Below are positions 1 through 64,000 of a stretch of 64,000 nt of DNA, in pieces (the stretch's first letter is position 1; each line of letters starts with the position of its first letter). The stretch comes from Pseudomonas quebecensis (GTDB lineage: Bacteria > Pseudomonadota > Gammaproteobacteria > Pseudomonadales > Pseudomonadaceae): assembly GCF_026410085.1 (NCBI RefSeq), contig NZ_CP112866.1, forward strand, positions 1,302,001-1,366,000. The letters are read 5' to 3'. Both the position numbers and the translations under genes were made by a program. The notes beneath the pieces are model-generated. The model was not told the origin of the DNA, searched no databases, and was given only the letters and a program-made list of their open reading frames with translations.

Positions 1-178
1 TTTGACTACCGAGATCAAAACCCTTCACAAACGGCCAGAGGGCAACCCGGGCAGCATCCAGAATGGTGGTTTTGCCACCTCCATTGGAGGCAATCAATAC
101 AGTCAGATGAGGGTCGAAGTCGATCTCGAACTCTCCAAAGCAGCGGTAATTCTGCACGCGCAGTTTGTCGAGCCTCAC
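1..178 (-). CDS. AAA family ATPase, N-terminal fragment (cut by window edge)
   Basis: Only the first 59 codons are inside the window. The reading frame starts with an RLDKLRVQNYRCFGEF stretch, typical of the first beta strand of SMC/OLD/RecF-like ABC ATPases ('nYrcf'), followed by TVLIASNGGGKTTILDA, a Walker A loop (NGGGKTT, roughly residues 33-39). GTG at 178 is chosen because GGAG lies about 9 bases upstream. An in-frame ATG at 226 is an alternative but has no Shine-Dalgarno sequence. Such proteins occur in DNA repair and in anti-phage systems (Septu PtuA, retron-associated ATPases, OLD nucleases). The part that would tell them apart lies outside the window, so the function is open. Confidence 0.75.
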   Translation of the reverse strand, partial: MRLDKLRVQNYRCFGEFEIDFDPHLTVLIASNGGGKTTILDAARVALWPFVKGFDLGSQ

Positions 179-513
179 AGTCGTTTCTCCGGTTTCATTA
201 TCTGACCAGGCAAAGGGGCGTCCCATTGCGTTGCTGGGTGCACAGCATACTAGAGGGAATGGCGAAAACGCTAAGTAAAGCCGGGGAAGTCGCTGCTTTA
301 CTGAAGTGTTTCTTAAGCCAGCGCGCTTGTCGTCAGATCAAGCGCCTGGCTGCTCCTTGTCTTTAGATAGCTGTCTCACAACTTTCAAGATCGCGACTGG
401 ACAACCTTTAACCGCCTTGCTAGTTTCCGCCAGCCGCATGTTTCAGAATATGACAACGGCAACGCATTGATATTGAAGTGGCATCACTTCTTTAACCAAC
501 AAGGATGTCTCCG
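179..513. other. Intergenic region between divergent genes
   Basis: This gap of about 335 bases separates the left-edge ATPase gene (minus) from the muramidase gene (plus) and must hold both promoters. A bulged inverted repeat is visible at 316-351: AGCCAG-C-GCGCTTG pairs with CAAGCGC-CTGGCT across a 9-base loop. I see no convincing ORF. The ribosome binding site of the muramidase is AAGG just before 505. Confidence 0.5.
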
Positions 514-1560
514 ATGAAAAGCCTGCAAGGGTTGCCCCGTCTGATCAGCGCTTCGGTGGGTGCTCCCGGTAAAGCCCGCAATTTGCCCGCCGATGTGCAG
601 TGCATCCAGTATCTCTTCAATCTGATCATTCCGAAGATGGGCGCTCCACTGGCCGAAAACGGCAAGTGCGACGGCCAGTTGGTGCAGTGCATCAGCCAGT
701 ACCAGTTCCGTCACCTCAAATATGCTCACCCCGACGGCGTGATCGACCCCACCGGCCGCACGTTCAACAGCCTGATCGAAGAAGCGGTAAAGGTGCCGGT
801 GAAGGCCTCGCCGACCCTGCGTATCCCAACGTTCCTCAACGGCTTCGGCAATAACCAGGGCGACGCGGTGCACGCCACGGTCAATGTGTACCTGGACCGC
901 ATGCGCGCGATGATCGAGGCAGAGCGGCGCAACCGCCAACTGATGTTGCAGCCCACCTGCGACGGCGGCATGACCCTCTCCGATACAGACTTCCAGAACG
1001 CCGCCACCCAGTTGGGCAATGGCATTTCGGTGAACATCATCAAGGCCTTCGCCACCGTGGAATCGGGCGGGCGTTCAGGGTTCGGGCCGGCCAAGTTGCC
1101 GGTGATCGCCTTCGAAGGGCACTTGTTTCGCAAATACACCAAGCGCATCTACGACCAGGCGCACCCGCTGCTGTCTTACCCCTACGTGAAAAAGGCCGGG
1201 CCGCAGTGGCAGGTCAATAACAAGGACCAGATCAAGGCCTGGGAAACCATGGCCACCGCGTTTGCCCTGGATCAGGAAGCGGCCTTGATGTCGGCGTCGT
1301 GGGGCATGTTCCAGATCATGGGGTTCAACTTTTCGTCGTGCGGTTACAAGACGGTGTTTGAATTTGCGGCAGCCTTGAAAGTGAATGCCGGCAACCAACT
1401 CAAAGCCTTCCTGGGTTTCTGCAGCAAGAGCCCGGCCTTGATGAAAGCCATGAAGGCCAAGGATTTCACCGGCATGGCGCGCAACTACAATGGCGAGGAC
1501 TACGGCAACTACGATGTCCTGATGAAGAAAGCCTACGAAAAACTTGAAGGGAAAAAATAG
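514..1560 (+). CDS. N-acetylmuramidase-domain protein with N-terminal peptidoglycan-binding region
   Basis: A 348-residue protein predicted to cleave the glycan strand of peptidoglycan. The first ~100 residues look like a peptidoglycan-binding repeat region. Residues ~150-345 match the N-acetylmuramidase (DUF3380) family, with the conserved 'ATVESGG' (catalytic Glu candidate), 'IAFEGHLF' and 'SWGMFQIMGFN' segments. There is no signal peptide. ATG 514 is preferred to ATG 505 because AAGG is only about 3 bases before 505 but well spaced for 514. The next gene begins one base after the stop. No holin, spanin or tail gene is nearby, so a phage endolysin is unlikely. A secreted (for example type VI) cell-wall effector is a reasonable inference but unproven. 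Confidence 0.85.
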   Translation: MKSLQGLPRLISASVGAPGKARNLPADVQCIQYLFNLIIPKMGAPLAENGKCDGQLVQCISQYQFRHLKYAHPDGVIDPTGRTFNSLIEEAVKVPVKASPTLRIPTFLNGFGNNQGDAVHATVNVYLDRMRAMIEAERRNRQLMLQPTCDGGMTLSDTDFQNAATQLGNGISVNIIKAFATVESGGRSGFGPAKLPVIAFEGHLFRKYTKRIYDQAHPLLSYPYVKKAGPQWQVNNKDQIKAWETMATAFALDQEAALMSASWGMFQIMGFNFSSCGYKTVFEFAAALKVNAGNQLKAFLGFCSKSPALMKAMKAKDFTGMARNYNGEDYGNYDVLMKKAYEKLEGKK

Positions 1561-1561
1561 G

Positions 1562-2158
1562 ATGACGCGTTTTCTGACGATGGGTGTGTTGTCGTTGTGC
1601 TGTGCAATGCCGGCATTGGCCGCCAGCAGCGCTTTGCATTCGGGCAAGTACGAGGGCCTGATGCTGGCGGTTACGCCGCAGCAGCAGGTCGAAGGTTACT
1701 ACGCCGAAGAAATGGGCGAGGGCGTCACCCGGGGCTGCACGTTTTACCTGCAGGGCAAGCCCGGTGCGCTGACGACCTGGGGCCAGGAGGCTTATCCGGG
1801 CAGCGTGGCACCGTCCGCCGATGGCGTGACCCTGACCGTGGAACAGGGCCGCCAGCATCCCGGCTGCCTGAACGTGCTGATGCCGGAAATCGCCACCGGC
1901 CTGGACCTGAGCCAGACCGCCAGCAAAAACTGGATCGGCCTGGTCACGGTGTCAGCCGATAAGGCTTACCTGCAGAAAACCCCCGGTGCCAAGGTCGCCA
2001 AGCGCCCGTACATCGTCAAGCGTGACGTGGTCGGTGTGCTGGCGTACAAGGACGGCTGGGCGCAGGTCGAGTTCGTCAACGCCGAGGGCCGTTCGTCCAT
2101 CGGCTGGATCAGTCAGGACCAGTACAGCCGTCTGGCCGCGCCCACCGCGCAAAACTGA
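1562..2158 (+). CDS. Exported SH3-like protein, partner of upstream muramidase
   Basis: 198 residues beginning with a clear Sec signal peptide (MTRFLTMGVLSLCCAMPALA, cleavage near residue 20). The C-terminal ~60 residues (VSADKAYLQKTPG... to GWISQDQYSRL) look like a bacterial SH3-type domain. The ATG starts one base after the muramidase stop, and a purine-rich GAAGGGA lies inside the end of that gene, so the two are translationally linked. A cytoplasmic muramidase followed by a periplasmic partner is the arrangement expected for a type VI effector/immunity pair. A general cell-envelope protein is the alternative. A strong terminator follows. Confidence 0.75.
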   Translation: MTRFLTMGVLSLCCAMPALAASSALHSGKYEGLMLAVTPQQQVEGYYAEEMGEGVTRGCTFYLQGKPGALTTWGQEAYPGSVAPSADGVTLTVEQGRQHPGCLNVLMPEIATGLDLSQTASKNWIGLVTVSADKAYLQKTPGAKVAKRPYIVKRDVVGVLAYKDGWAQVEFVNAEGRSSIGWISQDQYSRLAAPTAQN

Positions 2159-2163
2159 GCCGT

Positions 2164-2205
2164 AAAAAAACGCCGCCGTGTGCCAGGGCACGCGGCGGCG
2201 TTTTT
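2164..2205. terminator. Bidirectional rho-independent terminator
   Basis: An A-run, a GC-rich stem (CGCCGCCG paired with CGGCGGCG, inner GTGCC/GGCAC) and a T-run lie between the convergent SH3-like gene (plus) and the DUF2167 gene (minus). It can serve both. Confidence 0.9.
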
Positions 2206-2216
2206 GTGTGCGGGTT

Positions 2217-3128
2217 TCAGCCCTTGTTGCGGCTGAACAGCTTACGGATACCGGCGAGCAGTGCCACCACGCCGATCACCAGAAACTTCTTCGCCGCCAG
2301 CAGGAAAATGCCGATCTTGGCGAACAGCCCGGCCTTCGCGGCGATTCCGCCGGCCACCAGCGCCGCCAGGCCATAGGTGGCCATTTTGTCGGTGGTGGGG
2401 TTGAAGTCGGTGTACAGGTTGCCATCGGTGAAGTTGGTGAAGGCCAGCACCTTGGGCAACTCTTGCTTGATGGTAGGCAGGTCGGCCATGGCGGCGACGG
2501 CGTTGAGTTCCAGCACGCCTTCACGGCCCAGCACGCGGATGCTGTAGTTGAGGGTGTTCTGATCGGCGTCGTCGGCTTTCAGTTCGCGGGCCCAGTACAT
2601 TTTGTGGGTGGTGTCGTCGTAATGCGGCGGCTCGGCCCAGCCCAGCAGGTGCAGGCCGGCGTAGCCTTGTTTCTGGCGCTCCTGGTTCTCGGCTTCGTCT
2701 TCTTCCTGCATCTGTTTGAGCAGATCGGCGTAGTCGATTTTTGCCGCATCCTCGTCGGAAATATGCCCATCGGCCTTGTAGCTGACGATCACACCCCAGC
2801 CGCGCTCGGACAGCGGGCTGACGGCTTTGGGCACAATCATGCCCAGGGTCTTGAAGCCCGGCGGGTTGCCCCAGCCATCGGTCAGCAGGCGCTCGGTGTC
2901 GGCCGGGTCGAGGTAGTAGAACTCGTCGTTGAGTTTCAGGGTGGCGATACCGCTGGGCAGGGTGACCGTACCGGTTTTTTTCTTGAGCGAGGCCAGGAAA
3001 TGTTCGGCGGTTTCAGCCGGCTCGGCGGCGGCACTGGCTTCGACCGGAGCAGGCGTGGCGGCGGCGAAGGCGGGGAGGGCGGGCAGGCTCAGAGCGGCCG
3101 CCGCGAGTAATAAGCGGAGGTAATTCAC
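2217..3128 (-). CDS. DUF2167 family membrane-anchored protein
   Basis: 303 residues with an N-terminal signal peptide (LRLLLAAAALSLPALPAFAA) and a hydrophobic C-terminal segment (about residues 250-295) ending in basic residues, so a periplasmic domain held in the inner membrane. The segments LPSGIATLKLNDEFYYL, LLTDGWGNPPG and SERGWGVIVSYKADGHI are characteristic of DUF2167 (COG4714), whose function is unknown. The start is GTG at 3128, supported by AAGGGA 6 bases upstream. It converges on the SH3-like gene through a shared terminator. Confidence 0.85.
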   Translation of the reverse strand: MNYLRLLLAAAALSLPALPAFAAATPAPVEASAAAEPAETAEHFLASLKKKTGTVTLPSGIATLKLNDEFYYLDPADTERLLTDGWGNPPGFKTLGMIVPKAVSPLSERGWGVIVSYKADGHISDEDAAKIDYADLLKQMQEEDEAENQERQKQGYAGLHLLGWAEPPHYDDTTHKMYWARELKADDADQNTLNYSIRVLGREGVLELNAVAAMADLPTIKQELPKVLAFTNFTDGNLYTDFNPTTDKMATYGLAALVAGGIAAKAGLFAKIGIFLLAAKKFLVIGVVALLAGIRKLFSRNKG

Positions 3129-3203
3129 GGTAGTCCCTTACAATTTGAATTAATTTCGCGAAAGGATAACTGAAAAACCTGCTATGGGGCATTCAAATAA
3201 GTC

Positions 3204-4067
3204 TCAACCGAACGTCTCGTGCAGCAGCGCGGCAAAGGCATCGCGCGCCAGATGTCGCTGGGTGTCTTTGTGCCAGAACAGCAGATTGTCCACCGCCTGC
3301 AGCTCCGCGAACCGGTAGGACGTCAACTGGCTGGCCTGCTCGTAGCGAGCCAGAATGCCTTCCGGCGCCAACGCCACGCCGATGCCGGCGCTCACGCACC
3401 CGATAATCGTGCCCCAACTGGCGTAGCTGGCGATGCTAGGTGTGACGTTATGGGGTTTGAGCCAGTTCTCCAGCGCCGCGCGATAGGGGCAACCGGTTGG
3501 CCACACCAGCAGGGTGCGGCCCGCCAGGTCCTGCGCGCCTTGGATCGGCGCGCTGCATGCGCTGGCGACCAGTACCAGGCGTTCGCGGTAGACCACGCTG
3601 TGTTCGAGCTTGGCGCGCGGGCTGCCTGCAGCTACCAGGGCCACATCCAGGCGATGGTGTTGCAGGTCGTCGAGTAATTGGCTCCAGGCGCCGGTCACCA
3701 GTTCCAGGCTGACCTGCGGGTAACGCCGGTGATACTCCGCCAGCAATGGCGGAAGACGGCCGCTGGCGCTGGATTCCACCGCGCCGATGCGCAAGGTGCC
3801 ACGGGGGATGGCAGTGGCATCCACTGCCCGTTTGGACTCATCCACCAGCGCCAGGATGCGCTCGCAATAGTCGAGAAAAATCTCACCCGCCGCGCTGATC
3901 GCCAGCCCGCGTCCGGCGCGGATAAATAACGGCGTGCCCAGTTCGCTCTCCAGCTGCTTGATGCGCGTGGTGATGTTGGACGGCACGCAATGCAGTTGCA
4001 CGGCTGCCTGGGCCACGCTGCCCGTCTGCGCCACGGCGCGCACCATTTTCAGTTGGGCCAGTTCCAT
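3204..4067 (-). CDS. LysR family transcriptional regulator
   Basis: 287 residues with an N-terminal winged helix-turn-helix (LAQLKMVRAVAQTGSVAQAA, then residues 20-65 including SNITTRIKQLE and LGTPLFIR) and a C-terminal substrate-binding fold from about residue 90 (RIGAVESSASGRLPPLL). It is divergent from the EamA exporter at 4170 with about 100 bases between starts, the usual layout for a LysR regulator and its target. The HTH residue usually Ala in 'QPALS' is replaced (HCVPSNI), as in PtrR-like regulators. The effector is not predictable. Confidence 0.9.
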   Translation of the reverse strand: MELAQLKMVRAVAQTGSVAQAAVQLHCVPSNITTRIKQLESELGTPLFIRAGRGLAISAAGEIFLDYCERILALVDESKRAVDATAIPRGTLRIGAVESSASGRLPPLLAEYHRRYPQVSLELVTGAWSQLLDDLQHHRLDVALVAAGSPRAKLEHSVVYRERLVLVASACSAPIQGAQDLAGRTLLVWPTGCPYRAALENWLKPHNVTPSIASYASWGTIIGCVSAGIGVALAPEGILARYEQASQLTSYRFAELQAVDNLLFWHKDTQRHLARDAFAALLHETFG

Positions 4068-4169
4068 TGCTCAATTCCCGTGATTTCAGAAGTCAGAAAC
4101 GCTTAATTGTCCTGCGCCGCGACCCAGCCAAGACTGACAGCCTTCTTTCGCGGTTTCTGGACATTCTCG

Positions 4170-5069
4170 ATGAACACCCCGTCACGCCTGAAGCTTACGC
4201 TAGTCACCGCCAGCGTGATCCTCTGCTGGGCCTATTCGCCGATTGGCGTGCACCTCGGCCTGCATAGCTACAGCCCTGGTCAACTGGCGTTGTTGCGCTT
4301 TTTGATCGCGTCGCTGTTTATGGCCGGGGTGGCGCTGGTACTGGGCATCGGCCGACCGCGCTGGCGGGACGTGCCCTGGTTGCTGGTGCTGGGGTTCTTC
4401 GGCGTGTTCCTGCACCACACAGCCCTCAACTATGGACAGCAATGGGTCACGGCGGCGGCTTCCAGCGTATTGGCGCAGTCGGCACCGCTGTTCAGTGTGC
4501 TGATCGCGTTTTTGGTTTTGAAGGAGCGGGTGAGTGTGTGGCGTTGGGTGTGTGTGTCATTGGGGCTGGTCGGGGTAGGGGTGGTGATCTGCGGTGATCG
4601 GGGCATCGGCGAGATCGACCCACGCGGCGTGCTGATCCTGCTGGCGGCGCTGTCCTGGAGTGTGTATTTCGCCCTTCAGAAACACTACGCCCATCGCTAC
4701 AGCCCGCTGACCATGGCGTGCTACATGGTGTGGGCGGGCACCCTGATGCTCTGCGTGAACCTGCCGGACCTGCCCGCGGCGGTGCTGCGGGCACCGGTGA
4801 CAGAGAACCTGGCGGTGCTGGTGCTGGGCATTTTCCCCAGCGCTCTGGCCTATCTGGCGTGGGGCTATGTGTTGAAACATGTGGAGGTCAGCCGCGCGGC
4901 GGTGGCGATGTACCTGATTCCGCCAGTGGCGATGCTGATGGCCGCCACTCTGCTGGGTGAGCAGGTGACGCCGTGGGTGGTGCTCGGCGCGCTGATCGTG
5001 CTGGCCAGCGTGGCGGCCATCAGTCTGGAGGGGCGCTGGCGCTTAGTCGTGCAGGCAAAACGCGCGTAA
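4170..5069 (+). CDS. EamA/DMT family exporter
   Basis: 299 residues with about ten hydrophobic segments and two EamA repeats, for example LLRFLIASLFMAGVALVLG in the first half and VSRAAVAMYLIPPVAMLMAA in the second. Members export amino acids and other metabolites across the inner membrane. Start ATG 4170 (MNTPSRLKL) is chosen over an in-frame ATG at 4107 because the earlier codons encode no membrane or family-like sequence. It is divergent from the LysR gene, its probable regulator. The 3' end overlaps the convergent VOC gene by 27 bases. Confidence 0.9.
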   Translation: MNTPSRLKLTLVTASVILCWAYSPIGVHLGLHSYSPGQLALLRFLIASLFMAGVALVLGIGRPRWRDVPWLLVLGFFGVFLHHTALNYGQQWVTAAASSVLAQSAPLFSVLIAFLVLKERVSVWRWVCVSLGLVGVGVVICGDRGIGEIDPRGVLILLAALSWSVYFALQKHYAHRYSPLTMACYMVWAGTLMLCVNLPDLPAAVLRAPVTENLAVLVLGIFPSALAYLAWGYVLKHVEVSRAAVAMYLIPPVAMLMAATLLGEQVTPWVVLGALIVLASVAAISLEGRWRLVVQAKRA

Positions 5070-5414
5070 CCGGTGGCCGTCCAGGTCCTGGGCGACGAAG
5101 GTGTAGCCGAAGTCCGCGGCCGTCGGTGACTGGATGATCGTGGCGCCACGTGCGGACCACTGCGCGTGCAAGGTGTCCACGGCGGTTTTGTCCGCCAGTG
5201 ATAGCCCCACTTCAGCGCCGCCGCCCGTCAGCGTGGCGGCCGGTTCCACTGTGTGCCGCGACCACAGCCCCAGCTTGACGCCGTTATCGAGTATGAACAG
5301 GGCAAAGGTCGGGTTCAGTTCCACGGGTGGCTTGTCGAGCAGCCGGCTGTAGAAATTGGCGCTGGTGGCCGGACTGTCGACATACAGCAGGAAATAATGA
5401 GCGACGGTAGACAT
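5043..5414 (-). CDS. VOC superfamily protein (glyoxalase/bleomycin-resistance fold)
   Basis: 123 residues in one paired beta-alpha-beta-beta-beta unit: HYFLLYVDSPATSANFYSRLL at the start, ALFILDNGVKLGLW in the middle and GYTFVAQDLDGHRLRAF at the end, all characteristic of small VOC proteins. The first metal ligand is not at the usual His position, so it may be a binding rather than a metal-dependent catalytic member. The tail overlaps the convergent exporter gene by 27 bases. The substrate is unknown. Confidence 0.85.
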   Translation of the reverse strand: MSTVAHYFLLYVDSPATSANFYSRLLDKPPVELNPTFALFILDNGVKLGLWSRHTVEPAATLTGGGAEVGLSLADKTAVDTLHAQWSARGATIIQSPTAADFGYTFVAQDLDGHRLRAFCLHD

Positions 5415-5468
5415 GCAGGTTCCTTGAGGGCAGGCGATTGAATGGGTCCAGTCTAAAAGGTCGCACTG

Positions 5469-6230
5469 TCAGTTCTTGTCAGGAGCGTGCGCTTGCGTTG
5501 GAACCTGGCCGGTATACAGCTGGATGATTTCGTCGATCTCTCCCGACACTTTCATACGCAGCAATGTACGCAGGATCTGCTGTACCGGCAGTTTCGGATC
5601 GTTGCGCACGATGCAGCCAAGACTCAGCTCATCGACCACCGCGACCTTGTGCAGACGGTGCTCAGGCGTCAGGGTCTGATTGAAGCGGTCCACCGTCCAC
5701 TCGTTGATCACCGCATACTGAAAGCGCCCGGCCAGGAGTTTGTGCAATACCTGCTCCTCGCTGCGCGCCTCGTCGCGGGTCAGCCGGCCGCTGGCGAACA
5801 GTGCCGCCAGGCCGGTGTAGCGGTAATTGAGCACGGTGCCGATGGCTTGTGGCGCCAGCTCGGCCAGCGTGACCGGCTGCTCGCTCGTACTGACCAGGAC
5901 ACTGCGCTGCATCATCAGCGGCACGCTCCAGGCGTAGTCTCCCGGCAGGTCATCCAGCCAGGCCTGGGTGACATAACAGCGCACATCAATATCGCCATGG
6001 AGCATGGCGGTGGCGATGCGCGCGCGTGCCAGCACCTGGAACCGGGCCGGTTGGCCGAGCTGATTGGCCAGGCTCGCCATCACGTCATACATAATCCCTT
6101 GGGTAGGCTGGCCGTTTTCCAGCTGCACCATGGGCATCGCCCAGCTGTCGGAAACCGAAAAGCGCAGCGGGGCGGGCGCCGCCAGGCTGGCCGTGGTAAT
6201 CATCCATAAAGCGCCCAGGACTACGCGCAT
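5469..6230 (-). CDS. Periplasmic solute-binding protein, SBP_bac_3 type
   Basis: 253 residues with a signal peptide (MRVVLGALWMITTASLAAPA). The fold is recognised from RFSVSDSWAMPMVQ, 'GIMYDVMASLANQLG' and the 'GDIDVRC' segment, typical of family-3 amino-acid-binding proteins. The ATG at 6230 has GGAGAG upstream. A longer in-frame start at 6305 adds an unsignalled 25-residue tail and is rejected. No permease or ATPase gene is adjacent, so it may be an orphan sensor/binding protein rather than part of an ABC importer. Confidence 0.8.
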   Translation of the reverse strand: MRVVLGALWMITTASLAAPAPLRFSVSDSWAMPMVQLENGQPTQGIMYDVMASLANQLGQPARFQVLARARIATAMLHGDIDVRCYVTQAWLDDLPGDYAWSVPLMMQRSVLVSTSEQPVTLAELAPQAIGTVLNYRYTGLAALFASGRLTRDEARSEEQVLHKLLAGRFQYAVINEWTVDRFNQTLTPEHRLHKVAVVDELSLGCIVRNDPKLPVQQILRTLLRMKVSGEIDEIIQLYTGQVPTQAHAPDKN

Positions 6231-6363
6231 ACACTCTCCGGGTTCAGGCCGATTGGGGGCCAGTGAGCAGAGCTTAGTCAGATTAGACGAGCGTGCCGGA
6301 TGCAATTTCCCCCTTGCTCCGCTAGCATTACCGGCTTCCGCTTCCCAGTTGCGACGGTTTTCG

Positions 6364-8403
6364 ATGAGTTATCAGGTTCTTGCACGTAAATGGCGCCCGC
6401 GCTCGTTCCGCGAAATGGTCGGCCAGACCCATGTGCTCAAGGCTCTGATCAATGCCTTGGACAGCCAGCGGCTGCACCACGCCTACCTGTTCACCGGTAC
6501 CCGCGGGGTCGGCAAGACCACCATTGCGCGGATCATCGCCAAGTGCCTGAACTGCGAGACCGGTATCACCTCGACGCCCTGCGGCACCTGTTCGGTGTGC
6601 CGGGAAATCGACGAAGGACGTTTCGTCGACCTGATCGAGATCGACGCCGCCAGCCGCACCAAGGTCGAAGACACCCGCGAGCTGCTGGACAACGTGCAGT
6701 ACGCGCCGAGCCGAGGCCGCTTCAAGGTCTACCTGATCGACGAAGTGCACATGCTCTCCAGCCATTCCTTCAACGCCTTGTTGAAAACCCTGGAAGAGCC
6801 GCCGCCCTACGTCAAATTCATCCTGGCGACCACCGACCCGCAGAAACTTCCCGCAACTATTCTGTCGCGTTGCCTGCAGTTCTCCCTGAAGAACATGACC
6901 CCCGAGCGCGTGGTCGAGCATTTGACCCATGTGCTGGGCGTCGAGAACGTACCGTTCGAAGACGACGCGCTGTGGCTGCTGGGCCGCGCGGCCGATGGCT
7001 CGATGCGTGATGCCATGAGCCTTACCGACCAGGCCATCGCCTTCGGTGAAGGCAAGGTCATGGCCGCCGATGTGCGTGCCATGCTCGGCACGCTGGATCA
7101 CGGCCAGGTCTTCGACGTGCTGCACGCGTTGATCGATGGTGACGCCAAGGCATTGCTGGAAGCCGTGCGCCATTTGTCGGAGCAAGGCCCGGACTGGAAC
7201 GGCGTGCTCTCGGAAATTCTCAATGTGCTGCACCGCGTGGCTATCGCCCAGGCGCTGCCCGAGGGGGTCGACAACGGCCATGGCGACCGCGACCGCGTGC
7301 TGGCGCTGGCCCGGGCATTGCCGGCCGAAGACGTGCAGTTCTATTACCAGATGGGCCTGATCGGCCGTCGCGACCTGCCCCTGGCGCCGGACCCGCGCGG
7401 CGGGTTCGAGATGGTGCTGTTGCGCATGCTGGCGTTCCGGCCCGCCGATACGGCGGACGCACCGAGACAGCCGCTAAAGCCAGTGGGAATCAGCCAGGCC
7501 ACAGTTGATTCCGCCAAATCCGTGGCTGGCGTCGCCGTGGTCGCGCCAGTCGTTGCCGCGCCGGCGCTTGTAGAGCCTCCAGCGGCGCCGGTGGTGGAAC
7601 CGGTGGCGGTTGAACCCCCCGAGCCTGTGGCGGAGGTCGACCTGCCGTGGAACGCGCCGGCGGACCCCGAGCCCGAGCCCGAACTGCAGCCCGCCGTCGA
7701 GCCGGTGCTGGAAACCCTCGGCGAGCAGCCCGAGCTGACCCCGATGCCCACGCCGACGCCTGACAGCGCAGTGCCGGATGCGCCGGAGTGGGTCAGCGCG
7801 CCGGTGCCCGAGCCAACGGTGGCACAGGTCGAAGCGGCCACGCCGGGCATCGATCTCGACGATGAGCCGCCGCTGGATGAAGATTACATCGAACCGGACA
7901 TGGATTCGGCCTACAGCTACCTGGACGAGTTGGCCAGCGAACACGCCGCCGAACCGGCCCCGGAGCCCGAGCCGGAACCCGCCGCGGCGCCGGCCACCGG
8001 CCTGGCCCTGCAGTGGCTGGAACTGTTCCCGAAATTGCCGATTTCCGGCATGACCGGCAGCATCGCCGCCAACTGCACGCTGGTCGCCATCGAGGGCGAC
8101 CATTGGTCGCTGCACCTGGACCCGGCCCACAGCGCCCTGTTCAACGCGACCCAGCAGCGTCGCCTGAACGACGCGTTGAACCAGTACCACGGTCGCCCGT
8201 TGACGATCAGCATCGAATTGATCAAGCCTGAGCAGGAAACCCCGGCCCAGGCCGCGACCCGCCGACGTCTGAACCGCCAGCGGGAAGCCGAGGAAGCGAT
8301 CCACACCGATCCGCTCATCCAGCAAATGATGCAACAGTTCGGCGCAGTGGTCCGCCACGATACTATTGAACCTGTCGAAGCCCCGGTGCCTCAGGCGTCA
8401 TGA
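6364..8403 (+). CDS. dnaX: DNA polymerase III subunit tau (gamma/tau)
   Basis: 679 residues. This is the clamp-loader ATPase that joins the polymerase cores and helicase. Residues 1-370 hold the AAA+ core: Walker A GTRGVGKT (45-52), zinc-binding Cys64, Cys73, Cys76 and Cys79, and the DEVHMLS Walker B. Residues ~390-660 are the tau-specific part, with a long Pro/Glu/Ala-rich linker (about 460-600) before the C-terminal domain V, which begins near 'LALQWLELFPKLP'. I see no A-rich slippery heptamer like the one E. coli uses to make gamma, so only tau is predicted. It leads dnaX-ybaB and, after an inserted gene, recR. Confidence 0.97.
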   Translation: MSYQVLARKWRPRSFREMVGQTHVLKALINALDSQRLHHAYLFTGTRGVGKTTIARIIAKCLNCETGITSTPCGTCSVCREIDEGRFVDLIEIDAASRTKVEDTRELLDNVQYAPSRGRFKVYLIDEVHMLSSHSFNALLKTLEEPPPYVKFILATTDPQKLPATILSRCLQFSLKNMTPERVVEHLTHVLGVENVPFEDDALWLLGRAADGSMRDAMSLTDQAIAFGEGKVMAADVRAMLGTLDHGQVFDVLHALIDGDAKALLEAVRHLSEQGPDWNGVLSEILNVLHRVAIAQALPEGVDNGHGDRDRVLALARALPAEDVQFYYQMGLIGRRDLPLAPDPRGGFEMVLLRMLAFRPADTADAPRQPLKPVGISQATVDSAKSVAGVAVVAPVVAAPALVEPPAAPVVEPVAVEPPEPVAEVDLPWNAPADPEPEPELQPAVEPVLETLGEQPELTPMPTPTPDSAVPDAPEWVSAPVPEPTVAQVEAATPGIDLDDEPPLDEDYIEPDMDSAYSYLDELASEHAAEPAPEPEPEPAAAPATGLALQWLELFPKLPISGMTGSIAANCTLVAIEGDHWSLHLDPAHSALFNATQQRRLNDALNQYHGRPLTISIELIKPEQETPAQAATRRRLNRQREAEEAIHTDPLIQQMMQQFGAVVRHDTIEPVEAPVPQAS

Positions 8404-8447
8404 CACCGGGCTACTAACTTGATCCACGTACTTTTGAGGTGATTCCC

Positions 8448-8786
8448 ATGATGAAAGGTGGCATGGCCGGCCTGATGAAGCAGGCGCAGCAGATGCAGGA
8501 AAAAATGGCCAAGATGCAGGAAGAACTGGCCAACGCCGAAGTCACCGGTAAAGCCGGTGGCGATATGGTCAGCGTGGTGATGACGGGTCGCCATGACATC
8601 AAGCGCGTGAGCATTGACCCGAGCCTGCTCGAAGGCGTCAGCGATGATGACCGTGAGGTGCTGGAAGATCTGTTCGCGGCTGCCGTGAACGACGCCGTGC
8701 GCAAGATCGAAGCCAACAGCCAGGACAAAATGTCCGGTGTGACCGCCGGCATGCAACTGCCGCCGGGCATGAAGCTGCCGTTCTGA
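8448..8786 (+). CDS. ybaB: YbaB/EbfC family nucleoid-associated protein
   Basis: 112 residues beginning [20 protein letters not shown], the Met/Gln-rich helix typical of this small dimeric DNA-binding family, followed by the [20 protein letters not shown] beta region. The dnaX-ybaB order is conserved in gamma-proteobacteria. ATG 8448 is chosen: GAGGTG lies about 7 bases upstream, whereas the in-frame GTG at 8439 overlaps that Shine-Dalgarno sequence. A terminator follows at 8810-8838. Confidence 0.95.
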
Positions 8787-8809
8787 TCCACAGGCATTGG
8801 CTAGACTCA

Positions 8810-8838
8810 AATGCCAGGCATCGCGCCTGGCATTTTTG
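8810..8838 (+). terminator. Rho-independent terminator after ybaB
   Basis: The stem AATGCCAGGC/GCCTGGCATT with a short loop is followed by a T-run. It ends the dnaX-ybaB transcript before the oxidoreductase gene. Confidence 0.9.
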
Positions 8839-8918
8839 TTTATGCCGATCCGATCGAACCCCGGCCCGGCATCGATGGTCTGCACCCTATACCGACGAAT
8901 TCGATAAGGAGCCCTCTG

Positions 8919-9953
8919 ATGCCTCAAGAACCGACACTCAACCAGCGAATTGTTCTGGTCTCGCGCCCCAAAGGCGCACCGACACCGGAGAATTTCCGCC
9001 TGGAACGTGTGACCCTGCCGGAGCTGGCGGACGGCCAGGTGCTGCTTAAGACGCTTTACCTGTCCCTCGATCCTTATATGCGCGGGCGGATAAGTGACGC
9101 ACCGTCCTACGCGGCACCGGTTGAAATAAACGAGGTAATGACGGGTGGCGCTGTAAGCCGTATCGAACAGTCGCGTCATCCGAAATTTGAAGTGGGTGAT
9201 CTGGTGGTCGGTGCCACTGGCTGGCAGAGTCACAGCATTTCCGATGGCAGCAACCTGATACCGGTGCCTGATGGCCTCGCCAGCCCGTCCATGGCCCTGG
9301 GTGTATTGGGCATGCCTGGCATGACCGCCTATATGGGCTTGATGGACATCGGCCAGCCAAAGGCCGGCGAAACCCTGGTGGTGGCTGCAGCGTCCGGTGC
9401 GGTGGGCTCGGTGGTGGGGCAGGTGGCCAAGCTCAAGGGCTTGCGTGTGGTCGGCGTCGCCGGCGGCGCACAAAAGTGCCGCTATGTGGTGGATGAGTTG
9501 GGCTTCGATGCCTGTATCGACCATAAAAGCGAGGACTTCGCCGACGAGCTGGCTCAGGCCTGCTTCAATGGCGTAGATATCTATTTCGAAAACGTCGGCG
9601 GCAAGGTGTTCGATGCAGTGATGCCGCTGCTCAACCCCAAGGCGCGGGTGCCGTTGTGCGGCTTGATCGCCGGTTACAACGCCCATGAAGCGCCCAGCGG
9701 CCCCGACCGCCTGCCGGCCCTGCAACGCACATTGCTGACCAAGCGCGTGCGTATCCAGGGCTTTATCGTGTTCGACGACTACGGCGACCGCCAGCCCGAA
9801 TTCCTCAGCGCCATGGCGCCGTGGGTGCGCGACGGTAAGATCAAGTTCCGCGAAGACGTGGTCGACGGCCTGGAACACGCGCCTGAAGCTTTTATCGGCC
9901 TGCTCGAAGGGCGTAACTTCGGCAAGCTGGTGGTGCGCGTCGCGCAGGATTGA
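8919..9953 (+). CDS. NADP-dependent oxidoreductase, MDR/zinc-independent (LTB4DH-like)
   Basis: 344 residues. The N-terminal GroES-like part has the 'LYLSLDPYMRGRISD' signature of the curcumin reductase/leukotriene B4 dehydrogenase branch (YncB/CurA type), which reduces alpha,beta-unsaturated carbonyls with NADPH. The nucleotide-binding motif AASGAVGSVVGQVAKLKG lies at about residues 155-172, and there are no zinc ligands. ATG 8919 has AAGGAG upstream. It sits between ybaB and recR, which are adjacent in many relatives, and has its own promoter region behind the ybaB terminator. Confidence 0.92.
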   Translation: MPQEPTLNQRIVLVSRPKGAPTPENFRLERVTLPELADGQVLLKTLYLSLDPYMRGRISDAPSYAAPVEINEVMTGGAVSRIEQSRHPKFEVGDLVVGATGWQSHSISDGSNLIPVPDGLASPSMALGVLGMPGMTAYMGLMDIGQPKAGETLVVAAASGAVGSVVGQVAKLKGLRVVGVAGGAQKCRYVVDELGFDACIDHKSEDFADELAQACFNGVDIYFENVGGKVFDAVMPLLNPKARVPLCGLIAGYNAHEAPSGPDRLPALQRTLLTKRVRIQGFIVFDDYGDRQPEFLSAMAPWVRDGKIKFREDVVDGLEHAPEAFIGLLEGRNFGKLVVRVAQD

Positions 9954-10019
9954 TCATTTGACGCTAATCCGGGGCGCGGGTATAAACCGCGTCTCGTCGT
10001 TTTGTCGGACCCATGCCCC

Positions 10020-10622
10020 ATGAGCTTCAGCCCCCTGATTCGTCAACTGATCGACGCCCTGCGCACGTTGCCGGGCGTCGGCCAGAAAACCGCCCAGCGC
10101 ATGGCGCTGCAACTGCTGGAGCGTGATCGCAGCGGCGGCACTCGCCTGGCCCAGGCCCTGAGCCAGGCCATGGAAGGCGTTGGCCATTGCCGCCAATGCC
10201 GCACCCTCACCGAAGAAGAACTCTGCCCGCAATGCGCCGACCCGCGCCGCGACGACACCTTGCTGTGCGTGGTGGAAGGGCCGATGGATGTATACGCGGT
10301 GGAACAGACCGGCTATCGCGGACGCTACTTCGTGCTCAAGGGCCACCTTTCGCCGCTTGACGGCCTGGGGCCGGAAGCCATCGGCATCCCGCAACTGGTG
10401 GCGCGCATCAAGGAACAAGGCACCTTTACCGAAGTCATCCTCGCCACCAACCCCACGGTGGAAGGCGAAGCGACCGCGCATTACATCGCGCAACTGCTGA
10501 CCAATAAAGGCCTGATCACCTCGCGTATCGCCCACGGCGTGCCGTTGGGTGGCGAGCTGGAACTGGTGGACGGCGGCACCCTGGCGCATTCGTTCGCTGG
10601 TCGCAAGCCGATCGCTCTCTAA
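10020..10622 (+). CDS. recR: Recombination mediator protein RecR
   Basis: 200 residues, the usual length. Acts with RecF and RecO in loading RecA at single-strand gaps. It has a helix-hairpin-helix ([17 protein letters not shown], ~14-30), a Cys4 zinc finger (Cys57, Cys60, Cys69, Cys72) and a Toprim domain (~80-175, with [11 protein letters not shown] and [11 protein letters not shown]). ATG 10020 (MSFSPL) is preferred to the in-frame ATG at 10002. REP sequences follow its stop. Confidence 0.97.
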
Positions 10623-10643
10623 AGACCACCGCAGGACCCACTG

Positions 10644-10671
10644 CTATCGGGGGCAAGCCCCCTCCCACATT
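10644..10671 (+). repeat. REP element, left half of a REPIN
   Basis: CTATCGGGGGCAAGCCCCCTCCCACATT has a short palindrome (GGGGGC-AA-GCCCCC) and the REP tail typical of P. fluorescens. It is the reverse complement of the copy at 10777-10804, giving an inverted pair about 105 bases apart between recR and apt. Confidence 0.85.
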
Positions 10672-10776
10672 TTGAGACTGTTCTTTCAGTTAGTACTGGG
10701 GGAACAGTATGGATTGGCAATGCCGCAAACTAAGCGGTGCTGCGCCGTATGATCCAGCCCAGGCAATGACTGTCAA

Positions 10777-10804
10777 AAAGGTGGGAGGGGGCTTGCCCCC
10801 GATG
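10777..10804 (-). repeat. REP element, right half of a REPIN
   Basis: AAAAGGTGGGAGGGGGCTTG continuing to CCCCCGATG is the inverted partner of the REP at 10644-10671. Pairs like this are mobilised in trans by RAYT transposases. None is encoded in this window. Confidence 0.85.
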
Positions 10805-10823
10805 GTGTCAGTCCGGGCAACCG

Positions 10824-11372
10824 TTAACGATCAGTCAACGCAAACTGCGTCAGGCAAAAAACCGGAATCCCCATATCTTCCAAGCGTTGCGAGCCGCCCA
10901 GCTCCGGCAAATCAATAATCGCCGCCGCTTCGAAGACCTTGGCCCCCATGCGCCGTACCAGGTTCGCCGCTGCGATCAAGGTACCGCCGGTGGCGATCAG
11001 ATCATCGAATATCAGCACCGAGTCGCCTTCGCACAGGCTGTCGGCGTGCACTTCCAGGAAGGCTTCGCCGTATTCGGTCTGGTAACCCTCGGCCAGCACG
11101 TCGGCCGGCAGTTTGCCTTGTTTGCGGAACAGGATCAGCGGCTTGTTCAACTGGTAGGCAATGATCGAACCGATCAGAAAGCCACGGGCGTCCATCGCGC
11201 CGATATGGGTGAAGTCGGCCTCTACGTAGCGCTGGGCAAAGCTGTCAGCCACCAGGCGCAGGGCCTTGGGCGATTGGAACAGCGGCGTGATGTCACGGAA
11301 GATCACCCCAGGCTTGGGGAAGTCGATGACGGGGCGGATCAGGGATTTGATGTCGAACGAGTCGAAGGTCAT
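10824..11372 (-). CDS. apt: Adenine phosphoribosyltransferase
   Basis: 182 residues. Converts adenine and PRPP to AMP in purine salvage. It shows the type I PRTase signature [17 protein letters not shown] (about 125-141, the PRPP-binding loop) and the N-terminal '[21 protein letters not shown]' segment typical of Apt. It lies downstream of anr on the same strand with a long hairpin between them. Confidence 0.96.
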
Positions 11373-11412
11373 CGTCGAAGAGTCCTGGGTGCGGAAAACG
11401 GACTCGAAGTAT

Positions 11413-11446
11413 ACCTGCGGCCTCGCCGATTGGCGCGGCCGCAGGT
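11413..11446 (-). other. Long hairpin between anr and apt
   Basis: A perfect 10-base arm ACCTGCGGCC/GGCCGCAGGT encloses an inner CGCC-GATT-GGCG stem with one mismatch. It has no clear U-run on either strand, so it is either a weak terminator of anr or a structured leader of apt. Confidence 0.6.
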
Positions 11447-11453
11447 GTCTGCA

Positions 11454-12188
11454 TCAACCTTCCAGGGAGCCTCCGGCCAGCGCGCACAGCTGGATCGGGT
11501 CGAGGATGTGCACTTCCTTGCCTTCGGCGGCGAGCAATTCGTTCTGCTGGAAACGGGTGAATACGCGGGACACGGTTTCTACCGCCAGGCCCAGGTAGTT
11601 GCCGATTTCGTTACGCGACATGCTCAGGCGGAACTGGTTGGCCGAGAACCCACGGGCACGGAAACGGGCCGACAGGTTGACCAGGAACGTAGCGATGCGC
11701 TCGTCGGCGGTTTTTTTCGACAACAGCAGCATCATTTGTTGGTCGTCACGGATCTCGCGGCTCATCACGCGCATCAACTGGCGACGCAGTTGCGGCAATT
11801 GCAGAGCCAGCTCATCCAGGCGCTCAAAGGGGATTTCGCACACTGAGGTGGTCTCCAGCGCCTGGGCCGACACCGGATGAATCTCGGTGTCCATGCCCGA
11901 CAGCCCCACCAGTTCACTGGGCAGATGGAAGCCGGTGATCTGTTCCTCGCCGCCATCGCTCAGACTGAAAGTCTTCAACGCGCCGGAACGTACTGCATAG
12001 ACGGAATCGAACTTGTCACCCTGGCGAAACAGAAACTCGCCTTTTTTCAGCGGGCGACCGCGTTTAACGATGTCGTCCAGCGCATCCATGTCTTCCAGAT
12101 TCAGCGAAAGTGGCAGGCAGAGGGGCGCCAGGCTGCAATCCTTGCAATGGGCCTGGCTGTGAGCGCGCAGTTTGACTGGCTCAGACAT
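11454..12188 (-). CDS. anr: Anr, oxygen-sensing FNR-type transcriptional regulator
   Basis: 244 residues, CRP/FNR family. Four Cys for an oxygen-labile [4Fe-4S] cluster are present: Cys15, Cys18, Cys24 and Cys117. A cyclic-nucleotide-like beta barrel spans ~30-145, and the HTH at ~190-212 carries Glu204, Ser207 and Arg208, the residue set that reads the TTGAT half-site in FNR. In Pseudomonas, Anr switches on low-oxygen genes. Matching sites are found here in front of hemN, ccoG and ccoN2. Its neighbour hemN lies just upstream on the same strand, the known Pseudomonas arrangement. Confidence 0.97.
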
Positions 12189-12317
12189 TTCTTAAATCCT
12201 TGTGGGAAAACACACATAATGCGTAAGGGTAACGCACTGTGGTGCAGTCAGGCCAGCCTGTACAAAAAAGCAGCAATGGTATAGCAACCTGCGCAGCGTC
12301 CCGGCGTCGCTCGGCTT

Positions 12318-13700
12318 TCAGATCACCCGCGAAAACCGCTGCCGGTTCTGATGCTCCAGATAGGCATCGAACACCATGCATACCGAGCGCACCAGCAGCC
12401 GTCCGGCCGGAAGGACGCGAATGCCCTGCTCGTCGAGCACGATCAGGCCATCCGTGGCCATCGCCTCCAGTTGAGGCCAGAGGTCAGCGAAATACCCGCG
12501 AAAATCGATGTTGAAACGCTGCTCGACGGGTTCGAAAGCCAGGCTGAAATTGCAGATCAACTGCTGAATGACTTCGCGCCGCAAGCGGTCATCGGTGGTG
12601 CACACCAGGCCACGACTGGTGGCCAACTGCGCGCCGGCCAGGGTGTTCTGATAGCTGTTGAGGTCGCTGCCGTTCTGGCAATACAGGTCGCCGATCTGGC
12701 TGATCGCCGACACGCCCAGTCCGATCAGGTCGCAATGACCGTGTGTGGTATAGCCCTGGAAGTTGCGCTGCAGCCGGCCTTCCTCCTGGGCGATGGCCAG
12801 CTCGTCATCGGGCAGGGCGAAGTGGTCCATGCCGATGTAACGATAGCCGGCCTGGGTCAGCTGTTCGATGGTGGTCTGCAGCATCAGCAGTTTTTGCGCC
12901 GGCGAGGGCAGGTCGTCGCCGTTGATGCGCCGCTGGGGCATGAAACGCTCCGGCAGGTGCGCATAGTTGAACACCGATAGACGGTCCGGTTGCAGCTTGA
13001 TGACTTCCTCCACGGTACGCGCGAAGTTGATCGGCGTCTGTTTGGGCAGGCCGTAGATCAGGTCGATGTTGATCGAGCGAAATTGCAGGGTGCGCGCCGC
13101 GTCGATCACCGCGCGGGTTTCTTCCAGGCTTTGCAGGCGGTTCACTGCGCGCTGAACCTCGGGGTCGAGGTCCTGCACGCCGATGCTCACGCGGTTGAAA
13201 CCCAGTTCGCGCAGCAGGCCCATGGTGGCCCAGTCGGCTTCGCGTGGGTCGATCTCGATGCCATAGTCGCCGGAGTCATCGTCCAGCAGGTTGAAGTGCT
13301 GGCGCAGGCAGGCCATCACCTGGCGCAGTTCGTCGTGACTCAGGAAGGTCGGGGTGCCGCCGCCGAAGTGCAACTGTTCCACCGCCTGCCTGGGGTCCAG
13401 GTGGCAAGCCACCAGTTGAATCTCCTGTTCCAGGCGCTGCAGGTAGGCATGGGCGCGGCCACGGTCCTTGGTGATGACTTTGTTGCAGGCGCAGTAATAG
13501 CAAATGTTCGCGCAGAACGGCACGTGCACGTACAGCGACAGTGGCCGCGTGGCCTTGCGGCTGTCACGCAGGGCGTGGAGCAGGTCGAATGTTCCGACCT
13601 GGCTGTCGAATTGCACGGCGGTTGGGTAGGACGTGTAGCGCGGCCCTGCCAGGTCGTAGCGGTTAATCAGATCGGTGTCCCAACGAATGGCGTCGAGCAT
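12318..13700 (-). CDS. hemN: Oxygen-independent coproporphyrinogen III oxidase
   Basis: 460 residues, radical-SAM enzyme that decarboxylates coproporphyrinogen III for haem synthesis without oxygen. The cluster-binding CxxxCxxC motif is Cys63, Cys67 and Cys70 (CANICYYC). The 'HFGGGTPTFL' SAM-binding segment and 'YTSYPTAVQF' start are typical. It is preceded by a perfect Anr box about 66 bases upstream, so low-oxygen induction is expected. This supplies haem to the cbb3 oxidases encoded downstream. Confidence 0.97.
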   Translation of the reverse strand: MLDAIRWDTDLINRYDLAGPRYTSYPTAVQFDSQVGTFDLLHALRDSRKATRPLSLYVHVPFCANICYYCACNKVITKDRGRAHAYLQRLEQEIQLVACHLDPRQAVEQLHFGGGTPTFLSHDELRQVMACLRQHFNLLDDDSGDYGIEIDPREADWATMGLLRELGFNRVSIGVQDLDPEVQRAVNRLQSLEETRAVIDAARTLQFRSINIDLIYGLPKQTPINFARTVEEVIKLQPDRLSVFNYAHLPERFMPQRRINGDDLPSPAQKLLMLQTTIEQLTQAGYRYIGMDHFALPDDELAIAQEEGRLQRNFQGYTTHGHCDLIGLGVSAISQIGDLYCQNGSDLNSYQNTLAGAQLATSRGLVCTTDDRLRREVIQQLICNFSLAFEPVEQRFNIDFRGYFADLWPQLEAMATDGLIVLDEQGIRVLPAGRLLVRSVCMVFDAYLEHQNRQRFSRVI

Positions 13701-13759
13701 GCGGGCGTCCCCCGGATAGGCTAGTGGGCCGAGTCTAGGGGCTGGCCGGGGAGGGCGCC

Positions 13760-13773
13760 TTGATTTGCATCAA
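13760..13773 (-). promoter_or_regulatory. Anr box upstream of hemN
   Basis: TTGATTTGCATCAA is a perfect match to the TTGAT-N4-ATCAA consensus, centred about 66 bases before the hemN start. This fits Anr (and Dnr) activation known in Pseudomonas. Confidence 0.92.
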
Positions 13774-13801
13774 CGGGGAGCGGCGCTATGCCACACGTTG
13801 T

Positions 13802-14485
13802 CTAGTGGCCCATCAACCAGTGCTGATGGGGGCCGGGCAGTGTCCAGATGCCGAAGAGCATTACCAGCATGCCGCCGGCCATGCGCACGCTGCGTTTGCG
13901 CAGGAGCGCGGTGACGCGTTCCGCCGCCAGCCCGGTGGCCAGCAACACCGGCCAGGTGCCAAGGCCGAACGCGAGCATCAGCAAGCCGCTGTCCAGCGCA
14001 TTACCCTGGCTGGCCGCCCACAGCAAAGTGCTGTACACCAACCCGCACGGCAACCAGCCCCACAGCGCGCCCAGCAGCAGCGCGCGAGGCAGGCTGGACA
14101 CCGGCAGCAACCGGTTGGCAACCGGCTGGATATGCCGCCACAGGCCGCGACCGAGCTGTTCGATGCGGGTCAGGCCGCTCCACCACCCGGCCAGGTACAG
14201 GCCCATGCCGATCAACAGCAGACCGGCCAGCACTCGTAAGATCATCGCCGCCGGGCTATTGGCTACGGCCCAGCCGGCCATGCCGATCAACAGCCCGGCG
14301 CAGGCGTAACTGAGCACACGCCCCAGGTTGTACGCCAGCAGCAGACGAAAGCGGCGGCTGCGCTGTTGCTTGGGAATGGCCAGGGTCAGCGCCCCCATCA
14401 GGCCGCCGCACATACCCAGGCAATGGCCGCCGCCGAGCAGGCCGAGGATCAGCGCGGAGACCAGCAATGGCGCCAGTTCAAACAC
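13802..14485 (-). CDS. Sulfite exporter TauE/SafE-type membrane protein of the cco assembly cluster
   Basis: 227 residues with about six hydrophobic segments and the family start 'LGLLGGGHCLGMCGGLMGAL', with conserved His and Cys residues in the first helix (COG2836). These proteins regularly accompany cbb3 oxidase assembly genes and have been linked to copper handling. The start overlaps the end of ccoS by 8 bases, so it is co-transcribed with ccoGHIS. Confidence 0.9.
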   Translation of the reverse strand: MFELAPLLVSALILGLLGGGHCLGMCGGLMGALTLAIPKQQRSRRFRLLLAYNLGRVLSYACAGLLIGMAGWAVANSPAAMILRVLAGLLLIGMGLYLAGWWSGLTRIEQLGRGLWRHIQPVANRLLPVSSLPRALLLGALWGWLPCGLVYSTLLWAASQGNALDSGLLMLAFGLGTWPVLLATGLAAERVTALLRKRSVRMAGGMLVMLFGIWTLPGPHQHWLMGH

Positions 14486-14702
14486 GGGGCGGGTCCTGGG
14501 GCTTGGACGCCTGCTCGGGGCCGTTGGCTTCGTCGATGGCGGCCAGGTGGTTGGGGTCCTGGTCGTCGAACAGCACGCTGTGAGCCGGGCCGTCGAGGTC
14601 GTCGTACTGGCCGCTGTCCACGGCCCAGAAAAAGATGTAAATGGCCACGCCGACTAACAGCAGCGCCGCCGGAATCATCACGTATAAAGCTGGCATCTGC
14701 AC
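14478..14702 (-). CDS. ccoS: cbb3-type cytochrome oxidase assembly protein CcoS
   Basis: 74 residues with one N-terminal membrane helix (ALYVMIPAALLLVGVAIYIFFWAV) and the typical 'SGQYDDLDGPAHSVLFDD' tail. CcoS is needed for insertion of haem and copper into the catalytic subunit. It starts 16 bases after ccoI ends and overlaps the SafE-type gene. Confidence 0.95.
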   Translation of the reverse strand: MQMPALYVMIPAALLLVGVAIYIFFWAVDSGQYDDLDGPAHSVLFDDQDPNHLAAIDEANGPEQASKPQDPPRV

Positions 14703-14718
14703 TCCATGCCCGCGCGGC

Positions 14719-17169
14719 TCATGCCGGCAGCGGGCGGGTTACTTGGGGGGCGCCTGCGGCCGGCGCGCTCGGCACGCGAGTCAGGCGCAGGGCGTTGAGC
14801 ACCACGGTCAACGAACTGAGGGACATGCCCACTGCCGCCCAAATGGGCGTGATCCAGCCCAAGGCGGCAAACGGCAGCATAAGGCCATTGTATAGACCCG
14901 CCCATACCAGGTTTTCAATGATCACCCGTCGGGTGCGCCGCGCCAGGCTGAAGGCCTGCACCAAGGCGTCCAGGCGGTTGGACAGCAGCACCGCGTCGGC
15001 GCTGGTCTTGGCCAGGTCGGTGGCCGAGCCCATGGCCACGCTGATATCGGCGGCGGCGAGTACCGGCACATCGTTGACGCCATCGCCGAGCATCAGCACG
15101 GTGCGGCCTTCCTGATGCAGGCGTTGCAGTACGTGCAGCTTGTCGTCGGGAAGCAGGCCACCGTGGGCCTCGTCGATACCCAGTTCAAGGGCGACGCTGG
15201 CGACCATCGGCGAGCTGTCCCCCGACAGCAGCAGAGTGCGCCAGCCACGTGCCTGGCAAGCCTGCAGCAAGGCCGGTGCATCGCTGCGCAGGCGGTCGTC
15301 GAGCACGAACCAGGCGAGGGGGCCTTGGCTGTCGCCGAGCAACAGCCATTGCCCGGCGGCGTCCGGCGAGGCGGGCAGCGGGCAGCCGCTGAGTTCGCAC
15401 ACGAACCCCGGCTGGCCGATGCGCAGCAGGCGTTCGCCCACACGCCCCTCCAGGCCGAGACCGGGGCTGCTGAGCACTTCGTCGGCGGCCAGCGGCGCGC
15501 GTCCGAAGGCACGGGCGATCGGGTGTTCGGAACGGTTTTCCAGGGCGGCGGCCAGGCCCAGGCAGGCGTCGCTGTCCAGCGTGCCCAAGGGACGAATCGC
15601 GCGCAGCGCCAGGCGCCCCTCGGTGAGGGTGCCCGTCTTGTCGAAAATCACCGTATCGATCTGGTTCAGGCCCTCCAGCACATGGCCGCGGGTCAGCAGC
15701 AGACCGAGTTTGTGCAGGGTGCCGGTGGCGGCGGTGAGGGCTGTCGGGGTGGCCAGGGACAGCGCGCACGGGCAAGTCGCTACCAGCATCGCCAGCACGA
15801 TCCAGAAGGCTCGCGACGCATCCAGCTGCCACCACAGCAGGCCGATCAACGCGGCGGCGATCAACGAGCCCAGCAGGAACCATTGCGCGGCACGGTCGGC
15901 GATCCGGGCCAGGCGCGGCTTCTCGGCCTGGGCCCGCTCCAGCAGGCGCACGATGGCGGACAGTCGGGTGTCGTGGCCCAGGGCGCGTACTTCAACGGTC
16001 AACGCGCCTTCGACATTGAGGGTGCCGGCGGTGACGCTATCGCCGACCTGGCGCGCCTGCGGCAAGTACTCGCCGGTCAACAGCGATTCGTCGATGCTGG
16101 ACTGACCGTCGAGGATCACCCCGTCCGCCGGCAGCACCGCGCCCGGGTGTACGTGGACCCGATCGCCCACGGCCAGTTCGCTGAGCAGAATGCGTTCGCT
16201 CTGGCCGTCGCTTTGCACGCGCAGGCACGAGGCGGGCAGCAGATTGACCAACTGTGCAGTGGCCGCAGCCGTGCGTTCGCGGGCTCGCCGCTCCAGGTAG
16301 CGCCCGGCCAGCAGGAACAGCGCGAACATGCCCACCGCATCGAAATAGAGCTCGCCGACACCGGTGATCGCGGTCCAGATTCCGGCCAGATAGGCCCCGC
16401 CAATGGCCAGGGACACCGACACGTCCATGGTCAGGTGGCGGGTACGCAGGTCGCGCAGTGCCCCCTTGAAGAACGGCGCGCAGCTGTAGAACACAATGGG
16501 GGTTGTCAGAAACATCGCCACCCAGCGCAGGATCACATGCAGCTCCGGGCTTAGATCAATATTGAATTCCGGCCAAGTGGCCATGGTTGCCATCATCGCC
16601 TGGAACCACAGCAACCCGGCTACACCCAGTTGGCGCAGGGCCAGGCGGTTTTCGCTGGCCAGTTGTTCGGCGGCGCGGTCCGCTTGATACGGATGGGCGG
16701 CGTAGCCGATATGGCGCAGTTCGCCGAGCACCTGGCTCAACGGCAGCTGCCCATCGGCCCAGCGGACCTGTAAACGATGGTTGGACAAGTTCAGTCGCGC
16801 CTCGGCCACGGCGGGCAGGCTGCGCAGATGCTTTTCGATCAGCCAGCCACAGGCCGCGCAACTGATGCCTTCCATCAGCAGGGTGGTTTCGGCCAGTTCG
16901 CCGTCATGGCGCACAAAGGGTTTTTGCACGTCGGCGCGGTCATACAGCGCCAACTCCTCTACCAGTTGCACCGGCAGCGCTTCGGGGTTGGCCGAGGCTT
17001 CGCTGCGATGCTGGTAATAGCTTTCCAGGCCCCCGGCCACAATCGCTTCGGCCACCGCCTGGCAACCGGGGCAGCAGAGTTCGCGGCGCTCGCCGAGGAT
17101 CCGGGCGGTGAACCGGCTGCCGGGCGGCACGGGCAGGGCGCAGTGGTAGCAGGGGGTTGGGCTGGTCAT
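14719..17169 (-). CDS. ccoI: CcoI, copper-translocating P1B-type ATPase for cbb3 oxidase assembly
   Basis: 816 residues. It has an N-terminal Cys-rich region (Cys7, Cys10 and the Cys32-Cys33-x-x-Cys36 cluster), an HMA domain with GISCAACG (Cys104, Cys107), eight membrane helices, the intramembrane VATCPCALS motif and the phosphorylation motif DKTGT. It moves copper for the CuB site of the cbb3 oxidase. A 107-base repeat, and no gene, separates it from ccoH. Confidence 0.96.
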   Translation of the reverse strand: MTSPTPCYHCALPVPPGSRFTARILGERRELCCPGCQAVAEAIVAGGLESYYQHRSEASANPEALPVQLVEELALYDRADVQKPFVRHDGELAETTLLMEGISCAACGWLIEKHLRSLPAVAEARLNLSNHRLQVRWADGQLPLSQVLGELRHIGYAAHPYQADRAAEQLASENRLALRQLGVAGLLWFQAMMATMATWPEFNIDLSPELHVILRWVAMFLTTPIVFYSCAPFFKGALRDLRTRHLTMDVSVSLAIGGAYLAGIWTAITGVGELYFDAVGMFALFLLAGRYLERRARERTAAATAQLVNLLPASCLRVQSDGQSERILLSELAVGDRVHVHPGAVLPADGVILDGQSSIDESLLTGEYLPQARQVGDSVTAGTLNVEGALTVEVRALGHDTRLSAIVRLLERAQAEKPRLARIADRAAQWFLLGSLIAAALIGLLWWQLDASRAFWIVLAMLVATCPCALSLATPTALTAATGTLHKLGLLLTRGHVLEGLNQIDTVIFDKTGTLTEGRLALRAIRPLGTLDSDACLGLAAALENRSEHPIARAFGRAPLAADEVLSSPGLGLEGRVGERLLRIGQPGFVCELSGCPLPASPDAAGQWLLLGDSQGPLAWFVLDDRLRSDAPALLQACQARGWRTLLLSGDSSPMVASVALELGIDEAHGGLLPDDKLHVLQRLHQEGRTVLMLGDGVNDVPVLAAADISVAMGSATDLAKTSADAVLLSNRLDALVQAFSLARRTRRVIIENLVWAGLYNGLMLPFAALGWITPIWAAVGMSLSSLTVVLNALRLTRVPSAPAAGAPQVTRPLPA

Positions 17170-17183
17170 GGCTTAGTTCCGCA

Positions 17184-17290
17184 GATCGTTCCCACGCTTT
17201 GCGTAGGAACGCCTCGCTGGACGCTCCGCGTCCGCTTTTGTGACGCTGAGCGTCACGGGCTGCATTCCCACACGGAGCGTGGGAACGATC
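17184..17290. repeat. Intergenic repeat with perfect 14-base terminal inverted repeats
   Basis: This 107-base element starts GATCGTTCCCACGC and ends GCGTGGGAACGATC. Two further internal palindromes are visible (GGACGC-TCC-GCGTCC and GTGACGC-TGA-GCGTCAC). It resembles a repeat family common between Pseudomonas genes. Here it lies inside the ccoH-ccoI gap of an assembly operon. Confidence 0.85.
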
Positions 17291-17297
17291 AATCAAG

Positions 17298-17837
17298 TTA
17301 CTTCTTCAGGTCTTCGGCGCCCTGCAACGGCTCATCACCCAACAGCAAATCCTTGTCGTGGCTGACCTCTTCCTCCTCAAACAGGCGCCAGGTCCGGTCA
17401 CCCTCGGTGCCGAGTAATTCCACGAAGCGGCGGCCTTCGACCTTGTCGGTGACCTGGCCCAGGTAACGGCCCGGTTCGCTGTCGCTGCGGGTCAGGTTGA
17501 TCTTGCGGTCTTTCTCCGGCTGGGTCGGCGAAATCAGGCTCAACTGCAGGGTGTTGGGGTTGCTGTAGCCGGTGAGGTTCAGCTCGACCTCACCGGTCAG
17601 TTCGTCCAGGTGCAGCGTGGCGCGCAGTTGCAGGGTCTGGGCCAGCCGTTCGCGGTCCAGCGAACGATTGATGCCTTTGCCGGCCTCGTAATAGTTGTCG
17701 TTGACCAGGTTGTCCGGGTTGTTCACCGCGATCGTCACCATGGACAAGGTCAAGGTCACCGAGCAGGCGAGGATCCCGATGATGATCCAGGGCCAGAGGT
17801 GCTTGTACCAAGGGCTTGCGGCAGTGGCTGCGGGCAT
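17298..17837 (-). CDS. ccoH: CcoH/FixH family cbb3 oxidase assembly protein
   Basis: 179 residues. A membrane helix (WPWIIIGILACSVTLTLSMVTIA, ~14-36) is followed by 'NPDNLVNDNYYEAGKGIN', the FixH signature, and a periplasmic beta-rich domain. CcoH associates with the assembling oxidase and is needed for its stability. It starts about 30 bases after ccoG ends. Confidence 0.94.
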   Translation of the reverse strand: MPAATAASPWYKHLWPWIIIGILACSVTLTLSMVTIAVNNPDNLVNDNYYEAGKGINRSLDRERLAQTLQLRATLHLDELTGEVELNLTGYSNPNTLQLSLISPTQPEKDRKINLTRSDSEPGRYLGQVTDKVEGRRFVELLGTEGDRTWRLFEEEEVSHDKDLLLGDEPLQGAEDLKK

Positions 17838-17867
17838 TGTTCTGCTCTCTGTCTAACGGCGTATTGG

Positions 17868-19283
17868 TTAACGAACCTGGGGGCCGATGAATCGGCTCTT
17901 GGCTTCGACGTGAATGCTCGGGTCATCGGCATCCTTGAGGATGAACGTCACCTCGTTGGTGCTCGACGGCACCTGTTCCGGCGCACTCGACAGTTCCACC
18001 GGCATGCTCACGATATCCCCGGCGGCCACCTTGATTTCGCGTCGGCCCTGCAGCTTGAGGTCCGGCAGGCCGTCGGCATCGAGCACGTAGGTATGGTCGC
18101 GCTGGTCTTTGTTCATGATTTTCAGGCTGTAGACGTTTTCGATGCGACCTTCGGCGTTTTCGCGAAACAGTACGCGGTCCTTGCTGACGTCGAAGCCCAC
18201 CAGCGAGCGCATGAAGAACGCTGTGACCAGCAGGCTGATCATCGCCAGCAATACCAGTGCGTAGCCGATCAGGCGAGGGCGCAGCTTGTGGGTCTTCTGA
18301 CCGGACAGGTTATGTTCGGTGGTGTAGCTGATCAGGCCGCGCGGGTATTCCATCTTGTCCATGATGTTGTCGCAGGCGTCGATGCACGCCGCGCAGCCGA
18401 TGCATTCGATCTGCAGCCCGTCACGGATGTCGATGCCGGTCGGGCAGACCTGGACGCACATGGTGCAGTCGATGCAGTCGCCCAGGCCCTGGGCCTTGTA
18501 ATCCGCACCCTTTTTACGCGGCCCACGCAGTTCGCCACGGCGCGGGTCGTAGGAGACGATCAGGGTGTCCTTGTCGAACATCACGCTCTGGAACCGCGCA
18601 TACGGGCACATGTAGATGCACACCTGCTCGCGCAGCCAGCCGGCATTGCCATAGGTGGCCAGGGTGAAGAAGCCCACCCAGAAATACGACCAGCCATCAG
18701 CCTGGCCGGTGAAGAAGTCGAATACCAATTCGCGGATCGGCGAGAAGTAACCCACGAAGGTCATGCCGGTGACGAAACCGATGATCAGCCACAGGCTGTG
18801 CTTGCTGAACTTGCGCAGGAATTTGTTGGCGCTCATCGGCGCTTTGTCGAGCTTGATGCGCTGGTTGCGGTCGCCTTCGGTGACTTTTTCGCACCACATG
18901 AAGATCCACGTCCACACGCTTTGCGGGCAGGTATAGCCGCACCACACACGCCCGGCGTACACGGTGATAAAGAACAGGCCGAACGCGGCGACGATCAGGA
19001 TGCCCGACAGCAGGATGAAATCCTGGGGCCAGAACGTGGCACCAAAAATAAAGAACTTACGTTCCGGCAGGTTCCACCATACGGCCTGGTGACCGCCCCA
19101 GTTCAGCCACACTGTGCCGAAGTACAGCAGGAACAGTCCGGCACCGCCGAGCATACGCAGATTACGGAACAGGCCGGTGAAGGCGCGGGTGTAGATTTTC
19201 TCGCGCGCGGCGTAGAGATCGACCGTCTGGCTCGAATGTTTGGCAGGCGGGGTAACGTCATGTACCGGTATTTGGTCGCTCAT
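17868..19283 (-). CDS. ccoG: CcoG, cytochrome c oxidase accessory protein (cupric reductase type)
   Basis: 471 residues. Several membrane helices, a CGYTCPQSVW site and two [4Fe-4S] motifs (CIDCTMCVQVCP and CIGCAACIDACD) in the cytoplasmic part, then a C-terminal Ig-like domain. CcoG is reported to reduce Cu(II) for delivery to the oxidase. The start is MSDQIPVHD at 19283. An extra in-frame ATG lies directly upstream at 19286, and the ORF can extend to 19331 without family-like sequence. An Anr-type box lies about 160 bases upstream. Confidence 0.95.
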   Translation of the reverse strand: MSDQIPVHDVTPPAKHSSQTVDLYAAREKIYTRAFTGLFRNLRMLGGAGLFLLYFGTVWLNWGGHQAVWWNLPERKFFIFGATFWPQDFILLSGILIVAAFGLFFITVYAGRVWCGYTCPQSVWTWIFMWCEKVTEGDRNQRIKLDKAPMSANKFLRKFSKHSLWLIIGFVTGMTFVGYFSPIRELVFDFFTGQADGWSYFWVGFFTLATYGNAGWLREQVCIYMCPYARFQSVMFDKDTLIVSYDPRRGELRGPRKKGADYKAQGLGDCIDCTMCVQVCPTGIDIRDGLQIECIGCAACIDACDNIMDKMEYPRGLISYTTEHNLSGQKTHKLRPRLIGYALVLLAMISLLVTAFFMRSLVGFDVSKDRVLFRENAEGRIENVYSLKIMNKDQRDHTYVLDADGLPDLKLQGRREIKVAAGDIVSMPVELSSAPEQVPSSTNEVTFILKDADDPSIHVEAKSRFIGPQVR

Positions 19284-19436
19284 CATTGCATCCCACGGCG
19301 GTGGAGATTTGCCTCGGCCAGTACGTGCCAACCGCGGTCAAATTAGGGGTGTTGCAGTAGCGTAATGATACGCCCCCGATGGTACGCCAAGGGTGCGACC
19401 TTTGGTCGCGTTGGGGGAAATCAATTGATGGTGTAC

Positions 19437-19450
19437 GTGATCTGGATCAA
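19437..19450 (-). promoter_or_regulatory. Anr box upstream of ccoG
   Basis: On the minus strand this reads TTGAT-CCAG-ATCAC, 9 of 10 consensus positions. It is centred about 160 bases before ccoG, between the toxin gene and ccoG, so the assembly genes probably have their own low-oxygen promoter. Confidence 0.7.
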
Positions 19451-19490
19451 TTGACTTGGGAAGTATGGACGGTTCCTATCGGTTAGGCGG

Positions 19491-19901
19491 TCATTCGTCC
19501 CACGGATTGATCAGTGGAACGCCGCTGGATTTGAAATCGCTGACGTTGCGCGTGACAACTGTGAGCCCATGGACCAGAGCGGTCGCGGCAATCAATGCAT
19601 CGCTTTCGTTCGCTTGGTCCGGCACATGCAGGTGTGCACAACGCAGCGCGACGGCTGCATCCACCGGCAGAATTCTGGCATCGAAAGCGGGTATCACATG
19701 ACGCTTGAGCCAGGTTCGCAACACTTTCCCCTGAGCCGGGTCTCGCCGCTCCATACGCAAGACCCCGGTTTCCAATTCTTTCAAGGTGATTGCCGAAATA
19801 AACAGACGCGGAGCAATGACACTTTTGGCCCAGGCGACCACGTTTGCATCAGCCTGGGGTTTACGAAGTTCAGAAATGACGTTGGTGTCGAGTAGATACA
19901 T
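19491..19901 (-). CDS. VapC/FitB-type PIN-domain toxin
   Basis: 136 residues. The PIN ribonuclease acidic residues are recognisable: YLLDTNVISELRK (first Asp), the central ELETG Glu, and the DALIAATALVHGLTVVTRNVSDF segment with the later Asp residues. The ATG at 19901 overlaps the antitoxin stop by one base (TGATG). A TTG three bases upstream-in-frame is less likely. The pair lies between ccoG and ccoP1, which I expect to be adjacent in relatives, so it is probably an insertion. Confidence 0.92.
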   Translation of the reverse strand: MYLLDTNVISELRKPQADANVVAWAKSVIAPRLFISAITLKELETGVLRMERRDPAQGKVLRTWLKRHVIPAFDARILPVDAAVALRCAHLHVPDQANESDALIAATALVHGLTVVTRNVSDFKSSGVPLINPWDE

Positions 19902-20155
19902 CAAGAGAGGTCCACGGGTCGATGAGTGATCACGGCACGTTCGGTTTCGAAGTCGATCTCTGCCGCTTCCGGCATCACCAACAGGTCAACGATGTCGGCA
20001 TTGAGCCCTGTCAGTTTCTGATAGTCCTCAATGCTTAGCAGTACATGGGCAGGCTTGCCGCGATCGGTGATAAAAACCGGCCCTTGGCGGGTGGCTTTTT
20101 TGGCACCACTTGTGTCTTGGTTGAATTCGCGGCTGGAAATGGTCGTGATGGTCAT
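19901..20155 (-). CDS. Phd/YefM-type antitoxin
   Basis: 84 residues starting MTITTISSREFNQDTSGAKK, the N-terminal DNA-binding half of the Phd/YefM fold, with 'GPVFITDRGKPAHVLLSIEDYQ' as the family core. The C-terminal ~25 acidic residues would neutralise the PIN toxin encoded next. GGGAGG precedes the ATG. Complexes of this type usually repress their own promoter. Confidence 0.92.
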   Translation of the reverse strand: MTITTISSREFNQDTSGAKKATRQGPVFITDRGKPAHVLLSIEDYQKLTGLNADIVDLLVMPEAAEIDFETERAVITHRPVDLS

Positions 20156-20270
20156 GGGGGCCTCCCACTTGTCGGGGTGAATGTAGTTACGTTACTACTC
20201 TCCGGTAGCAAGCTTCAAGCGGCAAGCCACAAGGGGTAGAGCGTCGGTTGAGTTATCGCTGCGTCTTGAA

Positions 20271-20313
20271 CGAGAAAAGCCCCGCCAGCGTTCGCTGTAC
20301 GGGGCTTTTCTCG
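20271..20313 (-). terminator. Terminator after the ccoNOQP-1 operon
   Basis: A perfect 14-base stem CGAGAAAAGCCCCG/CGGGGCTTTTCTCG is downstream of ccoP1. It is itself flanked by an imperfect inverted repeat of the AGCTTCAAGCGGCAAGC type (about 20210-20225 and 20318-20333), a common Pseudomonas intergenic motif. Confidence 0.85.
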
Positions 20314-20333
20314 TGTCGCTTGCGGCTTGAGCT

Positions 20334-21296
20334 TTAATCCTGCTTCTGTGACAAGCTGTAAACATACGCCGCGAGCAAGTGCACCTTGTCGTTGCCCTGC
20401 AGTTGCTCCTGCGCAGGCATCTGGCCCTGGCGGCCGTAGCGGATGGTTTGCTGCAACTGAGCGAAGCTCGAACCGTAGATGAACGCGCCGGGATGAGTCA
20501 GGTCGGGCGCGCCCATGGCGGGGGTGCCTTTGCCGGCAGGGCCGTGGCAGGCCACGCAGTTGGCGGCGAAGAGTTTTTCACCGTTGGCCACGTCGGCCTT
20601 GGCGCCTTCAGGCAATTTGCGCCCGTCGAGTTTGGTCACCACAAAGCCGGCCACATCGGCCACGCCTTGTTCGCCGATCACTTCGGCCCAGCCTGGCATC
20701 ACCGCGTGGCGGCCTTTGAGGATGGTTTCCTTGATGGTGTTGGGTTCGCCGCCCCAGCGCCAGTCGGCGTCGGTCAGGTTGGGGAAGCCATAGGCGCCTT
20801 TGGCGTCGGAGCCGTGGCACACCGAGCAGTTGGAGGCAAACAGGCGGCCGCCCATTTTCAGTGCTTGCGGGTCTTTGGCGACTTCTTCAATCGGCATCGA
20901 CGCGAATTTGGCGAAGATCGGCCCGAACTTGGCATCCGACCTGGCCATTTCCTTTTCCCATTCGTGTACGCCGGTCCAGCCGGTCTGGCCGTTGGCGAAA
21001 GGGGTTTGCTTGTCGTTGTCGAGGTAGTTGTAGCCCGGCAGCAGGCCTTTCCAGTTGCCCAGGCCCGGGTAAAGCACCAGGTAACCGAGGGCAAAGACGA
21101 TGGTGCCGACGAACAGCATGAACCACCACTTAGGCAGCGGGTTGTCGTACTCCTCGATGCCATCGAACGAGTGGCCGACGGTTTCGTCGGTTTGCTCGGC
21201 GCGCTGGCCCTTGCGGGTCGACAGCAGCAGCCAGGTCAGGGCGAAGATGGTACCCAGACTGAGGACTGTGACGTACAGACTCCAGAACGTAGTCAT
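20334..21296 (-). CDS. ccoP1: Cytochrome c oxidase cbb3-type, subunit III (copy 1)
   Basis: 320 residues, membrane-anchored di-haem cytochrome c. Two N-terminal helices (about 1-30 and 55-80) are followed by two c-type haem sites, CSVCH and CVACH, in the C-terminal two thirds. It passes electrons to CcoO and CcoN. The start overlaps the end of ccoQ1 by 4 bases (ATGA). It is about 60-70% alike by eye to copy 2. Confidence 0.96.
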
Positions 21297-21478
21297 TCTT
21301 TGTTACTCCTAGAAGCTTGCTCGACGTGCTTGATGGCTTCGGGGTCATCCGCAAAGGGCAGCATGGTTGCGTCGTCAAACTCCGACTTGCGCTTGGGGCT
21401 GAACACCCACAGCGCCAGGCCGATAAAGGCCACCATCACCACAACGGTGCCCAGGCCACGAATCATCCCGATATCCAT
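21293..21478 (-). CDS. ccoQ1: cbb3 oxidase subunit CcoQ (copy 1)
   Basis: 61 residues with one membrane helix ([19 protein letters not shown]) and the typical 'LPFADDPE' motif near the C-terminus. CcoQ stabilises the oxidase complex. It overlaps ccoP1 by 4 bases and follows ccoO1 by 6 bases. Confidence 0.94.
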
Positions 21479-21484
21479 GAAGAA

Positions 21485-22093
21485 TCACCGTTTGCTTTTG
21501 ATGATGGTGCCCAAGCCCTGCAGGTAGGCCACCAATGCGTCCATTTCGGTCTTGCCCTTCACCGCAGCGGCTGCACCGGCGATGTCTTCGTCGGTGTAGG
21601 GCACGCCCAGGGTGCGCAGGACTTCCATCTTCTTCGCGGTGTCCTTGCCGTCGAGCTTGTTTTCCACGAGGAACGGGTACGCCGGCATTTTCGACTCAGG
21701 CACTACGTTGCGCGGGTTGTACAAGTGCGCACGGTGCCAGTCATCGGAGTAACGCCCGCCGACACGGGCCAGGTCCGGGCCGGTGCGCTTGGAACCCCAC
21801 AGGAACGGATGGTCCCACACGCTTTCACCGGCCACCGAGTAGTGGCCGTAGCGTTCGGTTTCGGCGCGGAACGGGCGGATCATCTGCGAGTGGCAGCCCA
21901 CGCAGCCGTTGGCGATATAGACGTCGCGGCCTTCCAGTTCGAGGGCGGTGCGCGGCTTCATGCCTTCGACCGGTTTGTTGGTCACGTCCTGGAAGAACAG
22001 CGGAACGATTTGGGTCAACCCACCGATACTCACGGCGATGACCATGAAGAAGGCCAGCAGGCCGATATTCTTCTCGACGACTTCATGCTTCAT
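21485..22093 (-). CDS. ccoO1: Cytochrome c oxidase cbb3-type, subunit II (copy 1)
   Basis: 202 residues, mono-haem cytochrome c anchored by an N-terminal helix ([23 protein letters not shown]). The haem c site is [12 protein letters not shown]. It starts at the last base of ccoN1 (22093), giving a translationally coupled pair. Long stretches are near-identical to ccoO2. Confidence 0.96.
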
Positions 22094-23535
22094 CAGTGGG
22101 CTCCCACAACGGCGATCTTGGCGGCGGCTTCGGCTTCGGCCGGGTCGGAGGCACGCACGGTGCGCCAGACGTTATAGGCCATGAACAGCATGCCGGTAGC
22201 AAAGAACGCGCCGCCCAGGGCACGGACGATGTAACCCGGATGGCTGGCTTGCAGCGCTTCGACGAAGGAGTAGGTGAGGGTGCCGTCATCGTTGATCGCA
22301 CGCCACATCAAGCCCTGGGTGATGCCGTTGACCCACATCGAAGCGATGTAAAGCACCGTGCCGATGGTGGCGAGCCAGAAGTGCGTATTGATCAGCCCGA
22401 CGCTGTGCATCTGCACGCGGCCGAACAGTTTGGGGATCATGTGGTACAGCGCGCCGATGGAGATCATCGCCACCCAGCCGAGGGCGCCGGCGTGTACGTG
22501 GCCGATGGTCCAGTCGGTGTAGTGGGAGAGCGAGTTGACGGTCTTGATCGCCATCATCGGCCCTTCGAAGGTCGACATGCCGTAGAACGCCAGCGACACC
22601 ACCAAAAAGCGCAGGATCGGATCGGTGCGCAACTTATGCCAGGCGCCCGAGAGGGTCATCATGCCGTTGATCATGCCGCCCCAGCTTGGCGCCAGCAGGA
22701 TGATCGACATGGCCATGCCCAGGGACTGCGCCCAGTCCGGCAGCGCGGTGTAGTGCAGATGGTGAGGGCCGGCCCAGATGTACAGGGTGATCAGCGCCCA
22801 GAAGTGCACGATGGACAGGCGATAGGAGTAGATGGGGCGTTCGGCCTGTTTGGGCACGAAGTAGTACATCATCCCCAGGAACCCGGTGGTCAGGAAGAAA
22901 CCTACGGCATTGTGGCCGTACCACCACTGGATCATCGCGTCCGTTGCACCGGCGTAGGCCGAGTAGGACTTGAACAGGCTGACCGGCAACGAGGCGTGGT
23001 TGACGATATGCAGCATCGCCGTCACCAGGATGAAGGCACCGTAGAACCAGTTGCCCACATAGATATGCTTGGTCTTGCGCTTGACGATGGTGCCGAAGAA
23101 CACCACTGCGTAGGTCACCCAGACGATGGCGAGCAAAATCGCGATCGGCCATTCCAGCTCGGCGTATTCCTTGGTGGTGGTGTAACCCAGCGGCAAGGTG
23201 ACGATGGCGCCGATGATGACCGCTTGCCAACCCCAGAAGGTGAAGGCGGCGAGGCTATCGGAGATCAGTCGCGTCTGGCAGGTTCGCTGCACGACATAGT
23301 AGGAGGTGGCAAACAATGCACATCCGCCGAAGGCGAAGATCACCAGGTTGGTGTGCAGCGGGCGCAGGCGACCGAAGGTCGTCCAGGGCAGGTCGAAATT
23401 CAATTCCGGCCAGACCAGTTGCGAGGCGATGAACACCCCGAGCCCCATGCCAAGGATCCCCCAGACCACCGTCATGATGGCGAACTGGCGGACTACCTTA
23501 TAGTTATAAGCAGTCGGACTGATTGCTGTGCTCAT
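22093..23535 (-). CDS. ccoN1: Cytochrome c oxidase cbb3-type, catalytic subunit I (copy 1)
   Basis: 480 residues, twelve membrane helices with the six conserved His of cbb3 oxidases (for example in [19 protein letters not shown] and [15 protein letters not shown]). It is the oxygen-reducing, proton-pumping subunit with a haem b-b3/CuB site. ATG 23535 ([13 protein letters not shown]) is chosen over upstream in-frame codons because it matches the start of copy 2. A weaker Anr-like box is centred about 92 bases upstream. Confidence 0.96.
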
Positions 23536-23620
23536 TCTAAGGTTCCACGGTTTAGGTTTTTTTATAGGTAAAAATCGGCCGCAAGTATGTAGAAAGCGAG
23601 GGGTCATTGCAACGCAATGG

Positions 23621-23634
23621 CTGACCTGTATCAA
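23621..23634 (-). promoter_or_regulatory. Weak Anr-like box upstream of ccoN1
   Basis: The minus strand reads TTGAT-ACAG-GTCAG, 8 of 10 positions of TTGAT-N4-ATCAA, with one perfect half-site. It is centred about 92 bases before ccoN1. In P. aeruginosa the cco-1 operon is largely Anr-independent, so this may bind weakly or not at all. Confidence 0.45.
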
Positions 23635-23867
23635 TGCGTTCCACGCCAGATTCTGCGCCCTTTCCATGTTTAGCGTAAGGACAAAATCCGAAATAGAAAG
23701 CTGATCGAGTGGACAGGAAAATTTGCGGGTCGCAACGCTGCTCGTCGCGCACACCAGGATCGGTCCACTGTGCAAGCAAGCGTAGACCCGAATGGGAGGA
23801 GGGGAAAGGTTTGCCTGAGAGGGGTGCGACACTTGGTCGCGCGGCTCGGTCAGGAACCGCTGCCGGT

Positions 23868-23896
23868 AAAAAAGGGCCGCCCCGGGAGGGGCGGCC
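23868..23896 (-). terminator. Terminator after the ccoNOQP-2 operon
   Basis: A 9-base stem GGCCGCCCC/GGGGCGGCC with a GGGA loop is followed on the minus strand by a T-run. It lies directly downstream of ccoP2. The rest of the ccoN1-ccoP2 gap (23536-23867) holds only the ccoN1 promoter region. Confidence 0.9.
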
Positions 23897-23904
23897 GTCA
23901 GCGC

Positions 23905-24852
23905 TTATTGCGCCTGGCTTTCTGGCTTTGCGCCATCAGCGTTGTGGGACAGGCTGTACACGTAAGCCGCCAGCAAATGCACCTTGTCGTTGCCCTGCAG
24001 GGTTTCCTGCGCGGGCATCTGGCCTTGGCGGCCGTGACGGATAGTCTGCTGCAGTTGCGCCAGGCTGGTGCCGTAGATAAAGCCGCCGGGCTCGGTCAGG
24101 TTGGGCGCGCCCATGGCTTCCACACCGTGGCCTTGCGGGCCGTGACAGGCGACGCAGGTGCTATTGAAGGTGGCCTGGCCGGCGGCCAGATCGGCGGCGC
24201 TGTCGGCCGGCAGCGGCAACTTGGCCAGGTCATGACGCACATAGGCCGCGACGTTTTTCACCCCGTCCTCGCCCAGCACTTCACCCCAGGCCGGCATTGC
24301 TGCGTGGCGGCCATTCATGATGGTGGCCTTGATCGCCTCGGCCGAACCGCCCCAGCGCCACAGGTTGTCGGCCAGGTTCGGGAAGCCATACGCGCCCTTG
24401 GCGTCCGAGCCATGGCACACCGCGCAGTTGGAGGCGAACAGGCGGCCGCCCATTTTCAGCGCCTGTGGGTCTTTGGCCACTTCTTCCACGGGCATCGCTG
24501 CGAATTTGGCGAAGATCGGCCCGAACCTGGTGTCGGCCTTGGCCATCTCCTTCTCCCACTCCTTGGCCGAGGTCCAGCCGTCTTCATAGCCCGGCAGCAC
24601 GCCTTTCCAATTGCCCAGGCCCGGGTAGAGGATCAGGTAGCCGACCGCGAACACCAGGGTGCCGGCGAACAGCATGAACCACCACTGGGGCAGCGGGTTG
24701 TCGTATTCCTCGATGCCATCGAAGGCGTGGCCCATGGTCTGGTCGACACTGCCCTTGGTCTCGCCCTTGCGGGTGCCGATCAGCAGCCAGGTCAGCCCGA
24801 TCAGGCTGCCGAGGGTCAGTACGCAGATCCATGTACTCCAGAACAGGGTCAT
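23905..24852 (-). CDS. ccoP2: Cytochrome c oxidase cbb3-type, subunit III (copy 2)
   Basis: 315 residues, the same layout as copy 1: two N-terminal membrane helices, then haem c sites CAVCH and CVACH. The loop between helices is shorter than in copy 1, and the C-terminus ends in a short polar tail (GAKPESQAQ). It overlaps ccoQ2 by 4 bases. In P. aeruginosa this position holds the low-oxygen-induced cco-2 operon. Confidence 0.96.
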
Positions 24853-25055
24853 GGCCGAGTGCTCCTTATTGCAGGCTCTTCTTGAGCGTCGGATGGGGTG
24901 GCGGTGGGCTCATCGGCGAACGGCAGCAGGCGCGCCTGCTCGAACTCCGCATTGCGCCGATTGTTGAACACCCACAGCGACAGGCCGATAAAAGCGATGG
25001 CGACGACCAGCGTGCCAAGGCCGCGGATGGTGCCCGCATCGAATTCAAATCCCAT
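24849..25055 (-). CDS. ccoQ2: cbb3 oxidase subunit CcoQ (copy 2)
   Basis: 68 residues with one membrane helix ([20 protein letters not shown]) and the conserved 'LLPFADEP' motif. It has a longer, less conserved tail than copy 1. It lies 3 bases after ccoO2 and overlaps ccoP2 by 4 bases. Confidence 0.93.
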
Positions 25056-25058
25056 GGC

Positions 25059-25667
25059 TCACCTCTTGCTCTTGATGGCAGTGCCGAGCACTTGCAGGTA
25101 CGACACCAGTGCGTCCATCTCGGTCTTGCCCTTGAGGCTGGCCACGGCACCCTTGATGTCGTCGTCGGTGTATGGCACGCCGAGGGTGCGCATTACGTTC
25201 AACTTGGTCTCGGTGTGGCTGCTGTCGACCTGGGCCGTGACAAGCCACGGGTAGGCCGGCATTTTCGACTCAGGCACCACGTTGCGCGGGTTGTACAAGT
25301 GCGCACGGTGCCAGTCGTCCGAGTAGCGCGCGCCGACGCGTGCCAGGTCCGGCCCGGTGCGCTTGGAGCCCCACAGGAACGGGTGGTCCCACACGCTTTC
25401 ACCGGCCACCGAGTAGTGGCCGTAGCGTTCGGTCTCGGCGCGGAACGGGCGGATCATCTGCGAGTGGCACTGCACGCAGCCTTCGCGGATGTAGATGTCG
25501 CGGCCTTCCAGCTGCAGCGCGGTGTAGGGCTTCATGCCTTCGACCGGCTTGTTGGTCACGTCCTGGAAGAACAGCGGGACGATCTGGGTCAGGCCGCCGA
25601 TGCTTACGGCAAGCACCATCAGCAGCATCAGCAGGCCGACGTTTTTTTCAATCGTTTCGTGTTTCAT
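25059..25667 (-). CDS. ccoO2: Cytochrome c oxidase cbb3-type, subunit II (copy 2)
   Basis: 202 residues, the same length as copy 1, with an N-terminal anchor ([20 protein letters not shown]) and haem c site [15 protein letters not shown] 25667 (MKHETIEK) is chosen by its 6-base spacing from GAGGAG and by match to copy 1. A second ATG directly precedes it at 25670. It follows ccoN2 by 10 bases. Confidence 0.95.
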
Positions 25668-25677
25668 CATCGACTCC

Positions 25678-27102
25678 TCAGGCCATCTGCGCGGCGGTGG
25701 CAACTTCGGCAGGCTGTGCCGAACGCACGGTGCGCCAAGTGTTGTAAGCCATCAGCAACATGCCGCTGAGGAATACCGCACCGCCCACCAGCCGCACGAT
25801 GAAGCCTGGGTGGCTGGCCACCAGGGTTTCGACGAAGGAGTAGGTCAAGGTGCCATCGTCGTTGATCGCACGCCACATCAGGCCCTGGGCGATGCCGTTG
25901 ACCCACATCGAGGCGATGTAGAGCACGGTGCCGATGGTGGCCAGCCAGAAGTGCGCGTTGATCAGGCCAAGGCTGTACATCTGCTCGCGACCGAAGACTT
26001 TCGGGATCATGTGGTACAGCGCGCCGATGGAGATCATCGCCACCCAGCCGAGGGCGCCGGCGTGTACGTGGCCGATGGTCCAGTCGGTGTAGTGGGAGAG
26101 CGAGTTGACGGTCTTGATTGCCATCATCGGCCCTTCGAAGGTCGACATGCCGTAGAACGCCAGGGACACCACCAAAAAGCGCAGGATCGGGTCGCTGCGC
26201 AACTTATGCCAGGCGCCCGAGAGGGTCATCATGCCGTTGATCATGCCGCCCCAGCTTGGCGCCAGCAGGACCAGGGACATCACCATGCCCAGGGACTGTG
26301 CCCAGTCCGGCAGCGCGGTGTAGTGCAGGTGGTGCGGACCGGCCCAGATATACAGGGTGATCAGTGCCCAGAAGTGCACGATCGACAGGCGATAGGAATA
26401 CACCGGACGCTCGGCTTGCTTGGGCACAAAGTAATACATCATGCCGAGGAAACCGGCGGTGAGGAAAAAGCCTACTGCGTTGTGCCCGTACCACCATTGC
26501 ACCATGGCATCCGTCGCACCGCCGTACAGTGAATAGGACTTGGTCAGGCTGACCGGGATTTCCAGGTTGTTGACGATATGCAGGATCGCCACGGTGATGA
26601 TGAACGCACCGAAGAACCAGTTGCCGACGTAGATGTGCTTGGTGTTGCGCTTCATCACCGTGCCGAAGAACACGATGGCGTAAGCCACCCAGACGATGGT
26701 GATCAGAATGTCGATTGGCCATTCCAGCTCGGCGTATTCCTTGGAACTGGTGTAGCCCAGCGGCAAGCTGATCGCGGCCAGCAGAATCACCAGTTGCCAG
26801 CCCCAGAAGCAGAACGCAGCGATTTTCGGCGCGAACAGCTGGGTCTGGCAGGTACGCTGCACGGAGTAGAAGGAGCTGGCGAACAGCGCACAGCCACCGA
26901 ACGCGAAGATCACCGCGTTGGTATGCAGCGGGCGCAGGCGGCCGAAGCTGGTCCAGGGCAAATCAAAGTTGAGCGCAGGCCAAACCAATTGGGCGGCGAG
27001 AAAAACCCCGAGCCCCATGCCGACGATGCCCCACACCACCGTCATAATGGCGAATTGGCGGACCACCTTGTAGTTATAGGCGGTACTTAAAGTAGTGTTC
27101 AT
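25678..27102 (-). CDS. ccoN2: Cytochrome c oxidase cbb3-type, catalytic subunit I (copy 2)
   Basis: 474 residues, with the same His set and twelve-helix plan as copy 1. ATG 27102 ([12 protein letters not shown]) is chosen over the long in-frame extension to 27309, which runs antisense into the next gene. A strong Anr box is centred about 110 bases upstream, inside the first codons of the divergent hydrolase gene. A 268-base stretch is almost identical to ccoN1. Confidence 0.96.
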
Positions 27103-27180
27103 GGTTCCCCATCCACGGTTCAACCCAAGCAGAGCGGCACTTGGGCTGGAGTTATAGGCAGACTGAATAGCGAGGCAAGC

Positions 27181-27873
27181 ATGGGCAAAGAGCACAAGGC
27201 CAGTATTGACGGGGATCAATGGGCGCAGTGTGTGCGGGAACGCGGCTGGCTCTGGGATGTCGCCTCGAACACGGCGGCGGGGCGGCCGGTGACGCTGATC
27301 CTGGCCCACGGCGCCGGCGCTCCGATGGACTCACCCTTCATGAACGACATGGCTGCACGCCTCGCCGGGCATGGCGTGAGCGTGTTGCGCTTCGAATTTC
27401 CGTATATGGCCCAGCGTCGCATCGACGGTGGAAAACGCCCGCCAAACCCGGCGCCGACATTGCTGCAGGCCTGGCGCGAGGTGTACACCGAGGTGCGACG
27501 TCATGTCGCTGGGGCCGTGGCTGTTGGCGGCAAGTCTATGGGCGGGCGCATGGCCAGCCTGTTGGCCGATGAGCTGGGCGCCGACGCACTGGTGTGCCTG
27601 GGCTACCCGTTCTACGCGGTAGGCAAACCACAGAAACCCCGGGTCGAACATCTGGCTGAGCTGAAGACGCCGACGTTGATCGTGCAGGGTGAGCGCGATG
27701 CCTTGGGCAATCGGGCCGCGGTAGAGAGTTATGCGTTATCGCCGGGCATCGAGGTGATGTGGCTGGCGGCGGGGGATCATGACTTGAAGCCATTGAAGGC
27801 TTCCGGGTTCAGTCATGAGCAGCATCTGGAGGCTGCGGCGGTGCAGGTGGGCAGGTTTCTCGGTGCCTGTTAA
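27181..27873 (+). CDS. Alpha/beta hydrolase, KANL3/Tex30-type
   Basis: 230 residues. '[17 protein letters not shown]' provides the oxyanion-hole region, '[18 protein letters not shown]' holds the nucleophile Ser elbow (G-K-S-M-G), and the late Asp and His are in '[10 protein letters not shown]' and '[10 protein letters not shown]'. The substrate is not known. GAGG lies 6 bases before ATG 27181. The first dozen codons contain the Anr box that serves ccoN2, so the start could be later (an in-frame GTG at 27232), but the N-terminal residues look family-like. Confidence 0.88.
27206..27219 (-). promoter_or_regulatory. Anr box upstream of ccoN2, inside the neighbouring coding sequence
   Basis: TTGAC-GGGG-ATCAA (minus strand TTGAT-CCCC-GTCAA) matches 9 of 10 consensus positions and is centred about 110 bases before ccoN2. 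It overlaps codons 9-13 of the divergent hydrolase gene. This fits low-oxygen induction of the second oxidase. Confidence 0.8.
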
Positions 27874-27875
27874 GG

Positions 27876-27903
27876 CTTATCGGGGGCAGCCCCCTCCCAC
27901 ACT
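27876..27903 (+). repeat. REP element
   Basis: CTTATCGGGGGCAGCCCCCTCCCACACT is the same family as the REPs at 10644 and 10777, with one base lost from the loop. It follows the hydrolase stop immediately. Confidence 0.8.
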
Positions 27904-27920
27904 TGATGTACTCACAATCA

Positions 27921-27950
27921 AAATGCAGGAGGGTTCTACACCCCGATAGC
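27921..27950 (-). repeat. Degenerate REP element, partner of 27876-27903
   Basis: AAAATGCAGGAGGGTTCTACACCCCGATAG aligns with the inverted REP at 10777-10804 at both ends, but the palindrome core is scrambled. It sits directly before the 3' end of aer. It completes a decayed inverted REP pair. Confidence 0.6.
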
Positions 27951-27953
27951 GGT

Positions 27954-29519
27954 CTATCGGTTGAAACGCTCGACCAAGGAATACTGGCTGTTAGCTGTAT
28001 GAGTCAGCTCCTCACTCAGTTGCGCCGAGTTCAGTGCCTGTTCCGAGGTTTGATCGGCCAGCAGCGCAATCGTGCTGATATTGCGGCTGATCTCTTCGGC
28101 CACCGAGCTTTGCTCCTCGGTCGCGGCGGCGATCTGGCTGGTCATGTCGGTGATGTGCGCCACCGCCTCGCTGATACCCACCAGCGCCTGATCCGCTTCC
28201 ATCACCCGCGCCACGCCTTCTTCGGCCTGGCGATGCCCGGCGTCCATGGTCTGCACGGCCGCGCTGGCGGTTTGTTGCAGCTTGGCGATCAACGCATGGA
28301 TTTGTCCGGTGGACTCGGTGGTGCGTTGCGCCAGCTGACGCACCTCGTCGGCCACCACCGCGAAGCCGCGACCCATTTCCCCGGCGCGCGCCGCTTCGAT
28401 GGCCGCGTTCAGGGCCAGCAGGTTGGTCTGGTCGGCAATGCCTTTGATCACGTCGACCACACCACCGATCTCGTCGCTGTCCTTGGCCAGTTGGGTCACG
28501 GTCACGCCGGTTTCGCCCACGGCGGTGGACAAGCGCTGAATCGCCTCGCGGGTTTCCCCGGCGATATCGCGGCCACGACCGGTGAGGCGGTTGGCTTCCT
28601 GCGTGGCATCGGCAGTACGTTGCACATGGCTGGCGACTTCCTGGGTGGTCGCGGCCATCTGGTTGACGGCGGTGGCAACCTGCTCGGTTTCCACACGCTG
28701 GCGTTCCAGGCTGCTGGAGCTGTTGTGCGCCAGGGTGTTGGATTGCGCCGCCTGGTCGTTGAGATGCTCGGCAGTGTCCTGCAAGCGCGTCAGACATGTC
28801 CTCAAGCGTGCCTCCTGGCTGAGGATCGACATCTCCAGGCGCGCCTGGGCGCCACGGCTGTCGGTGTACATCTGCGCGATCAACGGGTCGGAGGTGGTCT
28901 GCTCGGCCAGGCGCAGCAGGCGTTTGAGGCCACGCTGTTGCCAGCTCAGCCCCAACAGGCCCAACGGCACCGACAGTGCGGCGGCCAGGGCGAAGCCCCA
29001 ATGGGAATTGAGCCACGCGCCGATCATAAAGCTCAACTGGCTTACCAGGATAAACGGCAGCCAGTCCTGCAGCACCGGCAGCCATTTGTCGCGCCGTGGG
29101 ATCGCCGACTTGCCCTGGTTGATGCGTTGATAGAGCGCTTCGGCCCGGCGGATCTGCTCGGCGGTGGGTTTGACCCGCACCGATTCGTAGCCGATCACCT
29201 GGTTGCCATCGAAGACCGGCGTTACATAGGCGTTAACCCAGTAGTGATCACCGGTCTTGCAGCGATTCTTGACAATGCCCATCCATGGCAAGCCTTGTTT
29301 GAGCGTCGACCACATGTGCGCGAATACAGCCGCCGGGACATCCGGGTGACGCACCAGGTTATGCGGGGCACGCAGCAGTTCTTCACGGCTGAACCCACTG
29401 ATTTCGACAAACGCGTCGTTACAGTAAGTGATCACGCCCTTGGCATCCGTGGTGGAGATCAACCGTTGCTGAGCGGGGAAGGTACGTTCGCGCTGGGTAA
29501 CGGGTTGGTTATTACGCAT
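27954..29519 (-). CDS. aer: Aer-type energy-taxis receptor (PAS-containing methyl-accepting chemotaxis protein)
   Basis: 521 residues. A PAS domain spans ~10-115 ([47 protein letters not shown]), expected to bind FAD. A membrane region lies around 150-200, with no periplasmic domain. The MCP signalling hairpin follows, with '[19 protein letters not shown]' and '[15 protein letters not shown]' at its tip. It steers swimming toward better redox conditions. In P. aeruginosa the aer gene also lies beside the cco-2 operon. I see no Anr box directly in front of it here. Confidence 0.93.
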
Positions 29520-29592
29520 GATTGTTCAATCCGCAAGGCTTTCAGGGGGTATCGACCGGCACGGAGGTTTATTTAACTTATTTTTGCAACAA

Positions 29593-30384
29593 TCAGCCGG
29601 CCAGCATCGGATACGTAAACAACCCGAAGTGAAGCAGGTTCAAGCCAAAATGCGTGGCAATTGCCGCGCCCAGGCCGCCAAACCGGTAAGCCAGGCCGTA
29701 GCCGACCCCGGCGATGCTCGCCAGCAGTACCCAGTGCCACCCCGCGCCCACATGCACCAGGCCGAACAACAGCGATGCCAGCAGCAGTGCGAGGTTGTCG
29801 CCGTAGGGCAGGTGCTGGAACCGTTGACTCAAGCCGCCTTGAATGTAGCCACGGAACAGCGCTTCTTCCACCAGCGTGACCAGCAGCAGGTTATTGAGCA
29901 CCCACAGCCAGGCCTGGTCCGGCCATTTCGGTGCCCAACTGATGACGCCGAGCAGGGCCGCGCCGCCCAGGGCCGCGATGGCGGTAAGGGTCAAGGCCAG
30001 GGCGGTGACGCAGATCGACAGGCGCAACGCACGCCGGGCCACGATCCAGGGGCAGGCCAGCAGCAGCCAGAAGCCGATGAGGGGTTTGTCCTGGTTCAAG
30101 TACATCGAGAACGGCACCGCATCGGGGGTGAAGCGCTGCGGGTCGATCCCGCGACCATTGTAGAAACCGGGCAGCCAGTGCATCGCCAGGCCCAGCGCCA
30201 CTACGATAAACAAACCATGGCCCACGTAGCGCGCCCAGGGTGCGCGTTGCCGGCGCACGGCATAGCCGGCGACCCACAACAGGGCGACTGACACCACCGC
30301 CAGCGCGCCGAGTTGGCCGTAAGCCAGGGCTGTTACATAACCGATGGAAAGCAGTGCCAGGTACAGCCAGGGCAATGTCAGCAT
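29593..30384 (-). CDS. CPBP family intramembrane metalloprotease
   Basis: 263 residues with about seven hydrophobic segments and the CPBP motifs 'LVEEALFRGYIQ' (EExxxR) and 'ASLLFGLVHVG' (FxxxH), which bind the catalytic metal in the membrane. The biological substrate is unknown. A following 'HFGLNLLHFGLFTYP' segment carries a further conserved His. AAGGATC precedes the ATG. Confidence 0.92.
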   Translation of the reverse strand: MLTLPWLYLALLSIGYVTALAYGQLGALAVVSVALLWVAGYAVRRQRAPWARYVGHGLFIVVALGLAMHWLPGFYNGRGIDPQRFTPDAVPFSMYLNQDKPLIGFWLLLACPWIVARRALRLSICVTALALTLTAIAALGGAALLGVISWAPKWPDQAWLWVLNNLLLVTLVEEALFRGYIQGGLSQRFQHLPYGDNLALLLASLLFGLVHVGAGWHWVLLASIAGVGYGLAYRFGGLGAAIATHFGLNLLHFGLFTYPMLAG

Positions 30385-30451
30385 GGGAAGATCCTTGAAA
30401 AAAAACGGGCGGCATTATAGCGAGCATCCCTGCAACCCTCATGAAACCTGG

Positions 30452-31348
30452 CTACAAGGTCTTGGCCCGGCTCCCCACGCGCAGCACCAGCCACAACGCG
30501 CCCGCAATCAACACCCCGCCATACAGGTGGGCCATCGACAGGGGTTCATCCAGTAATAACGCGCCCCACAGCACCCCGAACGGTGGGATCAGGAACGTGG
30601 TGGTCATCGAACGCACTGGACCGATGGCCGTCAGCAAGCGGAAGTACAGCACGTAGGCCAACGCCGTACACACCAACCCCAAGCCCAGCAACGATACCCA
30701 GACCCGCCAGCCGCCCCAACTGGCCGGAGGCTGATACACCGCGCTGACGGCGAAAAGGGGTAACAGAAACAAGCTAGCGCCGAGCATGCTGCCCAGGGCG
30801 GCGAGGCGGCTGTCCAGGCCGCCGCGTTGATCCAGCCAGCGGCGTGCCAGGAAACCGGCAAAACCGTAGCAAGTGGTGGCCAGCAGGCAGGCGAGGGCGC
30901 CCATCAGCAAGGGCAGGTCGAATGCCATCGGCCCGGCGCGGGTGAGCACGGCCACGCCCATCAGGCCCAGGCACACACCGGCGATTTTCGAGAAGGTCAG
31001 GCGTTCGCTGAAAAACAGCCCGCCAATCAATACGCCCATCAGCGGCGTAGTGGCGTTGAAAATCGCTGAATAGCCGGCCGGCAGGACTTGGGCGGCCAAC
31101 GAGTACATCGTCGCGGGGATCCCGGAATTGATCACCCCCAGCAGCAGGACAGTCCAGAATTTGCCGTGGAAATCCCATTTCACGCGCATCGCGGCCAACA
31201 TCACCAGCAGCCCGGCGGCGGCGATCGACACGCGAAAAAATGCAGTCGGCAGCGTACCGATTTCCGGCGCGATGATGCGCATGAACAGAAAGCTCGCGCC
31301 CCAGATAGCGGCCAGCCCCAGCAGGTACAGGGTGTCGACAGGTCTCAC
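30452..31348 (-). CDS. EamA/DMT family transporter
   Basis: 298 residues with ten hydrophobic helices in two EamA repeats (AIWGASFLFMRIIAPEIG at the start; 'ALAYVLYFRLLTAIGPVRSM' and 'TTTFLIPPFGVLWGALLL' in the second). GTG 31348 is the start, with GGAG about 7 bases upstream. It probably exports a metabolite. No regulator is adjacent, and it diverges from aceK. Confidence 0.9.
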   Translation of the reverse strand: MRPVDTLYLLGLAAIWGASFLFMRIIAPEIGTLPTAFFRVSIAAAGLLVMLAAMRVKWDFHGKFWTVLLLGVINSGIPATMYSLAAQVLPAGYSAIFNATTPLMGVLIGGLFFSERLTFSKIAGVCLGLMGVAVLTRAGPMAFDLPLLMGALACLLATTCYGFAGFLARRWLDQRGGLDSRLAALGSMLGASLFLLPLFAVSAVYQPPASWGGWRVWVSLLGLGLVCTALAYVLYFRLLTAIGPVRSMTTTFLIPPFGVLWGALLLDEPLSMAHLYGGVLIAGALWLVLRVGSRAKTL

Positions 31349-31552
31349 GGAAAACTCCTACGCCAATAAGCCGGCGAGTGTTGCCCAGAGGCCTGCCTGA
31401 CACAATCCCTGAGTGCAGGGCGAGGTAAAGCCGCTCCATGGCGGATGCAGGGTTTGCATGGGGCGGACCCGCGCCGCAAAAAACCGTCTTCTCCTGGGTT
31501 CGCGCACTGGCTAAGCTCAAGGGCTTCCAGATGCCCGTTCGAGGTTTCCCGC

Positions 31553-33274
31553 ATGTCGCAACCCACGCCCGCCCTCGCCATCGCCCGTACGATCCTCGAA
31601 GGCTTCGACGATTACCGCGAACATTTTCGGCGGATCACCGACGGTGCCCGCGAGCGGTTCGAAAAAGCCCAGTGGCAGCTGGGCCAGGCGGCATCGGCGG
31701 CGCGTATCAATCTGTATGAAGAAAAGGTCGGTGAAGTCACCGCGCGTCTGCGCGCCGCGTTCGATGCCGGCGATCTGCTGGACATCGACCTGTGGCCCCT
31801 GGTGAAAAGCGCCTATATCGGCCTGATCGATCTGCGCTTCGACGATGAGTTGTCCGAGACTTGGTACAACTCGATCTTCTGCGGCCTGTTCAGCCATGAC
31901 CTGATCAGCGACGGCTGCATGTTTATCCACACCACCCGGCCCAGCCTGCGGCGCGCACGAGCGGCGCAAACCCGCGTCTACGCGCCGGCCGGGCAGATTG
32001 GCGAGATGCTCGGGCAGATCGTTGAGGACTTCCGGTTCAGCGAGCCCTACGCCGACCTGGCGGCCGACTTGCGCCGGCTCGAAGCCCAACTGCGGGAAAA
32101 CCTGCCGGATTGGGTGTGCAAAGACCCGGACCTCAAAGTCGAGCTGTTTTCCTCGGTGCTCTACCGCAATAAAGGGGCCTACCTGGTGGGGCGCATCTAT
32201 ACCCGCGACGAGCAATGGCCGTTGGTGATCCCGCTGCTGCACCGTGAAGGCCAGGGCATCCGCATCGACGCATTGATCACCGACGAGGCCGAGGTGTCGA
32301 TCATCTTCTCGTTCACCCGCTCCTACTTCATGGTGGATGTGCCGGTGCCGGCGGAGTTCGTCGGTTTTTTAAAGCGCATCCTGCCCGGCAAGCACATCGC
32401 CGAGCTGTACACCTCGATCGGGTTCTACAAGCATGGCAAGTCGGAGTTCTACCGCGCATTGATCAACCACCTGGCGAGCACCGACGATCAGTTCATCATG
32501 GCCCCCGGCGTGCGCGGCATGGTCATGAGCGTGTTTACCCTGCCGGGCTTCAATACGGTGTTCAAAATTATCAAGGACCGTTTCTCGCCGTCCAAGAACG
32601 TCAACCGCGCCACGGTAATTGAGAAGTATCGGCTGGTAAAAAGCGTCGACCGCGTCGGGCGCATGGCCGATACCCAGGAGTTCGCCGATTTTCGCTTTCC
32701 GTTGAGCAAATTCGACCCCGACTGTCTGGCCGAACTGCTGGAGGTCGCCGCCGACACCGTCGAAGTGGAGGGCGACACCGTGCTGATCCGCCACTGCTGG
32801 ACCGAACGGCGCATGACCCCGCTTAATCTTTACCTGGAAAACGCGAACGATGCCCAGGTGCGCGAAGCCCTGGAAGACTACGGCCTGGCCATCAAGCAGT
32901 TGGCGGCCGCGAACATCTTCCCCGGCGACATGCTGCTCAAGAACTTCGGTGTCACCCGCCATGGCCGTGTGGTGTTCTACGACTATGACGAAATCTGCTT
33001 TCTCACCGAGGCCAACTTTCGTCACATACCCGCGCCGCGCACCCCCGAAGACGAAATGGCCAGCGAACCCTGGTATTCCATCGGTCCGCTGGATGTGTTC
33101 CCGGAAGAATTCCCGCCGTTCCTGTTCGCCGACGCCGGCCAGCGCAAGCTGTTCGATGAATTGCATGGCGAGTTGTACAACGCCGATTACTGGAAAGGCC
33201 TGCAGGAGGCGATTCGCGCGGGCAAGGTGATCGATGTGTTTCCGTACCGGCGCAGGTGGGGAGAAATATCTTGA
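31553..33274 (+). CDS. aceK: Isocitrate dehydrogenase kinase/phosphatase
   Basis: 573 residues, the usual length. Phosphorylates and dephosphorylates isocitrate dehydrogenase, setting the split between the TCA cycle and the glyoxylate shunt. Recognised from '[16 protein letters not shown]', '[15 protein letters not shown]' and the kinase-like '[25 protein letters not shown]' region. ATG 31553 has GAGG about 8 bases upstream; an earlier in-frame start at 31445 is rejected. It stands alone here, without aceA or aceB. Confidence 0.97.
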
Positions 33275-33314
33275 GCAACGGTCGTTAAGCAAATTCTGGA
33301 GCGCGCTATCCCAA

Positions 33315-33344
33315 ACTACCGGCAATTATAAAATTGCCAGTAGT
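33315..33344. terminator. Hairpin between convergent aceK and orphan gene
   Basis: A 13-base stem ACTAC-c-GGCAATT/AATTGCC-a-GTAGT with one mismatch and an ATAA loop lies between the two 3' ends. It has no strong T-run, so it is a probable rather than certain terminator. Confidence 0.6.
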
Positions 33345-33365
33345 TGAGGGTAGTAGGAGGCGAGT

Positions 33366-33782
33366 TTACTTTTTGGCCAGAAAGGGCGTGTTTTTGTTAG
33401 TTTCCAGCAGCTTGTCACTCCAGTTGCTCAAACGATTTCTGTCGGTTTCGTTGGACGAAGTGCTCTGGCTTTTAGAAGTTGCCTGATAGAGCTGGTTCAT
33501 CGACTCCTTGTAAGCGTTGTCAATATTTTTGGTTGGAAGCCCCTTGTCCTGCAGTTCAATTTTTCTCTGTAGTAAACCTATAGGTCTATCAACGGAGCTT
33601 CGATCGAAGTTGGTCGCGGGAAAGTCGGTGGGAAGACTTTTTAAGGTTTCAATTGTCTTCCACGAGCCGGAAGAGGCTGCCGATGAGCCTTGCGGCATGC
33701 TGTCGGGTGTACGTTGGTGCTTTACCGCAAATGAGTGTCCATAGCCGCCGTCGCGGGAGGAAGACATACGGTCTATTGGCAT
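33366..33782 (-). CDS. Orphan hydrophilic Ser-rich protein
   Basis: 138 residues, not recognised. It has no signal peptide or membrane helix. The first ~50 residues are rich in Ser, Gly and Gln (MSSSRDGGYGH, GSSAASSGSW); the remainder is charged and probably helical (RPIGLLQRKIELQDKGL) and ends TPFLAKK. The sequence is clearly more AT-rich than its neighbours aceK and hrpA, suggesting acquisition. GGAG lies 8 bases before ATG 33782. The frame stays open far upstream, but only as an antisense shadow of hrpA. A Ser-rich N-terminus could suit a secreted substrate, but acidic residues at positions 4 and 11 argue against a typical type III signal. Confidence 0.7.
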   Translation of the reverse strand: MPIDRMSSSRDGGYGHSFAVKHQRTPDSMPQGSSAASSGSWKTIETLKSLPTDFPATNFDRSSVDRPIGLLQRKIELQDKGLPTKNIDNAYKESMNQLYQATSKSQSTSSNETDRNRLSNWSDKLLETNKNTPFLAKK

Positions 33783-34061
33783 AATAAGCTCCGTTTTCAG
33801 TGATAGTGTTTTGGTATTCAGATATACCCGGCAATCTATTGAAACCTGCGTATTCCACCCATCAAATCGGACTTCCGCTTTTGGGTAGTGCGAAAGTAAT
33901 ACAAGGAGCTGTAGTAAAAATCGCTGCCAGGTCAGGCACGAGGGATTGCAATGTGATGCAACATCTCCTGACGTCTCAAAATCTGCGACAATCGCCCGCA
34001 TTCCATCGACCGACGCTGCGCAGGTCTCACCTGCCTCACCCAAAAGACCCTTGCCGCCCTG

Positions 34062-37000
34062 ATGACTGAACAAGCGCCCACTATCGACCAACTGCTCAAA
34101 AACCTCGATCACGCCATGCTCGCCGACCGTCACCGCTTGCGTCGGCAACTGCTTGAGTTGCGCAAGAAACCCGACGAGGAAAAGTTGGCGCAGTGGGTCG
34201 CGCGCATGCAGGCATCCTGTGCCCAGGTGACGGCGCGGCGCGCCAGCCTGCCGCTGATCCGCTATGACGACAGCCTGCCGATTGCCGCCAAGCGCGATGA
34301 GATCAAGGCCGCGCTGCAAGCGCATCAAGTGCTGATCATCGCCGGCGAAACCGGTTCGGGTAAGACCACCCAGTTGCCGAAGATCTGCCTGGAGATCGGT
34401 CGCGGCCAGTACGGTTTGATCGGCCACACCCAGCCTCGCCGGATCGCTGCGCGCAGCGTGGCCAGCCGCGTTGCCGAAGAACTGGCCACGCCCCTGGGCG
34501 CGCTGGTCGGTTACCAGGTGCGTTTCGAAGACCAGAGCGACGCCAACACGCTGATCAAACTGATGACCGACGGCATCCTGCTGGCGGAAACCCAGAACGA
34601 CCGCTACCTGGAACGCTATGACACGATCATCGTCGACGAAGCCCACGAACGCAGCCTGAACATCGACTTCCTGCTCGGCTACCTCAAGACCCTGCTGCCG
34701 CGCCGCCCGGACCTGAAAGTCATCATCACCTCGGCGACCATCGATCTGGAGCGCTTTTCCAAGCACTTCGACGATGCGCCGATTGTCGAAGTGTCGGGCC
34801 GCACGTTTCCGGTGGAGACCTGGTACCGCCCGCTGACGCTGGAGCAGGACGAGGAGGGCAACCGCGTCGAGGATGACCTGACCGTGGACCAGGCGATCCT
34901 CGCCACCCTCGATGAAATCGCCGCCTATGAGCGCAGCGAGCGCCGCAGCCCCGGCGATGTCCTGGTGTTCCTGCCGGGCGAGCGCGAAATTCGCGACGCC
35001 GCCGACATGCTGCGCAAGGCCCAACTCAAGCACACCGAGATCCTGCCGCTGTACGCGCGTCTGTCGCCCGCCGAACAGCAGCGGATTTTCCAGTCACATC
35101 CAGGTCGGCGCGTGGTGCTGGCGACCAACGTCGCGGAAACTTCGCTGACCGTACCGGGCATTCGCTATGTGATCGACAGCGGCACCGCGCGCATCAGCCG
35201 CTATAGCTACCGCGCCAAGGTGCAGCGCCTGCCGATCGAGGCGATTTCCCAGGCCAGCGCCAACCAGCGTAAAGGTCGCTGCGGCCGGGTCGAGCCGGGT
35301 ATCTGTGTGCGGTTGTACAGCGAAGAGGACTTTATCGGTCGCCCGGAATTTACCGACCCGGAGATCCTGCGTACCAACCTCGCCGCCGTGATCCTGCAGA
35401 TGCTGCACCTGCGCCTGGGCGAAATCACCGACTTCCCATTTATCGAACCGCCGGACGGCAAGGCCATCAGCGACGGTTTCAACCTGCTGCAGGAATTGTC
35501 GGCGGTGGACCGCAACAGCCAGCTCACGCCGCTCGGCCGGCAATTGGCGCGCCTGCCGGTGGACCCGCGCATGGGGCGTATGTTGCTGGAAGCGGCCAAG
35601 CTTGGCAGCCTGCAGGAAGTGCTGATCGTGGCCAGCGCCATGTCGATCCAGGACCCGCGCGAGCGGCCGCCGGAGCGCCAGCAGGCCGCCGACCAGGCCC
35701 ACGCGCAGTGGAAGGATCCGGACTCGGACTTCGCCGGATTGGTGAATCTGTGGCGCGGTTTTGAAGAGCAGCGCCAGGAGCTGACAGCCAGCCCGCTGCG
35801 TAACTGGTGTCGCAAGAACTTCCTCAACTACCTGCGCCTGCGCGAATGGCGCGATTCTCATCGCCAGTTGAGTCTGATTTGCCGCGACATGCAGCTGAGC
35901 CTTAATAAAGAACCGGCGGACTACCCCAAACTGCACAAGGCCGTGCTGTCCGGCCTGCTCAGCCAGATCGGCCAGAAAACCGAGGACGGCGATTACCTGG
36001 GCGCGCGTCAGCGACGCTTCTGGATTCACCCGTCCTCGGGCATCGGCAAAAAGCGCCCGCAGTGGCTGATGACCGCCGAATTGGTGGAAACCACCAAGCT
36101 GTATGCACGCATGGTGGCCAAGATCGACGCCGACTGGATCGAGCCGCTGGCCGGGCACCTGATCAAGAAAAACCACTTCGAGCCGCATTGGGAGAAGAAG
36201 CGCGGCCAAGTGGTGGCGTTTGAGCAGATCACCCTGTTCGGGCTGATTGTGGTCGGCCGCCGGCCGGTGCATTACGGGCCGGTCGACCCGGTCGTCTCTC
36301 GGCAATTGTTTATCCGCGAAGGCCTGGTGCGCGGTGAGATTCAGTCGCGCGCCAAGTGCCTCAGCGCCAACCAGCGCTTGCTGGAACAGCTCGACGAACT
36401 GGAAGCCAAGGCCCGCCGCCGCGATATCCTGGCCGACGAAGAAACCCTGTACGCCTTCTACGATGCGCGCTTGCCGGCGGAGATCCACCAGACTGCGACC
36501 TTTGACAGCTGGTACAGAATCAACAGCCAGAAAGACCCGCAATTGCTGATCATGCGCGAAGAGGACGTGCTGGCCCGCGAGGCCAGTGAAGTCACCGCCG
36601 CGCATTATCCCGACACCCTGCACCTGGGCGATCTGGCGCTGGCTTTGAGTTACCACTTTGAACCCAATCATCCGCGCGACGGCGTGACCCTGCGCGTGCC
36701 GGCGCCGCTGTTGCCGGCGTTGCCCGCCGAACGCCTGGAGTGGCTGGTGCCCGGGATGATCGAAGCCAAGTGCATCGCGCTGGTGCGCAACCTGCCCAAG
36801 GCCCTGCGCAAGAACTTTGTGCCAGTGCCGGACTTCGTCAAGGCTGCGCTGCAGCGCATCGAATTCGGCCAGGGCTCATTGCCCCAGGCACTGGGGCGCG
36901 AACTGCTGCGCATGACCGGTGCTCGGGTCAGCGACGAAGCCTGGGCCGAGGCGGCGCAGCAGGTGGAGAGTCACCTGAAGATGAACCTGGAAGTGGTCGA

Positions 37001-37973
37001 CGGTCAGGGCAAGTTCCTAGGCGAGGGCCGTGACCTGGCCGAACTGACCGCACGCTTCGCCGAAGCCAGCCAGGCCGCGTTGGCCGTGCCGCAGACCGCG
37101 AAGAGCCAGCAACCCGTGGAGGCCAAGGTGTTTGCGGCGGTGGCCGAGAAGACCCAGCAAAACATCGCCGGGCTGTCGATGACGGTGTACCCGGCCCTGG
37201 TGGAAGAGAATGGCACGGTCAAGGAAGGGCGCTTCTCGACCGCCGCCGAGGCTGAATTCCAGCACCGTCGGGCGTTGCAGCGCCTGCTGATGCAGCAACT
37301 GGCGGAACCGGCCAAATTCCTGCGCGGCAAATTGCCCGGTCTTACCGAGTTGGGCCTGATGTACCGTGAACTGGGGCGTGTCGACGCGCTGGTCGAGGAC
37401 ATCCTGCTGGCCAGCCTCGACACCTGTGTGTTGGAAGGCGAAACCAGCCTGCCGCGTGACGGTGCCGGCCTGGCAGCGCTGGCCGACCGCAAGCGCGGCG
37501 GCTGGACCGAGCACGCCGAGCGCCTGGCGCGCCTGACCCTTGAGGTGCTGAAGCTCTGGCATGGCCTGCAAAAGCGCTTCAAAGGCAAGATCGACCTGGC
37601 CCAGGCGGTGGCCTTGAATGACATCAAGCAGCAATTGAGCAACCTGGTGTACCCAGGCTTCGTGCGCGAAACCCCGGCGCAATGGTTCAAGGAACTGCCG
37701 CGCTACCTCAAGGCCATCGAGCTGCGCCTGGAGAAGCTGCCCAGCCAGGTACAGAAAGACCGGGTGTGGAGCGGCGAACTCAGCGGCCTGTGGATGCAGT
37801 ACCAGAACCGCCTGAACAAACACACCCAGGAAGGCAAGCGCGACCCGCAACTTGAGCTGTACCGCTGGTGGCTGGAGGAATACCGCGTGTCACTGTTTGC
37901 CCAGCAGCTTGGAACCAAGGTGCCGATTTCCGACAAGCGATTGAGCAAGCAGTGGAGCCTGGTCGAGGCCTGA
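34062..37973 (+). CDS. hrpA: ATP-dependent RNA helicase HrpA
   Basis: 1303 residues, DEAH-box helicase. Walker A GETGSGKT (95-102), DEAH at 192-195, motif III 'SATID', motif VI 'QRKGRCGR' region (about 400), then the winged-helix, ratchet and OB-fold parts and the long C-terminal DUF3418-type extension typical of bacterial HrpA. It acts on RNA structure and ribosome-related mRNA processing. It has no operon partners; a hairpin without T-run follows at 38009-38034. Confidence 0.97.
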   Translation: MTEQAPTIDQLLKNLDHAMLADRHRLRRQLLELRKKPDEEKLAQWVARMQASCAQVTARRASLPLIRYDDSLPIAAKRDEIKAALQAHQVLIIAGETGSGKTTQLPKICLEIGRGQYGLIGHTQPRRIAARSVASRVAEELATPLGALVGYQVRFEDQSDANTLIKLMTDGILLAETQNDRYLERYDTIIVDEAHERSLNIDFLLGYLKTLLPRRPDLKVIITSATIDLERFSKHFDDAPIVEVSGRTFPVETWYRPLTLEQDEEGNRVEDDLTVDQAILATLDEIAAYERSERRSPGDVLVFLPGEREIRDAADMLRKAQLKHTEILPLYARLSPAEQQRIFQSHPGRRVVLATNVAETSLTVPGIRYVIDSGTARISRYSYRAKVQRLPIEAISQASANQRKGRCGRVEPGICVRLYSEEDFIGRPEFTDPEILRTNLAAVILQMLHLRLGEITDFPFIEPPDGKAISDGFNLLQELSAVDRNSQLTPLGRQLARLPVDPRMGRMLLEAAKLGSLQEVLIVASAMSIQDPRERPPERQQAADQAHAQWKDPDSDFAGLVNLWRGFEEQRQELTASPLRNWCRKNFLNYLRLREWRDSHRQLSLICRDMQLSLNKEPADYPKLHKAVLSGLLSQIGQKTEDGDYLGARQRRFWIHPSSGIGKKRPQWLMTAELVETTKLYARMVAKIDADWIEPLAGHLIKKNHFEPHWEKKRGQVVAFEQITLFGLIVVGRRPVHYGPVDPVVSRQLFIREGLVRGEIQSRAKCLSANQRLLEQLDELEAKARRRDILADEETLYAFYDARLPAEIHQTATFDSWYRINSQKDPQLLIMREEDVLAREASEVTAAHYPDTLHLGDLALALSYHFEPNHPRDGVTLRVPAPLLPALPAERLEWLVPGMIEAKCIALVRNLPKALRKNFVPVPDFVKAALQRIEFGQGSLPQALGRELLRMTGARVSDEAWAEAAQQVESHLKMNLEVVDGQGKFLGEGRDLAELTARFAEASQAALAVPQTAKSQQPVEAKVFAAVAEKTQQNIAGLSMTVYPALVEENGTVKEGRFSTAAEAEFQHRRALQRLLMQQLAEPAKFLRGKLPGLTELGLMYRELGRVDALVEDILLASLDTCVLEGETSLPRDGAGLAALADRKRGGWTEHAERLARLTLEVLKLWHGLQKRFKGKIDLAQAVALNDIKQQLSNLVYPGFVRETPAQWFKELPRYLKAIELRLEKLPSQVQKDRVWSGELSGLWMQYQNRLNKHTQEGKRDPQLELYRWWLEEYRVSLFAQQLGTKVPISDKRLSKQWSLVEA

Positions 37974-38008
37974 TCTCTTTCTCGTTATCCAGGCAGGCAG
38001 ACCAATAT

Positions 38009-38034
38009 ATGAGAGGGTGCGTGTCCCCTCTCAT
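38009..38034 (+). other. Hairpin downstream of hrpA
   Basis: A perfect 9-base stem ATGAGAGGG/CCCTCTCAT with an 8-base loop starts 36 bases after the hrpA stop. There is no T-run. A second hairpin CGTCGCA-AAAGTC-TGCGACG follows at about 38107-38126. Confidence 0.6.
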
Positions 38035-38185
38035 GGTGAAACCATCTGGCAGATGACGCCAAATCCCTGGGTTTGTGGCAAACTTCGCCGCTATAAATGC
38101 CGGGATCGTCGCAAAAGTCTGCGACGCGATGGAATAAAGCGATGCCAGTTTGGTGTCCGCAGTGCGGAATCGGACTACTTACAGT

Positions 38186-38203
38186 TTGGTACGACGGTAC
38201 CAA
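38186..38203. promoter_or_regulatory. Inverted repeat upstream of KAS III gene (candidate operator)
   Basis: TTGGTAC-GACG-GTACCAA is a perfect 7-4-7 repeat ending 33 bases before the GTG start at 38237. Its position between promoter and ribosome binding site suits a repressor site. The binding protein is unknown, and the sequence is not the PsrA-type fatty-acid operator. Confidence 0.45.
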
Positions 38204-38236
38204 TATCTTCTGCCTGACAGATTTAGAGGAACGACC

Positions 38237-39358
38237 GTGCATAACGTCGTCATCAGCGGCACTGGCCTGTACACCCCGGCCAACAGCATCTCCAACGAAG
38301 AGCTGGTGCAGTCTTTCAATACCTACGTGCATCAGTTCAACCGCGACAACGCCGAGGCCATCGAGCGCGGTGATGTGCAGGCGCTGACCGAATCCAGCGC
38401 GGCCTTTATCGAAAAAGCATCGGGTATCAAGAGCCGCTTCGTGATGGACAAGGACGGCATTCTCGATCCTCAGCGCATGGCCCCAAGCCTCCCGGAGCGC
38501 AGCAACGACGAGTGGTCGGTGCTCTGTCAGATGGCCGTCGGCGCCGCCGAACAGGCTCTGCAGCGCGCCGGCAAGACCGCCGCCGACATCGACGGCGTGA
38601 TCGTCGCCTGCTCCAACCTGCAGCGCGCTTACCCGGCCATCGCCATCGAAGTCCAGGAAGCCCTGGGTATTGCGGGCTTCGGTTTCGATATGAACGTAGC
38701 CTGTTCCTCCGCCACGTTCGGCATCCAGAACGCCGCCAACAGCATCCAGCTGGGGCAGGCGCGGGCGATCCTGATGGTCAACCCGGAAGTGTGCACCGGC
38801 CACCTGAACTTTCGTGACCGCGACAGCCACTTCATCTTCGGTGATGCAGCCACGGCGGTGATCCTGGAGCGCGCCGACCTGGCCACGTCCGAGCATCAGT
38901 TCGAGGTGGTGAGCACCAAATTGCTGACCAAGTTTTCCAATAACATCCGCAACAACTTCGGCTTCCTCAATCGCGCGGCGCCCGAAGGCATCGGCGCGCC
39001 GGACAAACTGTTCGTGCAGGAAGGTCGCAAGGTGTTCCGCGATGTATGCCCGATGGTCGCTGAGCTGATTGGTGTACATCTGGAAGAAAACCAACTGAAT
39101 GTGGCGGATGTGAAGCGCTTCTGGCTGCATCAGGCTAATCTGAGCATGAACCACCTGATCGTGAAGAAACTGTTGGGCCGTGAAGCCTCCGTGGAAGAGG
39201 CGCCGGTGATTCTCGACACCTACGCCAACACCAGTTCGGCCGGTTCCGTGATTGCCTTTCACACCTACCAGGACGATTTGCCCAAGGGCTCCGTCGCGGT
39301 GCTCAGCTCGTTTGGCGCGGGTTATTCGATCGGCAGTGTCATTCTGCGCAAACGTTGA
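38237..39358 (+). CDS. Beta-ketoacyl-ACP synthase III family protein
   Basis: 373 residues with the KAS III catalytic triad Cys156 (NVACSSATFG), His298 (WLHQANLSMNH) and Asn331 (YANTSSAGS). It is longer than housekeeping FabH (~320) by an insertion near residues 30-60. The start is GTG 38237, with GAGGA 6 bases upstream. The size and the ECF sigma gene directly downstream match, from memory, P. aeruginosa PA3286-PA3285, where PA3286 feeds C8-CoA from beta-oxidation into fatty acid synthesis. That specific role here is inference. Confidence 0.9.
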   Translation: MHNVVISGTGLYTPANSISNEELVQSFNTYVHQFNRDNAEAIERGDVQALTESSAAFIEKASGIKSRFVMDKDGILDPQRMAPSLPERSNDEWSVLCQMAVGAAEQALQRAGKTAADIDGVIVACSNLQRAYPAIAIEVQEALGIAGFGFDMNVACSSATFGIQNAANSIQLGQARAILMVNPEVCTGHLNFRDRDSHFIFGDAATAVILERADLATSEHQFEVVSTKLLTKFSNNIRNNFGFLNRAAPEGIGAPDKLFVQEGRKVFRDVCPMVAELIGVHLEENQLNVADVKRFWLHQANLSMNHLIVKKLLGREASVEEAPVILDTYANTSSAGSVIAFHTYQDDLPKGSVAVLSSFGAGYSIGSVILRKR

Positions 39359-39375
39359 TAACACCGAGGTCATCT

Positions 39376-39990
39376 ATGGCTGCCGCGGACGACGCTCACC
39401 TGCTTGAGCGCCTGCTCAAGGGCGAGCAGCGTGCCTATAAGGAGCTGGTCAGCACCTATCAAAGTGCGATGCGGGCGGTGGCGTATGCCATCGTCGGCCA
39501 GCGCCACGCCGATGAAATCGTGCAGGACGCCTGGCTGGCGGTGGTGCGCAACCTCGGCAAGTTCGAGGGACGCTCCAGCTTAAAGACCTGGTTGCTGACC
39601 ATTACGGCCAACGCCGCCAAGGGCCGCTACAAGCAGAATCGTCGGGAAGTGCTGCTCGACGATTTGCCCTCGCCCCATGGCACCATCGGCGATGACCGTT
39701 TCAGCCCCGATGACGGTCACTGGGCCGTCGCCCCCTACGCCTGGCACCAGGACACACCGGAGGCTTTACTCACGGAGGACGAACTGCGCGACTGCCTGGA
39801 ACATACGTTGCTCAGTTTGTCCGAGCTGCAAAGCAGCGTGCTGGTGTTGCGCGAGCGTCAGGGCCTGGCATTGGAGGAGATCTGTAATTTGCTGTCCCTC
39901 TCGCTCTCCAATGTGCGAGTGCTGTTGCATCGGGCACGGCTTAAAGTCTTCGCCACGGTGGAGCATTTTGAGGAAACCGGCGAATGCTGA
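39376..39990 (+). CDS. ECF-type RNA polymerase sigma factor
   Basis: 204 residues with sigma region 2 (VAYAIVGQRHADEIVQDAWL, 'FEGRSSLKTWLLTITANAAKG') and region 4 (LSELQSSVLVLRERQGLALE with the HTH 'SLSNVRVLLHRARLKV'). The linker of about 45 residues is longer than usual. It follows the KAS III gene by 17 bases (GAGG then ATG 39376) and overlaps the anti-sigma gene by 7 bases. Confidence 0.93.
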   Translation: MAAADDAHLLERLLKGEQRAYKELVSTYQSAMRAVAYAIVGQRHADEIVQDAWLAVVRNLGKFEGRSSLKTWLLTITANAAKGRYKQNRREVLLDDLPSPHGTIGDDRFSPDDGHWAVAPYAWHQDTPEALLTEDELRDCLEHTLLSLSELQSSVLVLRERQGLALEEICNLLSLSLSNVRVLLHRARLKVFATVEHFEETGEC

Positions 39991-40229
39991 CCTGTAAAGA
40001 ACAAGTGGCGCGTTCCAGTGACTATCTCGATGGGCAATTAACCTTTCGCGAGCGCCTGCTGGTGCGTCATCATTTGATGTTCTGCCCGAACTGCCGTCGC
40101 TTTATCCGGCAGATGCGCCTGATGCAGGCGACCTTGAAAATCATGCCTGATGCGCCGGTCACGGATGTGGATGCCTTGGCGCAGCGGCTCGCTGACGAGC
40201 GGCGCAAAGACCAGAAAGACGGGAAATAA
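39984..40229 (+). CDS. Small zinc-finger anti-sigma factor (ZAS type)
   Basis: 81 residues with Cys4 and the His30-x3-Cys34-x2-Cys37 motif (HLMFCPNC) of zinc-containing anti-sigma domains. No membrane helix is present, so it is a soluble, possibly redox-sensitive, regulator rather than a membrane-spanning one. It overlaps the sigma gene by 7 bases (ATGCTGA), the classic partner arrangement. Confidence 0.88.
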   Translation: MLTCKEQVARSSDYLDGQLTFRERLLVRHHLMFCPNCRRFIRQMRLMQATLKIMPDAPVTDVDALAQRLADERRKDQKDGK

Positions 40230-40336
40230 CCAGGCTCGCGTGGGTGAGCCGAACGGATGATGGGGATCGCCCCGCCCACGCCAGACTGTGACAACCACCT
40301 CAGGCCTTCCTGCCCCAAGGTGTACAACGCTTAGCT

Positions 40337-41659
40337 TCAGAACTTGGCTTCGGCATCCAACTGCAGGGTGTTGGTGTCGGCGTCGCGCTGGGTACGGCTG
40401 GAGAAATCCGCTTTGGTCAGGAAGTAGGTGGCACCGACGGCGAAGTTCTTGTCGATGTCGTAGCCCACTTTGAACTTATGGCCGCGTGAACCGGTGGTGC
40501 CGTTGGCGAAGTCCGAGTCGGTGAAGGCGCCGACCACGGCGTTACGCTGGGTGTCGCGGTAGTTGTAGTCCAGGTTGAAACCGAACACCTTGGACTTGGC
40601 ACCCAGCAGCCAGGCGGTGTCCTGATCGGTGGAGGCGTCGTTGTTTTTCACGTATTGACCGTACAGCGACAGCGGTACAGCCAGTCCGCCGATGTCCAGT
40701 TGGCTGAAACCTTCGTACAGGCGGAACTCTTCGTTGGCCGAGTTACCGTTGACCGCCAGCGCGCACGGCGTGGTGGTCGTGGTGCAGCGGCTGTCTTCAT
40801 CGTTCTTGTACGCGTAGACGCTGCCGCCCACGGTCAGTTTCAGGTTGTCGGTGAGCGAGATACGCGAGCCCAACTGGCCGGCGGTCAGGCGCAGGTCGTG
40901 ACGGAACTGCACGCCATCGCCGTCGACGTTGTCCTTGAGGTTGTAGTTGCCGATGCTGCCGAACAGCTCGGCGCTGCTGCCCAGAGGATACTTGTAGGTC
41001 AGCGCCAAACCTTCAGGGTTGATGTCGCTATCCCAGATCACGTCGCCCATATTGACCCACGGTTGCAGCATCTTGCCGCCGATTACGTGCAGGTTCTTGA
41101 TCTGGTCAGGGTGGTAGTCGATGTAGCCCAGGTCCAGCCAGATCGACTTCTTGTCGAAGTAGCCATCCTGATCCTGGTTGGTGGAGCGGGCGTCGTCGCC
41201 GCCGCCGGTGGCGATACGGATACCGGTGTCCACTTGCGGGTTGATCTCGGTGTAGGCGCCCAGACGGGCACGGATACGCTGACGATCCTTGTCGCGGCCA
41301 CCGTTGTTGGGCTCGCCGTCGATCTTGATGGTTTCCTGGCGGAAACGCACATCACCCTTGAATTGCGTCTTGGCTGCCCACGCCAGCTTCTGGTCGAACA
41401 CGCTCAAATCGTTGGTCTTTTTGGCGGTGGCCGCGATCTGTTCGTTGGTCTCTTGTTGAGCTTGCCGTGCGATCTGCTGTTCTTTCTGGTCTTTGGCCAA
41501 CTCGGTTTGCAGTTCGGTGTACTGCGCCGCGGTGATCTGGCCGTTGGCCTTGAGCATGTCGAGCAATTTAGCGTCGACTGCGGCGCTGGCCGGAACACTC
41601 AGGGCCAGCAACAGGCCGCCGCACAGGACCGCCGCAGTTTTAGTGGAAGCAAGACGCAT
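40337..41659 (-). CDS. Putative outer-membrane porin with N-terminal coiled coil
   Basis: 440 residues. Signal peptide to about residue 25 (AAVLCGGLLLALSVPASAA), a short helical coiled-coil region with Gln-rich repeats (about 45-80, KEQQIARQAQQETNEQIA), then beta strands with aromatic girdles ending in a C-terminal Phe (LDAEAKF), as in 16-18-strand porins of the 'putative porin' (Porin_5-like) family. ATG 41659 is selected by GGAG and the signal peptide; the upstream in-frame start at 41704 is rejected. The substrate is unknown. Confidence 0.88.
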   Translation of the reverse strand: MRLASTKTAAVLCGGLLLALSVPASAAVDAKLLDMLKANGQITAAQYTELQTELAKDQKEQQIARQAQQETNEQIAATAKKTNDLSVFDQKLAWAAKTQFKGDVRFRQETIKIDGEPNNGGRDKDRQRIRARLGAYTEINPQVDTGIRIATGGGDDARSTNQDQDGYFDKKSIWLDLGYIDYHPDQIKNLHVIGGKMLQPWVNMGDVIWDSDINPEGLALTYKYPLGSSAELFGSIGNYNLKDNVDGDGVQFRHDLRLTAGQLGSRISLTDNLKLTVGGSVYAYKNDEDSRCTTTTTPCALAVNGNSANEEFRLYEGFSQLDIGGLAVPLSLYGQYVKNNDASTDQDTAWLLGAKSKVFGFNLDYNYRDTQRNAVVGAFTDSDFANGTTGSRGHKFKVGYDIDKNFAVGATYFLTKADFSSRTQRDADTNTLQLDAEAKF

Positions 41660-41942
41660 ATCAATCTCCGAAAGTGAGGAGGGATGGCAAACCATCCAGG
41701 ACACAACCGACCGATGACGGACGGAAAAGTAACCACCTGCTAGAACCAGGTGCTCTAAAAACAGGCGTCAGTATCGCGATGGTTTATGACGGAGCGGTGG
41801 CAAAGTGATGTCATGTCGATGACAAATGAATCGAGCGCGGAACTATCGGTTTAGAGCCTTGTCCGGCGATTCGGGCGTGTATCGATGCTGGCGATAGGCG
41901 ATACTCGCCAGGCTTTCACGCCATGATGTAGTGAGGATGCCG

Positions 41943-43067
41943 ATGCCGTTGCAACGTCTGGACAACCTGTCCGAAATCTCCCCGCAGGTATGGGATGCGC
42001 TGGTGCCGAGCGCCCAGCCCTTTGTGCGTCACGCCTTCCTCAGCGCTTTGGAAGACAGTGCCAGCCTCGGTCCGCAGTCAGGCTGGAAAGCGGAGCATTT
42101 GCTGCACTGGGAGGGCGATCGACTGGTGGCGGCCCTGCCCGGTTATCGCAAATGGCATTCCTATGGCGAGTACGTGTTCGATCACGGCTGGGCCGATGCC
42201 TGTGCGCGTGCCGGGATCGAGTACTACCCCAAACTGTTGGTGGCGGTGCCGTTCAGCCCCGTCAGCGGCCCGCGTTTGCTGGCCGCCAGCGTCGAGGACG
42301 GTTTCGAACTGCTCAACAGTCTGCCCGGTTACCTGGAAATAGAAGGGCTCTGCAGCGCACATATCAACTTCACCGACGGGCTGGCCGATGAAGCCTTGGC
42401 CGGCCAACCGGGCTGGTTGCAGCGCCTGGGTTGTCAATTCCACTGGCAGAACCGCGATTATCGCGACTTCCAGGACTTCCTCGACGCTCTGAGCTCGCGC
42501 AAGCGCAAGCAGATGCGCAAGGAGCGCGAGCAGGTAGCGGGGCAGGGCATCGCGTTCGAATGGCTGCAAGGTCACGAACTGAGCGAGGCGCAGTGGGATT
42601 TTGTCTACGCCTGTTACGCCAATACCTACGCGGTCCGTCGCCAGGCGCCGTACCTGAACCGAGCCTTTTTCAGTCTGCTGGCCGAGCGTATGCCCGAGGC
42701 GATCCGCGTGGTCCTGGCCAAGCAAGGCACACGTCCGGTGGCCATGGCCTTCAGTCTGATCGGTGGCGACAGCTTCTACGGCCGCTACTGGGGCTGCCTG
42801 GCGGAGTTCGACCGCCTGCATTTCGAAACCTGTTTCTACCAGGGCATGGATTACGCCATCGCCCACGGCCTGCAACGATTCGACGCCGGCGCCCAGGGCG
42901 AACACAAACTGATCCGTGGGTTCGAACCGGTGATCACGCGTTCATGGCACTACCTGCGGCATCCGGGCTTGAAGAGCGCGGTGGAGGATTTTCTCGAGCG
43001 CGAACGGGTAGGGATTCTGGCGTATGCCGAGGAGGCGAAGGTGGCGCTGCCGTATCGGCAGGTATAA
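41943..43067 (+). CDS. COG3146/DUF482 GNAT-like acyltransferase family protein
   Basis: 374 residues. 'FVRHAFLSALEDSASLGPQSGW', 'YVFDHGWADA', 'SSRKRKQMRKEREQV' and 'GCLAEFDRLHFETCFYQGMDYAI' are hallmarks of COG3146, a FemAB/GNAT-like family sometimes called peptidoglycan recognition/biosynthesis proteins. The true substrate is unknown. ATG 41943 is chosen by its 6-base spacing from GTGAGG; in-frame GTG 41931 and ATG 41937 overlap that site. Confidence 0.88.
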   Translation: MPLQRLDNLSEISPQVWDALVPSAQPFVRHAFLSALEDSASLGPQSGWKAEHLLHWEGDRLVAALPGYRKWHSYGEYVFDHGWADACARAGIEYYPKLLVAVPFSPVSGPRLLAASVEDGFELLNSLPGYLEIEGLCSAHINFTDGLADEALAGQPGWLQRLGCQFHWQNRDYRDFQDFLDALSSRKRKQMRKEREQVAGQGIAFEWLQGHELSEAQWDFVYACYANTYAVRRQAPYLNRAFFSLLAERMPEAIRVVLAKQGTRPVAMAFSLIGGDSFYGRYWGCLAEFDRLHFETCFYQGMDYAIAHGLQRFDAGAQGEHKLIRGFEPVITRSWHYLRHPGLKSAVEDFLERERVGILAYAEEAKVALPYRQV

Positions 43068-43114
43068 AGACCGTTGGTCTGCATCGGTACGCACAGGTAA
43101 TAATCTGGCTATCA

Positions 43115-43136
43115 TGTATGTACAAAAGTACATACA
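43115..43136. promoter_or_regulatory. Operator-like palindrome of the brnTA operon
   Basis: TGTATGTAC-AAAA-GTACATACA is a perfect 9-base inverted repeat ending 10 bases before brnT. BrnA antitoxins are DNA-binding autorepressors, so this is the expected site type. Confidence 0.8.
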
Positions 43137-43146
43137 GGCGTTTGCC

Positions 43147-43425
43147 ATGCATTTTGAATGGGATGATTCCAAGAACAAGGCCAATATCTCCAAGCACGGC
43201 ATCGATTTCAATGACGTCCCCGATATATTTCGCCATCCAATGCTGGCCTTGCGCGATGATCGAGCGGATTATGGGGAAGAGCGTTGGATATGTATTGGTT
43301 GGATAAAACTGTTAATGGGTGTAGTCGTATACACCGAGCGATGTGGTGATGTGATTCGTATCATCTCCGCGCGAAAGGCAACTAAGAAGGAGGCCAAATA
43401 CTATGACGCAAACATCCAAAACTGA
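43147..43425 (+). CDS. brnT: BrnT-type ribonuclease toxin
   Basis: 92 residues with the BrnT core: FEWDDSKNKANISKHGIDF at the N-terminus, 'DYGEERWICIGW' and 'IRIISARKATKKEAKYYD' near the end, with His, Arg and Lys residues placed as in the RelE-like fold. It should cleave RNA when free of antitoxin. ATG 43147 (MHFEWDD) is chosen; an in-frame ATG at 43114 would start inside the operator palindrome. It overlaps brnA by 23 bases. Confidence 0.92.
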   Translation: MHFEWDDSKNKANISKHGIDFNDVPDIFRHPMLALRDDRADYGEERWICIGWIKLLMGVVVYTERCGDVIRIISARKATKKEAKYYDANIQN

Positions 43426-43651
43426 TTGGGAGCGCCTGGCCAAAATGAGTGATAAAGAGATCGATACCAGCGATATCCCTGAATTGGACGCCGAATTTTT
43501 CCGTCGTGCGGAGTTACGTGTGCCTGTAAAACAGGCAGTGACTATTCGGCTGGATGCCGACGTTCTTGAGTGGTTCAAAGGTCAAGGCACGGGTTATCAG
43601 ACGCGGATCAACCAGTTGTTGCGCCAATACATGCAGGCCCATCAGGGGTGA
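43403..43651 (+). CDS. brnA: BrnA-type antitoxin
   Basis: 82 residues. A flexible acidic N-terminal part (MSDKEIDTSDIPELDAEFF) binds the toxin, and a C-terminal ribbon-helix-helix (KQAVTIRLDADVLEWFKGQG and TGYQTRINQLLRQYMQ) binds DNA. A strong AAGGAGG lies about 10 bases before the ATG, so antitoxin translation should exceed toxin translation. Confidence 0.92.
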   Translation: MTQTSKTDWERLAKMSDKEIDTSDIPELDAEFFRRAELRVPVKQAVTIRLDADVLEWFKGQGTGYQTRINQLLRQYMQAHQG

Positions 43652-43794
43652 GCAGGTGCCCTGATCCTTCTTTGCATGGGGTGTCAAGCTGGAGGCCCTT
43701 TATCCAGACCCACTTTCACAACGGCGCTGCGGCGACCGTACTGTCGCTGACCTGAGCGACGATACACGTCGGTAATCCCCTTACCGCGTTGCCC

Positions 43795-43825
43795 GTGAGG
43801 AGCTTGCCTGTGGCAAGCCCGCTCA
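43795..43825. repeat. REP-like palindromic repeat
   Basis: Outer arms GTGAG/CTCAC and inner arms GCTTGCC-TGT-GGCAAGC lie between the convergent brnA and ABC transporter genes. This is a different REP subfamily from the GGGGGCAAGCCCCC type seen elsewhere in the window. Confidence 0.65.
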
Positions 43826-43855
43826 CGACAACGTGGCCCCTCACCGATCTGTCAG

Positions 43856-45688
43856 TCAGTCGATACCGACGAAGCCACCGGTTTGATGCTGCCAGAGCCG
43901 CGCATACAGCCCGCCATGGGCCAGCAGTTCGGCATGGCTGCCACTTTCGGCGACCGCGCCTTTCTCCAGCACCACCAGGCGGTCCATGCGGGCGATGGTC
44001 GACAGGCGGTGGGCAATTGCGATCACCGTTTTGCCTTGCATCAGGGTTTCCAGGCTTTCCTGGATCGCCGCTTCCACTTCCGAGTCCAGCGCCGAGGTGG
44101 CCTCGTCCATGATCAGGATCGGCGCGTCCTTGAGCAGCACCCGCGCAATGGCGATGCGCTGGCGTTGCCCGCCGGAGAGTTTCACCCCGCGCTCACCGAC
44201 GTGAGCATCCAGCCCGGTGCGGCCTTCAGCGTCCGACAGTAAGGGGATGAACTCATCGGCGCGCGCTTTATGAATCGCCCTCCAGAGTTCTTCGTCAGTG
44301 GCATCGGGCTTGCCGTACAGCAGGTTGTCGCGGATCGAGCGGTGCAGCAGCGACGTGTCCTGGGTGATCATGCCGATCTGTTCGCGCAGGGTCTCCTGGG
44401 TCACTTCGGCGATATTCTGGCCGTCGATGAGGATACGCCCACCCTGCAGGTCGTAAAGGCGCAGCAGCAGGTTGACCAGCGTCGATTTGCCCGCGCCGGA
44501 GGGGCCGATCAGGCCGATTTTTTCCCCGGCCTTGATGCTCAGGTTGAGGCCGCCAATGATCCCGCTTTTTTTGCCGTAGTGAAAATCCACCTGCTCGAAG
44601 CGCACTTCGCCATGGGGTACGTTCAGGCGTGGAGCATTGTCGCGGTCGGTCACGGCCAGCGGCTGGGCGATGGTTTTCAGGCCGTCCTGGACCATGCCGA
44701 TGTTTTCGAAAATGCCATTGACCACCCACATGATCCAGCCGGACATGTTGACGATGCGGATCACCAGGCCAGTGGCCAGGGCGATGGCGCCCACCGAGAT
44801 CAGCGACTGGGTCCACAACCACAGCGCCAGGCCCGTGGTGGTGACGATCAGCAGGCCGTTCATGGTGGTGATGGCAATGTCCATGCTGGTGACCACGCGG
44901 CTGGCCAACTGGGTTTTTTCAGTCTGCTCGATCAGCGCTTCCTTGGCGTATTGCTGCTCGTACTGAGTGTGTGCGAACAGCTTCAAGGTGGTGATGTTGG
45001 TGTAGCCGTCGACGATGCGCCCCATCAATTTGGAGCGCGCCTCGGAGGAGATCACCGAGCGTTCCTTGACCCGCGGTACGAAGTAACGCAATGCCAGGCT
45101 GTAGCAAATGATCCAGCTCACCAGTGGGATCATCAGACGCCAGTCCGCCTCGGCAAACAGCACCAGGGAACTGATGGCATAGATCGCCACGTGCCAGATG
45201 GCATCCACTGCCGCCACGGCGGAGTCGCGCAGCGAATTGCCGGTTTGCATGATGCGCTGGGCGATTCGTCCGGCGAAGTCGTTCTGGAAGAAATTCAGGC
45301 TCTGCTTGAGCACGTAGCTGTGGTTCTGCCAGCGGATCAGGCTGGTCATGCCGGGGCTGATCGTCTGGTGCACCAGCAGGTCATGCAGGGCGCCGAAGAT
45401 CGGGCGCAGCAGCAGGGCAACCACGGCCATCCAGATCAGCTCGGTGCTGTGTACCTGAAAGAAGTCCGCGGGCGGCGTGCCCTGGGCCAGGTCGATGATG
45501 CGACTCAGGTAGCTGAACAGCGCGACTTCGATCAGCGCGCCGATCAAGCCCACCACCAGCAGGGCGGCGAAGTGCGGCCATACCTGGCGCAGGTAATAGA
45601 GGTAGAAGGGCAGGACTTTGTCAGGCGGGGCGGCGCTGGGCGCGTCGCGGAAAATATCGATCAGTTGTTCGAAACGACGATAGAGCAT
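43856..45688 (-). CDS. ABC exporter, fused permease-ATPase
   Basis: 610 residues. An N-terminal six-helix exporter domain (~40-340) is followed by an ATPase with Walker A GPSGAGKST (about 400), signature LSGGQRQRIA and Walker B ILIMDEATSALDSE. Works as a homodimer or with a similar protein. It belongs to the MsbA/multidrug-like half-transporters; the substrate is not predictable. A GC-rich terminator separates it from the upstream PPIase gene. Confidence 0.92.
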   Translation of the reverse strand: MLYRRFEQLIDIFRDAPSAAPPDKVLPFYLYYLRQVWPHFAALLVVGLIGALIEVALFSYLSRIIDLAQGTPPADFFQVHSTELIWMAVVALLLRPIFGALHDLLVHQTISPGMTSLIRWQNHSYVLKQSLNFFQNDFAGRIAQRIMQTGNSLRDSAVAAVDAIWHVAIYAISSLVLFAEADWRLMIPLVSWIICYSLALRYFVPRVKERSVISSEARSKLMGRIVDGYTNITTLKLFAHTQYEQQYAKEALIEQTEKTQLASRVVTSMDIAITTMNGLLIVTTTGLALWLWTQSLISVGAIALATGLVIRIVNMSGWIMWVVNGIFENIGMVQDGLKTIAQPLAVTDRDNAPRLNVPHGEVRFEQVDFHYGKKSGIIGGLNLSIKAGEKIGLIGPSGAGKSTLVNLLLRLYDLQGGRILIDGQNIAEVTQETLREQIGMITQDTSLLHRSIRDNLLYGKPDATDEELWRAIHKARADEFIPLLSDAEGRTGLDAHVGERGVKLSGGQRQRIAIARVLLKDAPILIMDEATSALDSEVEAAIQESLETLMQGKTVIAIAHRLSTIARMDRLVVLEKGAVAESGSHAELLAHGGLYARLWQHQTGGFVGID

Positions 45689-45727
45689 TGGGGTTGACGC
45701 CCGCCGGGCGGGCTCTCCTTTCAGGTG

Positions 45728-45754
45728 CGCGCGCAGCCTTGGGGGCTGCGCGCG
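45728..45754 (-). terminator. GC-rich hairpin between PPIase and ABC exporter genes
   Basis: An 11-base stem GCGCGCAGCC/GGCTGCGCGC (plus one flanking pair) with a 5-base loop follows the PPIase stop on the minus strand. The T-run is poor. Confidence 0.6.
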
Positions 45755-45770
45755 GTGCGTCCTGCAGACT

Positions 45771-46334
45771 TCAGTCGATGCGCTTGGCCGACTTGATCAC
45801 GACAGGGTCGATTGGCACGTTCTGCATGCCTTGCTTGGTGGTGGTCTGGGAGTTGACGATGATATCGACCACGTCCATGCCCTTGACCACTTTGGCGAAT
45901 ACCGCGTAGCCGGCATCGCGGCCGGGGTCGAGGAAGGCGTTGTCAGCCACGTTGATGAAAAATTGGCTGGTGGCCGAATCCGGGTTCGAGGTGCGCGCCA
46001 TCGACAGCGTGCCACGCACGTTGTGCAGGCCGTTGCTGGCTTCGTTCTTGATGGGGGCTTCGGTCGGTTTTTGCACCATCTGCGTAGTGAAACCGCCGCC
46101 CTGGACCATGAAACCCGGAATCACACGGTGGAAAATCGTGTTGGTGTAGAAGCCTTTGTCGACATAGGCCAGAAAGTTCTTGGTACTGATCGGCGCCTTG
46201 ACCGGGTCCAGTTCGATTTCAATCTGGCCATTGGTGGTGTCGAGCAGAACGTGCGGCGCCTTGGCCGGCTCTGCCGCCATCAGGTTGGCAGCGAACAAGG
46301 CGGAACCGGCGAAGAAGGCGATTTTTTTCAGCAT
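45771..46334 (-). CDS. Periplasmic cyclophilin-type peptidyl-prolyl isomerase
   Basis: 187 residues with a signal peptide ([20 protein letters not shown]) and a compact cyclophilin domain: '[16 protein letters not shown]' and '[20 protein letters not shown]' carry the catalytic Arg and Gln/Phe positions. Catalyses proline isomerisation during folding in the periplasm (PpiA-like). Its start overlaps the end of the upstream hydrolase gene by 7 bases. Confidence 0.93.
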
Positions 46335-47140
46335 GGGTCAGTGATCCTGGTAGTGGTGTCGACGGTCTTTAGAAAATCGAGCAGGGTCGTGTTAAAGGCG
46401 TCGGGTTGATCCAAAGGCGTGGCATGGCGGGAATCTTCGATGACCACCAGTCGCGCATCGGGCAGCAGTTTTACATAGATTTCTTTTTGCGCCACGGGGG
46501 TGTAGTCGTGGTCGGCGCTGATGACCAGGGTTGGACAGGCGATCCTGGAAAGTCGTTCCTGCACGCTCCAGCCCACAATCGCATCGAAGCTGGCGAGATA
46601 AGCACGTTTGTCGTTTGTTGCCCAGCGCTCGGCCATTTTGCGACGCAGATCGGCCTGCTGCGGTTTGGGAAACAACCGCTCGGCCAGGGCCTTGCCGATG
46701 CTGCTCAGGCTGAGCACGCGCGCCAGTGTCCAGCGCTTGGCCCATTGCCAATGGTCATTGACGCTGCGTACCTTGACCTCGGGCGCGCTGTTGACGATGC
46801 ACAGGCTGCGCACCAGGCCGGGCGCGTCCACCGCCAGCTGAAAGGCGATCATACCGCCCATGGACAGCCCGGCCACATGGGCCGGCGGCAGGTCGAGGTG
46901 GTCGATCAGCGCGATCAGATCCGCGCTGAAGCCCGGGATACTGTAACGCTCGCGCGGCTTGTCGGAGCGCCCATGGCCGCGTACATCCACCACGATCAGG
47001 CGGTAATGCCGGGACAGTACCGGCACCTGCAGCTCCCAATCCTGGCTGCTGGAACCCAGGCCGTGGATCAGGATCAGCGGAGTACCGTGGCCGTATTCCG
47101 TGTAGTGCAGGGTGCAGCCTTGATGGTCGAACCAGGCCAT
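46328..47140 (-). CDS. Alpha/beta hydrolase (PcaD/MhpC-like)
   Basis: 270 residues. '[18 protein letters not shown]' oxyanion region, '[17 protein letters not shown]' nucleophile Ser elbow, Asp in 'ISADHDYTP' and His in '[12 protein letters not shown]'. It starts at ATG 47140 with GGAG 8 bases upstream. The long open frame continuing to 48268 is an out-of-frame shadow of the LysR gene, not a fusion. It is probably co-transcribed with the PPIase gene downstream. The substrate is unknown. Confidence 0.9.
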
Positions 47141-47154
47141 GCACGAACTCCGTT

Positions 47155-48078
47155 TCAGGCTTGCCGAGGCGCGGCGAAAGGCGCGTCCAGCGGGGCGGTG
47201 TCGAAGGTGCGCAGCAATTCGACAAGGATCTGCGTGGCCGGGCCCAAGGGTTTGTCCTTGTTTGAGTACAGAAAGAACGTCGGGTGGCGGCTGCCGCCCT
47301 GTTCCAAGGGTAGCTGCTTGAGTACGCCCTCGGCGAGTTCGCGTTCGATCATGTGGCGTGGCAACCAGGCAAAACCCAGGCCGCTGCCCACAAAGGACGC
47401 CGCCGTGGCCAGGCTGCCGACGGTCCAGCGTTGTTCGGCGCCGAGCCAGCCCACATCTCGCGGTTGCTGGCGACCGGAGTCGCGGATCACCACTTGCATC
47501 TGGCTCTCCAGGTCCTGGAAGCTCAGCGAGCGGTTCATGCGATGCAGGGCATGCTCGGGGTGGGCCACGGCGACGAACTCCACATCGCTCATCTCGGTGC
47601 CCAGGTAGCCGGGGATACTGAACCCGCAAATCGCCAGGTCGGCCACGCCTTCGATCAGCAGCTCTTCGACACCGGACAACACCTCCTCGCGCAGCCGCAC
47701 ACGGCAACCCCGGCTTTGCGGCATAAATGCGCTCAAGGCGCGCACCAGCCGGGCGTTGGGGTAGGCGGCGTCCACCACCAGGCGCACTTCGGCTTCCCAA
47801 CCCTGCTCCATATGGTGGGCAAGGTCTTCCAGCTGGCTGGCGTTCTTCACCAGTTGCCGCGAGCGGCGCAACAGCACTTCGCCGGCATCGGTGAGCACCG
47901 CCTTGCGCCCGTCGATGCGCAGCAGCGGCACGCCGAGCTGGTCCTGCATGCGGGCCACGGTGTAGCTCACCGAAGACTGCGAACGGTGCAGCGCTTCGGC
48001 CGCCTGGGCGAAGCCGCCATGGTCGACCACGGCTTGCAGCGTGCGCCATTGATCGAGGGTAACGCGGGGCGCTTTCAA
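47155..48078 (-). CDS. LysR family transcriptional regulator
   Basis: 307 residues. HTH near the N-terminus (LDQWRTLQAVVDHGGFAQAA, 'HRSQSSVSYTVARMQDQLG') and effector domain from ~90. It is divergent from the small exported protein at 48128 with only ~50 bases between starts, and is followed closely by the hydrolase gene on the same strand. Either neighbour, or the azoreductase beyond, may be its target. Confidence 0.9.
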   Translation of the reverse strand: MKAPRVTLDQWRTLQAVVDHGGFAQAAEALHRSQSSVSYTVARMQDQLGVPLLRIDGRKAVLTDAGEVLLRRSRQLVKNASQLEDLAHHMEQGWEAEVRLVVDAAYPNARLVRALSAFMPQSRGCRVRLREEVLSGVEELLIEGVADLAICGFSIPGYLGTEMSDVEFVAVAHPEHALHRMNRSLSFQDLESQMQVVIRDSGRQQPRDVGWLGAEQRWTVGSLATAASFVGSGLGFAWLPRHMIERELAEGVLKQLPLEQGGSRHPTFFLYSNKDKPLGPATQILVELLRTFDTAPLDAPFAAPRQA

Positions 48079-48127
48079 GATAGGTTCCTCTTGTCCTAAG
48101 CTGGCGGTCCTTATTGGAGACTGCCGA

Positions 48128-48442
48128 ATGAGAAAATTCTGTTGTGTGTTGCTGGCGCTGTTGCCGATGAGTGCGTATGCCTACCCCATCGATGTGACCA
48201 AAAAGATCGAAGGCGTGAGCCTGGACTACACGGCGTCCGACGTGGACGATGACATCAGTTCGATTCAACTGAATAACTACGGCACCATTGACGCACAGTG
48301 TTCGGTAGTCTTCACCAACGGTCCGGAATCGCCCCGTCGACGTAATGTCTCGGTACCCGCCGGCAAAAGCACAAACACCACGGTCAAGTTCACCCGCTCC
48401 ATTATCAAGATGCGTATCGCTCTGGAGTGCGCCCCGAAATAG
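48128..48442 (+). CDS. Small exported protein of unknown function
   Basis: 104 residues with a signal peptide (MRKFCCVLLALLPMSAYA). The mature ~86 residues are beta-rich with two Cys (CSVVF and the C-terminal ECAPK) that could form a disulfide. I do not recognise a characterised family. GGAG lies 8 bases before the ATG. It is divergent from the LysR gene with a very short shared promoter region. Confidence 0.75.
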   Translation: MRKFCCVLLALLPMSAYAYPIDVTKKIEGVSLDYTASDVDDDISSIQLNNYGTIDAQCSVVFTNGPESPRRRNVSVPAGKSTNTTVKFTRSIIKMRIALECAPK

Positions 48443-48592
48443 CGCGCCGGTGGAGCGCTCTACAGGGATAGCCGGTTAATCAACAAATTTCTAGATGGGT
48501 TATAGCAGTTTTTTGCGCTTTTTAATCGAATCAGCCCTGGATAATCTTTTCTCCATCGACTTACAGCAGTTTCAGATGGAGCCTACAGAGCC

Positions 48593-49192
48593 ATGTCCAA
48601 CGTTCTGATTATTGAAAGCAGTGCACGTCAGCAGGATTCGATCTCCCGCCAGCTCACCCGGCAGTTCATCGGCCAATGGCGCGCCGCTCACCCGGCGGAC
48701 CGCATCAGCGTGCGCGACGTGGCCCTTAACCCGGTGCCGCACCTGGACGCGAATTTGCTCGGCGGCTGGATGAAGGCGGCGGAGCAGCGCAATGACGACG
48801 AACAGATCTCCCTCGACCGCTCCAACGAATTGACCGATGAACTGCTCGCCGCCGACGTGCTGGTGCTGGCGGCGCCGATGTACAACTTCGCCATCCCCAG
48901 CACGCTGAAAGCCTGGCTGGACCACGTGTTGCGTGCCGGTGTGACGTTCAAATACACCCCCACCGGGCCTCAGGGGCTGCTGACCGGCAAGCGCGCCATC
49001 GTGCTCACCGCTCGCGGCGGTATTCATACCGGCGCCAGCTCCGATCACCAGGAACCGTACCTGCGTCAGGTCATGGCCTTCATCGGGATTCACGACGTCA
49101 CCTTCATTCATGCCGAAGGGGTGAACCTGAGCGGTGACTTCCAGGAGAAGGGCATCAACCACGCCAAGGCGCTGATTGCCCAGGTGGCGTGA
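48593..49192 (+). CDS. azoR: FMN-dependent NADH-azoreductase
   Basis: 199 residues, flavodoxin-like fold. 'VLIIESSARQQDSISRQL' phosphate-binding start, 'LVLAAPMYNFAIPSTLKAWL' FMN loop and 'VLTARGGIHTG' are typical of AzoR/AcpD. Reduces azo dyes and quinones in two-electron steps; a detoxification role is usual. A strong terminator follows at 49299-49333. Confidence 0.94.
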   Translation: MSNVLIIESSARQQDSISRQLTRQFIGQWRAAHPADRISVRDVALNPVPHLDANLLGGWMKAAEQRNDDEQISLDRSNELTDELLAADVLVLAAPMYNFAIPSTLKAWLDHVLRAGVTFKYTPTGPQGLLTGKRAIVLTARGGIHTGASSDHQEPYLRQVMAFIGIHDVTFIHAEGVNLSGDFQEKGINHAKALIAQVA

Positions 49193-49298
49193 TCCTTTAA
49201 TCGCCACGTAATCGCCCGGTGTTTATATCGCTCCACGCCAACCCTTCAAGTACGCGTAACGAACCTCCCTTTGCACTTGTTGCTCCTGAGTGCTCCTG

Positions 49299-49333
49299 CC
49301 CGACTGCCGCTATAGCGAGGTCGGGTTTTTTTT
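49299..49333 (+). terminator. Rho-independent terminator after azoR
   Basis: The stem CCCGAC/GTCGGG holds an inner palindrome CGCTATAGCG and is followed by eight T. Confidence 0.88.
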
Positions 49334-49395
49334 GCCTCCAGTTTCGTCCCGCGACGAAAAGCTTTAATGTCCCGCCCATTCGAAACGAGGCGCGC

Positions 49396-50271
49396 ATGGG
49401 CTATCTACTGGTTGTCACCCTGATTCAGGCATTTTCCTTCAGCTTGATCGGCGAATACCTCGCCGGTCACGTCGACAGCTACTTCGCGGTGCTGGTGCGC
49501 GTGGTGCTGGCCGGGCTGGTATTTATCCCGCTGACGCGCTGGCGTTCGGTGGAGCCTGCGTTCATGCGCGGCATGCTGGTGATCGGCGCGCTGCAGTTCG
49601 GCGTGACCTATGTGTGCCTTTACCTGAGCTTTCGCGTGCTCACGGTGCCGGAGGTGCTGCTGTTCACCATCCTTACGCCGTTGCACGTGACCCTGATCGA
49701 GGACGCCCTGAATCGGCGTTTCAACTTCTGGGCGCTGCTGGCCGCGCTGGTAGCGGTGGCGGGCGCGGCGGTGATTCGCTTCGACCAGATCACCGCCCAC
49801 TTCCTGATGGGCTTTTTGCTGCTGCAACTGGCCAACTTCACCTATGCCGCCGGGCAGGTGATGTACAAGCACCTGGTGGCGCGCTACCCGAGCGACCTGC
49901 CGCACTATCGACGCTTCGGCTACTTCTACCTTGGCGCGTTGCTGGTGGTGTTGCCGGCGTTCCTGCTGTTCGGCAAGGCTGACTTCCTGCCGGAGGCGCC
50001 GCTGCAATGGGGCGTGCTGGTGTTCCTCGGCCTGGTCAGTACGGCGCTGGGCCTGTACTGGTGGAATAAAGGCGCGTGTCTGGTCAACGGTGGCACGCTG
50101 GCGGTGATGAACAACCTGCACGTACCGGTGGGCCTGCTGCTCAACCTGCTGATCTGGAACCAGCACGAGCCGCTGGGCCGCCTGGCCTTGGGTGGCCTGG
50201 TGATTCTGGCGGCGGTCTGGATAAGTCGATTGGGCGTAAAGCCCGCGCCTGGCGTACAGTCTGCGACGTGA
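49396..50271 (+). CDS. EamA/DMT family exporter
   Basis: 291 residues with ten helices in two repeats (YFAVLVRVVLAGLVFIPLTR; 'TLAVMNNLHVPVGLLLNLLI'). It resembles the CarD/YedA-like carboxylate or amino-acid exporter branch. ATG 49396 begins MGYLLVVTLIQAF; longer in-frame starts lack family sequence. It is followed after about 67 bases by an Lrp-type regulator on the same strand, a usual partnership for amino-acid exporters, and lies beside the putative biosynthetic operon. Confidence 0.9.
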   Translation: MGYLLVVTLIQAFSFSLIGEYLAGHVDSYFAVLVRVVLAGLVFIPLTRWRSVEPAFMRGMLVIGALQFGVTYVCLYLSFRVLTVPEVLLFTILTPLHVTLIEDALNRRFNFWALLAALVAVAGAAVIRFDQITAHFLMGFLLLQLANFTYAAGQVMYKHLVARYPSDLPHYRRFGYFYLGALLVVLPAFLLFGKADFLPEAPLQWGVLVFLGLVSTALGLYWWNKGACLVNGGTLAVMNNLHVPVGLLLNLLIWNQHEPLGRLALGGLVILAAVWISRLGVKPAPGVQSAT

Positions 50272-50338
50272 TGGGCCTTGGGCGGCGTGAGCGGCGATGA
50301 AAGTCTGCTATCGGAAAGAACGGTGTGGGGGCGGCAGA

Positions 50339-50755
50339 GTGGACAAGATTGATGAACTGATCATTGCGGCCTTGAAGGATGACTCCCGCGTCAGCCTGGC
50401 GCAATTGGCGCGGCAAGTTCACAAGTCTCGAACCGCAGTAGAGTCGCGCGTACAAAAGCTGATTGAAAAAGGCGTCATCCTGGGCTTTACCATCAACGTC
50501 GCGGAGGGCGATGGCACCTTGCAAGCGGCGTTTTTGATGCTGACGCTCAATGGCAGTCACTGTCACCTCGTGTATCCGATGCTTCAGCAGTTCAGCCAGG
50601 TGGTGCATGCCTACTCACTGTTTGGCGACGTGGACATGATGCTCGACGTTCGCTACAGAAGCTTTGAAGAACTGATGGTGTTCAAGGAAAGCCTGTTGAA
50701 GATCGAGCATGTGAAGGAAGTGGTGGTCAACCCTGTGCTGAAGGCCTGGCGTTAG
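50339..50755 (+). CDS. Lrp/AsnC family transcriptional regulator
   Basis: 138 residues from GTG 50339 (VDKIDELIIAALKDDSR), where the family's N-terminal HTH normally begins. ATG 50297 would add 14 residues that do not look family-like but cannot be excluded. HTH 'SLAQLARQVHKSRTAVESRV' and RAM ligand domain ('AFLMLTLNGSHCHLVYPML', 'DVDMMLDVRYRSFEEL'). Such regulators sense amino acids. It ends 24 bases from the end of the convergent B3/4 gene. Confidence 0.9.
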   Translation: MDKIDELIIAALKDDSRVSLAQLARQVHKSRTAVESRVQKLIEKGVILGFTINVAEGDGTLQAAFLMLTLNGSHCHLVYPMLQQFSQVVHAYSLFGDVDMMLDVRYRSFEELMVFKESLLKIEHVKEVVVNPVLKAWR

Positions 50756-50779
50756 GCCCAGGCCATGGCCGGCATGGCT

Positions 50780-51457
50780 TCACGCATGATCGCGAACGGT
50801 TTCAAGAAAATGATGACTCAGGTTCGGCATTTGCTGACGAAGGGTGTCCACGAGTTCTTCGATGACCGCCTGGTTGAATTGGAACGATGTGTCGTCATGT
50901 CCCAGGATCACCACCAGCAGCCTCGATGAGTCTTTCGTCAGCCGGAAGTCATGGGCATCGGCGTCCACCTTGCCGATGCTCGCCAACGGCACATCCCCGC
51001 AGGTATAGACGATGTCGCCGACAGGAATCGTGATGGGCTTCTTGGCGAACAGCGGGCGTAGCACCCTCGGTTTGTCCGAGCGCATCACATAGATGTCATC
51101 CTTCTGGTGATACGTGTGCACGCCGATGCTGACCCCATGCCGGATTGCGACCGCGTTATAGGCATCGACGATATTGTTGATGGGGTAAACGCCTTTGGCG
51201 ATGAAGCGTCGCAGCAGCTTCTCATTGGCGCTGACGGTATTTTCGTAGCCGAGTTTTTTGAGCTGCCTGGAAAACCCTTCGTAGACGACGTTCGAATCCA
51301 GCTCGTTAAGATGCGAGGCCACGTGGTTCAGGTTGCTCTGCAGTACCCCGACGAAGCTCCGATCATCCGAGACGGTGACGTCCTCGATAACGGCCGCGCA
51401 CGCATTGTTGATGCCCAGCTCGCAAGCTGACTTTTTGATAATCAAACGGCTTCTCAT
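50780..51457 (-). CDS. Free-standing B3/4 (PheRS editing-like) domain protein
   Basis: 225 residues. The central part, from GYENTVSANEKLLRRFIAKG through 'GVYPINNIVDAYNAVAIRHGVSIGVH', matches the B3/4 domain of phenylalanyl-tRNA synthetase beta subunits (COG3382 type), the domain that hydrolyses Tyr-tRNA(Phe). No synthetase domain is attached. Last gene of the five-gene operon, 4 bases after the ATP-grasp gene. By analogy with other stand-alone editing domains it could clear tRNA charged with a toxic amino acid made by the pathway; this is inference. Confidence 0.82.
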   Translation of the reverse strand: MRSRLIIKKSACELGINNACAAVIEDVTVSDDRSFVGVLQSNLNHVASHLNELDSNVVYEGFSRQLKKLGYENTVSANEKLLRRFIAKGVYPINNIVDAYNAVAIRHGVSIGVHTYHQKDDIYVMRSDKPRVLRPLFAKKPITIPVGDIVYTCGDVPLASIGKVDADAHDFRLTKDSSRLLVVILGHDDTSFQFNQAVIEELVDTLRQQMPNLSHHFLETVRDHA

Positions 51458-51461
51458 AACC

Positions 51462-52688
51462 TTAGGCCCACAGTTTTTTTCGCAGATTGGCGGTACTCAC
51501 GTCCAGTTGCTGCGCCGAGGGGCTTTGCAGCCAGAACAGCCCTGGACAGGTGGCGAAGTCGATAGTGACCGGGGTGGTATCGCCGGCGCGCATGAAATAC
51601 CGGTGCCCGCAGTAGGCTTCGTCCGCCTGGGCGCTTTGTAAGGCCTGGGGTGACGGCGGCTCGAAGGTTCGGCTTTCATCGGAGCAGAAGAAACCGATCC
51701 GGCCATGGCTGATCTGGCTGGCCGCAGCGGCCTGGGGGCGAGGGTGGCCGAGGTAGCTGTCGATCGACAGTGACAGCAAGTCGGGGAGATACACCTGCTG
51801 GAACAGCAGGGGCGCGATGCCGCCGTGCAAGCGACCGCCGGCCTCAATCATTACCGGCCCGGCGTCGGACCAAATGATCTCCATATGGATCGGCCCGACG
51901 CGTACGCCCAGGGCCGCCGCCGCCTGGCGGGCGTAATCGGTCAGCGGTTGCAGTTCGGGCGCCTGAGGGTCGAGGGTGTCGAGGCTTTCGTAGACAAACA
52001 TGCTGCCGTTCTTCTGGATCTTGGTGTACTTGCAGACGCTGGCGACGATGTAGGTGCTGCCGAAGGCGACCATATCCACCACGTACTCAGGCCCCGCTAT
52101 GAACGACTGCACGATAAACCCGAGATTGACTTCGCCGAGGTCGTTTTTCTGCTGCCAGGCGGCGTTTTTCAAGGCGGTTTCCACTTCGCGCTTGCCCTGG
52201 GCAAACACCACGCCTTCAGTGGCGGCCGAGTTCAGTGGCTTGACCACATAGGTGGCCGACTCGTCGAGTTTGGCCACCACCTCGCCGATGCGGCTCGGTG
52301 AGCTCAGCAGGTGCGAGGCGATGTGGGACAACTGGTGGTGTTTCAATGCCTGCTGCATGGAGAACTTGTTACGGCGCAGGTCGCTGGTGATGCGGCTGTT
52401 GCCGGGGATGTCGAGCAGCTCCGTCAGGTAGTCGGTGAGATAGATCGCGGTTTCGCAACCGGCGATCACGGCGCTCAGCGACAAGGTTTCCAGAGTGATC
52501 AACAGGCTTTCTTCCCAGTGATACACCTGATCAAAGTTGTCTGCGATCAAGTCTTGGGTGAAGTGTTCCGGCAAGTCACGGGTGGAGATCACGGCGATGC
52601 ACCGGATGCCCTGCGCGTTGAGCAGGGGGGCATACAGTTTGCCCGTGGAGAACGGGTCAACGATCAATACGGTTTTCACTACTGTCAC
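51462..52688 (-). CDS. ATP-grasp domain ligase
   Basis: 408 residues. N-terminal pre-ATP-grasp Rossmann part (KTVLIVDPFSTGKLYAPLL), ATP-binding 'ATYVVKPLNSAATEGV' and 'GFIVQSFIAGPEYVVDMVAF', and metal-binding 'GPIHMEIIWSDAGPVMIEAGGRLHGG'. These are features of carboxylate-amine ligases such as BacD-like L-amino-acid ligases, which join amino acids through acyl phosphates. GTG 52688 is the start, with AAGGA about 9 bases upstream. In the operon it would extend or couple the product of the oxidase. Confidence 0.9.
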   Translation of the reverse strand: MTVVKTVLIVDPFSTGKLYAPLLNAQGIRCIAVISTRDLPEHFTQDLIADNFDQVYHWEESLLITLETLSLSAVIAGCETAIYLTDYLTELLDIPGNSRITSDLRRNKFSMQQALKHHQLSHIASHLLSSPSRIGEVVAKLDESATYVVKPLNSAATEGVVFAQGKREVETALKNAAWQQKNDLGEVNLGFIVQSFIAGPEYVVDMVAFGSTYIVASVCKYTKIQKNGSMFVYESLDTLDPQAPELQPLTDYARQAAAALGVRVGPIHMEIIWSDAGPVMIEAGGRLHGGIAPLLFQQVYLPDLLSLSIDSYLGHPRPQAAAASQISHGRIGFFCSDESRTFEPPSPQALQSAQADEAYCGHRYFMRAGDTTPVTIDFATCPGLFWLQSPSAQQLDVSTANLRKKLWA

Positions 52689-52700
52689 GTCGTGTATTCC

Positions 52701-53891
52701 TTATTCCGTGGTGGCGGTGGGCGCGGGGGCCGGGGTCAGGTTCCACGCCAGTACGGCAGTGGCCAACAGGCCGGCGGAGACGATCATCAACAGGCGGGCG
52801 CCTTCGAGTCCTAGGAAGCCGGAGGTGGTGAAGAACGTCAGGATCATCGGCGCCGAGCCACTGACCAGCAGGTAGTAGAGCGAGCTTTTGGCCGCGATCA
52901 CGTCGGCTACCCTTGCGTTGGGCGCCGACTCGATCAAGGTTCTGCGCAATTGGATGCGCAGGCTGTTGATGCAAAAACCCAGCAGGAACGCCGCGGCCAT
53001 CATCACGTAGAGGTTGTGGAAGTAGACGATCGCCACGTCCGCCAGTATCACCAGCGAGATCGCGCCGTAGCGGTTGAGCTTGATGCGCGGCAACACCGCA
53101 GCGCTGAAGGCACCCAGGCCCGCCAGGCCGCTGGCGACCCCGAACAGCGTGGCATTCCACTCATTGAGTTTTTGAAAAACGATGGGCACCAGGCTGTTGA
53201 ACGCGCCGATATGGAAACCGATCATGCTCAACACGATGATCAGGATATAGAGGTTTCGCGGTAGCTCCAGTGGCCGCGCGGTGGAGGTTGCCGTGGCCTG
53301 TTCGGTGGCGTGTTCGTTGGGGCTGTCGGCTACCAGAAGGATGGCCGCGAGCGAGACAATCGCTGCCAGGCTGATGATCTGCAGCGTCTGGTTGACCGAA
53401 AACACATCCACAATCAACCCGCCCAGGAGCGCGCCGCCGAAGGCACCGATCTGTATGGAGGTTTGCATCAACCGCGCGCAGGTATCGCTGTCGGTGAGGC
53501 CGGCCAGCACCAGCTTGGTATTTTTCGATTCCAGTGTGCTGATGGTGAAGTAGTCGGTCACGCCCACTACGAACGCAATGGCCAGGAAGCCGATCGGTAG
53601 CAGGGCGGCCTCGGTAAACGACAAGCCCAGGACTGCCGCAAAGGCCACCAGGCGAATGTACAACAGCCGTTTCAGGCTCAGTTCAATGGTGAAGAACCGG
53701 CCGATGTACTGTTCGCACAGATAAGGCACGACGGTCGCCACGCACAAGGTGGCGCCGACCAGGAAGGTCGAACCGGTAGTCTCCAGGCCGAACCAGACCA
53801 TCGCGATGACAATCGCCATGTCGAGGCCGGTGAAGAGCGTCACGATTGAGTAGAACGCTGTCAGTGTCGATTTAGTCTTCATGAGCTTCAT
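52701..53891 (-). CDS. MFS transporter
   Basis: 396 residues with twelve predicted helices (for example LTAFYSIVTLFTGLDMAIVIAMV at the start and 'NLYILIIVLSMIGFHIGAF' after the central loop at ~195-225). Probable exporter of the operon's product. ATG 53891 overlaps the Rieske gene stop by 4 bases (ATGA). Confidence 0.9.
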   Translation of the reverse strand: MKLMKTKSTLTAFYSIVTLFTGLDMAIVIAMVWFGLETTGSTFLVGATLCVATVVPYLCEQYIGRFFTIELSLKRLLYIRLVAFAAVLGLSFTEAALLPIGFLAIAFVVGVTDYFTISTLESKNTKLVLAGLTDSDTCARLMQTSIQIGAFGGALLGGLIVDVFSVNQTLQIISLAAIVSLAAILLVADSPNEHATEQATATSTARPLELPRNLYILIIVLSMIGFHIGAFNSLVPIVFQKLNEWNATLFGVASGLAGLGAFSAAVLPRIKLNRYGAISLVILADVAIVYFHNLYVMMAAAFLLGFCINSLRIQLRRTLIESAPNARVADVIAAKSSLYYLLVSGSAPMILTFFTTSGFLGLEGARLLMIVSAGLLATAVLAWNLTPAPAPTATTE

Positions 53892-54205
53892 CCGTCGTAG
53901 CGGGAAATTTTAAGCAGCGGCACACAACGCTCTGTGTCGCCGACGACCGTGCTGATCCGGTTCCTGACACGCACGGTGGGCAGTGCGCTCTTTTCCAGGT
54001 TGCAGACCCTGTAGGCGTTGTCGTGCCAGGGACAGATCACACTTTGGCCGTCGCCTGTCACTTCGCCCATGTGCAGCGGGCCGCCACGGTGGGGGCACTT
54101 GGTGGGCAGCAATTGCGTCGAATACGCGTGACGCTTGAGAAAGTAGGTGCGTTCCTCCACGGCCACATAGTTGGCGTGGGAGATATTCAGGCTGATGGCT
54201 TTCAT
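53888..54205 (-). CDS. Small Rieske [2Fe-2S] protein
   Basis: 105 residues. Both cluster-ligand boxes are intact: Cys37-x-His39 (CPHRGGPLH) and Cys58-x-x-His61 (CPWHDNAYR). There are no other domains, so it is a Rieske-type ferredoxin. ATG 54205 is chosen over an in-frame GTG at 54217, with GAGTGG about 8 bases upstream. It lies directly after the diiron-cupin gene, so it probably supplies electrons to that enzyme. No dedicated ferredoxin reductase is nearby. Confidence 0.88.
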   Translation of the reverse strand: MKAISLNISHANYVAVEERTYFLKRHAYSTQLLPTKCPHRGGPLHMGEVTGDGQSVICPWHDNAYRVCNLEKSALPTVRVRNRISTVVGDTERCVPLLKISRYDG

Positions 54206-54217
54206 GGGGTTGCCCAC

Positions 54218-55597
54218 TCAAATGGCGGTTACGGTGTAGGTGCAGGAGGGACTGCAGATGCGCGTGCCATGCAGCATTCCCTTGGGAATCACAACGCCTT
54301 CGCCGGCTTTGAGGCGTACCGTCAGTTCGGGGCTGGCGACAAACTCCAGCTCGCCTGATTCGACCCAGAACAGTTCGTCATTGGGGTGGGTATGCAGCAC
54401 CGACAGTTCGAGTTCAGTCTCGGTAATCCTCAGGTCCACGGGTTTTTGGCCCTGCAGCGCCGCTGCCTGTGCGCGATGCTGATCCAACTCGTCATGCCAT
54501 TGGATATGGGCATACAGCTCTTCGTCGGCGATGTCCTGAAGCAGCCTGAACTCTTCGAAGCCGCGTATAAGGTCGGGAATGATCTGGGGGCCGAACTGCT
54601 TGATCATGGGCATGATCAAGCGCTGCAGCGCCATTCTTCCGTGGTGTACATCGATGTGGGCATGTTCGTCGAAATAGTCCGTGGAGACGGCGCCGTTGAA
54701 GATGGTCTTGATTGCGCGTGACTGGTGCTTGGTCGTCAGTGCCAACGTGGCTTCGGTGTAGTACATCGCGCCGATATAGCGGAACAGTTCGCCGTGGTTG
54801 GCCGATACGTAGTGGAAGTAGTTGGTGAGCGACAGCGACGCCGGCGTATAGAACTGCCAGTAATGGTGTACGTGATGGGACATGCCCATGTCCTGGAGCA
54901 TGTCTTCGAAAATGGTGCTGTGCTTCTTTTTGTCGACGCCGTAGCCATACTCGTCGATCAGGATCTTGAACAATTCGCTGGTGTACACACCGCTGTTGCC
55001 CAGTACGTTGCGGGCCATCGCCGATGCTTCACTGAGAAAGTCTCCCGCACATTGCGTCATGAAAAACCTGGCGGCACGTTCCGGCTGGCGACTGGTGGTT
55101 AACACTTCATGGAGTTTGGACTCGGAGTGAGCGACGTCGTCCAATACTTTATCGGTGTGGGCGATAAAGGACTCCAGGCACCAAGGGCCGTTGATATGCA
55201 CTTCTTCCTTGAGCCAGTTGTATAGATAGTGTTCCAACAAGGGCCGGATCTTTTTACCACTGGCGGCGTGAACGGGATCGTAGAAACTTTTAAAAGCCTT
55301 TAAATCCAGTTCCAATGGCGCCTTGGGTAAAAAGACCAGATCCTGTTCGTAGATATTCAACAATAACCGCTGTGCCAAGAGATGCTGACTGTTTGAAAGT
55401 TGATCGCTGGTCAGGCAGGTGGTAATGATTGAATCGGTGACGTCCTGTGGCCGCGACGGTCGCTGATAAGGGCTTTGGGTATAAAAGTCTTGGGGTTGAG
55501 CAAAGGCGGCGGCACCACAATAGTGGGTCAGGGCTTCGGCATTCGAACTTAATACAAAATCTGCTGCATTAACGGAAAGCTGAGTTGTCCATAACAT
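54218..55597 (-). CDS. SznF-like haem-oxygenase-like diiron oxidase fused to a cupin
   Basis: 459 residues. Residues ~1-150 are a helical N-terminal part. Residues ~165-330 form a haem-oxygenase-like diiron oxidase (HDO) domain with candidate ligands Glu190, Glu216, His226, Glu282 and the H-x3-D-x2-H set His312, Asp316, His319. Residues ~385-459 are a cupin with His402, His404 and His443. The order HDO then cupin and the size (SznF 471) match SznF, which oxidises and rearranges N-methyl-arginine to an N-nitrosourea. From memory, SznF's ligands fall at positions shifted by only one (HDO) or five (cupin). It is the first gene of the operon; AAAAGG precedes the ATG. The substrate is unknown, and no arginine methyltransferase is nearby. 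Confidence 0.85.
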   Translation of the reverse strand: MLWTTQLSVNAADFVLSSNAEALTHYCGAAAFAQPQDFYTQSPYQRPSRPQDVTDSIITTCLTSDQLSNSQHLLAQRLLLNIYEQDLVFLPKAPLELDLKAFKSFYDPVHAASGKKIRPLLEHYLYNWLKEEVHINGPWCLESFIAHTDKVLDDVAHSESKLHEVLTTSRQPERAARFFMTQCAGDFLSEASAMARNVLGNSGVYTSELFKILIDEYGYGVDKKKHSTIFEDMLQDMGMSHHVHHYWQFYTPASLSLTNYFHYVSANHGELFRYIGAMYYTEATLALTTKHQSRAIKTIFNGAVSTDYFDEHAHIDVHHGRMALQRLIMPMIKQFGPQIIPDLIRGFEEFRLLQDIADEELYAHIQWHDELDQHRAQAAALQGQKPVDLRITETELELSVLHTHPNDELFWVESGELEFVASPELTVRLKAGEGVVIPKGMLHGTRICSPSCTYTVTAI

Positions 55598-55685
55598 GGC
55601 GGGGGCCTTTTGCTGGCGTGGTTCGATGGCCCAGATGCTAAGCAGTTGGTTTTTTTAAAAACAGATTAGAAACAGTGCGCGCACG

Positions 55686-55700
55686 TAGTGAAATTCACTA
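55686..55700. promoter_or_regulatory. Palindrome upstream of the SznF-like operon (candidate operator)
   Basis: TAGTGAA-A-TTCACTA is a perfect 15-base palindrome about 90 bases before the first gene, within an AT-rich stretch that also has GTTTTT-TT-AAAAAC at 55649-55662. It is a plausible regulator site. The nearby Lrp-type protein is a candidate but unproven binder. Confidence 0.5.
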
Positions 55701-55850
55701 AACGCGTAGGAAGAATTTTCTTTGTGGGCTGTGCCGGTTGAAGAATGGGCCGTGGCGGCTACACATAGTGGCGGGCTTTTTTACGGCGGGTGAGTCAGCA
55801 GTGGCAGACCTTGGAGCGAGGCGCTTGCCAGTACCTCGCCGGTATCGCTG

Positions 55851-57140
55851 TCAATGCTCGGAGGATTGCGAGGCGTGGGTATCGCGTGCCAAGGTCAGTA
55901 TTGCGGTGCGCAAGTCGGTGCCGCTGGGTTGCTGATACAGGTTCAATCCGAATTCCGGCAACACTGCCAGCAGATAGTCAAAAATATCCCCCTGGATGCG
56001 CTCGTAGTCCGCCCACACGGTGGTGCGGGTGAAACAGTAGATCTCGAGCGGCACGCCCTCGGCGGTGGTTTGCATCTGGCGGACCATGCACGTCATGTTG
56101 GGCTGGATGTCCGGATGACTTTTCAGATAGGCCAGCGCGTAGGCGCGGAAGGTGCCCAGGTTGGTCATGCGCCGGCGGTTGGTCGACAGTTGCGCACTGT
56201 GGCCCTGGGCTTCGTTCCACGCCTTGAGTTCGGCCTGTTTGCGGCTGATGTAATCGGTGAGCAGGTGCACCTGGGTCATGCGCACTTCTTCATCGTCACG
56301 CAGGAAGCGCACACCGCTGGCGTCGATGAACAGGCTGCGTTTGATGCGACGCCCGCCGGAAACCTGCATGCCGCGCCAGTTCTTGAACGACTCCGACATC
56401 AGGCGCCAGGTCGGGATGGAGACAATGGTTTTATCGAAGTTCTGCACTTTCACCGTGTGCAGGGTGATGTCGACCACATCGCCGTCGGCACCGACCTGAG
56501 GCATTTCGATCCAGTCGCCGACCCGCAGCATGTCGTTGCTGGTCAGCTGCACGCTGGCGACGAACGACAGCAACGTGTCCTTGTAGACCAACAGGATCAC
56601 CGCCGACATCGCACCCAGGCCGGATAGCAGCAACAACGGCGAACGGTCGATCAGGGTGGCGACGATGATGATCGCGCCGAACACAAACAGCACCATCTTC
56701 GCCAATTGCACATAGCCCTTGATCGAGCGGGTGCGGGCATGTTCGGTGCGGGCATAGATGTCCAGCAGGGCGTTGAGCAGGGCGCTCATGGCCAGCACCA
56801 GGAACAGGATGGTGAACGCCAGGGCGACGTTGCCGATGAACAGGGTGGCGGTCTTGCTCAGGTCGGGCACCAGGTACAGGCCGAACTGGATCACCAGTGA
56901 CGGGGTCAGTTGCGCCAGGCGGTGGAAGACTTTGTTGTGGCGCAAGTCGTTGAGCCAGTGCAGGGCCGGTTGCCGGCCGAGCAATTTGACCGCGTGCAGG
57001 ATCAGGTAGCGCGCCACCCGACCCAGTACCAGCGCCACCACCAGCAATACCAGCAGGCCCAGGCTCGCGTGCAACAGCGGGTGTTGATCCAGTGCGCCCC
57101 AGAGGTCTTGGACGTTACGCCAAAGCTGTTTGATATCCAT
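55851..57140 (-). CDS. MscS family mechanosensitive ion channel (YbdG-like)
   Basis: 429 residues. Five hydrophobic helices (LLHASLGLLVLLVVALVLG onward), the pore helix region 'LLSGLGAMSAVILLVYKDTL', and MscS beta domain 'NDMLRVGDWIEMPQVGADGDV'. The large C-terminal domain and size match the YbdG/MscM-type branch. Opens under membrane tension to protect against hypo-osmotic shock. ATG 57140 (MDIKQLW) is chosen over in-frame upstream codons. Confidence 0.92.
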   Translation of the reverse strand: MDIKQLWRNVQDLWGALDQHPLLHASLGLLVLLVVALVLGRVARYLILHAVKLLGRQPALHWLNDLRHNKVFHRLAQLTPSLVIQFGLYLVPDLSKTATLFIGNVALAFTILFLVLAMSALLNALLDIYARTEHARTRSIKGYVQLAKMVLFVFGAIIIVATLIDRSPLLLLSGLGAMSAVILLVYKDTLLSFVASVQLTSNDMLRVGDWIEMPQVGADGDVVDITLHTVKVQNFDKTIVSIPTWRLMSESFKNWRGMQVSGGRRIKRSLFIDASGVRFLRDDEEVRMTQVHLLTDYISRKQAELKAWNEAQGHSAQLSTNRRRMTNLGTFRAYALAYLKSHPDIQPNMTCMVRQMQTTAEGVPLEIYCFTRTTVWADYERIQGDIFDYLLAVLPEFGLNLYQQPSGTDLRTAILTLARDTHASQSSEH

Positions 57141-57333
57141 GGATGAAGCGGTTCCTCGGTAAGACAGGTCGGGGGCGATTAGAGCATCTGAGTGCGACAA
57201 AGTTGATGTCATTGACACAATCACGCACAAAAAAACGCCTGATTGGCACCGCTCGCGTAAAGAAACTCGGTTTGGACGCCCGAAACCGTTACCCTATGCA
57301 GCTGATATTTTGCATTTCTTCGAGGTAGCACCC

Positions 57334-58680
57334 GTGTTTTCCCAATTCGCCCTGCACGAACGCCTGCTCAAAGCCGTGGCCGAGCTTAAATTTGTCGAGC
57401 CTACGCCAGTGCAGGCCGCGGCCATTCCGCTCGCGCTTGAAGGGCGTGACCTGCGGGTGACGGCGCAAACCGGCAGCGGCAAGACCGCCGCGTTCGTCCT
57501 GCCGGTCCTGAATCGTTTGATCGGCCCGGCCAAGGTCCGCGTCAGCATCAAGACCCTGATCCTGCTGCCGACCCGCGAGTTGGCCCAGCAAACCCTGAAA
57601 GAGGTCGAGCGCTTCTCGCAGTTCACCTTCATCAAGTCCGGCATCATCACCGGTGGCGAAGACTTCAAGGTCCAGGCCGCCATGCTGCGTAAAGTGCCGG
57701 ACATTCTGATCGGCACGCCAGGGCGCATGATCGAGCAACTGAACGCCGGCAACCTGGACCTCAAGGAAGTCGAAGTGCTGGTGCTCGACGAAGCCGACCG
57801 CATGCTTGATATGGGCTTTGCCGACGATGTGCAGCGTTTGGTGGGCGAGTGCGTCAACCGTCAGCAGACCATGCTGTTCTCCGCCACCACCGGCGGCTCG
57901 ACCCTGCGCGACATGGTCGCCAAGGTGCTGAACAACCCGGAGCACCTGCAGGTCAACAACGTCAGCGACCTCAATGCGACCACCCGCCAGCAGATCGTCA
58001 CCGCCGACCACAACGTGCACAAAGAGCAGATCCTCAACTGGCTGCTGGCCAACGAGACGTATCAGAAAGCCATTGTGTTCACCAACACTCGCGCCGCCGC
58101 CGACCGCATCTACGGCCGTCTGGTCGCTCAGGAATACAAGGCGTTCGTGCTGCACGGCGAGAAAGACCAGAAGGATCGCAAGCTCGCCATCGACCGCCTC
58201 AAGGCCGGCGGTGTAAAGATCCTGGTGGCCACCGACGTCGCCGCCCGTGGCCTGGACGTGGATGGCCTGGACCTGGTGATCAACTTCGACATGCCGCGCA
58301 GCGGCGACGAATACGTGCACCGCATCGGTCGCACCGGGCGAGCCGGTAACGATGGCCTGGCGATCTCCCTGATCTGCCACGGCGACTGGAACCTGATGTC
58401 GAGCATCGAGCGCTACCTGAAGCAGTCGTTCGAGCGCCGCACCATCAAGGAAGTCAAAGGCACCTACACCGGGCCGAAAAAGGTCAAGGCGTCGGGCAAG
58501 GCCGTCGGCGTGAAGAAGAAAAAGACCGACGCCAAGGGAGAAAAGAAGAAAGCCGGCGCGAAGTCGCCGACCAAGCGCAAGATCGCCAACCGCCCGAAGA
58601 CCGACAACCTGTCGTTGGTAAGCAAGGACGGCATGGCCCCGCTCAAGCGCCGCAAGCCGCAAGTGCCGGCCGCTGAATAA
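57334..58680 (+). CDS. DEAD-box RNA helicase
   Basis: 448 residues with Q motif (EPTPVQ), Walker A AQTGSGKT (44-51), PTRELA, DEAD in 'VLVLDEADRMLDMGF', SAT and 'HRIGRTGRAG'. The C-terminal ~90 residues are Lys-rich and low in complexity, a likely RNA-binding tail. SrmB-like; a role in ribosome assembly or cold growth is the usual one. The start is GTG 57334, with GAGGT 7 bases upstream, rather than ATG 57310. Confidence 0.94.
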   Translation: MFSQFALHERLLKAVAELKFVEPTPVQAAAIPLALEGRDLRVTAQTGSGKTAAFVLPVLNRLIGPAKVRVSIKTLILLPTRELAQQTLKEVERFSQFTFIKSGIITGGEDFKVQAAMLRKVPDILIGTPGRMIEQLNAGNLDLKEVEVLVLDEADRMLDMGFADDVQRLVGECVNRQQTMLFSATTGGSTLRDMVAKVLNNPEHLQVNNVSDLNATTRQQIVTADHNVHKEQILNWLLANETYQKAIVFTNTRAAADRIYGRLVAQEYKAFVLHGEKDQKDRKLAIDRLKAGGVKILVATDVAARGLDVDGLDLVINFDMPRSGDEYVHRIGRTGRAGNDGLAISLICHGDWNLMSSIERYLKQSFERRTIKEVKGTYTGPKKVKASGKAVGVKKKKTDAKGEKKKAGAKSPTKRKIANRPKTDNLSLVSKDGMAPLKRRKPQVPAAE

Positions 58681-58694
58681 GCCTGAGGCAATAT

Positions 58695-58723
58695 AAAAAA
58701 ACCGGACGATGTCCGGTTTTTTT
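58695..58723. terminator. Bidirectional terminator
   Basis: A-run, ACCGGAC-GAT-GTCCGGT stem and T-run lie between the convergent helicase (plus) and small exported protein (minus). Confidence 0.92.
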
Positions 58724-58729
58724 ATAGGC

Positions 58730-59005
58730 TCAGTTTTTGGCCTTGGCGGCAGCCTCTTTCAACTCTTTGAGGCGCGCGTCGATCAACTGGCATTTGTCGG
58801 GAAACTCCGCGCTTTCGGTGTCCAGGTCCATTTTCTGCAATTGCTGGTTCATCTCCTTGGCTTTGGCCGGGTTCTGTTCGGTGAGCTGGGTGACTTGCCT
58901 GGCCAGTTCCTCGCGCTTGGCGGTGGCTTCTTCCGGAGTACAGGCCCAGGCGGGCAGGGCGGTGAGCAGGGCGGCAGCGACAGCCAGCTTCATCAGGGTT
59001 TTCAT
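58730..59005 (-). CDS. Small exported helical protein
   Basis: 91 residues. Signal peptide (MKTLMKLAVAAALLTALPAWA) and a ~70-residue mature part that is Lys/Glu/Gln-rich and probably all helical, with two Cys (ACTPEE at the mature N-terminus and DKCQL). Conserved-hypothetical in appearance; no function assigned. GGAGG precedes the ATG. Confidence 0.75.
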   Translation of the reverse strand: MKTLMKLAVAAALLTALPAWACTPEEATAKREELARQVTQLTEQNPAKAKEMNQQLQKMDLDTESAEFPDKCQLIDARLKELKEAAAKAKN

Positions 59006-59159
59006 GATCGACCTCCTTGGCGTTAGTAGTCAGTTGAGGGGGCGAACGTCTGGAAAGTTCAGAGAAATACCGCCCGTGCATTCGGCTGAACGGCCGCTGA
59101 CGTCACAGGTCACACCTGCTGACGGGCTACTTTTCCTCACGCCCGCAGGAGGAATCAGG

Positions 59160-59561
59160 ATGACGACTTACAATTGGGATTTGATCGAACGTTTGCTGCA
59201 TGAAGTGCAGAACGGCGAGGGTAACTTTGCCCCGCGCAAGTATGCGGAGCAGGAAGCCGCCGATAAGGCCACGGCCGGCGAATCCATCGGTAATCTGGAT
59301 GCACTGAAAAAAAACGCCGCCGATTATGAGGCGCTGCTGCTCAAGCGCGGCTTTATCCAACCGCGCCCGGAAGAAGAGGGCGGTAACGGTGAAAATTTCA
59401 TCTTGACCCCGCGGGGTTCGAGTTTGCTGGCGCTGATCGACAGCTCCATTCCCGGCGATGCCCGTTCGCGTCAGATCCTGGACGAACAGGAAGACGCGTT
59501 GGACGAAGCGACCTTTGAGCGTGTGGCCTGCGAAGCGGCGAATGCGGGCGGCGCGATCTAA
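59160..59561 (+). CDS. Putative regulator, DUF2513-like winged-helix protein
   Basis: 133 residues starting MTTYNWDLIERLLHEVQNGE, resembling the first helix of DUF2513/transcriptional-regulator-like proteins. 'ALLLKRGFIQPR' and 'ENFILTPRGSSLLALID' look like the recognition and wing parts of a winged helix. The C-terminus is acidic. AGGAGGAATCAGG precedes ATG 59160. The family assignment is tentative. Confidence 0.7.
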   Translation: MTTYNWDLIERLLHEVQNGEGNFAPRKYAEQEAADKATAGESIGNLDALKKNAADYEALLLKRGFIQPRPEEEGGNGENFILTPRGSSLLALIDSSIPGDARSRQILDEQEDALDEATFERVACEAANAGGAI

Positions 59562-59605
59562 GGTCTGTACGACGCTGTCGTGGCGGGGGGGGGCACCCCG
59601 CCCCG

Positions 59606-60472
59606 TTAGCGCTCAGTGGCCTTCAGGCATTTGAGGGCTTTGAAGTCGCTGCGCACCCCGTCGATTTTCTGAGTCAGTTTCAGCCGCTGTTGCGCAGTGC
59701 TGTCCGCCATCAGGTCGATAATCAGGCTGCGCGCCTGCGCTTCCGTCTGCGCGTAGGCCGCTCGGTACTGCGGGGTCCACAGGCTTTCCCGGTCCACCAG
59801 CAGCTGCTGCATTTTTTGTGGGAAATCGGCGTTACGGCGTTGCTGCACCGCGTCGATAAACTGCGCCTGCCAATGGGCGCGGTTGCCGATCCACTGCTCA
59901 TTCTGCTGGCCCAACGCTACCGACCAGGCCATGACCCTCGCTTGCTGGCTGGCGCTGAGCGGGCCCATCCAACTGTCCAGGCGCTTGCGCATGCGCTCGG
60001 CGCGTTCCTTTATCTGTTGCTCCAGTGGCGGCTTGAGGTACTCGTCCTGGCGTTTGCGCAGGTCTTTGGCCAGCGCGTCGTTCATCGCGTTGACCTGCTC
60101 ATCGTCCAATCCCTTCAGCAGCTCGATAGCCGAGGGCGTGATTTCGCGGGCGACCTCGGCGATCGCTCGCTTGGCCTCTGCCGTACGGGCCTGAAGTTCG
60201 ACGTCGGTGACTTGGTTGCTGTCGACCATCTGTTGCAGGCGGTCGAGCCAGTCCAGATAACCCGGCAATTGGGTGGTGCAATGCCAGGCCAGGTGTTCCT
60301 TGAGTCTGTCGTTGAACCAGCTTTTCTGCCCGGCATTCATGTCCAGATAGTCGTTGAGGGTCCAGGGAATGATCACGTCCAGGTTGCGATAGGCCAGGCC
60401 CACGCGATTGCAGCCGGCGAGCAGCAGACTCAGGGCCAGCAGTGCCACCGTTAATTTGAGCCGACGCAGCAT
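59606..60472 (-). CDS. DUF6279 family lipoprotein
   Basis: 288 residues with a lipoprotein signal ending LLLAGC (Cys21), so membrane-anchored by lipid. 'YRNLDVIIPWTLNDYLDMN' and the long Gln/Arg-rich helical body are features of DUF6279. Function unknown. It stands alone, with about 65 bases to the next gene. Confidence 0.85.
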   Translation of the reverse strand: MLRRLKLTVALLALSLLLAGCNRVGLAYRNLDVIIPWTLNDYLDMNAGQKSWFNDRLKEHLAWHCTTQLPGYLDWLDRLQQMVDSNQVTDVELQARTAEAKRAIAEVAREITPSAIELLKGLDDEQVNAMNDALAKDLRKRQDEYLKPPLEQQIKERAERMRKRLDSWMGPLSASQQARVMAWSVALGQQNEQWIGNRAHWQAQFIDAVQQRRNADFPQKMQQLLVDRESLWTPQYRAAYAQTEAQARSLIIDLMADSTAQQRLKLTQKIDGVRSDFKALKCLKATER

Positions 60473-60538
60473 GAGCGAAACCTTGCGCAGAGGGGATTAG
60501 TGCATGTGAACGCTGGCCGGGTCCGACAGTTCAGCCGG

Positions 60539-61261
60539 TTAGTAAAACGAGCGCACGGCCTTGAGGGTCAGCAGGCCATCGCATTCTGTGTTGTGCCCGG
60601 AGTAGGCCGAGCAGTCGCCGCCGCTGAGGCTGGAATCGCTGTAAATCAGGTCCAGGTCGATGCCTTTCCAGGCGCGGGAAAATTGCACCGACCAATCGCT
60701 GAAACTGCTGATGGAGCCACCGTTCACCGAGACCGGGGAGCCCAGCTGATGGGTGGTGTACTTCATGCTCACGCCGATACCGAAGGGCTGCGTGCCGCCC
60801 AGGTCAGCGAAGAGGGTGCTGTCCTGACGGTCCGGGTCGTTGCTGAATGAGGCGCCGAAGCGATTGCCCAGCAGGTTCAGGCCACCGTAGAACTCCTGGC
60901 TGTTCATCGGGCTGAGCGTGGGGTAGCTGTAGTGGATCAGGCCCACTTCATAGCCCAGGGTCTGGTCAAAGGGGTGCTTGAAGCCCATGTAGGAATCGAC
61001 TTCGAGGTTGCTGGACGATGACAGGCCCATGTTGGGCGAAAATTGGCCGAAGTACAGGCCGCTGTCGTGGCTAAGGTCCAGGCCACCGTGAAACGAATCA
61101 CTGCCCGGCGACGTCGGTTTGACCAGACCCTGGGCCATGCTGCGGCTGGGGGTGGTGCCCAGCTTGAGGTCGAAGTCGCCCAATTCGCGCTGGAAGATTT
61201 GCGCTTCGGCCAGCGGGCTGGCGACCAGGGCAGTGATCAGGAATATGCAGGGTTTGAACAT
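60539..61261 (-). CDS. TorF family putative porin
   Basis: 240 residues with a signal peptide (IFLITALVASPLAEAQ) and beta strands of a small outer-membrane barrel ending in ...KAVRSFY. 'GGLDLSHDSGLYFGQFSPN', 'VDSYMGFKHPF' and 'YEVGLIHYSYP' are typical of the TorF/TIGR02001 family. Two Cys near the C-terminus (GGDCSAYSGHNTEC) may form a loop disulfide. The substrate is unknown. Confidence 0.85.
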   Translation of the reverse strand: MFKPCIFLITALVASPLAEAQIFQRELGDFDLKLGTTPSRSMAQGLVKPTSPGSDSFHGGLDLSHDSGLYFGQFSPNMGLSSSSNLEVDSYMGFKHPFDQTLGYEVGLIHYSYPTLSPMNSQEFYGGLNLLGNRFGASFSNDPDRQDSTLFADLGGTQPFGIGVSMKYTTHQLGSPVSVNGGSISSFSDWSVQFSRAWKGIDLDLIYSDSSLSGGDCSAYSGHNTECDGLLTLKAVRSFY

Positions 61262-61468
61262 GCTTCACTCCATGAAAAGCGAGGAGCAGTGACGGAGAAA
61301 ATCGAGCGGATGCCCGTGCTAGACGTGTGCAAGGATACCGGCGAATGGCGGGCGTTGAGCTCCGTTCGTCGATTAGCGTGCTATTGAATGCGATGTGAGG
61401 GTGTCTCAGACGCCAGCCCTAGCGCCTTGAAGGCAAGGCGCTCAGGAACCAGGGTGTGGTGCGGGGGG

Positions 61469-61648
61469 TTACTTCTTGCCCAGGCTGATTTGCTTGGACG
61501 GGCCGAAAGTCTGGCCGCTCACGCCCTTGGCAATTTGCTGGATTTCGCCACCGGACTTGAGGAACGCAGCGATCTGGCTGTTGATCGATTCGCTGGTTTC
61601 AACGGCGGGAGCTGGCTTTGCTTTGCTGTTGGATGCTTTTACACGCAT
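61469..61648 (-). CDS. Small conserved-looking protein (59 aa)
   Basis: 59 residues: a basic N-terminus (MRVKASNSKAKPAP), a helix with 'SINSQIAAFLKSGGEIQQIA', and a basic tail ending SLGKK. No signal peptide or membrane helix. The frame is open further upstream (to 61774), but ATG 61648 is the first start giving this composition. The high charge and small size suggest nucleic-acid or ribosome association; unproven. Confidence 0.65.
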   Translation of the reverse strand: MRVKASNSKAKPAPAVETSESINSQIAAFLKSGGEIQQIAKGVSGQTFGPSKQISLGKK

Positions 61649-61970
61649 GGCGGCCACTAACCTGTAGAAAATTAACTTGGCCAGGCATCGTACAGGAAAT
61701 ACTTGACAATTGCTTGGCAAATATCCCTTTGGAATAAGTGCTGCTGTCCGCAATGGCGGAAGTTCGTCACGCAAATAAGCCGCTAACTTGCTGTTTTAAC
61801 TCGAAAGCCGTGCATCGGCGTGACGTTCTCCCACAGTGGAATTCACCACGATGATCTGACGAGCGGAGCAGGGCCAGTAGAAAGCCACGTAACCCCGCGA
61901 TTTTTCAGGCGTGCGCGCGTGGCGGGCACAACTCGGGTAGAATGCCGCCCACGTAACGAGGGGTTTGGAA
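61649..61970. other. Intergenic region, no gene seen
   Basis: This 322-base stretch lies between the divergent 59-aa gene and the S1-domain gene and must hold both promoters. A TAGAAT at 61938-61943 is a possible -10 box for the S1 gene, but no good -35 box is spaced for it. No ORF or RNA gene was recognised. Confidence 0.5.
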
Positions 61971-62807
61971 ATGGCTTTAGTCGGGCGCTACAACAGTTTG
62001 CAGGTAGTCAAACACACGAACTTTGGTTTGTACCTTGATGGTGCGCAAGATGGCGAAATCCTCTTGCCTAATCGGTATATTCCCAAGGATATTCCCAGTG
62101 AAGATGAAGACTGGCTTAACGTTTTCATTTATCTGGACAGCGATGACAAACTTATCGCCACTACCGAAAAACCCAAAGTTCAAGTCGGCGAATTCGCCAG
62201 TTTGAAAGTGGTGGAAGTTAACAGCATTGGCGTGTTTCTCGATTGGGGGCTGCCTAAGGATCTGTTGCTGCCGTATTCGGAAGAAAAACGTCAATTGAGC
62301 GCGGGTGAGTATTGCGTGGTGCACGTCTATCTCGACAAGCACACCAAGCGCATCACTGCCACGGCGCGCCTGGACCGCTACCTGGACAAGACCCCCGCCA
62401 ACTATCAGGTGGGTCAGGAAGTCGATCTGCTGGTCGCTGAAGCCACCGATATGGGGTTCAAGGCGATCATCAACAACAAGCATTGGGGCCTGATCCACAA
62501 GAACGAAGTGTTCAAGTTTCTGCGTCCTGGCAAGGAAGAGAAGGGCTTTATCAAAGAGATCCGCGCCGATGGCAACATCAGCCTGAGCCTGCAACCGGTC
62601 GGCCAGGAAGCGGCGTCCAGCCTGAACTCGAAGATCCTAGCCAAGTTGCGCGACAACAACGGCACCTTGCCGGTCAGCGATAAAAGTGACCCGGCGCTGA
62701 TCAGCAACTTGTTCGGGGTGAGCAAAGGCAACTTCAAGAAGGCCATTGGTGCGCTCTACAAGCAGGGGCAGATTGTGATTCATGCCGATCGCATTGAACT
62801 AAGCTGA
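61971..62807 (+). CDS. CvfB-like S1 domain RNA-binding protein
   Basis: 278 residues with three tandem S1-like OB domains (NSLQVVKHTNFGLYLDG, 'FASLKVVEVNSIGVFLDWGLPKDLLLP', 'EVDLLVAEATDMGFKAIIN') and a C-terminal winged helix (NLFGVSKGNFKKAIGALYKQ). This is the layout of S. aureus CvfB and its bacterial relatives (YitL family). GAGGGG lies 7 bases before ATG 61971. Confidence 0.92.
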   Translation: MALVGRYNSLQVVKHTNFGLYLDGAQDGEILLPNRYIPKDIPSEDEDWLNVFIYLDSDDKLIATTEKPKVQVGEFASLKVVEVNSIGVFLDWGLPKDLLLPYSEEKRQLSAGEYCVVHVYLDKHTKRITATARLDRYLDKTPANYQVGQEVDLLVAEATDMGFKAIINNKHWGLIHKNEVFKFLRPGKEEKGFIKEIRADGNISLSLQPVGQEAASSLNSKILAKLRDNNGTLPVSDKSDPALISNLFGVSKGNFKKAIGALYKQGQIVIHADRIELS

Positions 62808-62824
62808 GTGCGGTTTGCTCTTCT

Positions 62825-62846
62825 GTAGGCACCAATCGGTGCCTAC
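62825..62846 (+). other. Hairpin abutting the ribosome binding site of the DUF2177 gene
   Basis: A perfect stem GTAGGCACC-AATC-GGTGCCTAC is followed at once by GGAG, the Shine-Dalgarno sequence of the gene at 62860. There is no T-run. It could be a weak terminator of the S1-domain gene or affect access to the ribosome site. Confidence 0.6.
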
Positions 62847-62859
62847 GGAGGCTGTTTCC

Positions 62860-63258
62860 ATGACCAAGAAGACCCTGTTTGCCTACCTCGGCACTATGCT
62901 CGCGTTTCTGATTCTGGACGGCCTCTGGCTCGGCGTGGTCATGGGCCCCACCTACAAATCCCTGCTGGGCCCGCTGATGCTCGATCAGCCGCGGTTGTTG
63001 CCCGCAGCACTCTTCTATCTCTTATATGTACTCGGATGCGTCGTGTTCGTGGTGCTGCCCAGTGCCAGCTGGCAACGTGCGGCGCGCCTGGGGGCATTGT
63101 TGGGCCTGGTGGCCTATGGCACCTATGACTTGAGCAATTGGGCCACGCTGCAGGGGTGGTCCGCCCAATTGGCAATGATGGATATGGCCTGGGGCACCTT
63201 CCTCACAGCGGCCTGCTGCACGGTGGGTTATGCGTGTGCAGATCGGGTGCACCGATGA
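62860..63258 (+). CDS. DUF2177 family membrane protein
   Basis: 132 residues with four membrane helices (TLFAYLGTMLAFLILDGLWL, 'ALFYLLYVLGCVVFVVL', 'LGALLGLVAYGTYDLSNWAT', 'MAWGTFLTAACCTVGYA'). 'GTYDLSNWATL' is the DUF2177 signature. Function unknown. ATG 62860 has GGAG about 10 bases upstream; the in-frame start at 62815 would run through the hairpin. Confidence 0.88.
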   Translation: MTKKTLFAYLGTMLAFLILDGLWLGVVMGPTYKSLLGPLMLDQPRLLPAALFYLLYVLGCVVFVVLPSASWQRAARLGALLGLVAYGTYDLSNWATLQGWSAQLAMMDMAWGTFLTAACCTVGYACADRVHR

Positions 63259-63454
63259 TTGTGTACAGGATCAACCTGCACCGTTGCTGAGCGAAGTGCC
63301 GTTGGTTAAAGCTTGATGATCGCTTTGCAGCCCCGTGCCACAGGGATTGTGTGCCATTGGCACGTATTCTGCTGACTCTTCCGTATACAAACTATGCCGC
63401 CTTCCGTATGCACCCGCTACGGCAGCGCAGGCGGGTATGACGAGGAGCCCAGCG

Positions 63455-64000
63455 ATGACCGAGCAATTGCCCAACGGCTACAGCCCACGCCTGTATAACC
63501 AGGACCTGGGACCACTGCCGCAGAAGTGGACTTGGTACAACATTTTTGCCTTCTGGATGAGCGACGTACACAGCGTCGGCGGCTACGTGTTCGCCGCCAG
63601 CCTGTTCGCGCTGGGGCTGGCCAGTTGGCAGGTGTTGATCGCCTTGCTCGCCGGCATTTGTATCGTGCAGTTGATCGCCAATCTGGTGGCCAAGCCCAGC
63701 CAGCAGGCGGCCGTACCTTACCCGGTGATCTGCCGGCTGGCATTCGGGGTGTTCGGTGCGAATATTCCTGCTGTGATTCGCGGCCTGATCGCCGTGGCGT
63801 GGTACGGCATTCAGACCTACTTGGCATCGAGTGCCTTGATCATTGTGGTGCTGCGCTTTTTCCCACAGATGGCGGTGTACGCCGAGCCGCATTTTGCGGG
63901 TCTTTCCTACTTGGGTTGGTTCGGATTCCTCAGCTTATGGGTACTGCAGGCCGCAGTGTTCTGGGCCGGGATGGAGTCCATCCGTCGTTTTATCGATTGG
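63455..64000 (+). CDS. NCS1 family nucleobase/vitamin transporter, N-terminal part (cut by window edge)
   Basis: The first 182 codons are present and the frame is still open at the edge. 'LGPLPQKWTWYNIFAFWMSDVHSVGGYVFA' is the NCS1 first-helix signature; further helices follow ('LIAVAWYGIQTYLASSALII'). The family imports cytosine, uracil, allantoin, hydantoin or thiamine-type compounds with Na+ or H+. GAGGAG lies 8 bases before ATG 63455. The substrate cannot be read from this part. Confidence 0.92.
   Translation, partial: MTEQLPNGYSPRLYNQDLGPLPQKWTWYNIFAFWMSDVHSVGGYVFAASLFALGLASWQVLIALLAGICIVQLIANLVAKPSQQAAVPYPVICRLAFGVFGANIPAVIRGLIAVAWYGIQTYLASSALIIVVLRFFPQMAVYAEPHFAGLSYLGWFGFLSLWVLQAAVFWAGMESIRRFIDW

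Follow-up and report, generated by a model that had tools for sequence, protein, structure and literature searches.

The window, the whole 64,000-nucleotide stretch of DNA analyzed here from the soil bacterium Pseudomonas quebecensis (contig NZ_CP112866.1), contains a 459-residue open reading frame at positions 54218..55597 of the minus strand, exactly where a first-pass annotation had placed it. This gene encodes an SznF-family HDO-cupin enzyme, referred to as P0001, and heads a five-gene minus-strand operon that also encodes a Rieske protein, an MFS protein, an ATP-grasp ligase and a B3/4 protein. The genes are tightly packed: neighbors overlap or are separated by no more than 12 bases. The Rieske [2Fe-2S] protein (53888..54217, minus; 109 residues, GTG start) contains CPH and CPWH motifs (PF00355, E 2.5e-6) and is the probable electron donor for P0001. 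Its gene overlaps by 4 bases with that of the 396-residue MFS transporter (52701..53891, minus; MFS_1, E 6.4e-11), a probable exporter. The 408-residue ATP-grasp protein (51462..52688, minus; GTG start) is a ligase of the amino-acid-ligase kind based on NCBIfam and PDB comparisons. Its best NCBIfam match is the hypothetical-protein model PRK07206.1 (E 1.7e-72) and the second is dapdiamide A synthase DdaF (E 6.6e-40), both below cut-off; the nearest PDB entry is the L-amino acid ligase 30vh (E 2.6e-34). The last gene encodes a standalone B3/4 protein of 225 residues (50780..51457, minus) with a CtdA-like fold in its predicted model. A 152-residue AsnC/Lrp-type regulator (50297..50755, plus; Pfam HTH_24, HTH_AsnC-type and AsnC_trans_reg) is encoded convergently with the operon.

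Two further open reading frames could be mistaken for operon genes. The frame at 55854-56627 (plus) lies opposite an MscS-like gene and matches no Pfam family, and that at 50141-50608 (minus) is without a match and antisense to the AsnC/Lrp gene; we rejected both as long antisense artefacts of high-GC DNA. A riboswitch near the operon was also rejected, because positions 46000-60000 gave no Rfam match at the gathering score. The GC content of the operon set is 0.575, compared with 0.609 for the window, and P. viridiflava (L009) carries the same gene set in a different neighborhood. Based on these two observations, the gene set probably moved as one unit.

P0001 has an HDO domain (Haem_oxygenas_2, E 2.5e-30; residues 178-349, 54551..55066, minus) followed by C-terminal cupin strands (Cupin_2, E 6.4e-8; residues ~389-458, 54224..54433, minus, delimited by secondary structure and alignment). 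This is the domain order of SznF/StzF, the streptozotocin enzyme from Streptomyces achromogenes, as the first-pass annotation had proposed. A phmmer comparison aligned residues 22-457 of P0001 with residues 20-462 of the SznF chain (PDB 6m9r; E 2.9e-103, 436 residues). The two proteins are 41% identical over 421 residues, and the predicted P0001 model matches SznF across 434 residues with the three-domain fold present. In a 64-row alignment, the HDO residues E190, E216, H226, E282, H312, D316 and H319 fall on E189, E215, H225, E281, H311, D315 and H318 of SznF, and the cupin residues H402, H404, H443 and Y454 fall on H407, H409, H448 and Y459. The complete metal-ligand sets, the one-residue HDO offset and the shared 39-residue spacing of the cupin triad, all put forward in the first-pass annotation, are thereby borne out. 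The review literature names E215, H225, E281, H311, D315, H318, the three cupin histidines and Tyr459 of SznF, and describes a 3H/4C diiron site with one further glutamate ligand that is given without a position number. All seven HDO ligands of P0001, its three cupin histidines and its catalytic tyrosine align one-to-one with those of SznF. We take E189 to be the further glutamate of the SznF site. Membership of P0001 in the SznF family is nearly certain.

We then placed P0001 in a family tree of 64 hand-chosen rows: P0001 itself, 31 among 120 matches listed (567 found), 28 of the 105 sequences of a second search, and Pantoea, Methylobacterium, Azospirillum and SznF sequences chosen independently of the searches. 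The tree divides into halves of 31 and 33 rows, and the branch between them has support of 100/99. Gene context is known for a few of these rows. Those with a known methyltransferase (SznF from the literature, Pantoea, Methylobacterium and the Pseudomonas enzyme P0122) all lie in one half, termed methyl-type here, and those known to lack one, including P0001, all lie in the half opposite SznF, termed arginine-type. The tree positions of two rows, P0043 and P0148, were set before we looked at their gene contexts, which then agreed with the division in both cases; the L086 locus carries P0043 itself, and the L087 locus carries a 94% homolog of P0148. Each search was seeded on one side, and almost every row of a half derives from the corresponding search. 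Sampling therefore accounts for part of the clean separation, and the closest cross-half pairs reach an alignment score of 134. A quick tree with a graminine-type outgroup, which omitted 15 of the 64 rows, added 15 graminine-type rows and has a very long outgroup branch, recovered the methyl side as one clade (SH-aLRT 99). The arginine side was not strictly one clade, because P0113 fell outside it. Rooted in this way, the tree implies that the methyl-type enzymes would be the derived ones.

The two halves also differ in signature residues, which are described here as fixed among the sampled rows, where intermediates may be missing. Position 410 is Cys in 31/31 rows of the SznF half and Phe, Ile or Leu in 33/33 rows of the P0001 half, and position 445 is Ala in 31/31 versus Ser or Thr in 33/33. 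Position 289 is likewise Cys in every row of the SznF half, compared with Thr, Asn or Ser in 32/33 of the P0001 half, and position 258 is Asn in 30/31 compared with Ile, Thr, Val or Ser in 33/33. At position 440, Asn predominates on the SznF side (27/31) and Gly on the P0001 side (22/33). The P0001 half further shares D52 (33/33), Q292 (32/33), F350 (33/33) and P438 (31/33). In P0001 itself, the subfamily residues F410, P438, G440 and T445 lie within the cupin strands (54224..54433, minus). Positions 410 and 445 should face the cupin metal, judging from strand alternation counted from H402/H404/E408 and from H443, as they lie two residues past the cupin glutamate (E408) and the third metal histidine (H443), respectively.

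We asked whether gene neighborhoods follow the same division. The set comprised 34 loci with 5 to 10 kb of flank on each side: 32 from a 37-locus set (neighbor genes matched at E 1e-6), plus L086 and L087 (from a set matched at E 1e-4). The five loci dropped were L022 (graminine-type), L023 (a partial Rhizobium match), L060 and L061 (mgo/pvf-like) and L064 (a short HDO protein), and short matching loci (L017, L024-L049 and later ones) were left out of the count. A methyltransferase gene was found in 4 of the 34 loci, and each of the four has an Ada homolog no more than 10 kb away. The other 30 loci have no methyltransferase gene and gave no Ada, AlkA or AlkB match (0/30). The B3/4 gene shows the reverse distribution, with 0/4 methyltransferase loci versus 28/30 methyltransferase-less loci. 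Counted by lineage, in our own grouping, methyltransferase and Ada occur together in 4/4 versus 0/5, an exact chance of 1 in 126.

The methyl-type clusters have related gene orders. The Pantoea plasmid carries Ada, SznF, Rieske, methyltransferase, MFS and ATP-grasp genes, and L087 carries the same series with a hydrolase gene between MFS and ATP-grasp. The Methylobacterium plasmid has methyltransferase, SznF, Rieske and ATP-grasp genes, with three repair genes (AlkB-like, Ada and AlkA) 6 to 9 kb upstream, beyond other intervening genes. The cluster of Pseudomonas G250 (L059, 5651-17598) starts with AlkB-like, AlkA, Ada, SznF, Rieske, methyltransferase, MFS, hydrolase and ATP-grasp genes, after which come a hydrolase and a ferredoxin-reductase-like gene. 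Three of the methyltransferases were scanned for PRMT_C; those of L059 and Pantoea scored above the cut-off and that of Methylobacterium just below it. The L087 methyltransferase is 52% identical to the Pantoea enzyme. Methyl-side SznF homologs are also among the matches listed for P. syringae, P. salomonii, P. oryzihabitans, Chania and Gibbsiella. Among the dropped loci, L064 (Pseudomonas G171) encodes a short HDO protein (open frame of 286 residues, 27-28% identical to P0001 over part of its length) near a methyltransferase-like gene product that is 28% identical to the Pantoea enzyme, and represents a different HDO system. On the Rhizobium leguminosarum plasmid (L023), an unannotated partial SznF-like match at 8001-9405 is followed by a Rieske gene and is possibly a decayed copy.

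The clusters without a methyltransferase gene comprise those of the window's type, the Gloeothece and Azospirillum plasmids, the 53% Pseudomonas loci L057 and L058, and L086. The sequence records of the Gloeothece and Azospirillum plasmid clusters contain no B3/4 gene, and the Azospirillum cluster has no ATP-grasp neighbor; both points count against the main reading of the operon given below. The Azospirillum cluster, on the conjugative plasmid p5 of Azospirillum argentinense (L019), consists of Lrp, SznF-like, Rieske and amino acid permease genes with no adjoining ATP-grasp gene, and lies near a type I-E CRISPR-Cas operon. L086 has a second L-amino-acid-ligase-like ATP-grasp gene (10294-11601) directly upstream of its SznF-like gene, which suggests a longer peptide in that genus. 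The P. quebecensis cassette contains no SznE-type methyltransferase and has no alkylation-repair gene nearby, and a search of the whole genome with the Pantoea SznE-like protein gave one weak partial match (E 7.6e-5, residues 15-95). The first-pass annotation had noted the lack of a gene for making N-methyl-arginine and raised the possibility of a different substrate. The first point stands and makes the second likely. Among the sampled sequences, absence of the methyltransferase coincides with one half of the family, which has a distinctive pocket signature and set of partner genes. P0001 belongs to a distinct, probably arginine-acting SznF subfamily.

The arginine-type cassette is well conserved within Pseudomonas. 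All six genes, the operon plus AsnC/Lrp, co-occur by homology in 27/27 Pseudomonas loci of this type, and dN/dS values for the five operon genes range from 0.047 to 0.175 against three relatives. The eleven ligand and catalytic residues are intact in 27 of 28 arginine-type loci (27 from Pseudomonas and one from another genus); P. frederiksbergensis SI8 (L014) has Lys at the E282 ligand position in an otherwise intact cassette, reflecting either lost activity or a sequencing error. In Pseudomonas sp. W4I3 (L012), two separate reading frames share the ATP-grasp match, perhaps because the gene is damaged or was mis-sequenced; the Rieske match in L056 covers 71%. Of the named genomes found, P. lurida 114A4 is nearest, with 98-100% identity over the tested proteins. 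SznF-like matches occur in 26/398 genomes of a Pseudomonas sample, including our own: by identity, 23 are arginine-type (at least 53%, own included), one is methyl-type (G250) and two are mgo/pvf-like. Broader samples gave 3/398 for Pseudomonadota (all Pseudomonas, own included), 3/369 for Gammaproteobacteria (our own genome plus two short, weak matches) and 5/390 for Pseudomonadales (own included, two in new genera). Among relatives of G250, 10/144 genomes match, G250 included. We rejected an MgoB/PvfB-like origin for P0001, as the HDO proteins of L060 and L061 are of a different type. Those loci encode a 416-residue HDO protein followed by genes for 435, ~1180 and ~300 residues, a series that we take to be an mgo/pvf-like set.

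The predicted model of the B3/4 protein has a standalone B3/4 fold, and its closest solved structure is CtdA, a canavanyl-tRNA(Arg) deacylase. Sequence identity to CtdA is 14-15%, and the sequence profile matches PheRS-beta (E 7.2e-5) more strongly than two CtdA entries (E 0.014 and 0.06). Searching the entire genomes of two methyl-type strains for this B3/4 subfamily found no match. CtdA is described as a canavanine-response gene product encoded beside canavanine degradation genes in a pseudomonad, and the lowered pKa of the guanidine group has been suggested to distinguish canavanine from arginine (PMC10018355). The CtdA gene of Pseudomonas canavaninivorans adjoins a degradation pathway, whereas the B3/4 gene lies in a putative biosynthetic operon. 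We propose that the B3/4 protein, given its modeled fold, may provide self-protection by tRNA(Arg) editing. N-hydroxyguanidines are likewise less basic. Graminine is not guanidinium-like, so the targets of an editor would be hydroxyarginine intermediates and not graminine itself. The combination of missing methyltransferase and DNA-repair genes with an arginine-tRNA-proofreader-like gene suggests that the product is a false arginine and not a DNA-damaging agent.

The graminine-type homologs (GrbD, ChmM and the tistrellabactin enzyme) provide a second point of comparison, since they share the cupin His triad and Tyr with P0001, together with D52, P438, G440 and Ser/Thr445. Among 120 matches listed (265 found), 41 rows are presumably graminine-type, based on homology to the gene of a tistrellabactin producer (L022; PMC10391617). 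All 41 have D52, V410, P438, G440 and S445, and they have lost most HDO ligands, whereas the HDO site of P0001 is intact. P0001 has the same residues at 52, 438 and 440, Thr rather than Ser at 445 and Phe rather than Val at 410; positions 406, 410 and 456 differ between P0001 and the graminine-type proteins. The graminine precursor is reported to be unmethylated L-arginine, with an N-N bond joining N-delta and N-omega (PMC9679993), and ChmN is reported to supply dihydroxyarginine (PMC10849742). The residues shared with graminine-type cupins point to unmethylated arginine as the precursor for P0001 as well, although, as possible ancestral traits, they do not necessarily determine the product. 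Published graminine-type homologs are accompanied by NRPS genes and a heme YqcI/YcgG N-oxygenase (PMC10849742). By contrast, the P0001 cluster encodes an ATP-grasp ligase, and we rejected a graminine-type route in the host because its genome has no PF08892 match; a control search matched 2/14 named genomes.

We consider it somewhat probable that the operon hydroxylates free L-arginine, rearranges it to an N-N amino acid, ligates and exports the product, and edits it out of tRNA(Arg). The HDO diiron site, supplied with electrons by the Rieske protein, would carry out two O2-dependent hydroxylations of the L-arginine guanidine, at N-delta and N-omega, and the mononuclear-iron cupin would catalyze an oxidative rearrangement to an N-N-bonded amino acid. 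A methyl-free N-nitrosourea should be unstable. Because it should decompose, a graminine-like N-delta to N-omega diazeniumdiolate would be the favored cupin product; we regard the choice as about even, with a graminine-like product from unmethylated arginine no less plausible than an N-nitrosourea. The ATP-grasp ligase would then join the N-N amino acid, or arginine before oxidation, to another amino acid. The MFS protein would export the peptide, the B3/4 protein would clear N-oxidized arginine from tRNA(Arg) as CtdA does with canavanine, and the AsnC/Lrp protein would regulate the gene set.

Other readings of the operon are less probable. The enzyme could be a hydroxylase only, with the HDO domain producing hydroxy- or dihydroxyarginine for incorporation into a peptide, a vestigial or minor cupin and no N-N bond. 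A CtdA-like editor would fit hydroxyarginine best, but all 33 tree rows of the P0001 half and all 28 loci retain the proton-transfer tyrosine together with the three cupin histidines, and we think this reading unlikely. We give a similarly low weight to the N-oxidation of another guanidine or amine, such as homoarginine, agmatine or an arginine-containing peptide, in an otherwise unchanged pathway. The signature positions are unlike those of SznF, and the mangotoxin HDO enzyme is reported to act on arginine inside a ligase-made tripeptide (PMC13185094). However, a tRNA(Arg)-editing partner would be needless if ArgRS could not charge the substrate. It is also conceivable that the set oxidizes, conjugates and exports an environmental arginine analog such as canavanine, with the B3/4 protein safeguarding translation, as the canavanine-response role of CtdA beside degradation genes might suggest (PMC10018355). 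The lack of a guanidine riboswitch within 46000-60000 speaks against such detoxification, as do relatives with the same core genes that carry alkylation self-protection, as expected of producers, and we regard it as quite improbable. Least likely of all is a streptozotocin-type pathway to a methyl-N-nitrosourea using N-methyl-arginine from a methyltransferase encoded elsewhere: identity to SznF matches that of the methyl-type P0122 (41.6% over 433 residues), but the genome has just the weak partial SznE-like match, the relatives' loci retrieved lack nearby repair genes, and P0001 lies in the other half of the tree.

The proposed arginine pathway also resembles the mangotoxin mbo system, in which MboA (HDO), MboB (reductase) and the ATP-grasp proteins MboC/D follow the same logic of an HDO enzyme, a redox partner and a ligase acting on arginine. 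The two differ in that MboA forms an alkyne and is partnered with a flavin-Fe2S2 reductase, and the passages that describe MboA mention no cupin domain (PMC13185094). Clusters combining HDO and ATP-grasp genes form a published search space of at least 25 types (PMC13185094), and the P0001 cluster may be among them. SznF homologs in diverse bacteria have likewise been published as 426 sequences in several clusters, one of them szn-type (PMC10849742/PMC11177257). When we applied a threshold of the published size to 105 sequences, approximated as an alignment score, both halves merged, so methyltransferase-less clusters may lie unseen inside the published szn-type cluster. A literature search, with subscription sources largely outside its range, found no account of the division between methyl and arginine types and no SznF cluster described as containing a CtdA-like gene.

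New here are the operon context of P0001 and this division, which provides a testable tie between pathway chemistry and self-protection. As a more tentative proposal, possible rather than probable, we suggest that a single arginine-type SznF enzyme makes an N-N-bonded amino acid from free L-arginine without a methyltransferase, heme oxygenase or NRPS, that its product enters a ligase-made peptide acting as a Trojan-horse arginine antimetabolite or metal binder, and that the producer survives by tRNA(Arg) editing. Self-protection genes would then mirror mode of action, with DNA-alkylation repair beside methyl-type SznF and tRNA editing beside the arginine type. The division makes testable both the choice of the cupin between N-nitrosourea and diazeniumdiolate and the toxicity of each product. 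A CtdA-like protein encoded within the operon would represent a form of self-immunity new to N-N bond pathways.
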